DNA from: Cymodocea nodosa
Lineage: Eukaryota > Streptophyta > Magnoliopsida > Alismatales > Cymodoceaceae
Direction of reading: 5' to 3'
NCBI GenBank assembly: GCA_036874045.1
Contig: CM072335.1
Span: 16,946,001 to 17,010,000 of the forward strand
DNA: 64,000 bases
In this document: positions 1-64,000 of the stretch, piece by piece
Layout: every line of letters starts with the position of its first letter
Position numbering within the stretch: the stretch's first letter is position 1
Program-made: the position numbers and the translations under genes
The notes under the pieces: model-generated
What the model was told of the DNA's origin: nothing
The model's input: only the letters and a program-made list of their open reading frames with translations
Database searches by the model: none

Positions 1-1300
1 AGGGTATCTTATACTTCTATCAGCTAATTGAATTACCGTACTAGGAGTTAAGCATTCTAATCCTAAGGATGCAAATATATCACTTGGCATAACATTTATA
101 CCTGCACCTAAGTCTATTAAGGTTCTCTCTAGAATGGTATTTCCTATGGTGCATGATATAACATAGATTCTAGGATCAAATAACTTTTTAGGAATTTGTG
201 GTAGAAATAGGGAACTACTTTGCTCAACTAAAAAGACCTTTCTAAGAACTTTTCGCTCTCTTTTCCTAGTACACCAATCCTTTAGAAATCCAGCACAAGG
301 TGGCATTTTCTGCAATAGATCTAACAAAGGAATGTTAACTTGTACTTTTTCAAAAATTTCTTTGATTTTTTCTTATTTTTCAGGTATTGTTTGTTGTAAT
401 CTTTTAAGATAGGGTGCTAAAGATTGTGATTTAAAAGATTCTTTTTCTTTCATTTGATTTGTTTGATCATTTTTAGCTTCATTAGCAGATTCAGATTGTT
501 CTTCAGTGATTTCTAGATTTTCAACTATTACATTTTCGTTATCATTTTGATTTTTACTCTTATCCATCTTCATATTATTTCAATTTTGAGTTCTTGGTGG
601 TATATCAGTTCCAGATCTTAATGTTACACATACATCTTCCAGATTTTCGTTAATCTCATGATGTTTTTGTATATCATTTTTGTGATTATGATCTTCAATT
701 GTTTTTAGTTTTAAAGTGCATTCTTTAAATTCTCTTGCATTAATATTTTCTGTTTGCTGTATATTTTGCAAATTATGCAGGTCTATAACATTACAATTTT
801 CATTGTCCTGTTGCATAACTTGTATTTTCATTGTATATTCGTCTAATGCTTTTAGTTTTCTTTCCAGATCATCTAATCTCATTGCATTCAATTTTTGATC
901 AATTTTCATTATGGTTTTTTCAGTTTCGTAAATATATCCTTTTCAGGTTCTGAATATGTTTCCTTATAGTTTAATTGGTTGACTTCTTGTTGCTGACACA
1001 TAAAGTATTCTAGTTTGTTCAGGTTTTGCTCTATACTACGCTCTAGTCTGTCATACCTATCCCAAACTTCAGTGTCTCTCAACATATTACACATTTTATA
1101 CTAACCATCAGTTGGGTAAACTATATGATTCTCATACTCGGCTCTATTATACTGAGGATAATTCATTTGTTGTTCATGGGATCTAACCATCTGCAACGTC
1201 TCAGTTTCAAACAGTCAGAAATGTTGTGTCCTTTAGAATTGCAGAATTCACATATGCTAATTACAAGTTTTAGAAATCTTTGAGCATAAGCATATGCCAT
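1..1300 (-). pseudogene. A1 zinc-knuckle/coiled-coil and protease region of pol
   Basis: The reading starts at an ATG at 1300 (MAYAYAQRFLKP, as in A2). A degraded knuckle follows about 20 residues in. Next come a long K/E/N/Q-rich, probably coiled-coil stretch and a VTLRSG motif, which in canonical Athila Gag sits just before the protease. A protease with IDLGAG lies near 95-115. In canonical Athila the capsid domain precedes this part; here it is absent and the ORF begins about 160 bases from the primer site. It is a fossil in several frames. Assignment rests on similarity to A2 and on recalled Athila family features. Confidence 0.75.
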
Positions 1301-1370
1301 ATTCTCAATCACAGAAGAAAACACACAACTCTTTGGCTATCAAAACGAAGCAGCTCTAACAGTTGCTTAT

Positions 1371-1458
1371 TTTAATTCAATTCAAATCCAATTCAATTCA
1401 TTTCAATTTAATTCAATTCAATTTAATTCAATTCAATTCAATTCAATTCAATTCAATT
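1371..1458. repeat. (AATTC)n microsatellite beside the A1 primer-binding site
   Basis: An imperfect pentanucleotide array, about 88 bases, lies in the A1 leader between the primer-binding site and the first ORF. A2 has no array at this place, so the expansion is private to A1 or its sublineage. Confidence 0.9.
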
Positions 1459-1475
1459 CCTCGGCAGCGGTGCCA
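1459..1475 (-). other. A1 primer-binding site (tRNA-Asp type)
   Basis: The reverse complement TGGCACCGCTGCCGAGG resembles the Athila primer site TGGCGCCGTTGCCGGGG, which pairs with the 3' end of tRNA-Asp. It lies seven bases inside the LTR end. Confidence 0.8.
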
Positions 1476-2724
1476 TAAAACTTGTTCTCTTGGCTAGCAC
1501 GGCACCAGAAAACCTGATTGGATCTCCAACAACGCACAAGAAAAACTTGGATTTGTTAACTTCTTTTTTTACTTAGTTAATTTATCTTTATGCCTATTCT
1601 TTTTCTTTTAGAAGTAAACAAACAACCTTTAATACAAATTAGATATTAATTCCAATTTGTACTTTAATTGCAAGTGCACAGTGTCTATTGTATCAGTGTG
1701 CAAGTACAGGTCGATCCCATAGGGAATTGCTTAAGAGTTGAGAACTATCCATTTGTTAACAATCAAATTTATATATTCAATAAGCTCTCTATTGAGTTGC
1801 AGTTAACTCAACGGACAAAGTTCATTAAGTTATGGGTAACTCAACGGACTAACCTCGTGGACTTAAGTTAACTCCACGAGCCTGTCTTTTCTTTTTAATA
1901 CTACTATTTACAAAGGAATTCGGCCAACCATTGGGCGATTCCACAGATTGTAAATAACATCAATTAAGCTCTTTAATGTTAGTAAACACTGGATTTATCA
2001 TTAAGCATACTAACATTCAGATAATTCAAACAGTAACCATTAAAATCATTAAGTCTTTTGAACGAACTAATTTCAGTAAACTGTAAAACTAAAACAAACA
2101 TAAAACAATCACAACACTGACAAAGATAACATTAATCATGATACAACACAAACAATACAACACTCAAATACAAAATACAATAGCAGATAAGTTGTTTTTG
2201 GTATTTTTGTTTTAATATGAACATGGAAATGGGCGAAAGGTGAAATGTAAAGTAATCTCAATCGACAATAAATACTTCTGTCACTACATACGATGTGATT
2301 ACACCACTGAAAATTTAACCACTTACAATCTTGTCTCCTCTCCCTATAGAATTGCGAGTCCAGAATTGCAAGATGATCTCCTCTTCAGCATACAGGCATC
2401 AACCCGAAGTCAAGGCTAGAAGCTTTACGATCTCCTAAAATATGAGTCGGCGCTTGGTGAAAATGGCTTCCCTTCCCGCGATGCGATCACTCCACACAGT
2501 GGTTTTCAGGCACTGTGTTTGGCTCAGAATCGACCTGACATCAGGAAAGTATCCTCACAAACCTCCGATGGTTGGTGATTATGGTGGTTATGGTGGTGGT
2601 AACGATGGTTGGTGTGGTACTTCAGAGAATTACCGACACTATCTGTAGAAAGCTCGGTGCTCCTCCTCTATACACACTAGCCTTACCCATTAATCACACA
2701 CACTTTACTTCTTTTTCTTCTTTT

Positions 2725-2732
2725 CTTTTATA
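2725..2732 (-). promoter_or_regulatory. TATA-like box in A1 LTR
   Basis: Reverse complement TATAAAAG in the context AATATAAAAGAAAAG. The same context is at 13371-13385 in the A2 LTR. That positional conservation makes it the best candidate core promoter for the A family. Confidence 0.5.
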
Positions 2733-3040
2733 TTTCTTCAGTGGTAACTGCTTCTGCTTGAATGGTCGGTTGGATTTCCTTCATTCATATCAACGATGAG
2801 TGAATTCTTGCGTAATACGTGCGATCGTGGTCTTTTCTTCCAACTGTCTGTTCCTGCAACCGCTATAGTGGCATATTAGACAATAAACAGTTCGTAGCGT
2901 TACAGATAACTCAACGGACTTTCTTCGTTGATTTAACTATAAAACACTTGCATAAATTTAACTATCTGATGCTCAGGTGCATTTTGGATACTTATAAACT
3001 TAACTATCCGATGCCTAGATGCATTTCGGATAGTTACAAA

Positions 3041-3480
3041 TAACTCACCGATATATAACTTAAGTAAATCTACCAAATCTCGACACGTGTCAACAACAGT
3101 TTAATAATAAAAGAAACATTTCGGAGAGTTATAAGATAACTCACAGAAAATCCACTTAAGTCACTTTCCCAGAACATGACACGTGTCCACAGCTATTTTA
3201 TAAATAAAAGAGATTTTAGAGAGTTACACATATAACTTTCCGATGCTCAGCTGCATTTCAGATAATTATAGATAACTCACCGAAAATCCACTTAAGTCAC
3301 TTTCCCAGAACATGACACGTGTCCACAGCTATTTTATAAATAAAAGAGATTTCAGAGAGTTACACATAACTTTCCGATGCTCAGCTGCAATTTCAGATAG
3401 TTATAGATAACTCACCGAAAGTTCACTTAAGTCATGCATTATGGTTTCGACACGTGTACTTTAGAAAATAATAAAATATT
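3041..3480 (-). repeat. Tandem repeat with G-boxes in A1 U3
   Basis: Units of about 136 bases repeat a little over twice between about 3121 and 3392, with weaker copies either side. Each unit carries GACACGTGTC, whose core CACGTG is a G-box (near 3089, 3179, 3315, 3450), and an AACTCACCGA or GAGAGTTA motif. The array lies upstream of the TATA-like box on the minus strand, where an LTR enhancer would be. Confidence 0.8.
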
Positions 3481-3510
3481 CTTTTAAAACATAACTATTC
3501 GGCAGTTTAA

Positions 3511-3595
3511 ACATAACTATCTGATACATGTTCGGTTTGTTAAACATAACTGTCCGAAATATGTTCAATATGTTAAACATAACTATTCGAAATAT
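3511..3595. repeat. 33-base tandem repeat in A1 LTR
   Basis: Three adjacent diverged units begin TAAACATAACT and carry a TCCGAA-like core followed by ATGTTC. They lie near the outer end of the LTR. The same core dominates the X LTR. Confidence 0.7.
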
Positions 3596-4019
3596 CAGAA
3601 AATTCGAATACTTAAGAATTTCATAGCCTGCAACTTACCGACAATTCAGAAATATACTAAATTAACATCAATTCCCCCAATTTAAGTAGATTCTTTAATT
3701 AAAGCTTATAACAGTGCAATTATAACATAATGGCTTAATTCTCATATGATAAGCTAAATATTATGCAATTAACCATCATTTAACCATTAATAATATGCAC
3801 TTTTTCATTCTAAACAACATGTAATTAAATGTAAAGGATTTTGTCATTATCAAAAAGGGGGAGATTGTTAGGACCCTTGTATTTTGATAATGCAAAAACC
3901 TATGTGAGGAAATAAATTGTATTTCATAGATTAGACTGTTCAATAGAAGAGTAGAATGTAGATAAGTCATTACAAATAGTTCAGTATGTGCTGCAAGAGA
4001 TAAACAATATTTCGGAAGG

Positions 4020-4700
4020 TTACCAGGCTTAACCATCTGAAAGAGATAAATTTTCTGTGAGTTATCAAGCTTAAGTATCCGAAGAGTCAGTTTAAGCAGC
4101 AGAAACATAATCGGACAGTTAGAAGAATAACTATCCGAAATTACAAGGCCTTCGGAGAGTTCTTAAAGATAGTTGGCTAAATGATCGGAGAGTTAGACAA
4201 TTAACTATCCGAAAAACAAGAAGCTTTCGGAAGGTTACAAACTTAACTATCCAAAACTTAAGTCATTGAATTTCCCATGTGTAGAAATCCAAAACAGATG
4301 CTTAAAAGGATTTTTCAAAGAGTTAGAAAGTTAAATATCTGAAAAACTTGAAATTTTGGAAGATTACAAACTTGACTATCTGAAACTTAAGTCACTCTAT
4401 TTTGCACATGCAAAAAAGAGAAGAAAGCAATCGGAAGCTTAAAAGAGGGTTTAGGAGGATACTATAGCTAACTATTCGAAAGATGAAGAATTTCAGTGAG
4501 TTAATAGTTATAACCATCCGAACTTAAGTCACCTCACGTGCATGACTTAAATTCTCACATGACACAGACAAAAGGACTTAAGTGGATTTTCGGTAAGTTA
4601 CGGATGTTTTTTAGAGAGTTACATAGTTAACCATCAGAAAATTAAAGGGAATCAGAAGGTTACTTACTAAACAGTATACAGAATGATAACTTACTATTTT
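4020..4700 (+). repeat. Dense ATCCGAA/TTCGGA palindromic motif array in X LTR
   Basis: The X U3 carries many imperfect hairpin units in which a CGGAGAGTTA-type arm is followed 10-20 bases later by TAACTATCCGAA. The units are irregularly spaced and diverged. Related motifs occur in the A1 and A3 LTRs. Sirevirus LTRs are known for repeated palindromic motifs; whether these are the counterpart is inference. Confidence 0.65.
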
Positions 4701-4771
4701 TGGGACTGAATACATAGCAAGTACAGCAGAAAACATCCGTTGGAAGTAAATATGATCATTATACCTCTTGG

Positions 4772-4779
4772 TATAAATA
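4772..4779 (+). promoter_or_regulatory. TATA-like box in X LTR
   Basis: TATAAATA in the context GGTATAAATATGAG, about 530 bases before the LTR end. This is a plausible core promoter; the evidence is sequence only. Confidence 0.5.
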
Positions 4780-5302
4780 TGAGAAGTATAGGGAAGATTA
4801 AGACAACAATAATCATATACTGTGAGCTACTCAAAAATTCTCAGATATACTCCCAAGTCTGCAAAATACAGAATACTCTCAAAGTTCACTACAGCACACA
4901 AAGCTCCCTACACTCAAACTCTACTTCAAAAGCTCAAGTGTTGGTTCATGAGTTTTAACCTAAAAACTCTCTATTGGTTAAGAGCTTGTACCTGAAAGCT
5001 CGAAGAAAGGTTGGTTGCTAAGCTTCAACCTGAAACCTCAAGTGTTGGTTCTTGCTTCTTCCTAAAAGCAAGTGTTGTAAGTATTTATACTTAGTAAAGC
5101 CCAAGTGAATCTTGGGGGTGGACTAGCCATGTTAGTGAACCACCTAAAAATTATCTTGTGTTCATTTCTATTTATTGTTTTGCATCCACTTAAATTAATT
5201 CAACTCAATGATAATTAGAATCAATCGATTAAGTTCAGAAAGAAGTAAAATTTACACACCTTCACATTCACTCCCACTTTGGTGAGCCTATCGATCCTAA
5301 CA

Positions 5303-7621
5303 AGTGTCTCTATTCAAAAACTTAGGAGTGATCATGATACTGAATTTGAAAATGATCAAATGGATAATTACTGTAATGATCATGGCATTGATCACAAATA
5401 TTCTTTTCCAAGAGCACCTTCTCAAAATGGTGTTGTTGAGAGAAAGAATCGATCACTTCAAGAAATGGCTAGAACTATGTTAAATGAACATAATTTACCT
5501 CAAAATCTTTGGGCTAAAGTAGTGAGTACAACTTGTTATATTATTAACAGAAGTCACCTAAGACCTCTTGTTAATAAAACTCCTTTTGAAATTATGTTTG
5601 ATAGAGTTCCAAAAATTTCCTATATGAAGCCATTTGGTTGTAAGTGTTTTATCCTTAACACTAAAGATAAAAGGGATAAATTTCAAGTCAAAGCGGATGA
5701 AGGAATTTTTGAAGGTTACTCTACTAAAAGTAAAGCCTATAGAGTGTATAATAAGACTTCTAGAACCATTGAAGAAACCCTTCATGTAGGCTTCAATGAA
5801 AATTCTTTTAGAGAATCTCAATCTAAAGTTGATAATGATGATATGATCGATTTTCCAAAAGAATTAGAGATCAATAGAGTGATTGAAGATTTATCTGAGA
5901 AAATTAAAAATATGAACTTAAATGATCAAAGTGATGTATCTTCAGATGTTGGTGAGAATATTATAGAGAATCATACAAATTGGCATTATTTTTCATCACA
6001 TCCCATCACTCAAGTCATTGGTAATATTAATGGAGTTAAAACCAGAGTTTCAGTAAATTTAAATAGTATGTGTATGTTTGTTTCTATGGTAGAACCAAAG
6101 AATATAGAAGAAGCATTATTTGATGAAAATTGGATAGTGGCAATGCAAGATGAACTAAATCAATTCATTAGAAATGATGTTTGGGAATTAGTCTCTCCAC
6201 TAGAAAATCAGTCCATAATAGGTACAAAGTGGATCTTTAGAAACAAAACTAATGAGACTGGTCAAGTTATAAGAAACAAAGCTAGATTAGTTGTATAAGG
6301 GTATACACAGGAAGAAGGACTTGATTATGATGAAACATTTGCTCCTATGGCTAGGTTAGAAAGTATTAGAATATTATTGGCCTATGCTTGCTATATGGAT
6401 TTTAAACTTTATCAAATGGATGTAAAGAGTGCATTTCTAAATGGTTTAATTAATCAAGAAGTTTATGTGAAACAACCACCTGGATTTGAAGATATTAAAA
6501 ATCCTGACTGTGTATAAATTGAAAAAAGCCTTATATGGTTTGAAGCAAGCACCTAGATCGTGGTATGAAAGATTATCTACTTTTCTTGTAGAACAAGGAT
6601 ATATCATGGGAAAAGTAGATCATACTCTATTTATCAAGAAAGATGGTAAAGATCAGATTGTTGTTCAAATATACGTGGATGATATAATCTTTGGAGCAAC
6701 TTCTAATAAACTGATAAAAATATTTTCTGAAGAGGTGACTAGTTAGTTTGAAATGAACATGATAAGAGAACTTTCATATTTTCTAGGACTTCAAATTAAG
6801 CAAATGGATAAAGGTATATTTTTAAATGAAGAAAATTATGTAGTTGAAATACTTAAGAAATTTAATTTTAATGATACAAGGATTCGAGGAATTCCTATGA
6901 GTACTTCTTTAAAGTTAGATATTGATGACATAGGAAAATCAATAGATCAAAGAAAATAAAAAAGTATGATTGGTTCTTTACTTTATTTGATAGCTAGTAG
7001 ACCTGATATTATGTTTGTTGTGTGTGCTTGTGCTAGATTTCAATCTAATCCTAAAGAATCACACTCAATTGCTGTTAAAAGAATATTTAGATATATACAA
7101 GGAATTAAAAATTTCAGATTGTATTATTCTAAGGATAGTTCAATAGATCTTATAGGATATACTGATGCTAATTACGTAGGATCTAAATCTGATAGAAAGA
7201 GTACCAGTGGCATATGTCAATTATTTGAAAATAATTTGGTGTTATGGTTTAATAAAAAGCAAAACTGTGTAGCACTTTCAACCACTAAAGTTGAATATGT
7301 TGCTGTTGCATTGTGTTGCACTCAGATTCTGTGGATAAGGCAAACTTTAGAAGATTTTGGATTATCTTATAATACAACTGAGATTTATTGTGATATTAGT
7401 TCTACAATAAATCTTTCCAAAAATCCTATATTACATTCTAAAGTAAAGCCTATAGAGGTTAGACATCATTTTTTAAGAGATAGCATAATTAAAGGAAAAT
7501 TTAAATTAGGATTTGTGTCTAATAAAAATCAATTAGCTGATATATTTACAAAACCTTTAGATGAAAATACATTCTGCAACATAAGATTAAATTTAGGTAT
7601 TTGTAGGCTATGTGATGTGTA
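5303..7621 (+). pseudogene. S1 Copia pol remnant (integrase end, RT, RNase H)
   Basis: Integrase core residues (VVERKNRS) are followed by the Copia RT with ALYGLKQAPRSWYERL, QIYVDDIIFGATS (YVDD catalytic motif) and SYFLGLQIKQ. The RNase H follows with GYTDA, RKSTSG and the C-terminal ADIFTKPLD. The wording of the RT is typical of Sireviruses as I recall them. Broken in a handful of places; S2 and S3 carry closely similar versions. Confidence 0.85.
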
Positions 7622-9220
7622 AAATGCTTAAACTCCACAAAACATAAATTTTGTTGATGTTGTTATTTATCTCATAGATATTATATACTTATCATAAATA
7701 TCTAAGTAATATCTAAACTACTACATAAGATATTATGCATTTACTATAACATTATTGTAGTATCTTATTGATTTTACTTATTTTTCTAAGTTTAAGGGTT
7801 TTTCAAAATTTTAAATGAAAATGTCAATGAAAAACATTAAATTTCTCTGAAATCCTGAAATTTTGATTAAGTATTTTCTATGGATCAATGAAAGTGCATA
7901 TGATCAAGAATAAGTTTGACTTGATTGATTAAACTTGTAGAATAATCTATATGTAAATCATATTAAACTACTAATCAAAAGTATAAGCTTATTGAAATTG
8001 ATTCATATTTTCAGTAAAATCATAGACGTAAAAAATTGTATGAGATTTGTGCTTTATTGCATCTATATTAATGAAATACATAAATACTGTGCTTAAAATA
8101 AAAGGTGCTTACAAAGTAAAAATATTTGAGAGTTTATTGATTAGTTTGATCACGAGCCTCTTATACTTGAGTAGATAGGTATGTAAGGATTGTTGTCCTA
8201 AAAAGGATTCTTTAAATCTGGCAACCGAAGGTCCTGGTCAGACCTGGGATTGTTGACTGAAAGCTCATTACACGGGTACATTAGAAAGCTCGTGTATGAT
8301 TCAAGCTTTTCAAACTAACTTTTAAAGAAAATTATCAATATTTATTGTTTTGAAAAGATAAAAGTTGTTTCATTAATTATAGATATCTTTGAATTAAATA
8401 TGGTTTCTACCAATATGATTGTTGATTTGTTGAATCAAAATTAGTATTTTTGAAAATGTTTATTTGAGATACATTCCTTTATTCTTCTTGAGTTAATCAT
8501 ATTAAGTTTAAAGTTATGTTTTGATTCATATACGGTTGGAGTTGATTTTGGAAATCATTCTTGATGAATTCAGGATAACGAAAGTTTCTGAAAAGAAAAT
8601 TTAAAGTATAGTTATGAGTAACACATAGTTTTACACAAATATATTTTGTATGTTATTGAATATATTTGAAGTATATTTGTAGGGGGAGGAATTACAATGT
8701 CAAAAATAGATTAATATCATTCAGAATATAGATCTTAGTTAATTTGAGTTTAGTCCTCTTAATATCTTGATGAAACAATTTAATAAACAAACAAACTATT
8801 TTAGGTTCATAAAAAGAATATTAGAATAGTTTACAATGTTTTCAAGATAATGGTTATTTAAATTACTTATAGTTTGTATGTTGTTTTCGGAAACTTTCAG
8901 TTGAAAACATCCGAAACTTGTTTTGTTTTGTCAAGTATACTAATTAGACGTTATGTTATGTAAGGTAATGTGTAAAACTACCTTTAGACAATGTTTTACT
9001 CATTTGGTTAGGTAACTCAACGAGTTATGCTTAAATTTTTTGGGTACCTCGATTGAATAAACTTTATTCAATATTCATTTAAAACTCAAACCCGACTAAT
9101 AAACTTGTTAAGTTATTCTACTGAAACCCTATTTAAACACTTATTACACGAGAACTTAGGTTGTCTTGTAAACATCTTTCTGAAAATCTTTCCTGCTTGT
9201 TCCTATTACAATCTACGAGG
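7622..9220 (+). other. S1 pol-env spacer
   Basis: About 1.6 kb of AT-rich noncoding sequence, colinear with 42389-43975 (minus) and 62228-63824 (plus). It contains a well-conserved block at about 8145-8310 (listed separately) and an AACTCAACGAGTTA palindrome near 9005-9020, shortly before the env-like start. No ORF is conserved across the copies. Confidence 0.75.
8145..8310 (+). other. Conserved noncoding block in the S spacer, possible structured RNA
   Basis: About 165 bases conserved in four copies: here, 43290-43455 (minus), 62750-62912 (plus) and 28975-29125 (minus, in A3). It starts TGATCACGAGC and ends near GCTCGTGTATGATTC, which in S1 can form a 7-bp outer stem. It has two GGATTGTTG direct repeats. 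An inner hairpin AGGTC-7 nt-GAYCT keeps pairing by G-U where the copies differ. Function unknown. Confidence 0.5.
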
Positions 9221-11476
9221 ATGTTTTCCAAGTTCTACAAAGGGCGTGGCAGAGGCAAAGAAAAAGGTAGAGGAAATGCTAAAGGCAAAGAAATAGATGT
9301 CGATGACATTCCTTGTACATGGTTTAAAAAGATTTTTCAAGTCGACAAAAGGTTAGCTCAAATATATAGCGACTATTTCTTTTCTGAAGAAATACTAGAT
9401 GAAGTTAGACAATAACTTCAAAATACAGTTGTTAGTATACAATATATGGGTATAAGAAGTAAATTTGATAGAGAGTATCACATGAAATGACTGAAGATAG
9501 CATTTTTGGAACAATATGCTAAATACTTATAAAAATGAGTAGGTTCATCTAATAGAATTCCTCAAACACCTATCAATGGAACAAGACTACAATCATTTGA
9601 GGAAGAACATGAATCTACAATACCTACACCTTTGTTTTCAAAGGAAAAACAAACAAATATTGCTATAGATTAGAGAAAAGTTGACAGTCTTCGAAAGGCA
9701 ATAGCTATAGAAAATGCCTTTGAAGAATTAAAATAGAAAACTTTTATAGAACAAATTCAGAAGAAAATAGCAATAATAGCAAAAGAATAGCTGACTTGTT
9801 ACAAGGGACGAAGAGTTAGAAAAATGGTTTCTAAGGAAACAAATTTTGTTGAAAAAGAAAAATCAGATGAGGATTTAATTCCAAAGGACAATGTATATCT
9901 AGACATTGTACCTTACAGTGCATTTAACAAGCTCATCAGTTCAGAACATATTGAAACTGATGATGATGAGACTTTATTCTCTTTTTCTTGAAAACTTGAA
10001 AAGAAATCAAAGCAACAATTTAGTTCAAGTTTTTCTATTGTTTCAAGCCCTAATGATAAGGAAATTGAACAATCAGAGCATCAGGTAGATGATATTGAAC
10101 AAGTTATTACAGTTGTGCTTGAAAATATTGAAGCAGTAACTAGTTCAGAGGTTGGATTGTCTAGAGTAGCAGCTATTGAAAAAGACAAGACTCTAGTAGA
10201 GCTTAATGTTGATCAGCCTATTTCAGAATCTATAGAACCAGAGTTTGAGAATTCACAGCATGTACAAATGGAAATATCTATTGAAGCAAATGAAGAATTT
10301 CAAACAGATACATAGGTTGTTGAATTTGTGGAAAATTTGAACTCTAAATATTCTATAGAAACTGAACTTATGAATGTGGCGGATATTGAAAATGTTCCTC
10401 ACTCTGTTGAAGCTAAAGAATCAAGCTTACCTGTGCAGCTTTAAGAAAATATTTTGATAGAGGAATACAATGACATTCATTTTGAAGAAGAGGTTCCTAA
10501 AGATGAATTAAATTCTGAATCAAGGCTTTAGGTATCACCTTCTATGTATAGAATTCTACCCATTCAAGGAAATTCAATTTATTTTAGATCTGAGGAAGCA
10601 TTAAAGAAATACAATAATTTGATTACATGTCAGATTTTGCTTGCTCGACCAATAAAATTTAGAGGATTACTGCAAATAAAAGATCTATTTGAGTTTCAAG
10701 GCTTAATGCAATTCTTGCCAGTTGGAACAAAATGGAAGCAATATAAAGAGCTTATTGCAGCTTTTTATAGCAATCTGGTCAAGAATGACAATATGTTGAC
10801 AACTTAAATACATCAACAGGAGTTTACTTTATCTCTTGAATTGATTTTTGAAGTTTTGGGATTAAGGAATGATAGTGTTGTTACCAACAGGTTTGACATT
10901 GTTAGATAGCTAGAATGGGACATTTAGTCTTTATCAAAGATTCCAGATGTATATTTAGAAATGAGATTAATGGAAAATCTAAATGCAAAGGCAATGTTTA
11001 TTGCAAATATTCTACATGCCAATTTATTTCAAAGAGTCGGACATAATCTGGAAGTCAGCAGAAGTTGTTTATATGCAACTTATGGCCTCCTAAATAGAAT
11101 TTAAATCAATTAGTTTGATGTTTACATTTCTAAACCACAGCATATGAGATCAAAGTTATTTAATGGTGATGCTTTATGTAGAATTCTTGCAAACCAATTA
11201 AATTTATCTAACTGACCCTTTGAAACTAAAGTCATGAGAGCTTTCAATATCAAAGATTTGCAAAAATACTAGTCAATGCAACAACAATAGCAACAACAAC
11301 AACTTGACCTTATAGAACACCAACCATAATAGTAAAACTTTTAAGAACAAGTACAACAACAACCCGAGCTACCTCTTGACTTAGATGTAGTGTTGAATGA
11401 CATCAGAAATGATTTTAGGCATCTAAGGGATAAAATCTGTAATGCTATTAGTGATATCATTAAGAGGAATAGATAA
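9221..11476 (+). pseudogene. S1 env-like (third) ORF
   Basis: Begins MFSKFYKGRGRGK, a very basic N-terminus, followed by an acidic Glu/Ser-rich middle and a conserved block from about 10555 to 11275. The end is Gln-rich with a DIRNDFRHL-type helix. The conserved block looks like the plant transposon-protein domain often annotated in env-like ORFs. I see no signal peptide or membrane anchor, so env-like refers to position only. Sireviruses such as SIRE1 are known to carry an ORF here. Heavily broken; S2 has a better preserved copy at 40116-42388. Confidence 0.7.
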
Positions 11477-11663
11477 ATGTCAAATCCTTTGTTTATTTAC
11501 TTGAATTCTGAATACACAATGTAATGTTTTATTTATTGTTTGATTTTTTGAACAATACATTTTATTGTAAATGTGTTCATTCTTATTAATGTTTATAGAA
11601 AGTTTAGCTGTAAATGTGTCTCTTGAATTTTTATACTGTGTAATCATCTTTTTGATTAATGAC

Positions 11664-11767
11664 AAAAAGGGGGAGATGATTATGAGTTTAAATACATATA
11701 TATATTAAAAAGTGAGATGATTATGAGTTTAAATACATATATATATTAAAAAGGGGAGATGATTATG
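11664..11767 (+). repeat. Multiplied polypurine tracts in S1
   Basis: A unit of about 42 bases starting AAAAAGGGGGAGATGATTAT and ending in (AT)n occurs two and a half times. Several polypurine tracts upstream of the 3' LTR are a known Sirevirus trait. The functional tract is the later one at 11951-11964. Confidence 0.8.
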
Positions 11768-11950
11768 TAATTGTTGAAATTTTTCTAGAAGTTTTACTTC
11801 TAAAAAGTGAATTTTACACAAACAATAGAAATAAGCTTAAGTGAACTTAAGTCAACAAAATTGTTTGTTGAATTAAAACTTAACCCAACTGAAGTGCTTG
11901 GTTGAGTTTAACATATTTCATAATTGATTTAATATGGTTTTGTCATCATC

Positions 11951-12300
11951 AAAAAGGGAGAGATTGTTAAGTATTTTGTTTTGATGATGTGTGCTAAACG
12001 AATATAATCATATTTACTCAATATTACTATTATTTGTGAAAGTAAATTAAGAACATCAATTAATACAGAAAAAATTTATTGATATAAATACTTGTTTGTA
12101 ATGGATCTGAGATGATATCAAGTTAAATAACTAGTTGTTACGTTATACTAACTTTTCATTTAACTAAATGTTAAGTTAACATATGTTTGTATTGTAAAGT
12201 ATGATATGTTTTAAAGTTATATTTTCTGTATCATGTACAGTGCACGTTAAAGATAAGTCGTTAAGTTAGTGTGTTATTTGTAAAAAGGTCACATGAGAAC
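11951..12300 (+). repeat. S1 polypurine tract and partial 3' LTR
   Basis: AAAAAGGGAGAGAT (11951-11964) precedes the LTR start TGTTAAGTATTTTG at 11965. CATCATCAAAA before the tract and TTTTGATGATG after the LTR start form an inverted repeat around the plus-strand priming site. The LTR matches the S2 LTRs and stops after GGTCACATGAGAAC, where the A2 LTR begins. Confidence 0.8.
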
Positions 12301-12774
12301 TGTTTAGAATGAAAAAGCGCATAATATTAACGGTTAAATAATGGTTAATTATAGAATATTTAGCTTATCATATGAGAATTAAGTCATTATGTTATAATTG
12401 CACTGTTATATGATTTAATGAAAGAATCTGCATAATTTCTAGGAATTAGCATTAATTAAGTACATTTCTGAACTATCAGTGAATTACATGTTTTTAATTC
12501 TTAAGTATCCAAATTTTCTATTATTTTGGAGAGTTATGTTTAATGTACCAGACAATTATGTTTTAAATGAATATTTTATTATTTCCTGAAGTACACGTAT
12601 TGAAACCTAAATGCATGATTTAAGTGAATTTTCGATGAGTTATCTACTAACTATATGAAATGCATCTAAGCATCGGATAGTTAGATTCGTAAGTATCCAA
12701 AATATCCTTTTATTTATAAAACTTATTAAGGACACGTGTTGTGATCTGAAAACCTGATTTAAGTGTGGTTTTAT

Positions 12775-13135
12775 AGTATTAAGCATGATCCATTTTATTT
12801 GCATATATTTATATCATATACAAGTGCACAGTAACAACTCGTTGAGTTAGTTTTCTTTTTGTTGAAGGATCATGTACCAACTCGTTGAGTTACACGTTAA
12901 AAGGTATAAAAAGATCAAGTGAGAAATCGTTGAGTTAATGAGTAAAAATTGTAAGTTATATCTGAACTCATTAAGTTAGAATTAGGCACATATTGAATTT
13001 AAATGCTTTATTATGTCACGTGAGATGCACATGTATAACTCGTTAAGTTAGCATAACTAAACGTGTTGAGTTACTTAAATATACATTAAGGTAACGCGTT
13101 ATGTTAGTAAGCTTATAAGTTATTTCTTTATTGCA
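12775..13135 (+). repeat. S-type U3 block inside the A2 LTR
   Basis: This block is colinear with the reverse complement of about 39055-39420 in the S2 LTR. Shared landmarks in order are AAGCATGAT, AACTCGTTRAGTTAG, CACGTGAGRTGCACATGT, AACTCGTTAAGTTA, CATAACTAAACGYGTTGAG and a final TTGCACGTG. The A1 LTR lacks it: A1 sequence resumes at TGTTTTATAGTTAAATC on the right. Overall similarity looks like 70-75%, so the transfer is not recent. Confidence 0.75.
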
Positions 13136-13373
13136 CGTGTTTTATAGTTAAATCAACGAAGTAAGTCCATTGAGTTATCTGTAACTCCATGAATCATTTA
13201 TTTTCTAATATGCCACTATAGCAGTTGCAGAAACAAGACATTCGAAGGAAAACCACGATTACACATATCACGTAGGAATTCATTTGTGGAATGAAGAAGA
13301 AATCACCATCGTTGATATGAATGAAGGAAATCCAACCGATCATTTAAGTAAAAGTAGTTATTACTGAAAGAAA

Positions 13374-13381
13374 TATAAAAG
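13374..13381 (+). promoter_or_regulatory. TATA-like box in A2 LTR
   Basis: TATAAAAG in a context shared with the A1 LTR. A GTAAGT splice-donor-like site lies about 355 bases downstream (near 13735) and could serve a leader intron; that is inference. Confidence 0.5.
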
Positions 13382-14460
13382 AAAAGAAAAAAGATGAAGA
13401 AAGTGTGTGAGCAGAGGTGGAGAACCGCACTAACTGCAAGAAGCGTCGGAAGTTCCCTGAAGCTCCACACCATCACCAAAATCACCAACCATCGGAGGTC
13501 TATGAGGATACTTTCCTGATGTTGGGTCGATTCCGAGCCAAACACGGTGCCTAACAACCATTGTGAGGAGTGATCGCATTATAGGAAGGGAAGCCATTTT
13601 CACCAAGCACCGACTCAAATCTCAGGAGATCGTAAAGCTTCTAGCCTTGGTTTCGGGTTGATACCAATATGCTAAAGAGGAGATTATCTTGCAATTTTGG
13701 ACTCGTGATTCTATAGGGAGAGGAGGCAAGATTGTAAGTGATTAAGTTTTCAGTAGTGTAATCGCATCGCATGTAGTGACGGAAGTTTTTATTATCGATA
13801 GAGATTTTTACATTTCACCTTCGCTCATCTTGTATTTCAGATTGTATTGTGAATGTTTTATGTTAGTTTGATTTAGAAAATAGAAAATAGAAAATAGTTT
13901 TACTATTTACTGAAATTTAATTCGTTCTAGATACTTAAAGATTTTAATAGTTATTGTTTGAAATATCTGAATGTTAGTATTGCTTAATGATAAATCTAAT
14001 ATTAACTAACATTAAAAAGCTTAATTGATGTTATTTACATTCTTTGGAACCGCCCAATGGTTGGCTGAATTCCTTTGTAAATAAAAGTATTTAACTTGAA
14101 AGATAGGCTCATGGAGTTAATTGTAAGTCCACGAGGTTAGTTTGTTGAGTTAACCATAACTCCACGAACTAGGTCTGTTGTGTTAAGTGTATCTCAACGA
14201 AGTGTTTACTGAACACACATAAACTCCAATATAAAAATTGAAATAGTACACAATTCTTACTCAATCTCTGTGGGTTTGACCTGTACTTGCACACAAATAC
14301 AACATACACTATGCACTTGTAGTTAAAAATACAAATTGGACTTAATATCTAATTTGTGTGAAAGGTTGTTTGTTTACTTCTAAAAGTAATTATTGATATA
14401 AGCATAAAAACAAATTCAACCAGTTTTATGATTTAACCTTTCACAACCAAACAAGTTTTG

Positions 14461-14477
14461 TGGCGCCGTTGCCGAGG
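14461..14477 (+). other. A2 primer-binding site (tRNA-Asp type)
   Basis: TGGCGCCGTTGCCGAGG, an almost exact match to the Athila tRNA-Asp primer site, seven bases after the LTR. Confidence 0.85.
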
Positions 14478-14558
14478 ATTGGGAAGCAAAGCAATTGTGA
14501 GTGCTGTTTTGTTTTATTAGCTGAGGAGTGATGTGTGTTTTATTTTCTAATTAAGAAT

Positions 14559-15480
14559 ATGGCATATGCTTATGCTCAAAGATTTCTAAAACCTGTAGGT
14601 AGCATATGTGAATTCTACAATTCGGAAGGTCACGACATCTCTGATTGTTTGAAACTGAGACGATTACAGCTGGTTACATCACATGAACAACATATGAATT
14701 ACATTCAATATAATAGGGTTGAGTATGAGAATCCTATAGTTTACCTAACTAATGGTCAGTTTAGAATGTTTAATATGTTGAGAGACAAGGAAGTTTGGGA
14801 GAGGTATGATACACTAGAGTATAGCTTAGAGCAGAACATGGACAAACTAGAACAATACATGTATCAGCAACAAGAAGTCAACCAATTAAACTATAGGGAA
14901 GAATATTTAGAACCTAAAATTGATATCATATATGAAACTGAAAAAATCATAATGAAAATTGATCAAAAATTGAATGCAATGAGATTAGATGATCTAGAAA
15001 GAAAACTAAAAGCATTGGACAAATTTACAATGAAATTACAAGTTATGCAACAGGAAAACACAAATGAAAACTTTAATGTTACAGATTTGCATAATTTGCA
15101 AGATATACAAACAAAAGAAAATACCAATGCAATAGAATTTGAAGCATGTAAATTAAAACTAAAAACAGTTGAAGATCATAATCACAAAAATGAAATACAA
15201 GAACATCATGAAAGTAATGAAAATCTAGAAGATGTATGTATAACATTAAGATCTAGAACTGATATACCACCAAGAATTCAAAAAGAAAATAACATGAAGG
15301 TGGATAAGAACAAAATTCAAAATGATAATGAAAATGTAATATCTAAAAACTTAGAAATCAATGAAGAAAAATCTAAATTTGAAAATGAAACTAAAAATGA
15401 TCAAACGAATGAAATGAAAGACAAAAGAATCTTCTAAATCACAATCATTAGCACTCTATCCTGAAAGATTACAACAAACA
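14559..15480 (+). pseudogene. A2 first ORF: zinc-knuckle and coiled-coil N-terminus of pol
   Basis: Opens about 80 bases after the primer site. A retroviral-type knuckle in altered form (CEFYNSEGHDISDC) lies at residues 25-40. After it come Gln/Asn-rich and Lys/Glu-rich heptad-like segments (residues about 95-200) and a VTLRSG-type motif near residue 238 in altered form. In canonical Athila polyproteins the VTLRSG and PYPxRL motifs join the end of Gag to protease. Here they follow a new N-terminus with no capsid domain. The gag capsid is 8 kb downstream. Fossil, with a few breaks. Confidence 0.75.
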
Positions 15481-16361
15481 TTTCCTAAGAAACAAGAATA
15501 AATTAGAGAAATTTTTGAAAAAGTACAAGTTAACATTCCTTTCTTAGACTTATTGCAGAAAATGCCACCTTGTGCTAAATTTCTTAAGGATTAGTGTACT
15601 AAGAAAAGAGAGTGAAAAGTTTTAAGGAAAGTCTTTTTAGCTGAGGAAAGTAGTTCCCTATTTCTACCACAAATTCCTAAAATGATCCTAGAATCTCTGT
15701 TATATCATGCACCATAGGAAATACTATCCTAGAAAGAACCTTAATAGACCTAGGTGCAGGTATAAATGTTATGCCGAGTAATATATTTACATCCTTAGGA
15801 TTAGAAGGCTTAATCCCTACTAGGACTGTTATTTAGTTAGCTGATAGAAGTATAAGATACCCTAAAGGAAAAATAGAGGATGTCTTAATTAAAATCAAAA
15901 ACTTCATATATCCTATTGATATTGTGATTTTGGATTCCCAACAAATTAAGCATCAGAATCATGATACATCTTTAATTTTGGGAAGACCATTCTTAGCAAC
16001 ATCAAGGGCTATTATAGATTGTAAAATTGGAGTAATGAAGTTAGCATATGGTAATGAGGATACTCAATTAAACATTTTCAAACCAAAAAAGTTTGAGGAG
16101 TTAGAAATGTCGTTACATACTATAAACCTTTTAGAGGATGAAGGAGATATGTTAGATGATGTGATTCAAGAAGAATTAAATAGGCAACTAAATTCTGAAA
16201 CTTTAGAAGTAAGTGAAAGCATAAATGTAGAAGGAGATCAAGAAGAGATTTATATAGAAGATGAAAATGTTAAATTAGGAGCTCTAGCTTCTGATGGTCA
16301 ACATTTAGAATTGAAACATTTACCTCCTGAATTAACTTATATATTTCTGGAAGAAAAATGA
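15481..16361 (+). pseudogene. A2 aspartic protease region
   Basis: IPLLDLLQKMP and AKFLKD precede a retropepsin with LIDLGAGINVMPS (catalytic DLGA, the Athila form of DTGA) near 15740-15780. LGRPFLATSRAIIDCKIG follows near 15980, and then an acidic linker to RT. Broken in several places. Confidence 0.8.
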
Positions 16362-16394
16362 ACATGTCCAATCATTATTGCTTCAAATTTAAAA

Positions 16395-18076
16395 GTGGAT
16401 CAAATTTCTAAATTAAAAGATGTAGTAAAAACTTATAAAGAAGCAATAGGATGGACTATGACTGATATAAAAGGGTTAAGTGCAACTTTATGTTGTCACC
16501 ACATATATTTAGAAGAGAATGCTAAACTAGTTAGAATTCCTGAGAGGAGATTAAATCCAAACCTTAAAGAAGTAGTTAGGAAGGAAATAGTGAAATGGTT
16601 AGATAATGACATAATTCATCCGATTTTTGATAGCTCATGGGTTAGTCCAATCCATGTAGTTCCCAAGAAATCAGGATTAACAGTTATTAGGAATGAAAGT
16701 CAGTACTTGATACCTACTAGAATTCAATCAGGCTGGAGAGTGTGTATAGATTATAGAAAGTTGAATGTTGTGACTAGGAAAGATCATTTTCCCTTACCTT
16801 TTATAGATCAAATGCTAGAGAAATTAGCAGGTCAAGAATATTTTTGTTTCCTAGACGGTTATTCAGGATATAACCAAGTTCCAGTAGCATCAGAGGATTA
16901 AGAGAAAACAACTTTCACATGTCCTAATGGAACTTATGCTTTTAAAAGAATGTCATTCGGATTATGCAATGCACTAACCACCTTTCAAAGGTGTATGTAG
17001 GGCATATTCATTGGAATGACTGAAGATTTTTTAGAAATATTTATGGATGATTTTGCTGTATATGGAACTTCATATGAAGTGTATTTAAACAATTTAGACC
17101 AAGTATTAAAATGTTGTGTGGAAAAAAGTATGGTTCTAAATTAGAAAAAATGTCACTTCATGGTTAAACAAGGAATAGTCTTGGGACATGTTGTTTCAAA
17201 GAAAGGGTTGGAAGTAGATAAAGCTAAAATAGAAGTAATTTCTAATCTACCAGAACCTAAATCAATAAAATATATTAGATCATTTCTAGGACATGCAAGA
17301 TTTTATAGAAGATTTATTAAAGATTTTAGCAAAATAGCTAGACCTTTAACTAATATATTAAAAGATGTCTCATTCAACTTTGATAAAAATTGCAAAGAAG
17401 CATTTTTCAAGCTGAAAACTAGCTTAATTTCAACTCCTATAATTCAAGCACCTGAGTAGAGCCATCCCTTTGAATTAATGTGCGATGCATTTGATTTTAC
17501 TGTAGGAGTAGTGTTGAGACAGAAGATAGAAAAATCTCCTAGAATGATTCATTATGCAAGCAAAACATTGAATGATGCTCAAGTTAATTATATAACTACT
17601 GAAAAAGAACTATTAGCTATTGTGTTTGCTTTAGAAAAGTTTAGATCATATCTGATTGGAGCTAAAGTGATAGTATACACGGATCATTCAACTTTAAAAC
17701 ATCTAATAGCAAAGAAAGAGACTAAACCTAGATTGATTCGATGGATATTATTATTACAAGAATTTGATCTAGAAATTAAAGAAAAAAAAGGTTGTGAGAA
17801 TGTAGTAGATCATTTATCAAGATTACAAATAGAAAAATCAAATATTGAAATTAAGGATAATTTTCTTGATGAACAATTAATGACCATCAACACAATGCCT
17901 TCGTATGCAAATATAGTTAATTACTTAATTATTGGTTTAACACCTAAAGATTGGAATAGACAGGATAAGAAATTGTTCTTTTCAAGAGTAAAATATTACT
18001 ACTGGGAAGACTCATACTTATTTAAGAAATGTCCTGATCTGATTTTAAGGAGGTGTGTTCCAGAAACTGAATATTA
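16395..18076 (+). pseudogene. A2 Gypsy reverse transcriptase and RNase H
   Basis: The RT fingers and palm are recognisable: WVSPIHVVPKK, GWRVCIDYRKLN, HFPLPFIDQMLE, YCFLDGYSGYNQ-like and SFGLCNA. The catalytic box is FMDD near 17040. The connection region has FLGHARFYRRFIKDFS, and RNase H has TDHSTLKHL and DHLSRL. The order and wording fit the Athila lineage. The fossil is broken in several places. Confidence 0.85.
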
Positions 18077-19200
18077 GAGCATATTATCATTCTACCATGA
18101 CCAAGTATGTGGAGGGCATTTTGGTTCAGGGAAAACTGCTGCCAAAATTCTGCAATGTGGATTTTACCGGCCAACACTATTCAAAGATGCTCATAAAAAT
18201 TGCTTAAGTTGTTTAAGATGTCAAAAAATAGGAAGAATATCAAAGAGGAATATGATGTCTCTGAATCTTATTGTTGAGGTTGAAATCTTTGATGTGTGAG
18301 GAATAGATTTTATGGTTCCATTTCCTATGTCTAATCAATTTAATTATATATTATTGGGGGTGGATTATGTATCTAAATGGATAGAAGCTATTCCTACAAA
18401 AACTAATGACAACAAAGTGGTAATACATTTTATAAGAACTAATATAATTGCTAGATTTGGAATACCTAAAGCTATTATCAGTGATAGATGAACTAATTTC
18501 TGTAATAGAAATTTTGAAGCCTTAATGAAGAAATATGGAGTAAACCACAAAATTGTAACATCATATCATCCGCAAACAAGTGGACAAGTAGAAAGTGCAA
18601 ACAAACAAATTAAGTTAATCTCAGAAAAAGTAGTAAATCCTACTAGAACAGATTGGGCTAATAGATTAATAGATGTACTTTGGGCTTATAGAACTGCTTA
18701 TGAGACAAGCTTAGGTATGTCACCTTTTAGGCTAGTATATGGAAAAAGTTGTCATTTACTAGTTGAAATTGAACATAAAGCTTATTGGGTATTAAAAACT
18801 CTAAACACTAATTTAAATCAAGCTTCTAAACATAAGAAAATAAATTGATTGAATTAGAAGAATTTAGGAATGAAGCTTATTCGAAGACTATAAAAGAAAA
18901 AGAGAAAATGAAGTTCTAGCATGACAAGAAAATTATTCCAAAAACTTTTGAAGTAGGACAAGAAGTATATCTTTACAGGACTAGACTCCATAACCATTTA
19001 GGAAAATTAAGATCTAGGTGGGCAAGTCCTTATATAATTCAAAATATTTATTCCTACGGAGCTATTGAAATTTAAAATCTTAAAAATCAGAATATATTTA
19101 AAGTAAATGGACAAAGACTCAGACCTATTCTAAAGATTCCAAAAAGTTCATTTGGAATTATAGAAGAAGTAAGAGTAAAGGACTACTCGAGCTTTACTTA
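18077..19200 (+). pseudogene. A2 integrase
   Basis: A zinc-binding H2C2 part (GHFGSGKTAAKI, SCLRCQK region) precedes the catalytic core: VDYVSKWIEAIPT, IISDR and [17 protein letters not shown] with the DDE-type Glu context. [16 protein letters not shown] follows. The C-terminal part has a GQEVYLYRTRLH-like stretch and LRSRWASPY. Translation-wise it ends near 19200. Gag does not precede this pol. Confidence 0.8.
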
Positions 19201-19792
19201 AAAAATAAAAATAAAAATCGTTGTGGTTCAACCGATAGGATCCATTGGTCTGACTGAAACATAAAAAAACATAAAAAAATCTATATGTTATATTAAGTAA
19301 AAATGTCGGTTTTACCGAAACATAGTATCAATTCAACCAGTAGGGAAAAAAAAAAGTATTTAATATCAGTTTAACTGAGGAATATAACGATTTGACCTAA
19401 ATTTTAAAATGTTGAAAAAATTAAGAGTCGGTTAGACCAAAAATTCTTCAGTCTTGACCGAAGTAAAAATTATTATTATAAGTATTTTTATTAGTTATAA
19501 TTTTATGAAAAGTCTATTGAGTTACGCTTAACTCAACAAACTTACTCCGTTAAGTCTAGGATAAGTCAATGGAGTATTGTAGTTAAGTCCACGAACTTAG
19601 TCCGTGGAGTTAAGCGTAACTCCATGGAGAAGTGAGTGAGAGAGTGAGAGTTTGTGCAAGAAATGACCCGATTACCTGCCTAAAACTTAGGGTTTATTTA
19701 TACTAAAACTTAAGATTTAAGGGCATTATCTGTAGAATCATTTAGAACTTAGAATAGTAGATATCAGAGCAATTCCGTTCTGTCACACCACG
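19201..19792 (+). other. A2 integrase-env spacer with two palindrome arrays
   Basis: Noncoding. Between about 19215 and 19465 are short palindromes of the form TCGGTTNNACCGA and variants (TCAGTTTAACTGA). Between 19514 and 19630 are AACTCAACRNACTTA...GTTGAGTT/GTGGAGTTA palindromes of the family described at 22526-22708. The env-like ORF starts 160 bases later. Confidence 0.7.
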
Positions 19793-22067
19793 ATGATGAA
19801 GATGACACTAGAGTTTTGGGAGGAAATAGACACGACAAGATTTCTCAAAGAATCAAAAGAATGGCATACGAGATAGAAGATCAGAAATACAACACAGGAG
19901 AAAGAGCTAGAAAAGGTAGAATCTGACATTTCCTACTGGAGGAAAGTTTTAGTAGATTTAGACATAAAAATACCTCAAATTGTGGAAACAAGGATAAAAG
20001 TAGCAATAGAAGTTGCTGTTAACAGAGAAAGAAAAATCAGCCCAAATAATGAAGTTGCCCTAGAGTTAATCTAGCGCAAGTCCAGACTATGGTTTGTGAG
20101 ACACATTGGTAGACATGCCTGGTGGGCAATCTATGAGCAATAGGGGAAAGGAACTGAAGAACATTCAACTAAAGAATAAGAGGAACCGACTACTGAAAGA
20201 CCTGTCCCTGAGGAACAGCAGCCAGGACCTTCAGTTCCACCAACAGAACCATCCATTCCACTGCTAAGGCCGTTAGAAAGAGTAGCATTTTTGGGGCCAT
20301 CTACGCTAGAGGAATGGAAAGAATTTGTAGAGTTGGTTAAAGTTGCCAAGAGCCAAGGAAATTCTAAGGATATGGCTATGGCAAAAATGCATTTACTATA
20401 TGATGCACTCTGCAAGAAAAGGGTCGAAGAAAAGTTGAGCGCCCAATATAAAATTAAAGTGGAGCAACATCAAGAAGCAGCTAGATCAAGAGCTGCAAGA
20501 GAAACTGAAGCTGGTCTTTCGAGATTAGTAAATACAAAAAAGTGAAACAGGAAGAGCCAGTACCTATGGCTCGAGGGCCTGCAGAGCTTATTTTAGTAGA
20601 TTTAATCTCGGAGGAGAAAGAGGAAGACTAGGCACAGCTAATTAGAAGAAAGAAAAGAAAAGAGATAGTGCTTGAACCTCAAGAAGAGATTAAACCTGAG
20701 CTAACAATATCAATAGGGCCTATAGAGCCAATTTTTGTAAACCTGCTATCAGAATCTGAGGAGGAGCAGGAGTAGCAACAGCAAGAGCAAAGAAAAGAAA
20801 AAAAATAGGTTGAAACTAATCTACAGCCTGTACAAACAGAAGATACTAAAATTAGGGCAGAAGTTGATTTGCCCGTGACTCCATCCCAATCTGCCACAGA
20901 ATCAGAAAGAACAGTGACAATGCAAATTGGTAGTCAAGAGGAAGAAGAAGAAGAAATTGAACAAAGAGCTGAACAAGAGCATATGGAACAAAAAGAAAAT
21001 ATCTCGATAGATTCCACTGAAGAGCAAGAGACTCTTCAGCAAATTTTGGAAAGAATTCAAGATAGAAGAGTGGGGAGTTCTGCTGGCTCTCCATCACTAA
21101 CAGAAGCAGAAACAAAAATGCTGGAATCTTCAGATCATTTTCAACAAAGTTAAGTTCAGCACATGGAAGAGGAAATTCAAGAACAAACCACTCTAGAGCA
21201 ACAAATTCAATTTCCTAACCCGACTGAAGCAATGTTCTGAATGAAGTACACTTTTAGTGTCAAGAAGCATATAATAAATATCAAGAGATTAGGGGTTATG
21301 ATATTATTTACAGTAGACCAGTAAACTGGGACGGTATGCAGGAAATCAGAGAATTATTTAAGTTTCAAGGTCTATTGCAAATTATTTCTCAATAGAAAGG
21401 GCATGCAATTTATGAAAATCTAGTGCCCTATTTCTATGCAAATTTGAGAGAAGAAGGACAATTAATTTCCAATGTGGAGCAAGTGGATGTACAAATAACA
21501 CCAGAGCTTCTCCATAACATTTTAGGATTGAAAAATAAAGGAAAAGAAATTTTGGAAAGCACAACTACCGTTGAGTGGACAGAACAGGAAATCAAGGACA
21601 GTTTAGCTATCAATCCTGGTGTGCCATTATTAAATAGACTGAAGCAATTAAATGGAAAAGCACACATAGTAGCTAACATTTTGATTAAGAATGTCTACCA
21701 ACGACAAGACCATGATATTGAGTTGAGTCAATTTGTCAAATGGGCCACATATGCAGTTGTAAATGGAATTCAAGTTAACTAGTGTCAAGTATTCCTGTCC
21801 AAGATAAAATCTGCAAAGTAGAAATTATTTTATGGAGATTTGATACCAATATTAATGGTGGACTGTATAGACTTCATGAAATGGACATCTAAAAGGATAA
21901 AATCAAGAGTCATTTCAGTGAAGGAATACAGAAACTACAATGTTGCAGCTACTAAAATATATGTACCTTCTAGAGACATTATTAAAGTTGTGGATCGAAT
22001 AAATCAATTAGAGCAACAACTAGAGAAGCTCTAGAAGGAAGTAAATGAACTTAGGAGAAAAGACTAA
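19793..22067 (+). pseudogene. A2 env-like ORF
   Basis: Starts MMKMTLEFWEEIDTT and continues with a helical N-terminal part, a Pro/Ser-rich and then very acidic Glu/Gln-rich middle, and a conserved domain from about 21255 to 21990. That domain has IRELFKFQGLLQ, VPYFYANLRE and ITPELLHNILGL, then RLKQLNGKAHIVANILI and ISVKEYRNY-like residues. A C-terminal heptad-like helix ends in RRKD. No membrane segment is evident. The conserved domain aligns with that of the Copia S elements. Broken in several places. Confidence 0.75.
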
Positions 22068-22766
22068 ATGTATTATTCGTCTACTTATATTTTTATTAAA
22101 AGATATTTGAATGAATGTAAATGTAAATTATTCATATAAATGAATGTGTGAATTTCAAATGTTTTTCAATTCGTGTTTGAAAATGAATGATGTAATTGAG
22201 AATTGAATTGAATATTATATAGCTATTTAAAGATGTGAAAGACCGTTTAAAAGATTTACAATTTTATAAATGACATGGTAAATGCATGATGATTGGTTAA
22301 TGCTTGAATATATCTACTTGCTGAAAAGTAAAATATAAATTCTACACAACATGAAATGAATTGTAAGTTAAATATGCATATAATGTTCAGATTTAAATGA
22401 ATTTAAGTTAGAACACTACATTAATGACATGTATTTAACTTTAATTAAATTGACAAAATGTAGAGAATATATATATATATATATAGAAGTTAATACGAGA
22501 AGTAAATTTTAGAAATTTGCTAAGTATTAACTCAACGAACTTAGTCCATTGAGTTACGCTTAACTCCACGAGGTCAATAACAATATATAGGTCACTCTAT
22601 TCAGTTATCTGTAACTCAACGAAGTTAGTCCGTGGAGTTAGCAAACAATAACCTAAGCTAGTTCGTTGAGTTATCTATAACTCAACAAGGTTAGTTCATG
22701 GATTGAGCTGAACGGTTATTCTTTTAGCCATGAACGAAACTTCATGGGTTTAGCAGTTACTGAAAT
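22068..22766 (+). other. A2 env-gag spacer with palindromic array
   Basis: AT-rich, with an (AT)n run near 22468-22485. Between 22526 and 22708 are four to five hairpin-forming units of the type AACTCAACGAACTTAGTCC followed by RTTGAGTTA. The same array is found at the same position in A3 (31688-31870) and C (57165-57395). Confidence 0.8.
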
Positions 22767-23009
22767 TTGAAATTAAAAGTGAAACATGTATCCATAAAAA
22801 CAGGAACCATACTGCACGTTACAAGACACATTCTTACAACGAGATTCATTTGCCTTATGGACGTGCATTATAAATATAGAATAGAATGTTATTTACGAGT
22901 TAACAGCATTTTGAAAGAAAAGAAAATTTGTTGGGGGAACTGGAAGGAGAAGCAACTGATTCAACTTCATCTATCAACAACTATTTACTAAAAACAAAGC
23001 TTCAGACTG
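22767..23009 (+). other. A2 leader exon before the gag intron
   Basis: Sequence conserved in A3 (31386-31640) and C (56911-57130). Its last bases, AAGCTTCAGACTG, are followed by GTATGT, a strong plant splice donor. In A3 the equivalent AAGCTTCAAACTG is joined directly to the F-box exon. It encodes a short Cys/Tyr- and then Glu/Ser-rich stretch with no domain I recognise. The exon frame leads into the F-box frame across the junction. Confidence 0.7.
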
Positions 23010-24617
23010 GTATGTAATTAATGTTCTGCTATTTTACTTTATGTTAAGAGTTTATGAGCACATGGATTCGTTCTCCTAGCACTAAACGATTAGTAAGAAC
23101 ACCTATACAGGATTATTCAACACAGAGGCATACTGAAATATTTTCTGAATTGGACTTTAATGAAATCCTTAGGGGTATAGCTAATCTTTCTTTAAAATAG
23201 AACGTAGATATGCCTGCTCTAGTAGAAAAACCATTAGGAGAAATTCTGTATCCTGAATTAGTTGATGAACCTTCATGTATTCGATTGCCAAACTTTAAGG
23301 GAGATAGGTTTGAACTGAAATCTAATTATATTAGTCAATTGCCACACTTTTATGGATTAGAAAGAGAAGATGCCTATTATTTCCTTAGAGAATTTAACAA
23401 TGTTTGTCAAATGATGAAAATGCCAAACATGAGTATGGATGCTATTAAACTTAGATATATCCCTTTTTCTTTAAAAGACACAACTAAGAGATGGTTATAT
23501 ACTTTGTCGCTTGATTCAATTTCTACATGGATTGAATTTTGCTCTATTTTTCTGGAAAAATATTATCCAACACATCAAACGATTAAAAAGAAAAAGGAAA
23601 TATTAATGTATAGCCAAAAATAGGGAGAATCATTCTGGAAATATTTTGAAAGATTTAAAGATTTATTGACTCAATGTCCACATCATGCAATGAGTAAAGT
23701 ACAATTAATAGGTATAATTTATGAAGGCATAGATGTTTCAACGAAATCTTTATTAGAATCTATTTGTTAGAATGGATTTTTAAAACTGTGTAGTGAAGAA
23801 GCATGGGCATATTTAGAAAACTTTGCAAAAAGAACTGCATAGTGGAAAAATTCAGCTGAAGCTATCACAGATAAAAGAATATTACCAAGAGGAATGCATG
23901 AAATAGATTCAAGCACTATGCTTGAAGTTAAATTAACTAAGTTAACAAAGAAAATAGAAGAGTTATCATTAAATCAAAAGCTAGCAGAAAAGAATGCAAA
24001 TATTAATGATTTAGATATTATTTATGCTAGAAACCAAAAAAATAACTTTGGAAATTCTTATAACCCTAATTAGAGAAATCACCTGAATCTATCTTAAAGA
24101 AATAACAATTTCCAAGGAGGAGAAAATATAAATGATAAAAATATAAGTTATGAAGCATTAATTGAACAAGGATCTAGAATAGAGAAGTTAGAAAAGATAA
24201 TTCAACAATTAAACAATCGTCCAGATCTTGTATTTGGAAATGCTGCCATTCAAAATCAAAATATGAATAGAAATATACCTCCTAGACAGAAGGAATCAAT
24301 GAAAAGTAGACCTACAGGAGAATTGCCAATGCAAGCAATACCTAACCTTGTCAATAGAACTGTTAATGAAATTGATACCTCCTATGGAAGGGAAGCTGAA
24401 TGAAGTAGTATAATTGAAGTAACTATGTGTAATATAGTAAGTAGGAAAATATATATAAAAAGAAAAAAAAATATAAGTTTAATTCTAGTTAGTAGTATCG
24501 TAGAGTTATTACTTAACTCAATGAACTTAGTCCATTGAGTTATGACCTAACTCCATGAGGATATATAAGTAGCTATGTTAATTTTATCTTTGTTAAATTT
24601 TTGTTTATGTTTTATAG
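23010..24617 (+). other. Putative GT-AG intron enclosing gag
   Basis: Donor GTATGT at 23010, acceptor TTTATGTTTTATAG ending at 24617 after a T-rich stretch; 1608 bases. A3 lacks precisely this interval. C retains the donor and the gag. It encloses the whole gag ORF and a palindromic unit at 24512-24560. Splicing is inferred from the A2/A3 comparison, not observed. Confidence 0.8.
23054..24403 (+). pseudogene. A2 gag (Athila-type capsid and nucleocapsid region)
   Basis: Starts MSTWIRSPSTKRLVRTP. The Athila Gag core is clear: ILYPELVDEPSCI, SQLPHFYGLEREDAYYFL, RYIPFSLKDTTKRWLY, FLEKYYPTHQT, then the QWEN-type and NPNWRNHPNLS-like segments. A basic tail and stop at 24403 follow. The frame length (450 codons) is typical of a stand-alone Gag, not a Gag-Pol. 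It sits downstream of integrase and env-like ORFs, inside the putative intron. A few breaks. Confidence 0.8.
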
Positions 24618-24628
24618 AATCACAACAG

Positions 24629-25767
24629 ATGGAATTAATGAAATTACCACTAGATGCACTAAGGGAAGTACTGAGTAACTTATTAGCTAAAGATCTGTGC
24701 AGACTGTGTTGTGTATCAAAGGAAATTAAAGATTGTGTTAGAGAAAAATATTTTCATAGACTACAAGCTGCAAAAATAACTAAGATTAGAGATGGATTTT
24801 TGTGAAAGTCATTTAATCGTAGTTCAATCAGTATGAATATCTGAATATGGAAGAAACTGCTGGAATTTCACCCAATACATTAGAAGGAATAGATCATACT
24901 ATGAGGATAGATGAAAGATTAATTATTTATAGAACAAAACCGAGGTATGCAATTTTGTTACTTGATATTTTGATTAGAAATCCTATCACTAGAGAAGAAT
25001 GGAATGTAGGAAGGCCTAATAGATTTGAAGTGTCAATTGAAAATTGTGGGTCAGCTTTAACATTTTCTAATAAAAATTCAACCATTCCTGAAAAATTATA
25101 TTACTAGAGACCAATTGGAAATTAGGATGAAGATTTATGCCTAAGTGTGTATAATTTTCTAAATAGATATTGGACTAAACATATTATGATATATCTAGGA
25201 CAGAAAGCATTAATTAACAACATACATGTCATACTTGATGGATATATATATCTAGTCTCAGATATATCAGTTGCATTTAAATCTGATTTATACATAGTAA
25301 GCATAGATAGTTATGATGATGACTTTATAGAAATATTACCTATACTTAGTGAGATAGCTAAACCAACGTTTACAGAATATGATAAAATTCAATTAGGAAT
25401 GTGGTATAATAAATATGATGATCCTACTTTATGTCTAATAAGATGGTGGGATGAATTGATGAAATTTCAAATATAGATTATAAAAGACCTAAATGAATGG
25501 AAGTGGGAAGAGGAATATATAGAAATATATGTAGAAATAGAAATAGCTACATTATCTTGGAACAAAAGAGGATCCCTTTCTGCATTTCAATTCATTAATG
25601 GAAATACATTGATATTTAGTATTGACAACATACTGCAAGTCTACATATTAAAAAAGAGAGTAAACTGCATTAAAATAGAATTAATAGCAAGAAGAATTAT
25701 GCCTAAAAGGTTTGCTTGGACTGACACGTTTATTCCATTTTTTACTACTTTTCAATCATGTTCTTAA
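24629..25767 (+). pseudogene. Captured F-box gene in A2
   Basis: An F-box lies at residues about 4-45 (LPLDALREVLSNL, DLCRLCCVSKEIKD), which in intact proteins binds SKP1 in an SCF ubiquitin ligase. An F-box-associated interaction region follows, with IRNPITREEW near residue 100, QLGMWYNKYDDPTLCLIRWW, NGNTLIFSIDN and a C-terminal TFIPFFTTFQS echoing the usual YVESL end. Length about 380 codons is normal for this plant family. The ATG lies 12 bases after the intron acceptor. It is a host-derived gene fossilised inside the retroelement and broken into several frames. The substrate is unknown. A second copy is in A3. Confidence 0.8.
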
Positions 25768-26315
25768 ATTGTGATTCTGTACTTTTAATGTTGTGTGTAT
25801 TATGCATTTATTTTTAGAAAAAAAAAAAAAAACTTTAGTTATATTTTATTTTATTTACTAGAAAAAGAAAAAAAAATACAAAATATCAATCCAATTTGTT
25901 GGTATTTGTTCTAGGAAACTAACTGGCATGCTTGTGAGCCACTAAAGGCATGGGAGCTTGGGTTCCACACAAGACACTGATTTAACAATTTATGTTTTGT
26001 TGTTAAATGTTATTTTGTTATATATTTTACTTTTATTTGTGAATGAAAAGTTTTCAGAATCAAAAGTCAGAGGATATTGAAAGAGGTACAAAAGAACAAG
26101 GTATGTACTTGATTACTTATCTTGAATTTACATTTAAACTCAATTCGTGGAGTTATTCATTAACTCAACGAATTAAGTTTGTTGAGTTAGGTGCTAAGTC
26201 TACGAAACAATATTCATACCTTCTAATATTTACTGTATTTACTGTAAAATCTTTTACATTAAGGACAATGCAAAATGTAGGTATGGGGGGGAGGTAATTA
26301 GATTAGCAGCTATAT
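25768..26315 (+). other. A2 3' tail: conserved block, small exon-like segment, palindrome, G-run
   Basis: Holds a poly(A) run (25818-25833) and a block at about 25893-25960 (GGTATTTGTTCTAGG, GTGAGCCACTAAAGGCAT) also seen in A3 (30035-30110) and, after gag, in B (34700-34780). A small exon-like segment (26058-26100) sits between TTTTCAG and the donor GTATGT and is conserved in A3. A palindromic unit lies at 26137-26208. The end is GTATGGGGGGGAGG near 26281-26294, resembling the G-run that precedes Athila 3' ends. Confidence 0.65.
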
Positions 26316-26345
26316 TGAAGTGAAAGGTTAGATCAAACAACTGGT

Positions 26346-26362
26346 CCCCGGCAACAGCGCCA
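26346..26362 (-). other. A3 primer-binding site (tRNA-Asp type)
   Basis: Reverse complement TGGCGCTGTTGCCGGGG, seven bases from the LTR end at 26370. The leader after it differs from that of A2, so it belongs to a distinct unit. Confidence 0.8.
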
Positions 26363-26369
26363 AAATACG

Positions 26370-28414
26370 TGTTTGGTTTGGTTTTGTTAACTTCTATTTT
26401 TACTTGTTTAATTTGTCTTTATGCTTATATCAATAATTACTTTTAGAAGTAAACTAACATCCTTTCACACAAATTAAATATTAATTCCAATTTGTATTTC
26501 AACTGCAAGTGCATAGTGTATATTGTATTTGTGTGCAAGTATAGGTCAATCCCATAGAGAGTTGAGTAAGAATTGTGTACTTTCCTGATTTTTATATTGG
26601 AGTTATTGTGTGTTTAGTTAAGCACTCCGCTGAATTACAGTTAACATAACGGGCCTAGTTTGTTGAGTTATGGATAACTCAACAGACTAACCTCGTGAAC
26701 TTAAGTTAACTCCACGAGTCTATCTTTCCATTTAAATACTGCTATTTACAGAGGAATTCGACCAACCATTTGAGTGGTTCCACAGATTGTAAATAACATC
26801 AATTAAGCTCTTTAATGCTAGTTAATATTAGATTTATCATTAAGCAACACTAACATTCAGATATTTCAAACAGTAACCATTAAAATCTTTAAGTATCTAG
26901 AATAAATCAATTTCAGTAAACTATAAAACTATTATCTATTTTCTGAATTAAACAAACATAAAACATTCACAATACTGACAATGATAACATTAATCACGAT
27001 ACAACACAAACAATACAACACTTTAATACTAAATGTAAACAGAGATAAGTTATTGATTTTGGTATTTTTGTTTTGATATATTCCTAAAGATGAATGAAAG
27101 GTGAAATGTAAAAATCTCTATCAACAGTAAAAACTTTTGTCACTACATGCGACGCGATTACACCACTAAAAACTTAATCACTTACAATCTTGTCTCCTCC
27201 CCCTATAGAATCGCAAGTCTAAAATTGTAAGATGATCTCCTCTTCAGCATACTGGCATCAACCCAAAACCAAGTCTAGAAGCTTTACGATCTCCTAAGAT
27301 ATGAATCGGTGTTTGGTGAAAATGGCTTCCCTTCCCACGACACGATCACTCCTCACAGTGGTTGTCAGGCACTGTGTTTGGCTCAGAATCAATCCGACAT
27401 CAAAAAAGTATTCTCACAGACCTCCGATGGTTAATGATTATGGTGGTGGTGTGTGTTGAGCTATATTTTTAGCTCAAGCTTTACTGCAAGTGCATAGTTC
27501 TTTTGGTGTACATGGAAAATACAGGTCATTCTTCCACAAGGATTGTGTTTATGACTTAATCAACTATTACTCAACTTGTTCTTCAAGCTCTTAGGTATAC
27601 TTCAGTAAATTAATGACATGTGAATGTAGAATAATCAAAGTTAACACAAGCTCACAAATCATGCAATTTCAAGGCAATGTGTAGTGTAAAATGGTGATGT
27701 GAATCAATTTCTTTACTTGTAAATCTATCAACTCATTCAATTATAACATGCACACAAGTTCCACGTGATTTTAGAAGTGATATCCATGCATCAATATTGA
27801 GGAAAGAAAAATAAAACAAGAAGGTTCAATAGACTATACTACTCTATTCTAATTTATACTAAATGCATGCAACTATGCTATTTGCTAATCTAGCTAAACT
27901 ATACTATATATACTACTTGCATTAGAAATTCTTTTTGGAGATTGATTAGGACAAAATGTGATCAATATAAGATATAACAAACTCAATTAACTATCTGACT
28001 TAACGAGTTCAGATATTTTGGATACTTACGAATCTAACTATCTGATGACTAGATGCATTTTGGATAGTTAACAGACAACTTACCGAAAATCCACTTAAGT
28101 CATGCAAGGTTTCAACATGTGTATTCCAAGAAATAATAAAATATTCTTTTAAAACATACTATCTGGTACATGTAGTATAACTCTCCGAAATAACAAAAAG
28201 TTCGGATACTTAAGAATTTTACAGCTTGCAATTTACTGACAGTTCAAAAATGTACTAAATTAACATTAATTCCTTGAAATTATGTAGATTCTTTCATTAA
28301 AGCATATAATAGTGCAATTATAACATAATGGCTTAATTCTCATATGATAAGCTAAATATTATGCAATTAACTATAATTTAATCGTTAATATTATGCACTT
28401 TTTCATTCTAAACA
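26370..28414 (-). repeat. A3 LTR
   Basis: Ends are rc TGTTTAGAATG at 28414 and rc CCAAACA at 26370, as in A1 and A2. The middle (about 27455-27960) is replaced by unrelated LTR-like sequence, listed separately. Outside that, it is about 10% different from the A1 LTR in a sampled stretch. Confidence 0.8.
27455..27960 (-). repeat. Foreign LTR-like segment inside the A3 LTR
   Basis: Begins TGTTGAGCTATATTTTTAGC and carries CTGCAAGTGCATAGTTC and an ACAGGTCATTCTTCCAC stretch. This is the layout of an Athila-type LTR end, but the sequence differs from the A and B LTRs. No target duplication was seen. It replaces the TATA-bearing part of the A LTR. It may be a recombinant piece of a third family. 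Confidence 0.5.
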
Positions 28415-28470
28415 CTTCCCCCATAATTAAATTTTGCTAGTCCCTTAGCAAACTAAGATTTAACTAGTTG
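28415..28470 (-). other. A3 polypurine tract and conserved 3' lead-in
   Basis: Reverse complement TTATGGGGGAAG directly precedes the LTR start. It is preceded by TTTGCTAAGGGACTAGCAAA, a lead-in I recall from the 3' ends of plant Athila/Tat elements. Confidence 0.7.
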
Positions 28471-28499
28471 GTCTTTCTAAAGTACTAGAATGAATTATT

Positions 28500-29695
28500 C
28501 ACTTCATTCTTCTTCAGCATAATAAATTAGATTACTATATAGATATTCTGTATGTTTTAGTAATCTATTTTAACTTTTTTTTCTCCTCTTCAACCTACAA
28601 ATATATTTAGAACATATGTAAATTACGTACAAAATATATCAACATTACATAGGTGTTAATTATATTATTATTTTTTCTTCTTTTCAGCATTTGTCATCTT
28701 GAATTTTCCAATATGATTTCCAAAATAAATTTCAACAACATACGAATCAAAACAAATCCAATTCAATATGATTAAGACAAGTAGAATAAAGAATTGTATC
28801 TCAGATAAACAACTTCAAAAGTCTATTCTAGATTCATACTTCAGTAATCTTAGATAACAGAAAATATACTCGATTCAAAAGATATCTGTATTTCACAAAA
28901 CACTTGTATCTTTTCAAAATAGTATATGCATATTTGTACTTTAAAAGTTAATTTGAAAAGCTTGAATCATATATGAGCTTTCTAGTGTACCATGTATCGA
29001 GCATTCAGTCAACAATCCCAGATCTGATCAGGACCTTAGGTTGCCAGATTTAAAGAGTCCTTTTCAGGTCAACAATCCTTACATACCTATCTACTCAAGT
29101 ACAAAAAGCTCGTGATCAAACAAGTCAATAAACTCTCAAAGTTTTTTTCTCTTTTTTTTCTTTTTTTTTTTTCTTTTCAACACAGTATATGTACGCATTT
29201 CATTCATACAGATGCAATAAAACACAAATCTCATATAGTTCTGCTTCCATAATTTACTGAAAATATGAATCTATATCAATAAGCTCATACTTTTTCTGTA
29301 GTTTAATAAGATTTACACATAAATCATTCTACAAGTTTAATCAATCAAATTAAATGTATCCTTGATTATATGCATCTCATTTAATCCAAAAATCAACATT
29401 TCAGCTCTTTCAAGATTTCAGATAATTTATTGAGTTTCAGTTAAGCATTCTGATTTCTTTTTTTTTTCTTTTTTTTAAAATCATGAAACAGTTAAACTCA
29501 TAAAGTTCAGTAAAAACATAAGATACTATATCTAGATTTGTATGAATAGTAAAATTCTGTAGCATCTTATATAACATTCTAAATATAACATTCAAGCAGT
29601 TACAGTCTCAATTATCAAATAGTTACAGCAAATTCATAAAAAAATTTCAATTTCCACAAAACTTTTGCAGTACCATTCTAATTCCTTTAATTAAC
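28500..29695 (-). repeat. S-type pol-env spacer fragment within A3
   Basis: Colinear with the S2 spacer (about 42930-43900). Landmarks are CAACAATCCCAGATCTGATC, AGGACCTTAGGTTGCCAGAT, CAACAATCCTTACATACCTA and AACACAAATCTCATA. Similarity looks about 70-75% overall and higher in the conserved block (28975-29125). T-rich runs at 29135-29175 and 29455-29475 are expansions. It sits between the A3 G-run near 29725 and the polypurine tract at the LTR. Confidence 0.75.
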
Positions 29696-30238
29696 AAAAT
29701 TACATGGCTGTTACTTTAATTACCTCCCCCTCATACCTATATTTTGCAATGTCCTCAATGTAAAAGATTTTACGATAAATATAGTAATTGTAGCAGGCAT
29801 GAATATTGTTTCATTGATTTAGCAGCACCTAACTCAACGAACTTAATTCGTTGAGCTAATGAATAACTCCATGAACTAAGTTTAAATGTACATTCAGGAT
29901 AAGTAATCAATTACATACCTTGTTCTTTTGTATCTCCTTCCATATCTTCCAATTTTTTATTCTGAAAAACTTTTCATTTATAAATAAAAGTAGAATATAT
30001 AACAAAATAACAAAACTTGTTAAATCAGTGTCTTGTGTGTAAACCAAGCTCCTATGCCTTTGGTGGCTCACAAGCAAGCCAGTTGGTTTCCTAGAATAGA
30101 TACCAACAAACTAGATTGATATTTTGTTTTTTTCTTTCTTATAAAATAAAACTACAACTAAAAATTTTCTTTTCTTCTTTTTCTTTTTCTAAAAATAAAT
30201 GCAGATTACACACAACATTAAAAGCACAAAATCACAGT
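29696..30238 (-). other. A3 3' tail
   Basis: Colinear with the A2 tail: G-run (rc GTATGAGGGGGAGG, 29725-29740), palindrome (29826-29890), exon-like segment with a conserved GTATGT donor (29913-29918), and the conserved block (30035-30110). Confidence 0.7.
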
Positions 30239-31374
30239 TTAAGAACATGATTGAAAAGTAGTAACAAATGGAATAAACGTGTCAGTCCATGCAAACTTTT
30301 TAGGCATAATTCTTCTTGCTATTAATTCTGTTTTATTATAGTTTGCTTTCCTTTTTAGCTTGTAAACTTGCAGTATGTTATCAATACTAAATATAAGTGT
30401 ATTTCCATTAATGAAATGAAATGCAGAAAGGAATCCTCTTCTGTTCGAAGATAATGTAGCTATTTCTATTTCTACATCTATTTCAACATATTCCTCTTCC
30501 CACTTCCATTCATTTAGGTCTTTTATAATCCATATTTGAAATTTCCTCAATTCATCCCACCATCTTATCAGACATAAAGTAGGATCATCATATTCATTAT
30601 ACCACATTCCTAATTGAATTTGATCATTTTCTGAAGATGGTGGTTTAGCTATATCACTCGGTATAGGTAATATTTCTATAAAATCATCATAACTGTCTAT
30701 GCTTACGATGTATAAATTAGATCTAAATGCAACTAATATATCTATGAATAGATATATATATCCATCAAGTATGACATGCATGCTGTTAATTAAAGTTTTC
30801 TATCCTAGATATATCATAGTATTTTCAGTCCAAGATCTATTTAGAAAATTATATACACTTAAGCATAAATCTTCATCCCAATTTCTAGTTGGTCTCCAAT
30901 AATATAATTTTTCAATAATGGTCAAATTTTTATCAGAAAATATTAAAGATGACCCACAATTTTCAGTTGGTACTTCATATCTATTAGGCCTTCCTATATT
31001 CCATTCTTCTCTAGTGATAGGATTTCTAATCAAAATATCAGGTAACAGAATTGCATACCTTGGTTTGGTTCTGTAAATAATCAATCCTTCATCTATCCCC
31101 ATAATATGATCTATTCCTTCTAACATATTGGGTGGAATTCCAATAGTTTCTTCCATATTCAGATATTCATAGGTGATCGAACTACGATTAAATGACTTCC
31201 ATAAAAATCATCTCTATTCTTAGTCATTTTTGCAGCTTGTAGTCCATGAAAATATTTTTCTCTAACACAGTCTTTAATTTCTTTTGACACACAACACAAT
31301 CTGCATAGATCTTTAGCTGATAGGTTACTTAGTACTTCCCTTAGTGCATCTAGTGGTAATTTCATCAAATCCAT
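30239..31374 (-). pseudogene. Captured F-box gene in A3
   Basis: Better preserved than the A2 copy. The F-box starts MDLMKLPLDALREVLSNL. Later come IRNPITREEW, a QLGMWYNEYDDPTLCL and WWDELRKFQIWIIKD segment, LSAFHFINGNTLIFSIDN and the C-terminus TFIPFVTTFQS. The family role is substrate recognition for SCF ubiquitin ligases; the target is unknown. The 5' side joins the leader exon at 31385/31386 without the gag-containing intron. Few breaks. Since the same flanks accompany it in A2, it is element cargo and not a nearby host locus. Confidence 0.8.
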
Positions 31375-31385
31375 CTATTGTGATT

Positions 31386-31640
31386 CAGTTTGAAGCTTAA
31401 TATTTAGTAAATAGTTGTTGACGGATGAAGTTGAATCAGCTACTTCTCCTTCCAGTTCCCCAATGAATTTCCTTTTCTTCCACAAGTGCTGGTAACTTGT
31501 AAATAACATTCTATTCTATATTTATAATGCATGTCCATAAAGCAAATGAATCTCGTTGCAAGAACGTGTCTTGTAACGTGCAATGTGGTTCCTATTTTTA
31601 TGGGTATGTGTGCCACTTCTAATTTCAAATTTCAGTAACC
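31386..31640 (-). other. A3 leader exon, spliced form
   Basis: Matches A2 22760-23009 and C 56911-57130. The last bases, CTTCAAACTG, run straight into AATCACAATAG before the F-box ATG. That is exactly the joint predicted by the A2 donor and acceptor. Confidence 0.8.
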
Positions 31641-32324
31641 GCTAAACCCACAAAGTTTCGTTCATGACTAAAAGAATAACTGTTTAGCTTAATCCACGAA
31701 CTAACCTCATTGAGTTATAGTTAACTCAACGGACTAGCTTTAGTTACTATTGCTAACTCTACGGACTAACTTCGTTGAGTTACAGATAACTCAATAGAGT
31801 GACCTTATATTATATTATTGACCTCATGGAGTTAAGGTTAACTCAACAGACTTACTTCGTTGAGTTAACACTTAGTAATTTTCTAAAACTTACTCCTCGT
31901 ATTAACTTCTATATATTTTTTCTCCTACATTTTTTCAATTTAAATAAAGTTAAATACATGTCATTAATGAAGTGTTCTAATCAAAACTCATTTAAATTTG
32001 AACATTATATAAATATTTAACTTGCAGTTCATTTTATGTTATGCAGAATTTATATTTTACTTTGCATCATGCAGATATTTTCAGCATTAACCAATTATCA
32101 TGCATTTAATCCTGTCATTCATAAAATTTATATACCTTTTAAACGGTCTTGTATCTTATTCAAACAGTTATATAATATTCAAGATAGTTCATCCATTACA
32201 TCATTCTCAAGCATAAATGCAAAAACATCTGAAAAACATACATTCGTTTATATGAATAGTTTACATTACAATCAATCAGATATTTTTCATACAATTATAA
32301 GTACAAGTAGACAAACAATACAAT
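31641..32324 (-). other. A3 env-leader spacer with palindromic array
   Basis: AACTCAACGGACTAG...GTTGAGTTA-type hairpin units at 31688-31870, then AT-rich sequence colinear with A2 22068-22520. No conserved ORF. Confidence 0.75.
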
Positions 32325-33804
32325 CTAATCTTTTCTCCTAAGTTCATCTACTTCCTTCTGGAGTTTTTCTAATTGTTGCTTTAATTGATTTATCCTTTCT
32401 ATAACTCTTGTAATTCCTCCAAAGGGTTCAGCAATCTCTACAGCAGCATAATTTCTATATTCTTTCACTGAAATGGTTCTTGATCTTATCCTTTTGAATT
32501 CCCATTTCGTGAAATCAATATTGTCCACCATTAGCAGTGGAATCAGATCTCCATAAAATAATTTCTTCTTTACTACTCTCAACTTGGAGATAAAAACTAC
32601 AAACCAATTAATCTAAATTTTATTCACAATTGCATATGTGGCCCATTTGACAAATTGACTCAGTTCTATATCATGGCCTTGTCATTGGTAGACATTCTTA
32701 ATTAAAATGTTAGCTATCATGTGTGGTTTACCATTTAAGTGCTTCAGTCTATTTAATAATGGCACACCAAGATTGATAGCTAAACAATCCTTTATTGTCC
32801 GTTCTGTCCATTCGACTGTAGTTGCGCTTTCTAGAATTTCTAGTCCTTCATTCTTCAGTCCTAAAATGGTGTGGAGAAGCTCTGGTGTTATCTGTACATC
32901 AGCTTGCTCCACGTTGGAAATTAATCCACTTTCTCCTTCCCTTAAATTTGCATAGAAGTAGGGCACTAGATTCTCATATACTGCATGCCTTCTCTCTTGA
33001 GAAATAAACTACAGTAGACCTTGGAACTCAAATAAATCCTTAATTTCTTACATCTCATCCCAATTTACTAGTCTACTATAAATGATATCATAACCCCTAA
33101 TCTCTTGATATTTATTATATGCTTCCTGACTCCAAAAGTGTACTTCATTTAAAACTATTGCTTCAGTCGGGTCAGGAATGTGAATTTGTTGCTCTAGAGG
33201 GGTTTGTTCTTGAACTTCCTCTTCCATTTGCTGAACTTGAATTGACTGAAAATGCTCCGAAGATTCCTGCATTTTTGCTTCTACTTCTGTTTGTGGTGGA
33301 GAGCTAGTAGAACTCTCCACTCTGTCTTGAATTCTTTCCAAAATTTGCTGAAGAGTTCCTTGCTCTTCAGTGGAATCTATAGAGTCATTTCTTTCCATAT
33401 GTACTTGTTCAACTTCTTGTTCAATTTCTTCTTTTTCTTCTCCCTCCTAACTACCAATCTGCATTGTCACTATTCTTTCTGATTCTGTGGCAGATTGGGA
33501 TGGAGTTACGAGCAAATCAGCTTCTGCCCTAATTTCTGTTTCTTCTGCTTGTACAGACTGTAGATAAGTTTCAGCCTGATTTTCTTCTTCTTTTTGCTTT
33601 TGCTACTACTGCTCATCTTTAGAATTGGATAGCAGGTTTACAAAAATCAGCTCTGTAGGCCCTACTGATATTTGCATCTCAGATTTAATCTCTTCTTGAT
33701 GTTTACACACTATCTCTTTTCCTTTCCTTCTTTTGATTAATTGTGCCTAGTCTTCCTCTTCTTCTTCTAAGATTAAATCTACAAAAACAGGCTCTACAGG
33801 CCTT
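32325..33804 (-). pseudogene. A3 env-like ORF, N-terminus missing
   Basis: Acidic Glu/Gln-rich part followed by the conserved domain: HFWSQEAYNKYQEI, IKDLFEFQGLLQFIS-like, ITPELLHTILGLKNE, RLKHLNGKPHMIANILIK and RTISVKEYRNYAA. The terminal helix is IERINQLKQQLEKLQKEV. Similar to A2 and C throughout. Starts where B sequence ends near 33805. A few breaks. Confidence 0.75.
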
Positions 33805-33805
33805 T

Positions 33806-34267
33806 GAGTGTGTTTTTCAAGTAAAAATACAATAAAGTCATACATCTAAAATTTTAAAATATGAGCCTATCAAAGCAATTGTAATGAAATGAAATTCACC
33901 TTCCCCCCATGCTTAAATCTAACATTGTCCTTAATGTAATATAAAAGAGGGGATATAGATATCATACCAGATTGAAGTCACTTAAAGTCAAACCTTATTC
34001 CATACCTGTGATGCCTGCGTGGAATTCTTGTTAGAAAAATATCTTGAAAATTACATATAAGGCATGTACTAAAGGTTATAAGTTGAAGATAATACAACAT
34101 AATCTATAATGAAATAACTGTTTCAGCCTACTACATGTTGTCTTATTCATGCATCATTAAATTATATGTTAATCAAAGAAAGAAAAACCCTGGTCAATTT
34201 GAACAATAAAGCATTGAATTTCCGCATCCATCTTCTTTCGTGGTTTCGCATTCGTCATCTTTGGCTC
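33806..34267 (-). other. B 3' end region with G-run
   Basis: Reverse complement GCATGGGGGGAAGG (33904-33917) follows CATTAAGGACAATGTTAG, matching the ACAATG...TATGGGGG layout of the A2 tail. No LTR follows; B is cut near 33805. No convincing ORF. Confidence 0.6.
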
Positions 34268-34426
34268 TTCATCTTTGTTTGTCATTGGAATTTCTTGCGC
34301 TTGTAGATGGTTGTGCTGTAGTGACAGGAGCTTTTCCTTTTTCTACCCATGTTACTTTTGCTGGTTGTGTTTGTTGCTTTGTTTTCCCTTTTGATTGACG
34401 GTTCTTCCTAGCTTTTGTATTCTCCA
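34268..34426 (-). pseudogene. Small basic ORF in B
   Basis: About 52 codons starting MENTKARKNRQSKGKTK: Lys/Gln/Thr-rich, no domain recognised. It lies downstream of gag and just after an acceptor-like ACAG (34437-34440), so it is in the position the F-box occupies in the A family. It could be a short exon or the remains of a longer ORF. Confidence 0.4.
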
Positions 34427-34784
34427 TGTGTTAAACCTGTGTAAAACTTCTACAAGAGCTACATGTGGATAAGCAACAGTTATGATAAAACAATAATAAG
34501 TATTTCAGCACATGAAATAATAAACATGAACTTCAGTAATGAAACAACAATTATAACAATAATGCACATCAGATAATCTCCATAAAATAAGATCACACTC
34601 CACAATACCATAGATAAGAAAAATAGACAACAAAAGAGTAGAATAAAATAAAACTTCTAACTACTAAACTAAACTAAGATAGTGTTTATGCTTATTCTTA
34701 GGTTTTCACACCTAAGGTGGCTCATAAGTAAGCCAAGTGGTTTACCAGAACAGATACCACCAAACTGTGAGGACACAGAACCAA
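34427..34784 (-). other. B gag-small ORF spacer
   Basis: Contains the conserved block (34700-34780, rc GGTGGTATCTGTTCTGG and GAGCCACCTTAGG) that in the A family lies after the F-box. The remainder is AT-rich. Confidence 0.65.
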
Positions 34785-36173
34785 TTAATCTCCCCCTTGA
34801 GGACCTCCACTAGGCCCAGGATTTTGAGGTCCAGGCCTAGGGTGACTTCGAGGGTTAGGGACAGGTTGGCTTGGTAATTTGCCTCTAGGCCTATTAGCAA
34901 CTAATTGAGTAATACTATGCATTTGTTGCTGCAAAGCCCTAATTGCTACTTCAACATCGAAAGTTGTGGCTTGCTGCATTGGCTTAGGAGGTTGCCTTAC
35001 TAACGACTCTAAATTTTTATGGAAATCAGCCATTTGTCTCTCCAAGTTATCTAACCTCGAATGTTCTTGAGATGGCTGACGAGTAGGTATACCAAAGCTT
35101 GGCTAATCTCTGGAATTAGAAGTAGAGGCATTAAAATTGTTATCTCTCCAAGAGAAGTTAGGATGATGCCTCCAAGATGGGTTATATGTGGTGCCATAGT
35201 TCTCATTATGTCCCTTATAAAAGATGGCATTGACCTCCTCAATAGAATTAGCACCACAAATTGTTGAACATACATCAATAGCATGACCAATCCCATTGCA
35301 ACCTACACAAGTTGGCATTTGTGGCATTTCCTTAGCCTTTCCTTTCTCTTGTAGTTCCTCAAATTTCTTCAAAAAGGCATTAAGCTTAGCATCTACTATT
35401 ATGCCAACATCAACATTATGCATTCCTCTAGGCATTTGAGACCTATCCTGCCTTGGATCTCTAGAATGCTCCCATTGGCCTGTTCTCTTAGCAAAATCAC
35501 TTAAAAATTGCCATGCATCAATGCTATTCAAATTTAAGAATCCATTCTGGAAAGTGGACTCAAGCAAGGTCTTTGTTGCCACATCCACACCCTCATAAAT
35601 AATACCTACTAGTTGTGCCTTGCTAATACCATGGTGGGGGCATTTTGTGAGCAAGTCACGAAATCTCTCAAAGTATCTCCAGAATGACTCACTAGGTTTC
35701 TGATGGCAAAACCAGATTTCTCTTTTCTTCTTAATGGTTAGGTGTGTAGGATAATACTTCTCTAAAAATAAAGAGCAGAACTTGCTCTAGGAGTCTATTG
35801 TGCTTGGCTCTAAAGAATAGAGCCATCTCTTCGCTGCCTCCTTGAGAGCAAAAGGAATATACCTTAACTTAACAGCTTCAAGGGACATATGGGGTACCTT
35901 CATCATTTGAGACACCTCATTAAACTCTTTCAGAAAGTAATGAGCATCTTCTCTCTCAATTCCATGAAAGTTAGGCAATTGGCTAATAAAATGAGGCTTT
36001 AATTCAAATCTATCCCCATCAAATTCGGGTAAGGCAATACAGGATGGTTCGTCTACTAGTTCAGGGTATAGGATATCTCCTATAGTAGGTTCAGTCTCTG
36101 CCATTTGATCACCTACTTCCAAGTTCACATGTCTAATCAACCAGTTATGAGAATCCCTAACCCAACCACGCAT
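34785..36173 (-). pseudogene. B gag (capsid, zinc knuckle, coiled coil)
   Basis: Athila-type Gag: ILYPELVDEPSCIALPEFDG, SQLPNFHGIEREDAHYFL, YIPFALKEAAKRWLYSL, KCPHHGISKAQLVGIIYEG, a CVGCNGIGHAIDVC knuckle (CX2CX4HX4C), YNPSWRHHPNFSWRDN, a coiled coil with LERQMADFHKNLESLV and a Pro/Gly-rich end. It stops there and lacks the VTLRSG-protease continuation found in canonical Athila; that part is in the first ORF, upstream of RT. It lies 215 bases downstream of integrase. Few breaks. Confidence 0.85.
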
Positions 36174-36216
36174 ACACTAAAGTTCTAGAGATAACAGAAA
36201 ATAATTGAAAGCTTAC

Positions 36217-36277
36217 CAGAAATGATTTCACTGTAGAATTGCTCAAGCCAACCTTGAACCTTCCTAATCTGGTCCTC
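36217..36277 (-). other. Mini-exon-like segment between B integrase and gag
   Basis: 61 bases bounded by TTTTCTTATTTTTAG on one side and GTAAGC on the other, open in at least one frame. Upstream is a long T-rich stretch. In the A family a donor also lies just before gag, so the two families share the plan exon, donor, gag. Inference. Confidence 0.45.
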
Positions 36278-36387
36278 CTAAAAATAAGAAAACAAGTTAA
36301 TTACTAAACTCAAAAGGAGAAATAAACTAAAAGAAAACAAACAAAACAAAGATAAAAGGAAAGGAAAAATAAAATCTGCTATTCCAT

Positions 36388-37830
36388 TTATTCATATTGA
36401 GGTTCTTGTAAATTCTCCTCTCTAGCTTTGAAATCAATACTAGCAGGTGTCTTCAGAATAGGTTTGAGCCTTTGTCCATTAACTTTGAAAATGGTGTGGT
36501 CTTTAGGATTCTTGATATCTACGGAACCATAAGGATATACCTTATGCACCACAAAAGGTTTAGCCCAACGAGATCTTAACTTACCAAGATGAGTATGAAG
36601 CCTAGACATATACAACCAAACATCTTGTCCAAGGACAAATGATTTCTTACTTATCTTTTTATCATGAATAGCTTTCATTTTCTCTTTCCCTGAGACAGTT
36701 CTCACATAAGCTTCATCCCTCATCTCCTCTAATTCTGCCAATTGAAACTTCCTAAGTGGGCCGGCTACTTCTAAATCCAAATTGAGTTTCTTTATAGCCC
36801 AAAAAGCTTTATACTCCAATTCTGTTGGCAAGTGACAAGCTTTCCCATATACCATTCTATAGGGGGTCATTCCAAGGGTAGTCTTGTAAGCAGTTCGGTA
36901 TGCCCATAGTGCATCCAAACTTATCTGCCCAATCCCTTCTTGTGTGGTTAACCATCTTTTCCAAAATTGTCTTAATTTGTTTATTAGCACTCTCAACTTG
37001 ACCACACGTTTGGGGGTGATAAGGGGTAGCAATTTTATGCACAATTCCATATTTTCTCATTAAAGCCTCAAAACTTCTATTGCAAAAATGTGTACCCCTA
37101 TCACTTATAATAGCTCTAGGCATACCAAACCTTGATATAATATTATTTCTTACAAATTTCACAACTACCTTGTTATCATTAGTTCTGGTAGGGATAGCTT
37201 CAATCCACTTGGAAACATAATCAACTGCCAACAACACATAAAGATATCCTACTGAAATGGGAAATGGGCCCATGAAGTCAATCCCCCAAACATCAAATAC
37301 TTCAACTTCAATAATGGGGTTGAGAGGCATCGTGTTCCTCTTTGAAATTTTTCGCAGTTGTTGACATCTAGCACAACTTATACAATATTGATGTGCATCC
37401 TTGAATAAAGTTGGCCAGTAAAATCCACACTACACCACCTTGGCAGCAATCTTCCTAGAGCCGAAATGTCCCCCACATGCTTAGTCATGGCAAAAGGAAA
37501 GAACACTCCTAACCTCATTGTTAGGGATGCAACGTCTCCAGATCAAGTCTGGGCATTGCTTAAACAAATAAGGATCATCCCATTAAAAATACTTGAATCG
37601 AGATAAGAAGATCTTCCTATCCTACCTTGTCCAATCATGAGGCATCGATCCCATGACTAAATAATTAACAATACCTGCAAACCATGGGACGACATTAAGC
37701 ATTAAAACTTGCTCATCAAGAAATGACTCTCCAACTTCTGAATTTGAGGGTGCTAACTATAGTCTGGATAAATGATCAGCTACAACATTTTCACATCCTT
37801 TCTTGTCTTTGATTTCAATATCAAATTCCT
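36388..37830 (-). pseudogene. B integrase
   Basis: Catalytic core with VWGIDFMGPFP, VDYVSKWIEAIPT, AIISDRGTHFCN and [18 protein letters not shown]-terminal [40 protein letters not shown] and an end at 36388. Typical Athila wording. The zinc-binding part lies at about 37390-37560. Few breaks. Confidence 0.85.
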
Positions 37831-38006
37831 ACAGCAATAAAATCCATCTCATCAGACGTGATTTGGCATCCTTCTTTGCCGACAAATACTTTAATGCTGC
37901 ATGATCTGTATACACAATTACTTTGGCTCCAATCAGATATGACCTAAATTTCTCCAAAGCAAATACAACAGCCAAAAGTTCTTTCTCAATGATTGCATAA
38001 TTGATG
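37831..38006 (-). pseudogene. B RNase H, distal piece
   Basis: Continues RNase H after the S2 insertion: [43 protein letters not shown]. 38002-38006 (attga) is the left target-site copy of S2. Confidence 0.85.
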
Positions 38007-39619
38007 TAGGATCGTATGGCTACACAAGAGGGGGGTGAATTGTGTATTTTTAATATTTTCTGAAATATAATTGAAACTTTAAAACTCAAAAATAAGTCGA
38101 GACATTGTTTTCATAAAATCATTTTTATTCAAGGTTTCAATTACAATATACAATTCAATTCTCCTCAGAAATTGTAGATGCAATTATATTTCGATACCAT
38201 GTATCATCTAAACAATTTCATAACTACAAATAGAGAAAACTAATTTGCGGAATTGAAAACTTTTCTCCCTATTTGAGATCTTTCTTCTTCTTCTTTTTCT
38301 TCTTCAGCAATTCTTCAGTGACGAATATCTTGTCTTTTCATGCTTCACCGAATTTGCTTTCTTCTAATACTTCAAATCTTCAGTGACGAAAATCTTACCT
38401 TTTTATGCTTCACTGAACTTTCTTCCACTTGAGAGATTTTCCCCGAGAAGAGGTGTTTTTGATCCTTGAAAAAGATTTTTCTTTTGGTGTGTAGGGATGG
38501 TTTGATCCTTGAAAATATTTTTCGTTTTGTGTGCAAGGATAAATTGATCAACGAGAATTCTATGCCTTTTATACTGTATCTTCATTTCATCCATATCCTT
38601 CACGTTTAACCACCACCAGTTTTCCACTTCTCCACGTCTTTTCTTTTTCCTTCATCGAAACACACGTTCTAACCCACGTTTATATTTCGAATTTTCTTTA
38701 ATCATCAGTCCTGGATCTCTGAAAAATTTCCTGCAAAATAAACTTTCTTGTCCAAAAGTTTTTCATCAGTGTAATAAGAAGTCATTACTTTAATGTTAAC
38801 TAAACGAGCAACACAAGTATATATATATAACTTAACGTTTCTAACTTAACGAGTTCCTCATGTGCCATTTCACGTGACAAGTACTGCAGCTAACTCAACG
38901 AACTATGTCCATGGTGTTAGGATATCTCAACGAACCATCTCTGTTGTGTTATGATAACTCAACGAACTATTTTCGTTGTGTTATGATATCTCAACGAACC
39001 AGTAATAAACAAATGTTTTTATAATAAGAATTTTACCACGTGCAAAAATAACAACTTAAGTTTATAACGCTAACCTAACGTGTTGCCTTAGTGTTCAATA
39101 TAGCAACTCAACGCGTTTAGTTATGTTAACTTAACGAGTTAAACATGTGCACCTCACGTGATACAATACAACATTCGTAACTTATAATTTCACCACGTGT
39201 ATAACACTAACTTAACGAGTTCGTCTCTTCTTTTACCCACTAACTTAACGAGTTATCACGTGACCTATTTTAACCTTTAAGCCTCTAACTTAACGAGTTC
39301 TCATGTGACCTCTACACAAACAAAACTCTAACTTAACGAGTTGTCTAAACATGCACTGTTCATGATACAGAAGATATAACATTAAAACATATCATGCTTT
39401 TCAATAAAAACACACGTTAACTTAACGTTTAGCTAAATGAGAAATTAATGCAACGAAATGACTAGATATTAACTTCAGATCCAATACAGACAAGTATTTA
39501 TATCAGTAAGCTTTTTCTGTATTAATTGAGGATTTTAATTTCTTTTCACAAGCAATAGTAATTGAGCAAATATGATTATTTTCATTCAGCACACATCATC
39601 AAAACAAAAATACTCAACA
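38007..39619 (-). repeat. S2 3' LTR
   Basis: 1613 bases, outer end TGTAGGATCG on the plus strand, inner end rc TGTTGAGTATTTTTG. The polypurine tract AAAAAGGGGGAGAT (rc 39620-39633) adjoins it. U3 holds an array of AACTTAACGAGTT and CACGTG motifs (38830-39350). A TATA-like GTATAAAAGGC lies at 38564-38574. Confidence 0.9.
38830..39350 (-). repeat. AACTTAACGAGTT plus CACGTG motif array in S2 U3
   Basis: At least six copies of TAACTTAACGAGTT, several followed within about 5-20 bases by CACGTG or CATGTG. Further copies of the CAACGAAC/GTTGTGTTA type are near 38895-39005. Repeated in the other LTR at 50390-50910. Position upstream of TATA suggests enhancer modules. Confidence 0.8.
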
Positions 39620-40115
39620 ATCTCCCCCTTTTTGATGATGACAAAACCATATTAAATCAATTATGAAATATGTATAACTCAACAAAGCACATTCGTTGGG
39701 TTAACTTTCAATTCAACAAACCTGTTTGTTGACTTAAGTTCACTTAAGCTTATTTCTATTGTTTGTGTAAATTTTACCTCTCAGAACTAAAACTCTTAGA
39801 TGTCAATAATTATATAAGTATCAGTTTTCTAATTATCATCTGTCATATTACAATAACCATTTAAATAGCATCTCCTTTTATAATATATATATGCAATTAA
39901 GATCATAATCATCTTTTTATAATATTTCTCCCCCTTTTTGTCATTAATCAAAAAGATAATTACAAAGAATATATATACATATATAAGAGAATTACAACAA
40001 CAATTTCTGTAAACAAGAATAATAATTGAACACATTTACAGAAAAATGTATTGTTCAATGAATCAAACAAGTAATACAAACATTACATTTTGTATTCAGA
40101 AACAAACAAAAACAG
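39620..40115 (-). other. S2 3' untranslated region and polypurine tracts
   Basis: Holds the LTR-adjacent tract (39620-39633) and an earlier one near 39927-39940 (rc AAAAAGGGGGAGAAAT), both in the GACAAAAAGGGGGAGA layout. AT-rich, no conserved ORF. Confidence 0.75.
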
Positions 40116-42388
40116 TTAGCGACCCCTCCTAAGTATATCACTTATAGCATTACATATTTTATCTCCTAGATGCCTAATATCATTTCTGATGTCGTTAAGC
40201 ATTGCATCTAAGTCAGGAGGTAGCTGGGTTTGCTGTTCTGCTTGAACTGAATAACTTTGTTGTTGTTGTTGTTGTATATGGTCTATATCAGGTTGTTGTT
40301 GTTGTTGTTGTTGTCGTTGAGGTTTATGCATGGCCTAGAATTTTTGCAAATCTTTGACACTAAATGCTCTCATGCCTTTAGTTTCAGAGGGCCAGTCAGA
40401 TAAATTCAATTGGCTTGCAATGAGTCTACATACAGCATCACCATAAAAAAACTTTGAACTCATATGCCGTAGTTGAGAAGTGAAAACATCAAACCAATTG
40501 ATTTGAATTCTATTCAGCAAGCTATAAGTTGCATATAAACAATTTCTGCTAACTTCCATATTGTGTCCAACTCTTTGAAATAAATTTGCATGCAATATGT
40601 TTGCAATAAACCTTGCCTCTACATTCAGATTTTCCATTAATCTCATTCCAAAATATACATCTGGAATTTTTGATAAAGACTAAATGTTCCATTCCAGTTG
40701 TCTTATTATGTCAAATCTGTTGGTAACAACACCTTCATTCTTTAATCCTAAAACTTCAAAAATTAACTCAGGAGACAATATAAACTCCTATTCATTTATT
40801 TGAGTTTTCAGAAAATTCCATTCTTGACCAGATTGCTATAAAAAGGTGCAATAAGCTCTGTGTATTGCTTCCATTTCGTTCCTACTGGCAAGAATTTAAT
40901 GAGGCCTTGAAACTCAAACAGATCTCTTATTTCCATCAAATTTCTGAATTTTATTGGATGAGCATGTAGAATCTGACATGTAATTAGATTATTGTATTTC
41001 TACAATGCTTCTTCAGATCTAAAATGAATTGCATTACCTTGAATTTTTAATATTGTACACAAAGAAGGTGATACCTGAAGCCGTGATTCAGAGTTTAATT
41101 CATCTTCAGGAACCTCTTCTGCAAAATGAATGTCATGTTGTTCCTCTTCCAAAATATTATCTTGAAGCTGCTTAGGTAAGCTTGATTCTTCAGCTTCAAT
41201 AGTGTTAGGAACATTGTCAATATGCTCAACATTCATCTGTTCAGTCTCTATAGAATGTTCAGAGTATAATTTTTCCAAAAATTCTACAGCCAGTGTATCT
41301 GTCTGTAATTGTTCATTTTGTTCAACAGATATTTCCATTGATTCAAGCTGTGAATTCTCAGACTCTACTTCTATAGATTCTGTAGAAGGCTAGTTAACTT
41401 TTTGCTCTTCTAGAGTCTTAACATTTTCAATATCTGCTACTCTAGACAATTCAGCCTTTGAACTAGTTACTACCTCAACATTGTCAGTTATATCTGCAAT
41501 AACTTGTTCAATGTCAGGTGCCTAATGCTCTGATTTGTCAATTTCTGCATCATCAGGACTTGTACTAATAGAAAAACTTGAGCTCATATTTGACTTGGAT
41601 TTCATCTCAAGTTTTCTAGCAAGGGAAAATAAAGTCTCATTATCTTCATCAATTTCAGTGTGTTCGGAACTGATGAGTTTATCAGATGCACAATAAGGTA
41701 CAATGTCTAGACATACATTGTCCTTTGGAAATAAATTTTCATCTGATTTTCCTTTTTCAATAGACTTTGTTTCCTTAGACATAATTTTTCTGAGTTTCCT
41801 TCTTCTATAACATTTCTATTTCTCCTTTTCAAGTATTGCTGTTTTCTTTTCAAATTTCTCCATAAAAGTTTTCTGCTTTAATTCTTCTAAGGCACTTTCT
41901 ATTGCAACAGCCTTTCAAAGACTATCAACTTTTGTTTTGTCTACAGCAATATCTGATTCTACTTGTTTTGAATATAAAGGAGTAGGGATAGCTGATTCAT
42001 GCTCTTCCTCAAATGCATGTAGTCTTGTACCGTTTATAGGAGTTTGAGGAGTTCTATTTGATGAACCTACACCTTTTTCCAAATATTTTGCATACTGTTC
42101 CAAAAATGCAATCTCAGCACATTTCATTCTGTATTCTCTATCATATTTACTTCGAATACCCATGTATGTAATACTTACATTAGTATGTTGAAGTTCTTGT
42201 CTAACTTCATCTAATATATCCTGAGAAAAGAAGTAATCTCTATAAAGTTCTTCTAACCTTTTGTCCACTCGAAATATTTTCTTGAACCAAGTACGTGGAA
42301 CTTCATCATTCTCTATTTCTTTTCCTTTTGCATCTCTTCTGCTTTTGCCTTTTCCTTTGCCACGACCTTTGTAGAACTTGGAGACCAT
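40116..42388 (-). pseudogene. S2 env-like (third) ORF
   Basis: Starts MVSKFYKGRGKGKGK, a basic N-terminus, then VPRTWFKKIFRVDKRLEELY, a coiled-coil-like stretch and a long acidic Glu/Asp/Ser-rich middle. The conserved domain (about 41030-40340) has HFRSEEAL, LMENLNVEARFIANILHANL and ATYSLLNRIQINWFDVFTSQ. The C-terminus has two poly-Gln runs and LNDIRNDIRHLGDKICNAI. No signal peptide or anchor seen. Matches the position of the Sirevirus third ORF. The domain aligns with the Athila env-like ORFs in this window. A few breaks. Confidence 0.75.
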
Positions 42389-43975
42389 CGTCACAGGTTG
42401 TAACAGCAACAAGTGGGAAAGATTTTCTTGACAAAGTTTACAAATAACCTAAGTCCCCGTGTTATAAGTGTTTAAATAGGGTTTTTAGGCATATAACTCA
42501 ACGTGAAGAGAAGTCGGGTTTAGAAATTAAATAAATATTGAATAAAGTTTATTCAATCAAGGAACCTGAAATATTCAAGTATAACTCGTTGAGTTAACTA
42601 ACCTAACGAGTAAAACACTGTCTAGAGGTAGTTTTACACGTTACCTGATCTAACATAACGTCTAGTTAGTATACTTAAACAAGTTTTGGATGCTTCCAAC
42701 TGAAACCTTCCGAAAACAACACACATGCTAAACTTAACATTATCTTGAGAACATTGTAAACTATTTGAACATTTTGTCTTTTGAATCTAGAATAGTTTAT
42801 TTGTCTTTTTAAATTATTTCATCAAGATTTTAAGAGGACATTAATTCAGATTAACTAAGATTTGTATTTTAAATTATATTAATCTGTTTTTGACATTGTT
42901 AATGCTCCCCGTACAAATATACTTCAAATATATTCAATCGAAATACAAAATATACTTGTAGTGACAATAGATGTTAAGTATAATTATACTTTTACATTTT
43001 ATTTTCAGAGACTTTCGTTATCCTGACATCATCAAAAATGAATTCCAGAATCAATTCCTACTGTATATGAATCAAAACACAACTTTGAACTCAATTCGAT
43101 TAATTCAAGGAGAATAAAAGAATGTATCTCAAATAAATATTTTCAAAAGTACTAATGTTGATTCAATAAATCAGTAGTCATATTGGTATAAACTATATGC
43201 GATTCAAAGATATCTGTAATTAATGAAACAACTTTTTCTTTTCAAAACAGTAAATATTGATAATTTTCTTTAAAAGTTAGTTTGAAAAGCATGAATCATA
43301 CAAGAGCTTTCTAATGTACCCTTGTAATGAGCTTTCAGTCAACAATCCCAGATCTAATCAGGACCTTAGGTTGCCAGATTTAAAGAATCATTTTTCAGGA
43401 CAACAATCCTTACATACCTATCTGCTCAAGTACAAAAGGCTCATGATCAAATTGATCAATAAACTCTCAAAGATTTTTACTTTGTAAGCACTTTTCATTT
43501 TAAGCACAATATATATGTATTCCATTAATACAGATGCAATAAAACACAAATCTCATACAATTTTTAATTCTATGATTGTACTGAGAATATGAATCAGTTT
43601 CAATAAGCTTATTCTTTTGATTAACAGTTTAAGATGAGTTATATATAACTTATTCTACAAGTTTAATCAATTAAGTCAAATTTATGCATGATCATATGCA
43701 TTTTCCTTGATTCAAAGAAAACATTTAATCAAAATTTCAGAATGTCATAAGTATTTAATGTTTTTCATTTACACTTCCACTTAAAATCGTAAAAACTATT
43801 AAAATTGATAAACTACTTAAAATCAATAAGATACTACTATGATTTTATAATAAATACATAGTATCTTAAGCAGCAGTTTAGATATTACTTTAGATATTTA
43901 TAATAAGTATATAATATCTATGAGGTGAACAACATCATCAATAATATTTATCTTTTTATGTGGAGTTTAAGCATT
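42389..43975 (-). other. S2 pol-env spacer
   Basis: AT-rich, colinear with 7622-9220 and 62228-63824. The best conserved part is 43290-43455. An AACTCGTTGAGTTAACTAAC palindrome lies near 42583-42605, upstream of the env-like ORF. Confidence 0.75.
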
Positions 43976-46900
43976 TTACACATCACATAGCTTACAAATA
44001 CCTAAATTTAATCTAATGTTGCATAATGTATTTTCGTCTAGAGGTTTTGTAAATATATCAGCTAATTGATTTTTAGTAGACACAAATTCTAATTTAATTT
44101 TTCCTTTAATTACGTTATCTCTTAGAAAATGATGTCTAACCTCTATATGCTTTGCTCTTGAATGTAATACAGGATTTTTAGAAAGATTTATTGCAGAACT
44201 ACTATCACAATAAATCTCAGTTGTATCATAAGATAATCCAAAATCTTCTAAAGTTTGCCTTATCCATAGAATCTGAGTGCAACACAGTGCAGCAGCAACA
44301 TATTCAGCTTCTGTAGTAGAAAGTGCTACACAGTTTTGCTTTTTACTAAACCATGACACCAAATTATTTCCTAATAATTGACATGTTCCACTGGTACTCT
44401 TTCTATCAGATTTAGATCCAGCATAATCAGCATCAGTATATCCTATAAGATCTATTGAACTATCCTTAGAATAATACAGTCCGAAATTTTTAGTTCCTTG
44501 TATGTATCTAAATATTCTTTTAACTGCAATTAAGTGTGATTCTTTAGGATTAGATTGAAATCTAGCACAAACACACACACCAAACATAATATCAGGTCTA
44601 CTAGTAGTTAAATAAAGTAAAGAACCAATCATACTTCTGTATTTTCTTTGATCTATAGATTTTCCTATGTCATCAATATCTAACTTTAAAGTAGTACTCA
44701 TAGGAGTTCCTCGAATCCTTGTATCATTAAAATTAAATTTCTTAAGCATTTCATCTACATATTTTTCCTGATTTAAAAATATACCTTTATCCATTTGCTT
44801 AATTTGAAGTCCTAGAAAATATGAAAGTTCTCCTATCATACTCATTTCAAACTGATTAGTCATCTCTTTAGAGAATTTTTCTATCAACTTATTAGAGGTT
44901 GCTCCAAAGATTATATCATCCACGTATATTTGAACAACAATCTGATCTTTACCATCTCTCTTAATAAATAGAGTATGATCCACTTTTCCCATGATATAGC
45001 CTTCTTCTATTAAAAAAGTAGACAATCTTTCATACCATGATCTAGGTGCTTGCTTCAAACCATATAAGGCTTTCTTCAATTTATACACAAAGTCAGGATT
45101 TTTAATATCTTCAAATCCAGGTGGTTGTTTTACATAGACTTCTTCATTAATTAAACCATTTAGAAATGCACTCTTTACATCCATTTGATATAATTTAAAA
45201 TCCATATAACAAGCATAGGCCAATAATATTCTAATACTTTCTAACCTAGCCATAGGAGCAAATGTTTCATCATAATCTAATCATTCTTCCTGTGTATACC
45301 CTTGTGCAACTAATCTAGCTTTATTCCTTATAATTTGACTAGTTTCGTTAGTTTTGTTTCTAAAGATCCACTTTGTACCTATTATGGACTGATTTTCTGG
45401 TGGAGAGACTAATTCCCATACATCATTTCTGATGAATTGATTTAGTTCTTCTTGCATTGCCACTATCCAATTTTCATCAGATAATGCTTCTTGTATATTC
45501 CTTGGTTCCACCATAGAAACAAACATACACATACGATTTAAATTTACTGAAGCTCTAGTTTTAACTCCCTCATTAATATTACCAATGACTTGAGTAATGG
45601 GATGTGATGAAGAATAATGCCAATTTCTCTGATTTTCTTCAATATTCTCATCAACATTTGAAAGTCCATCACTTTCATCATTAGTTCGATCATTTAAGTT
45701 CATATTTTTGATTTTCTCAAATAAATCATCAATCTCTCTATTGATCTCTAACTTATTTGGAAAATTGATTATATCATCATTATCAGCTTTAGATTGAGAT
45801 TCTCTAAGAGAATTTTCATTGAAGCTTACATGGAGGGTTTCTTCAATAGTCCTAGAAGTCTTGTTATATACTCTATAGGCTTTACTTCTAGTAGAGTAAC
45901 CTACAAAAATTCCTTCATCCGATTTGGCTTGAAATTTATCCCTTTTATCCTTAGTATTAAGAATAAAACACTTGCACCCAAATGGTTTCATATAGGAAAT
46001 TTTTGAAACCCTATTAAACATAATTTCAAAAGGAGTTTTATTAACATGAGGTCTTAAATGACTTCTATTAATAACATAACAAGCTGTCTTTACTGCTTTA
46101 ACCCAAAGATTTTGAGGTAACTTATGTTCATTCAACATAGTTCTGGCCATTTCTTGAAGTGATCTATTCTTTCTCTCAACAACACCATTTTGACATGGTG
46201 CTCTTGGAAAAGAAAATTTGTGATCAATGCCATGCTCATTACAATAGTTATCCATTTGATCATTATCAAATTCAATTCCATGATCACTCCTAAGTTTTTG
46301 AATAGAGACACTTTGCTCATTTTGAACAAAATTGCAAAACATTTTAAATTTTTCAAAAACTTCTGTCTTAGATGCTAGAAAATATACCCAAGTGTATCTA
46401 GAGAAGTCATCTACTAAAACAAATACATACCGTTTACCACCAAGACTCATGATTCTTGTTGGTCCAAATAGATCCATATGTATAAGTTCTAAGACTCTCT
46501 TGCTTGAATTATCAGTTTTGGATTTAAAAGAGTTTTTGTGAAGTTTACTTAACTCACATGCATCACACATAAAGTTCTTTGAGTATTTAATCTTTGGTAA
46601 ACCTCTCACTAAATGTTTTCTAGAAAGTTTATGTAACAGTCTCATATTTATATGCCCAATCCTTCTTTTCCATAGATGTGCATCACTAGTTTCAGCTAGC
46701 AAACATGAATTTAAATCAACTGCACCAGAAGGTAAAGATAAAATATATACAGAACCTTTTCTTTTAGCAATAAACTTAATTTCATCTATATTTTTATCAA
46801 TTATTTTGCATACATTATCTTCAAACACTACATAATATCCATTTTCAGTTAGTTTTATGACACTCAACAAATTAAATCCTAGGTTCTCTACATATAGTAC

Positions 46901-47092
46901 ATTCGAAATAACACAAGTAGGAATTATTTGAACATTGCCCATACCTATGATTTTATCTTTGCTTTTGTTTCCAAATGTTACACTTCCTTTCATGGTATTT
47001 GTAAAATTTTGTAATAGACTTTTTTGTCCGGTCATGTGACTTGATGCTCCACTGTCCAAGATCCATTTTGATGTTGTTTCCTCCTGCAACAC
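43976..47092 (-). pseudogene. S2 Copia pol: protease, integrase, RT, RNase H
   Basis: Protease WILDSGASSHMTG is at the start (47050). Integrase has the HHCC finger (RRIGHIN, CDACELSKLHK) and core DDE context (HMDLFGPT, RSDHGIEFD, NGVVERKN). RT has the YVDD box at 44915-44926 and ALYGLKQAPRSWYERL. RNase H has YTDADYAGSKSDRKSTSG, ALSTTEAEYVAAA and ADIFTKPLDE. Gene order protease-integrase-RT defines Copia; RT wording is Sirevirus. Only one or two breaks, the best preserved pol here. Confidence 0.9.
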
Positions 47093-49355
47093 AAATTAAG
47101 AAAAACTTTTTCTTGGTACCTAATGTTGTTGAGGACCAAGTTCATTAAACGCATATTTCTTCTTTTTGTTTAAAAATAGTTTAACATTATCATTTATATT
47201 CTTATTAGTTGTAAGTACTATTGATTTATCATTAGCTTCATACTCACATATAGCATTATTGCTTTTGCAATCATTCTTTTTGTTTTTAGATGTAGTATAA
47301 TCAAGACCAAACATATTTTTATCAGATGTTAATTTATTTTGGTCATGCTTATACATTTTTGAAAGTTCATACCAAGATTTTGTACTTGTATTTACACTTT
47401 CCGTACATACAAAATCTTTTTCTGCACAAGAATTTTTTGTTTTATCACATGCAGAATGAGTAATTAGTCTAATACCAGTGTATTGAATTACATGCTCAGG
47501 TTTCTGAATTTTTAGTTTACTATAATTGTCTGAAATTTTAGAAACATTAGAAACTGAATTTCCAAAAACAAGAAACAAGATTTTTAGAAACATTTATAGT
47601 CATGTTAGAAGTACAATTTGACAAATCACATTGATTTATATTATTACTACATGATTCATCCCTTGAAGTACCTACTTCTACATATTTATTACCTTGTTTC
47701 ATAATAAAAGGAATTTTAGTCTTAGATTTACTTGAACTGCAACTAATAAATCCTTTATTGGCTTGAGATTCAGGATATTTAGGATAATCAAATCCTAAGC
47801 CAAATTTATAAGACACCGCAGGGGTACTAGTTAGTTTGTCTAACTTAGTTTGACTTAAATTCCATTTCTCAAATGTAGAATTTAAATCTTGCTCTCTCAG
47901 TTTTAATTTATCTATCTCTAATTCAAGTTCATTTATATTGTTTCTCAACATTTCATTTTCAGATTCTATCTTTAATTTTTCAGCATTTATATTCTGTATT
48001 TGTTCATGCAAGATACATTGATTAAATCTAAATTTTTGCAAATCTCTAGCATGATTGTCATTATCACATTTAAACTTTTCTAAAGTAGTAGACAGGAAAC
48101 AATTTTCTTCTTCCATAATGGATGAAGATTTTCTAATATTCTTATTTTCTAGTTTACATACTTTAAGTTTTTGTAAGAATGCATGATAAGCACATAATAA
48201 TTCATCAAAGTTGAAATCTGAATGACTTTCAAGATTAGATATTACCTCAGATTCATCTACCATGAAGCACACATGAGCAACGTCTTCTAACTCTTGTTCT
48301 CCTTCTGAATGTGAAGATTTTGATGCTGATTCCTCAGATTCAAACTCTTCATACATGTCATCCCAAGTGACCTTCAAAGCCTTTTTCTTGTAAAACTTTT
48401 TCTGAGTTTTCTGAGCCATCTTCTTCTGATTTGTCCTACTTTGCTTTTCATTTTTCCTCATAAGACAATCTGGAGAAAGATGTCCAGGTTTCTTACAGTT
48501 GTAACATACATACTTTCTAGATGAAGAATTCTTGTCATTCAATGATTTTGACGTTGAGGGTTTATCATTTTTGTTCCTTTGCTGTTTCCTAGCTTTCCAT
48601 GCTTTCTTGAATTTCCTAGTCAGCAAAATCAAATCCTAGTTAGAATTAGTAGATATATCAGAATCTGAATTAATTTCGAAGGCTATTTCTTTCTTCATTT
48701 TTAGTTTGTTGTGACTCAATGATTCATTTAATTGAACTTCATAAGCTGTTAAATTTCCTATAAGTTCATTCATAGTAAAAACATTTAAATCTCGTGATTC
48801 CTCAATTGATGTTATTTTCTGAGACCATTTAGAACTTAGGGATCTGAGAATTTTCCACACCAAATCCTTCTGTTCAAAATTCTTTCCTAAACATTTTAAA
48901 GAGTTTATGATATCAAGAGATCTGGAAAACATCTCAGAAATATTTTTGTCTTCATGCATCTTAAAGAGTTCATACTTATGAATCAACATGTTTATTTTTG
49001 TCTCTTTAACTTGAGAAGTACCTTCATGTGAAACTTCTAATGCATGCCATACCTCATAAGTAGATTTATATGCCGACACTTTACTGAACTGTTCATAACT
49101 CAATGCACAGAATAAAATATTTAAGCTCTTAGCATTCAGAGTTTCATTTTCTTTTTCAATAATTGTCCAAGTATTATAAGGGGTAGTTAACGGAGTATAT
49201 GGTTTAGAAATCATGAACCACAACTTATGATCTATACTTTGAAGAAAAACAGTCATCCTATATTTCCAATATTCAAAATGTATTCCATCAAATAAAGGAG
49301 GACAATTAAGATTTTGGCCTTCATATAAAGAAAAATTACCATTTCCAGTAGCCAT
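47093..49355 (-). pseudogene. S2 Copia gag with coiled-coil extension
   Basis: N-terminal Copia gag domain (LNCPPLFDGIHFEYWKYRM), a UBN2-like middle, a CYNCKKPGHLSPDC knuckle near 48466-48510, then a long Glu/Lys/Asn-rich coiled-coil region (about 48150-47850) and a low-complexity tail to the protease. Long coiled-coil Gag extensions are a known Sirevirus feature. A few breaks. Confidence 0.85.
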
Positions 49356-49540
49356 TTTACCTTAGATTTTTCAACCTATTTGATTTTAAACAGTCTAAAA
49401 ACTTTAAAATAATTTGAGTCTTAAATCAAGAAAGTTAAACGTATGCTCAGATATTTATTTCTGTTTAAAAACAAGAAAGGTAGAATAAGCAATGATATTA
49501 AATAAGTTGGTATCTATTTTATATCAAAGATTATTAACAA

Positions 49541-49553
49541 AGCTCTGATACCA
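49541..49553 (-). other. S2 primer-binding site (initiator tRNA-Met)
   Basis: Reverse complement TGGTATCAGAGCT, the standard plant Copia primer site, two bases inside the 5' LTR. Confidence 0.9.
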
Positions 49554-49555
49554 CT

Positions 49556-51172
49556 TGTAGGATCGTATGGCTACACAAGAGGGGGGTGAATTGTGTATTT
49601 TTAATATTTTCTGAAAAATAATTGAAACTTTAAAACTCAAAAACAAGTCGAGATATTGTTTTCATAAAATCATTTTTATTCAAGGTTTCAATTACAATAT
49701 ATAATTCAATTCTCCTCAGAAATTGTAGATGCAATTATATTTCGATACCATGTATCATCTAAAAAATTTCATAACTACAAATAGAGAAAACTAATTTACG
49801 GAATTGAAAACTTTTCTCCCTGTTTAAGATCTTTCTTCTTCTTCTTTTTCTTCTTCAGCAATTCTTCAGTGACGAATATCTTGTCTTTTCATGCTTCACC
49901 GAATTTGCTTTCTTCTGATACTTCAAATCTTCAGTGACGAAAATCTTACCTTTTTATGCTTCACTGAACTTTCTTCCACTTGAGAGATTTTCCCCGAGAA
50001 GAGGTGTTTTTGATCCCTGAAAAAGATTTTTCTTTTGGTGTGCAGGGATGGTTTGATCCTTGAAAATATTTTTCGTTTTGTGTGCAAGGATAAATTGATC
50101 AACGAGAATTCTATGCCTTTTATACTGTATCTTCATTTCATGCATATCCTTCACGTTTAACCACCACTAGTTTTCCACTTCTCCACGTCTTTTCTTTTTC
50201 CTTCATCGAAACACACACGTTCTAACCCACGTTTATATTTCGAATTTTCTTTAATCATCAGTCCTGGATCTCTGAAAAATTTCCTGCAAAATAAATTTTC
50301 TCGTCCAAAAGTTTTTCATCAGTGTAATAAGAAGTCATTACTTTAATGTTAACTAAACGAGTAACACAAGTATATATATATAACTTAACGTTTCTAACTT
50401 AACGAGTTCCTCATGTGCCATTTCACGTGACAAGTACTGTAGCTAACTCAACGAACTATGTCCGTGGTGTTATGATATCTCAACGAACCATCTCCGTTGT
50501 GTTATGATAACTCAACGAACTATTTCCGTTGTGTTATGATATCTCAACGAACCAGTAATAAACAAATGTTTTTATAATAAGAATTTTACCACATGCAAAA
50601 ATAACAACTTAAGTTTATAAAGTTAACCTAACGTGTTGCCTTAGTGTTCAATATAGCAACTCAACACGTTTAATTATGTTAACTTAACGAGTTAAACATG
50701 TACACCTCACGTGATACAATACAATATTCGTAACTTATAATTTCACCACGTGTATAACACTAACTTAACGAGTTCGTCTCTTCTTTTACTCACTAACTTA
50801 ACGAGTTATCACGTGACCTATTTTAACCTTTAAGCCTCTAACTTAACGAGTTCTCACGTGACCTCTATACAAACAAAACTCTAACTTAACGAGTTGTCTA
50901 AACGAGCACTGTTCATGATACAGAAGATATAACATTAAAACATATCATGATTTTCAATAAAAACACACGTTAACTTAACGTTTAGCTAAATGAGAAATTA
51001 ATGCAATGAAACGACTAGATATTACCTTCAGATCCAATATAGACAAGTATTTATATCAGTAAGCTTTTTCTGTATTAATTGATGATTTTAATTTCTTTTC
51101 ACAAGCAATAGTAATTGAGCAAATATGATTATTTTCATTCAGCACACATCATCAAAACAAAAATACTCAATA
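49556..51172 (-). repeat. S2 5' LTR
   Basis: 1617 bases, paired with 38007-39619. TATA-like GTATAAAAGGC at 50115-50125 (minus) with the U3 motif array upstream at 50390-50910. Confidence 0.9.
50115..50125 (-). promoter_or_regulatory. TATA box in S2 5' LTR
   Basis: Reverse complement GTATAAAAGGC, identical in both S2 LTRs. Likely core promoter of the element; transcription would start about 30 bases beyond it. Confidence 0.65.
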
Positions 51173-51177
51173 ATTGA

Positions 51178-53290
51178 GCTGAGCATCGTTGAGGGTTTTG
51201 CTAGCATAACAAATTACATATGGAAGCTTATCAATCTTTTGTCCCAATACAGCCCCTACTGCAAAATCAGAAGCATCACACATAACCTCAAAAGGATATG
51301 CCCAATTAGGAGATTGGATAATAGGGGATGATATAAGCTGATTCTTAATCTTATAAAATGCTTCCTTGCACTCTTGGTTGAACAAAAATGGGACATCTTT
51401 TAACAAGTTCGTTAAGGGTCTAGCTATCTTGCTAAAATCCTTAATGAACCTCTTGTAAAATCCAGCATGGCCTAGAAAGGATCTTATATCTTTAACTGTT
51501 TTAGGCTCAGGTAGATTGGCAATTAATTCCACTTTTGCCTTATCCACTTTCAATCCTTTCTTAGAGATCACGTGTCCCAACACAATTCCACTTTAGACCA
51601 TGAAATGACACTTTTCCCAATTTAAGACCAACTTCTTCAATTTGCATCTTTCTAGCACTGATCTTAAATTCTTCAAACATTCATCTTATGAAGATCCACA
51701 AATAGAAAAATCATCCATGAAAATCTTAAGACAACTCTCAGTCATTTCATTAAAAATGGCCATCATGCACCTTTGGAAAGTTGCTAGTGCATTACAAAGT
51801 CCAAAAGGCATTTGCCTATATGCAAACATTCCAAAAGGGCATGTGAAGGTTGTCTTCTCTTGGTCTTCAGGTGCCACAGCAATTTGATTATAACACGAGT
51901 ATCCATCAAGAAAGCAATAATATTCTTGCCCTACTAATCTTTCTAACATTTGATTAATAAAGGGCAATGGAAAATGATCCTTCCTGGTGGCAGCATTGAG
52001 CTTCCTATAATCAATACACACACGCCAACCAGTTTGCTTCCTCACAGGGATGAGCTTGTTCTTATCATATGCTTCTACCATCACTCCAGATTTCTTAGGG
52101 ACAACCTAAATAGGACTGACCCAAGTATTATCAGAGATTGGGTAGATGATATCATTATCCAAAAGTTTAATTATTTCTTTTTTAACTACCTCTTGTATGT
52201 TAGGGTTTAATATCCTTTGAAACTCACGAGAGGGCACAACATTATCTTCCAAATAAATTCTATGTTGACAAATAGTAGGACTTATACCTTTGATATCTGC
52301 CATAGTCCAACCAAAGGCTTCTTTAAATTCCCTTAGCAAATCTAACAAACTCAGCTTTTATTCTCTAGACAAGTCATTTGCAATAATCACTCCTAAAAAT
52401 CCATATTTCAAATTGTCAGGTAAAGGTTTCAACTCTATGGAAGGAGCCTCTAAAGTTGGGAGCTCATGTGGAGTATTGGTGGGGAGTTCCCAAACTTGGC
52501 TCTCCTCATCCTCTCCTCCAATGAACTCAACTTCATCGTCTTCACATCTCAATCCAAAGTTTGATTCATTTAAAATATTTAGCATCTTTACCTGCACAAT
52601 CTCATCCATTCCATCCTCTTCATCTTCAAAAAATTGGAGCATTTGTGCGCTCACTTCATCATCTTTATGCTCCTCAATTATTCCTCCTTTAGGATGGAAA
52701 ACATTCAACTCAATTCTCTTATCTCCATAGGTTAACCTCATGACACCTGACTTACAATTAATCACTGCCTCAGCAATAGCCAATAATGGTCTACCTAAAA
52801 TAAGAGGAATAAAATCAGACTTATGTAGAGAATTACAGGTTTCTAAAACTAAAAAATCTACAAGGTAAATACAATCTCTAATCCTAATTAAGACATCCTC
52901 GATCTTCCCTCGAGGGTATCTTAAAGACCTATCAGCTAATTGTACAATGGTTTTGGTGCTTACCAGGCCCTCTAATCCTAGGGATTCAAAAACACTACTA
53001 GGCATGACATTAATTCCAGCTCCCAAATCTATGAGAGCATTATCTAATGTTTTATCCCCAATAATACAAGAAATCAAAGGAGTACCTGGATCATCTAACT
53101 TAAAAGGAAGGTGGTTGGTAAAAGGAGAACTAGCTTTTTGAGCCAAAAATGCTCTCTTAATGACTTTCCTGGTTCTCTTCTTAGTGCACTACCCTTTAAG
53201 AAATTTAGCACAGTGAGGCATTTGTTTTAATAAATCTAGGAGAGGTATATTAACTTGCACTTGTTTAAAAATTCTTTCAATATCTTCATC
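51178..53290 (-). pseudogene. B protease, RT and proximal RNase H
   Basis: Protease has LIDLGAGINVMPSSVF near 53000-53045 and LGRPLLAIAEAVINCKSG. RT has GWRVCIDYRKLNAATRKDHF, QEYYCFLDGYSCYNQIAVAP, QMPFGLCNA and IFMDDFSI near 51700-51720, then FLGHAGFYKRFIKDFS. RNase H begins ASDFAVGAVLGQ and is interrupted by S2 at 51173-51177 (attga, right target copy). A handful of breaks. Confidence 0.85.
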
Positions 53291-54085
53291 TTTTATATTT
53301 TCATTTAATTTTAACCTATTAGGATAAGGTGCTAAAGCTATGGGTTGAGTAGGTTCTAAATGATTTTCTTTAGATTCTAAATCTACTCCCTCTCCATCTA
53401 AGTTACTATGTTGATTTTCAATATTTTCATTTTCCTTATTTTCTTCTTCTTGTCTAATTATTTCATTTTCTTCTCTTATGGGTGGGGTCTTATGAGTGAC
53501 ATTACCTAATCTAAGTGTTACATAAGCATCTACTAAGTCACTTTCTTCACTTAAATTTTTCCCACTATTTTCATTATTTTCTTCAATTGTTACAAAATTT
53601 TCTAAATTATCCTCTCATTCTCTTTCTATATTAATTTGAAATTGGTGCTCTAACTCTTCACTAGGTTGGGTTGAAGACTCCTCTAATCCTATAGATGGAT
53701 TTATCTCATAACCTCCTTCTTCTACCATCCTAGCTAGATCTTCAATTTGTTTTCCTAAGGCTTGCACCTCACTCATAATTCTAAATTCTTTTTCCTCAAT
53801 TGGTTGTTCATAAATAGTTGGTTGAGTATTATAATTTTGACATTCATTTTCTTCATGATAGTAATTAATTGAATTAATGGCTTTTACTATTTCATCTTCA
53901 GGGTTTTGTAAACATTCTTCTTCATTATGTCCTAACATTAAATATTTATTACATTGTTTAACAATTTCTGATGGTTGAGGTGGATAATAATAAAAAATGC
54001 AATTGGTTGTGGTATGCCCCCTTACACGACATAAGTCACAATAAAGAGAACATTCATCTCCAAAGGCATAGAAATTATTTTCCAT
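53291..54085 (-). pseudogene. B first ORF: zinc-knuckle and coiled-coil N-terminus of pol
   Basis: Starts MENNFYAFGDEC about 90 bases after the primer site. It has an intact-looking CDLCRVRGHTTTNC knuckle (CX2CX4HX4C), a second looser one (CNKYLMLGHNEEEC), a helix with VQALGKQIEDLARMVEEG, and acidic Asn/Glu-rich sequence to an APYPNRLK-type motif ahead of protease. No capsid domain. The same layout as the A-family first ORF, though the sequences are distant. Few breaks. Confidence 0.75.
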
Positions 54086-54175
54086 AATTATCTCCTTTGA
54101 AGATACACAACCAAAACACTTAAAAGGCTCAAGTCTAATCTAAAAAATTAAAACCTAGATTATACCGTGCCAAGT

Positions 54176-54192
54176 CCCTAGCAACGGCGCCA
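54176..54192 (-). other. B primer-binding site (tRNA-Asp type)
   Basis: Reverse complement TGGCGCCGTTGCTAGGG, a few bases inside the LTR end at 54199. Confidence 0.8.
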
Positions 54193-54198
54193 AAAACT

Positions 54199-55828
54199 TG
54201 TTTGGATTTTTTTTAGAAGTTTTAAATTTAATAACCGCAAGTGCACGGCGTCCAATGAAGTACGTTAGCAAGTACGGGTCGAACCATAGAGAAATGGGGA
54301 TAATCTAGGATTCTAATTACAAGAATATGGTAAGCAAATACTTTCCAAATATAGATTAGACTACAAAAAAGGTAAGTCCACGAATTTTTAATTTATCGAC
54401 CAATCAACAGATTAGACTAAAAATTTAATCACAATCAGATCTGTTAATGTGGACTTCAAATAAAACTTTTCACACTTAAAAACGCACGAATGATATGACT
54501 GAAAATTCGGGGATTGAAAATGATGCATAAAATTGGAAACTTCTGTGCGTTAACAATAGTATCTTAAAAACCTTATAAATCCCGAATCACTCAACCAAAA
54601 ATTACAAAATCAAATGCGTTGCAAAATAGATAGAATGTAGATATTAATGAAATATTTATTCAAATTTTTATGTGATCTGAGTTGTGAGAAAAACACGTTA
54701 CAATCATGACAAAAGAGTCTCAGACCAAATTTTGTGCTCGATAGAGTTATAGCTTTAAAATGACAACAAATCTTCTTGGATTGCTATGAAATTTAGAGAA
54801 TCACAAAAGACTTATAATAGCACGATTAAGATTTTTTTCAGAATTTTCAGTTAAACAGAATCGCTCCAGAATGCATATGAACTCTCGGAATAAAAACAGA
54901 TCAACAAAACTACAAATTTGCAAACAACATGCACAACCTTCAACGAATTCTATGTTGTTTCATGCATAACAGAATGTAATATCTGGATTTCAACATCAAC
55001 AAACAACAATATATGAATATATATCAATAATAGCACCTGTTTTTATGATTTTCAGATGAAAAGAACAAAGATTCACGGATTCAAAAAGGAACAAACAAAC
55101 AACAACGAATCTGTTTTCTACTTTTACCCTATTACAATGAAAACTAAGAACATAAATAACTACCTACGTGAAACATGATAAAAAGTGATACATCTGAAGC
55201 CAAGGAAGAGGGGAAAGGGGAGAAACAATTTGTGGAACCTCACAAATGAAGAAGAGAACCCTTGTAGTGGTGGACGTCCCTCCTCCAAGATGTGGGATGA
55301 AGGCTTTCACGTTGGAGATGACTTGTGGAATGAAGATGATGAGATCCGAGTTGAAGAGATGTGGTGGAATGATCGACGTTCTCCTTCCTTGCTTCAAGAC
55401 ATGGAGCTCCAAGAGGAGGTGATGATTGGTGGTGTTGGAGGTGGAAAACAAAAACTCCAAGAGCCCAAAACCTAGACGTGCATCACTCTCTTTTATATAG
55501 AGGGTTTCCAAGTTTGGAGATCCATCTTTGATTCAAGGATTGGGATTAAATCCCACTTGATTTTCTTTCTCCAATCTTCAATTTCCATGATCTTCTATTG
55601 AATTATAAACTTTTCACAACAATAAATACATCAAAATATCAAGTCATCCATAAAATTCATAAATGATGCATGTTTGAAATAATTTCCTACTTTTAACTGT
55701 ATAAAATGAGGATTGGTTCTTATTGGTTAAATAATGAAATAAATGCATAATATGACTTTAATAAATCTCATGTAAATCTATTTAACCAATAAGATCCTAT
55801 AAAAATATGCAACATTTTAATCCAAACA
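54199..55828 (-). repeat. B 5' LTR
   Basis: 1630 bases with TGTTTGGAT/ATCCAAACA ends. It carries the GCAAGTGCACGGCGTCC and GCAAGTACGGGTCGAAC Athila-type end block (54237-54290) and a TATA-like CTATATAAAAG at 55490-55500 (minus). No partner LTR in the window. The 55185-55475 stretch is open on both strands but shows no recognisable protein. Confidence 0.85.
55490..55500 (-). promoter_or_regulatory. TATA box in B LTR
   Basis: Reverse complement CTATATAAAAG, about 330 bases inside the LTR from its outer end. Confidence 0.55.
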
Positions 55829-56877
55829 TTTCTCCAAGATAAATTTGGGTGATTTCTCCAATTAGGATTATAAGAATTTCCAAAGTTATCTTTTTGGTTT
55901 TTAGCATAAATAATATCTAGATCATTAATGTTTGCATTCTTTTCTGCTAGCTTTTGATTTAATGATAACTCTTTTATTTTCTTTGTTAATTCAGTTAATT
56001 TCACTTCAAGCATAGTACTTGAATCTATTTCATGCATTCCTCTTGGTAATATTCTTTTATCTACAATAACTTCAACCGAGTTTTCCCACTGTGCAGTTCT
56101 TTTTGCAAAGTTTTCTAAATATGCCCATTCTTCTTCACTACATAGTTTTAGAAATTCATTTTGACAAGTAGATTCTAATAAAGATTTCGTTGAAACATCT
56201 ATGCCTTCATAAATTATACCTATTAATTGTACTTTACTCATTGCATAATGTGGACATTGAGTCAATAAATCTTTAAATCTTTCAAAATATTTCTAGAATG
56301 ATTCACCCTGTTTTTGGCTACACATTAATATTTCTTTTTTCTTTTTAATCGTTTGATGTGTTGGATAATATTTTTCCAGAAAAACAAAGCAAAATTCAGT
56401 CCATGCAGAAATTGAATCAAGCGACAGAGTATATAACCATCTCTTAGTTGTGTCTTCTAAAGCAAAAGGGATATATCTAAGTTTAATAGCATCTATACTC
56501 ATGTTCGGCATTTTCATCATTTGACAAACTTCGTTAAATTCTCTAAGGAAATAATAGGCATCCTCTCTTTCTAATCCATGAAAATGTGGCAATTGACTAA
56601 TATAATTAGATTTCAGTTCAAACCTATCTCTCTCAAAGTTTGGCAATCGAATACATGAAGGTTCATCAACTAATTCAGGATACAAAATTTCTCCTAATGG
56701 TTTTTCTACTAGAGTAGCCATCTCTACGTTCTCTTTTAAAGAAAGGTTAGCTACACCCCAAAGGATTTCGTTAAAGTCCAATTCAGAAAATGTTTCAATA
56801 CGCCTCTATGTTGAATATTCCTAGGTAGGTGTTCTTACTAATCGTTTAGTGTTAGGAGAACGAGTCCATGTGCACAT
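55829..56877 (-). pseudogene. C gag, C-terminus removed by B
   Basis: Close to A2 gag: GEILYPELVDEPSCIRLPNF, SQLPHFHGLEREDAYYFL, RYIPFALEDTTKRWLY, FLEKYYPTHQT, CPHYAMSKVQLIGIIYEGID, and NPNWRNHPNLSWRN at the B boundary. Few breaks. Confidence 0.85.
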
Positions 56878-56910
56878 AAATAAAATAGCAGACAATTAAT
56901 TACATACTAG

Positions 56911-57130
56911 TCTGAAGCTTTCCATTTAGTAAATATTTGTTGACAGATGAAGTCGAATCAGTTGCTTCTCCTTCCAGTTCCCCCAACACATTCTTCTTTC
57001 TTTTAAAAGTGTTGGTAACTCGTAAATAACATTCTGTTTTATATATATAATGCACATCCATAAAGTAAATAAATCTCGTGTTTAAGAACATGTCTTGCAA
57101 TGTGCAGTGTGGTTCCTATTTTTATGGGTA
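56911..57130 (-). other. C leader exon, unspliced
   Basis: Ends AAGCTTCAGACTA followed by GTATGTAATTAATT, the same donor and intron start as A2. Open for about 60 codons through LGELEGEATDSTSSVNKYLL to the donor. Confidence 0.7.
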
Positions 57131-57870
57131 TGTGTACTACTACTAATTTCAAATTTTGGTAACCGCTAAGTCGACGAAGTTTCGTTTGTGGTTAAAAGAA
57201 TAACCGTTCTGCTTAATCTGCGAACTAACCTCATTGAGTTACAGATAACTCAACGGAACAATGTCGATTACTATTACTAACTCCACGGACTAACTTCGTT
57301 GAGTTACAGATAACTCAACGGAGTGACCTTATATTATATTACTGACCTCGTGGAGTTAAGTTTAACTCAACGAACTTACTTCGTTGAGTTAACACTTAGC
57401 AACCTCTAAGTATACTCCTCGTAAGTAACTCTATTTTTTTTTTCTTTTTTCTTTTTCTTGCACTCTGCTAACTGAAATAAAGTTAAATACATGTCATTTA
57501 TGCATCATTCTAATCAAAATTCATTTAAATCTAAACATTATATAAATATTTAACTTGCAGTTCATTTCATGTTATGTACAATTTACATTTTACCTTGCAG
57601 CATGCAAATATTTTCAAGCATCTATTATTTAATCCTGTCATTCAGCAAATTGTAAATCTGTTAAACATTCATGCATAATGTTCCATAAATTATATAACAT
57701 TCAATATAGTTCATCCATTTCATCATTCTAAACACGTATGAAAAATATATCTGAAAAACATATATTCATTCATATGAATCAATTACAGTATAATCAAATC
57801 AGATATTTTTCATACAAATATATGCAAGTACAAGTAGACAAACTATACAATTAGCCTCTATTCTTAAGTT
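57131..57870 (-). other. C env-leader spacer with palindromic array
   Basis: Palindromic units at 57165-57395 (AACTCAACGGAGTG, GTTGAGTTACAGATAACTCA and similar), then AT-rich sequence matching A2 and A3. Confidence 0.75.
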
Positions 57871-58596
57871 CATCTACTTCCTTCTAAAGTTTTTCTAATT
57901 ACTGCTTTAATTGGTTTATCCTCTCTACAGCTCCAATAATGCCTTTAGAAGGTTCAGCAATCTCTGTAGCTATAAAATTTTTGTACTCTTTCACTGAAAT
58001 GGTTCTTGATCTAATCCTTTTTGATGCCCATTTAGTGAAATTGATACAATCCACCATCAGCAATAGAATCAAATCTCTATAAAACAATTTCTTCTTCACT
58101 ATTCTTAGCTTGGAGATAAAAACTGCAGACCAATTTATTTGAATTCTATTTACAACTGCATATGTGGCCCATTTGATAAATTGACTCAGTTCTATGTCAT
58201 GGCCTTGTCGTTGATAGACATTCTTAATCAAAATGTTAGCTATCATGTGTGTTTTATCATTTAAATGCTTCAGTCTATTTAATAATGGCACACCAAGATT
58301 GATAGCTAAACTGTCCTTGATTTCCTACTCTATCCATTCAACGGTAGTTGTGCTTTCCAAAATTTCCTTTCCTTCATTCTTTAATCCAAAAATGTTGTGG
58401 AGAAGCTCAGGTGTTATCTGTACATCAACTTCCTCCATGTTGGAAAGTAATTGTACTCCTCTTAAATTTGCATAAAAGTAGGGCACTAGATTCTCATATA
58501 CTGCATGCCCTCTTTCTTGAGAAATAAACTTCAATAGACCATGGAATTCAAATAATTCTTTGATTTCTTGCATTACATCCCAATATAATTCTTTGA
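57871..58596 (-). pseudogene. C env-like ORF, C-terminal domain only
   Basis: IKELFEFHGLLKFISQE, VPYFYANLRG, VDVQITPELLHNIFGLKNE, RLKHLNDKTHMIANILIK, INWSAVFISKLRIVKKKLFY and RTISVKEYKNF. The N-terminal part is missing at the S3 junction. A few breaks. Confidence 0.75.
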
Positions 58597-59107
58597 TTAC
58601 ATGACTATTAATGTTTCTAAAAATCTTATTTCTTATTCTGGAAATTCAGTTTCTAATGTTTCTAAAAGTTCAAACAATTGTAGTAAACTGAAAATTCAGA
58701 AACTTCAGCATGTAATTCAATACACTGGTATTAGACCAATTACTCATTCTACATGTGATAAATCTGAAAATTTGTGTGTAGAAAAAGATTTTGTATGCAC
58801 TGAAAATTCAAATACAAGTACAAAATCTTAGTATGAACTTACTGAAATGTATGAGCATGACCAAAATAAATTAAAATCTGATAAAAATCAGTTTGGTCTT
58901 GGTTATACAACATCTGAAAATAAAAAGAATGATTATAAGAGCAATAATGCTATATGTGAGTATGAAGCTAATGATAAATCAATAGTACTTACAACTAATA
59001 AGAATATAAATAATAATGTTAAACTATTTTTAAACAAAAAGAAGAAATATGTGTTTAATGAACTTGGTCCTCAACAACATTGGGTACCAAGAAAAAGTTT
59101 TTCTTAA
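58597..59107 (+). pseudogene. S3 gag C-terminal tail
   Basis: Asn/Ser/Lys-rich low-complexity stretch with HVIQYTGIRPITHSTCDK and FNELGPQQHWVPRK, matching S2 47120-47620. No domain of its own. Confidence 0.75.
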
Positions 59108-60190
59108 TTTTTGTTGCAAGAGGAAACAACATCAAAATGGATCTTGGACAGTGGAGCGTTAAGTTACATGACCGGATAGAAAAGTCTACTACAAAATTTT
59201 ACAAATACCATGGAAGGAAGTGTAACATTTGGAAACAAAAGCAAAGATAAAATCATAGGTATGGGCAATGTTAAAATAACTCCAACTTGCGTTATTTCGA
59301 ATGTACTATGTGTAGAAAACCTAGGATTTAATTTTCCAAGTGTCATAAAACTAACTGAAAATGGATATTATGTAGTGTTTGAAGATAATATATGCAAAAT
59401 AATTGATAAAAATACAGATGAAATTAAGTTTATTGCTAAAAGAAAAGGTTCTGTATGTATTTTATCTTTACCTTCTGATGTAGTTGATTTAAATTCATGT
59501 TTGCTAGCTGAAACTAGTGATGAATACTTGTGGCATAGAAGGATTGGGCATATAAATATGAAACTGTTACATAAACTATCTAGAAAACATTTAGTGAGAG
59601 GTTTACCAAAGATTAAATACTCAAAGGACTTTATGTGTGATGCATGTGAGTTAGGTAAACTTCATAAAAACTCTTTTAAATCCAAAACTGATATTTCAAG
59701 CAAGAGAATCTTAGAACTTATACATATGGATCTATTTGGACCAACAAGAATCATGAGTCTTGGTGGTAAACGGTATGTATTTGTTTTAGTAGATGACTTC
59801 TCTAGATACACTTGGGTATATTTTCTAGCATCTAAGACAGAAGTTTTTGAAAAGTTAAAAATGTTTTGCAATTTTGTTCAAAATGAACAAAGTGTCTATA
59901 TTCAAAAACTTAGGAGTGATCATGGAACTAAATTTGATAATGATCAAATGGATAATTATTGTAATGAGCATGGCATTGATCATAGATTTTCTTTTCCAAC
60001 AGCACCGTGTCAAAATGGTGTTGTTGAGAGAAAGAATAGATCACTTCAAGAAATGGCCAGAACTATGTTGAATAAACATAAGTTACCTTAAAATCTTTGG
60101 GCTGAAGTAGTAAATACAGCTTGTTATGTTATTAACAGAAGTCATCTAAGACCTCATGTTAATAAAACTCCTTTTGAAATTATGTTTAAT
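59108..60190 (+). pseudogene. S3 protease and integrase
   Basis: Protease begins near 59113 (KWILDSGA). Integrase has the HRRIGHIN...CDACELGKLHK finger and core context HMDLFGPT, RSDHGTKFD, NGVVERKN. Nearly the same as S2. Confidence 0.85.
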
Positions 60191-62227
60191 AGGGTTCCAA
60201 AAATTTCCTAAATGAAACCATTTGGGTGCAAGTGTTTTATTCTTAATACTAAGGATAAAAGGGATAAATTTCAAGCCAAATCGGATGAAGGAATTTTTGT
60301 AGGTTACTCTACTAGAAGTAAAGCCTATAGAGTATATAACAAAACTTCTAGGACTATTCAAGAAACCGTCCATGTAAGCTTCAATGAAAATTCTTTTAGA
60401 GAATCTCAATCTAAAGTTGATAATGATGATTTGATCAATCTTCCAAAAGAGTTAGAGATCAATAGAGAGATTGATGATTTATCCAAGAAAATCAAAAATA
60501 TGAACTTAAATGATCAAACTAATGATGAAAGTGATGGACCTTCAGATGTTGATGAGAATATTAAGGAAAATCAGAGAAATTGGCGTTATTCTTCATCACA
60601 TCTCATTACTCAATTCATTGGTAATATTAATGAGGGAGTTAAAACTAGAGCTTCAGTAAATTTAAATAGTATGTGTATGTTTGTTTCTATGGTGGAACCA
60701 AGGAATATACAAGAAGCATTATCTGATGAAAATTGGATAGTGGCAATGCAAGAAGAACTAAATCAATTCATCAGAAATGATGTATGGGAATTAGTCTCTC
60801 CACCAGAAAATCAGTCCATAATAGGTACAAAGTGGATCTTTAGAAACAAAACTAATGAAACTGGTCAAGTTATAAGGAATAAAGCTAGATTAGTTGCACA
60901 AGGGTATACACAGGAAGAAGGATTAGATTATGATGAAACATTTGCTCCTGTGGGTAGGTTAGAAAGTATTAGAATATTATTGGCCTATGCTTGTTATATG
61001 GATTTTAAATTATATCAAATGGATGTAAAGAGTGCATTTCTAAATGGTTTAATTAATGAAGAAGTCTATGTCAAACAACCACCTAGATTTGAAGATATTA
61101 AAAATCCTGACTTTGTGTATAAATTGAAGAAAGCCTTATATGGTCTGAAGCAAGCACCTAGATCATGGTATGAAAGATTGTCTACTTTTTTAATAGAAAA
61201 AGGTTATATCATGGGAAAAGTGGATCATACTCTATTTATTAAGAGAGATGGTAAAGATCAGATTGTTGTTCAAATATACGTGGATGATATAATCTTTGGA
61301 GCAACCTCTGATAAGTTGATAAAAATATTCTCTAAAGAGATGACTAATCAGTTTGAAATGAGTATGATAGGAGAACTTTCATATTTTCTAGGACTTCAAA
61401 TTAAGCAAATGGATAAAGGTATATTTTTAAATCAGGAAAAATATGTAGATGAAATACTTAAGAAATTTAATTTTAATGATACAAGGATTCGAGGAACTCC
61501 TATGAGTACTTCTTTAAAGTTAGATATTGATGACATAGGAAAATCCATAGATCAAAGAAAATACAGAAGTATGATTGGTTCTTTACTTTATTTGACTACT
61601 TGTAAACCTGATATTATGTTTGCTGTGTGTGTTTGTGCTAGATTTCAATCTAATCCTAAATAATCACACTTAATTACAGTTAAAAGAATATTTAGATATA
61701 TACAAGGAACTAAAAATTTTGGACTATATTATTCTAAGGATAGTTCAATAGATCTTATAAGATATACTGATGTTGATTATGCAGGATCTAAATCTAATAG
61801 AAAGAGTACCAGTGGCACATGTCAATTATTGGGAAATAATTTGGTGTCATGGTTTAGTAAAAAGCAAAACTGTGTAGCACTTTCTACTACAGAAGTTGAA
61901 TATGTTGCTGCTGCACTGTGTTGCACTCAGATTCTATGGATAAGGCTAACTTTAGAAGATTTTGAATTATCTTATGATACAACTGAGATTTATTGTGACA
62001 GTAGTTCTGCAATAAATCTTTCCAAAAATCTAGTATTACATTCAAGAGCAAAGCATATAAAGGTTAGACATCATTTTCTAAGAGATAACGTAATTAAAGG
62101 AAAAATTAAATTAGAATTTGTGTCTAGTAAAAATCAATTAGCTGATATATTTACAAAACCTCTAAACGAAAATACATTCTGCAACATTAGATTAAATTTA
62201 GGTATTTGTAGGCTATGTGATGTGTAA
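60191..62227 (+). pseudogene. S3 RT and RNase H
   Basis: KPFGCKCFILNTKDKRDKF links integrase to RT. RT has DETFAPVGRLESIRILLAYA, YGLKQAPRSWYERL and the YVDD box near 61280. RNase H ends ADIFTKPLNE...RLCDV at 62227. Few breaks. Confidence 0.85.
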
Positions 62228-63824
62228 AATGCTTAAACTCCACATAAAAAGATAAATCTTATTGATGATGTTGTTCATCTCGTAGATATTATATACTTAT
62301 CATAAATATCTAAAGTAATATCTAAACTGTTGCTTAAGATACTATGTATTTATTGTAAAATCATAGTAGTATCTTATTGATTTTAAGTAGTTTATCAATT
62401 TTAATGGTTTTTACGATTTTAAGTGGAAGTGTAAATGAAAAACATTAAATACTTCTGACATTTTAAAATTTTGATTAAATGTTTTCTTTGAATCAAGGAA
62501 AATGCATATGATCATGCATAAATTTGACTTAATTGATTAAACTTGTAGAATAAGTTATATGTAACTCATCTTAAACTGTTAATCAAAAGTATAAGCTTAT
62601 TGAAACTGATTCATATTCTCAGTACAATCATAGAAGTAAAAATTGTATGAGATTTGTGTTTTATTGCATCTGTATTAATGGAATACATATTTACTATGCT
62701 TAAAATGAAAAGTGCTTACAAAGTGAAAATCATTGAGAGTTTATTGATCAGTTTGATCACGAGCCTTTTGTACTTGAGCAGATAGGTATATAAGGATTGT
62801 TGTCCTGAAAAAGGATTCTTTAAATCTAGCAACCTAAGGTCCTAATTAGATCTAGGATTGTTGACTGAAAGCTCATTACACGGGTACATTAGAAAACTCT
62901 TGTATGATTCAAGCTTTTCAAACTAACTTTTAAAGAAAATTATCAATATTTACTATTTTGAAAAAAAAAAAAAAAAAAAATTGTTTCATTAATTACAGGT
63001 ATCTTTGAATCACATATAGTTTCTACAAATATGACTACTGATTTATTGAATCAACATTAGTACTTTTGAAAATGTTTATTTGAAATACATTCTTTTATTC
63101 TCCTTGAATTAATCACATTGAGTTCAAAGTTGTGCTTTGATTCATATATAATAGGAATTGATTCTGGAAATCATTTTTAATGATGTCAGAATAACGGAAG
63201 TCTCTGAAAAGAAACTTTAAAAGTATAGTTATACTTAACATCTATCGTCACTACAAGTATACTTTGTATTTTGATTGAATATATTTGAAGTATATTTGTA
63301 GGAGGAGGATTAACAATGTCGAAAACAGATTAATATAATTCAGAATACAAATCTTGGTTAATCTGAATTAATGTCCTCTTAAAATCTTGATGAGATAATT
63401 TAAAAAGACAAACAAACTATTTTAGATTCAAAGGACAAAAATGTTCGAATAGTTTACAATGTTCTCAAGATAATGTTAAGTTTAGCATGTGTGTTGTTTT
63501 CGGAACGTTTCAGTTGGAAGCATCTGAAAATTGTTTTAAGTGTACTAACTAGACGTTATGTTACATAAGGTAACGTGTAAAATTGCCTCTAGACAGCGTT
63601 TTACTCGTTAGGTTAGTTAACTCAACAAGTTATACTTGAATATTTCGAGTACCTTGATTGAATAAACTTTATTCAATATTTATTTAATATCTAAACCCGA
63701 CTTCTCTTCACATTGAGTTATTCGCCTAAAACCCTATTTAAACACTTACTACACAGGCACTTAGGTTATTTGTAAACTTTGTCAAGAAAATTTTTCCCGC
63801 TTGTTGCTATTACAACCTACGACG
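62228..63824 (+). other. S3 pol-env spacer
   Basis: Colinear with the S1 and S2 spacers. Conserved block at 62750-62912. Poly(A) run at 62963-62980. An AACTCAACAAGTTA palindrome near 63619-63632 lies about 200 bases before the env-like start. Confidence 0.75.
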
Positions 63825-64000
63825 ATGGCCTCCAAGTTCTACAAAGGTTGTGGCAGAGGAAAAGGCAAAAGCAGAGGTGATGCAAAAGAAAACGAAATAG
63901 AGAATGATGAAGTTCCACGCACTTGGTTCAAGAAAATATTTCGATGGGATAAAAGGTTAGCAGAAATTTATAGTGAATATTTCTTTCCTGAAGGTATACT
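63825..64000 (+). pseudogene. S3 env-like ORF, start only
   Basis: Begins MASKFYKGCGRGKGKSRGDA and VPRTWFKKIFRWDKRLAEIY; open to the window edge. Matches the S1 and S2 third ORFs. Confidence 0.7.

Follow-up and report, generated by a model that had tools for sequence, protein, structure and literature searches.

A family of LTR retrotransposons has very probably had its own spliced RNA replicated by the element and re-integrated repeatedly, leaving copies that lack gag; this reading covers either of the two forms of copied RNA weighed below. Three copies, A2, A3 and C, lie in the window (the whole 64,000-nucleotide stretch analysed) and belong to one large Ty3/gypsy-type family with an LTR of about 2.1 kb, whose order is a presumed tRNA-Asp-type primer binding site (PBS), protease, reverse transcriptase (RT), RNase H, integrase, a PF20167 ORF and, at the 3' end, gag and an F-box gene. 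The element holding A2 is laid out as follows.

12301..14453, +: 5' LTR, starting TGTTTAGAATG, its end set by eye ahead of the PBS
14461..14478, +: PBS TGGCGCCGTTGCCGAGGA, which we take to be of the tRNA-Asp type
14550..15434, +: 5' ORF ahead of the protease, capsid domain not found
15681..18668, +: pol block, protease through integrase
15681-16391, +: protease (tblastn with the protease of element E)
16362-16898, +: RT (Pfam RVT_1, E=2e-5, below cut-off)
17460-18074, +: RNase H (Pfam RT_RNaseH)
18156-18668, +: integrase (tblastn with the integrase of element E)
21396..21779, +: PF20167 ORF (Putative plant transposon protein; E=3.2e-6, below Pfam's cut-off)
22869..22876, +: candidate internal promoter TATAAATA, 141 bases ahead of the splice donor, from sequence only
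23000..23009, +: last bases of exon 1, CTTCAGACTG, followed by the donor
23010..24617, +: intron of 1608 bases, GTATGT to TTTTATAG
23054..24403, +: gag capsid ORF within the intron, interrupted by stops in A2 (PF03732; tblastn 23054-23839 at 87%)
24618..25764, +: exon 2 with the F-box ORF (ATG at 24629), broken in A2 (PF00646, E=5.7e-10)
26280..26297, +: polypurine motif GGTATGGGGGGGAGGTAA within the 3' region

Membership of Ty3/gypsy is indicated by the order protease-RT-RNase H-integrase and by LTRs, PBS and polypurine tract (PPT) lying where expected, the compared LTRs belonging to different copies, none of which was seen with both. In blocks, the 5' LTR is 85-87% identical to the LTR behind A3 and 72-82% identical to the LTR at 3816-1476. 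The PBS type and PF20167 are leads which we take to point towards the Athila lineage. The gag gene 5' of the protease that this lineage would call for was not found in the window, where capsid matches are confined to 23054-24112 (A2), 56877-55828 (C) and 36143-35106 (E). The ORF at 14550-15434 gave no Pfam family at E<=0.01, no NCBIfam family and no match to the capsid query; a counterpart of it lies at 1309-433 (-). D and E also have the capsid gene 3' of the integrase, and their 5' ORFs have no PF03732 match. No published capsid gene behind the integrase was found, in a literature search too limited for the arrangement to be called unknown.

As for A2, the segment 23010-24617 has the features of a spliceosomal intron, namely GT-AG ends, a consensus donor GTATGT at 23010 and a T-rich acceptor TTTATCTTTGTTAAATTTTTGTTTATGTTTTATAG before 24618, where exon 2 begins with AATCACAACAGATGG. 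The sequence-only reading had placed a gag ORF inside this intron, and PF03732 bears it out, matching the piece in A2 at the Pfam cut-off (E=4.3e-5) and the corresponding ORF of copy L096 with E=7.3e-21. An open gag frame of more than 302 aa was absent from every locus with intron sequence, a point against the re-integration reading. A protein search with the F-box ORF returned 208 candidates, none at E<=0.001. The features of the two other copies are these.

32607..32993, -: PF20167 ORF, retained upstream of the A3 joint
31386..31395, -: end of A3 exon 1, CTTCAAACTG, fused straight to exon 2 (31385)
30239..31385, -: A3 exon 2 with the F-box ORF, one stop and one frame break (86-90% by tblastn to another copy's F-box ORF)
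28415..28424, -: polypurine tract ATGGGGGAAG adjoining the LTR behind A3
26370..28414, -: 3' LTR behind A3, end set by eye (blocks of 85-87% identity to 12301-14453)
55828..56908, -: copy C, having lost the acceptor side but with the donor at 56908/56907 and gag at 56877-55828

Exon 2 of A3 begins with AATCACAATAGATGG at 31385, and the joint read at 31386/31385 confirms that exactly the 1608-base GT-AG segment of A2 is missing from A3, to the base, as had been claimed. The flanks of the two copies are 83% identical upstream (20570-23009 vs. 33808-31386) and 88% downstream (24617-26313 vs. 31386-29704); upstream, the similarity ends at 33808, beyond which E-family sequence adjoins. A single G is common to the two intron ends in this comparison, so there is no repeat that would favour such a deletion. 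The statement that C keeps the intron proved right for the donor (CTTCAGACTA followed by GTATGT) and about 1.1 kb of intron, and wrong for the acceptor side: the similarity ends at 55828 (A2 24103), and the acceptor is therefore not visible in C.

The joint was then searched for in the same 374.6-Mb genome, which its element types suggest to be that of a plant, allowing at most 2 mismatches and with the reversed pattern as control. The A3 joint, that of subfamily 1, occurs at 41 places vs. 0 for the reversed pattern, which excludes chance. For a second subfamily, the joint was predicted and then searched, giving 199 joints, 89 of them exact (control 0). Acceptor forms number 906 in subfamily 1 and 1212 in subfamily 2, and donor forms 2673 in the genome (control 1 in each case), so that the survey of intron-less vs. 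intron-bearing copies proposed by the sequence-only reading yields 240 joints vs. 2118 acceptor forms over both subfamilies, about a tenth. Exon 2 starts with AATCACAAYAG in one subfamily and AATCGACAA in the other. The same prediction applied to the more distant E family, from a donor-like CATTTCTG followed by GTAAGC (36217/36216) to the ATG near 34423, in exact letters and with a gap of 0-30 bases, gave 0 matches, which counts against the re-integration reading; either gag lies outside such an intron in this family, or the acceptor is elsewhere, or exact letters are too strict.

Loss of the 1.6-kb segment by chance or by ordinary DNA recombination at a deletion-prone site is extremely improbable. 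Such deletions do occur nearby (L056, L075, L077, L079), and in the three that are among the 30 sampled donor loci (L075, L077, L079) the end points all differ; the joint, with its one base common to both ends, recurs identically by the hundred. Ragged ends, named beforehand as the finding that would speak against copying from RNA, were sought with patterns spanning 0-30 free bases, larger ragged deletions lying beyond such patterns. Within that span, 14 of 15 matches in subfamily 1 were the exact joint and the remaining one was unrelated sequence, while in subfamily 2 all 100 matches listed, of 102, were the exact joint; none was thus ragged within 30 bases among the element matches listed.

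Thirty of the 41 joint loci, 30 of the 2673 donor loci and 30 of the 906 acceptor loci were sampled in listing order, so that the donor and acceptor loci come mostly from contigs C1 and C2. All 30 joint copies have at least 213 bases of upstream element sequence, past the TATA position, and in 26 of them it extends over more than 1.3 kb, in some in pieces. Outside the window, a match from exon 2 to the PPT was found at 30 of 40 scored places, C3:19905702 and C17:870707 among the joint copies, and a 31st reaches within 80 bases. Joint copy C18:8469670 has sequence found just behind the integrase. No pol of its own, target-site duplication or pair of LTRs was seen in any joint copy, which counts against the re-integration reading.

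These extents bear on LINE-made processed pseudogenes of an F-box mRNA, for which a precise intron loss would equally be expected and whose probability we regard as next to nil, given that the upstream sequence passes the TATA position in 30 of 30 sampled joint copies. For A3, the one copy whose 3' end with PPT and LTR was used against LINEs, such an origin is refuted, there being PPT and LTR in place of poly(A). Recombination with cDNA of a spliced mRNA is the classical route of intron loss, and a chromosomal copy that recombined in place with cDNA of its own mRNA, without new insertion, would show the same joint. It is nevertheless very improbable here: 240 such events across scattered repeats would be many, and an LTR element possesses a route of its own.

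A joint that arose once and then spread by amplification and recombination with intron-bearing copies is an improbable source, if slightly less so than loss in place. It accords with the 89 exact joints among the 199 of subfamily 2 and with small, well-supported joint clades (L010/L036 in the downstream tree; L024/L030 with L036, L019/L026 and L033/L034 in the upstream tree), from which joint copies seem to multiply too. Against it, the two subfamilies differ in their exon-2 starts, and a single clade of joint copies was rejected on all segments tried, in trees covering subfamily 1 only: p-AU was 8e-60 downstream (38 of 60 loci used) and 7e-63 upstream (47 of 61 rows), and, on short flanks, which carry little signal per copy, 4e-8 and 0.002 (200 bases) and 6e-6 and 6e-5 (400 bases; 54 of 60 and 53 of 60 rows in the short-flank trees). 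Rows left out had short or interrupted similarity to A2. With the joint copies of subfamily 1 falling into more than one clade, down to flanks of 200 bases, the loss recurred. Recombination between elements could still carry one intron-less joint onto several backgrounds, a point against the re-integration reading. A near-private-site comparison of L031 and A2, with 3 and 2 sites and higher values for other pairs, was too weak to bear on this.

The 41 and 199 identical joints, on different branches in subfamily 1, thus support the earlier claim that a gag-less RNA was copied and integrated. As regards mechanism, the gag capsid gene would lie wholly inside a spliceosomal intron, and unspliced RNA would give Gag; removal of the intron would bring the F-box ATG to 11 bases past the joint, and spliced RNA would give the F-box protein. 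From this anatomy, Gag and F-box products would be alternatives of one splice choice, provided that splicing takes place in vivo and both products are used. Spliced RNA, most simply of element length, would be packaged, reverse transcribed and integrated in the element's own replication; many such events, in at least two subfamilies, would leave gag-less copies needing Gag in trans from intron-bearing ones.

A variant of the same reading, which we consider unlikely, starts from a short F-box mRNA transcribed from the internal TATA box, with RT switching between it and a genomic RNA packaged alongside, which would place the joint in a full-length cDNA. Template switching is usual in retroelements, and exact TATAAATA occurs within 210 bases upstream of the donor in 40 of 60 sampled copies, in 32 of these at 141 or 142 bases; the variant requires two molecules, when a single spliced RNA of element length would do. 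The two forms are not separable by the present sequence.

According to the available portions of the papers cited, known systems share parts of this arrangement. In barley copia elements, splicing of BARE1/BARE2 RNA controls Gag, and the RNA of BARE2, which lacks gag, enters BARE1 particles (PMC3735527). Here too, as read from the genes, splicing would govern Gag, and gag is absent from the 240 joints, A3 included. PPT and LTR lie behind A3, and C18:8469670 has the integrase-adjoining sequence. In BARE, however, splicing yields the RNA for Gag, and replication is argued to be confined to unspliced transcripts (PMC3735527), whereas here splicing would remove gag, and integrated copies of the spliced form number in the hundreds. 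Ogre (Tat lineage), likewise a Ty3/gypsy element of plants, has an intron that only some of its transcripts lose by splicing (PMC6317226). Bagy2 and other env-like plant elements make a spliced subgenomic RNA for a 3' ORF (PMC7264820, PMC3735527), as the present family may do; there the 3' ORF is env-like, whereas here the intron encloses a 3' gag and an F-box forms the last ORF. For soybean Diaspora, packaging and reverse transcription of improperly spliced RNA were proposed to delete a gene, env, in one step (PMC1142308); in the present family it is gag that is missing, and the exact joint occurs many times. Work on HIV-1 spliced RNA concerns infected cells (PMC1868081), while the present copies are genomic and heritable. 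Orchid Ty3/gypsy elements with a 2-ODD domain also carry an additional host-type domain, a different one from the F-box; their Gag and Pol are encoded together in one ORF, and the available text of PMC9289625 describes no splice switch for them.

The joints can be counted in the genome as evidence for a repeated return of an LTR element's spliced RNA into the chromosomes. According to the BARE paper, elements must avoid this step (PMC3735527); in the Diaspora paper it is only proposed (PMC1142308). They also offer a test bed for the origin of gag-less satellites, the packaging of spliced genomes and the reason for an F-box gene in a retrotransposon. More tentatively, and with rather less than even confidence, the capsid gene may have moved behind the integrase into an intron, one splice choice deciding between particles and F-box protein, and spliced genomes being more than accidents, forming recurrent, self-renewing gag-less satellites from an autonomous class. 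Polerovirus P0 acts on host silencing, and one may speculate that the F-box product would do so in a like manner.

Concerning selection, pooled dN/dS was mixed relative to shifted frames and gives no clear sign, again a point against the re-integration reading: 0.62 vs. 0.56 and 0.68 for the F-box, 0.60 vs. 0.66 and 0.71 for gag of the 30 donor loci, and 0.66 vs. 0.63 and 0.75 for gag of donor and acceptor loci. A codon-position test on all variants showed no signal (p 0.13, 0.76 and 0.70); the rows in the codon-position tests were 56 of 60, 30 of 30 and 54 of 60. Two other observations lend modest support to past constraint on F-box and gag. Stops in the F-box are far rarer in frame than in shifted frames (224 vs. 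1641 and 2109). In a second codon-position test, which excluded C>T and G>A and set variants in at least 4 copies against singles, common variants were enriched at third positions in the F-box (52/35/70 vs. 219/238/219, p 0.0025) and in the first part of gag (10/9/26 vs. 177/181/184, p 0.006), with a weak enrichment over the remainder of gag (63/64/97, p 0.054).

In A2, a forward-strand copy of a Ty3/gypsy-type LTR retrotransposon family, CTTCAGACTG is followed by GTATGT ... TTTTATAG and then by AATCACAACAGATGG, with 1608 bases in between (23010-24617). In A3, a reverse-strand copy, CTTCAAACTG is joined without gap to AATCACAATAGATGG at 31386/31385. A self-comparison of the window gave 83% identity between A2 and A3 upstream and 88% downstream, the gap falling at the GT-AG ends, which bears out the sequence-only reading that A3 lacks this GT-AG segment of A2. 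The intron was also said to be kept in C, another reverse-strand copy: the donor and ca. 1.1 kb of intron are indeed there, while the acceptor is absent.

The joint (exon 1 directly followed by exon 2) was searched for in the whole genome (374.6 Mb, 28 contigs), with reversed patterns as controls. For the A2/A3 type (subfamily 1), it is present at 41 places (control 0) and the acceptor form, which bears the intron, at 906 (control 1); the donor form has 2673 places (control 1). Reading donor locus L079 through to its acceptor revealed a second exon-2 start, AATCGACAAATGG (subfamily 2). The joint predicted from this locus, CTTCARACTG/AATCGACAAATGGAA, was found at 199 places, 89 of them exact (control 0), and the corresponding acceptor form at 1212 (control 1). 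When 0-30 free bases were allowed there, 15 matches came up in subfamily 1, namely 14 exact joints and one unrelated sequence (control 0), and subfamily 2 gave 102 matches (control 1), with the exact joint in all 100 listed. Other copies thus show the same exact joint rather than ragged deletion ends, none of the 14 and 100 listed matches being ragged within 0-30 bases, although the gap patterns require exact anchors, so that only part of the joints is detectable and larger ragged deletions escape. Ordinary deletions are present among the sampled donor loci, each different from the others.

In flank trees of subfamily 1, built without the joint itself, joint copies are scattered among intron copies, with 10 changes downstream (at least four forced by starred branches) and 12 upstream (at least eight). 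A single clade of joint copies was rejected in both of these trees, and again on flanks cut to 200 bases (p-AU 4e-8 upstream, 0.002 downstream) or 400 bases (6e-6 and 6e-5, respectively). Joint and intron labels are weakly clustered, values as low being obtained in 50 of 500 shuffles downstream and 12 of 500 upstream. Since some joint copies form well-supported groupings, they seem to have multiplied as well, and recombination is a possible source of single joint cases in this subfamily.

The element holding A2, called D, is organised as follows:

About 12301-14453, + strand: LTR, start of the element
14461, + strand: primer binding site (PBS), which we take to be of tRNA-Asp type
Between PBS and protease, + strand: 5' ORF with no detectable capsid domain
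Ending at 18668, + strand: protease, RT, RNase H and integrase
21396-21779, + strand: PF20167 ORF
22869, + strand: TATAAATA, candidate internal promoter (TATA) ahead of exon 1
3' of TATAAATA, + strand, in this order: exon 1, intron with gag (PF03732), exon 2 with F-box (PF00646)

A nested pair of elements was ruled out for D: outside the window, the stretch from 18800, just behind the integrase, to the donor has a one-piece match of at least 3.4 kb at 23 of 37 scored places (at most of them, query bases 1-400 form a separate piece ca. 100 bases off), so that D is one element. Downstream of the F-box, a 3' region extends to a polypurine tract (PPT) and then a same-family LTR, as seen behind A3 (28424-26370); exon 2 to PPT is matched at 30 of 40 scored places outside the window, a 31st match ending within 80 bases. 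The capsid gene of the A2 element is thus placed 3' of the integrase.

Concerning the RNA that was copied, element sequence lies upstream of the joint in all 30 sampled joint copies, over at least 213 bases and hence past the TATA position at -141, and exceeds 1.3 kb in 26 of them, sometimes in pieces. A3 keeps the PF20167 ORF, and its 3' end continues into PPT and LTR. It follows that the copied RNA, or one of two copied RNAs, was longer than an mRNA started at the internal TATA box, and that A3 was replicated by the LTR route. A3 is incomplete: its match to A2 ends at 33808, next to E-family sequence (E being a more distant family), and at 33808-33893 (reverse strand) it meets the E element's 3' part. 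Since the LTR behind A3 does not resemble the 5' flank of E, two families may have been fused in E and A3. At 26345-28414 (reverse strand), a PBS comes straight after the LTR behind A3 and is itself followed by A2's inverted 3' end, which looks like a fusion of two elements or a rearranged tandem copy.

In the proposed switch, translation of unspliced RNA would begin at the gag ATG (23054, 3' of the donor) and yield Gag, and that of spliced RNA would begin at an ATG 11 bases past the joint and yield the F-box protein, the splice choice deciding between the two. Sampled copies are decayed, the longest frames reaching at most 302 aa (gag) and 272 aa (F-box). For both ORFs, past constraint is modestly supported once methylation-type changes are left out; on all variants no constraint signal was obtained, nor did pooled dN/dS give a clear sign of it. 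Polerovirus P0 proteins are reported to contain an F-box-like motif and to be able to target ARGONAUTE1 (PMC6593998); a similar action of the element's F-box is speculation by analogy.

Splicing is known in the plant LTR elements Ogre (PMC6317226), BARE (PMC3735527) and Bagy2 (PMC7264820, PMC3735527), and BARE2 is a gag-less parasite (PMC3735527); the A2 family resembles the former three in its predicted splicing and the latter in its gag-less copies. Spliced RNA of HIV-1 is known to be reverse transcribed (PMC1868081), and gene loss through packaged mis-spliced RNA was proposed for Diaspora (PMC1142308). No paper on an F-box in such an LTR element, or on a plant gag behind pol, was found in searches of one open-access library, which is weak evidence of absence.

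The E family also has gag 3' of the integrase, in the same order as the A2 element (34788-37429, reverse strand):

37429-36860, - strand: E integrase
36143-35106, - strand: E gag

Among 40 scored places, this region has nine other full matches and one near-full match, and 25 match just to query position 1098-1120 (window 36303-36281) and then end, so that many E copies have other sequence, or none, where gag would be. A copia element (38005-51174) is inserted into E, its LTRs (38005-39621 and 49556-51174) being 97.4% identical. At 10742-11110 (+) and 40811-40497 (-), copia elements of the window carry an ORF that shares ca. 35% identity with the gypsy element's PF20167 ORF. Motifs of the AACTCAACGAACTTAGTCCGTTGAGTTA type recur upstream of exon 1 and within the intron, with a related form in a copia LTR, at the following sites:

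22500-22700: AACTCAACGAACTTAGTCCGTTGAGTTA-type motifs
24490-24560: AACTCAACGAACTTAGTCCGTTGAGTTA-type motifs
31640-31880: AACTCAACGAACTTAGTCCGTTGAGTTA-type motifs
38894-38999: AACTCAACGAACTTAGTCCGTTGAGTTA-type motifs
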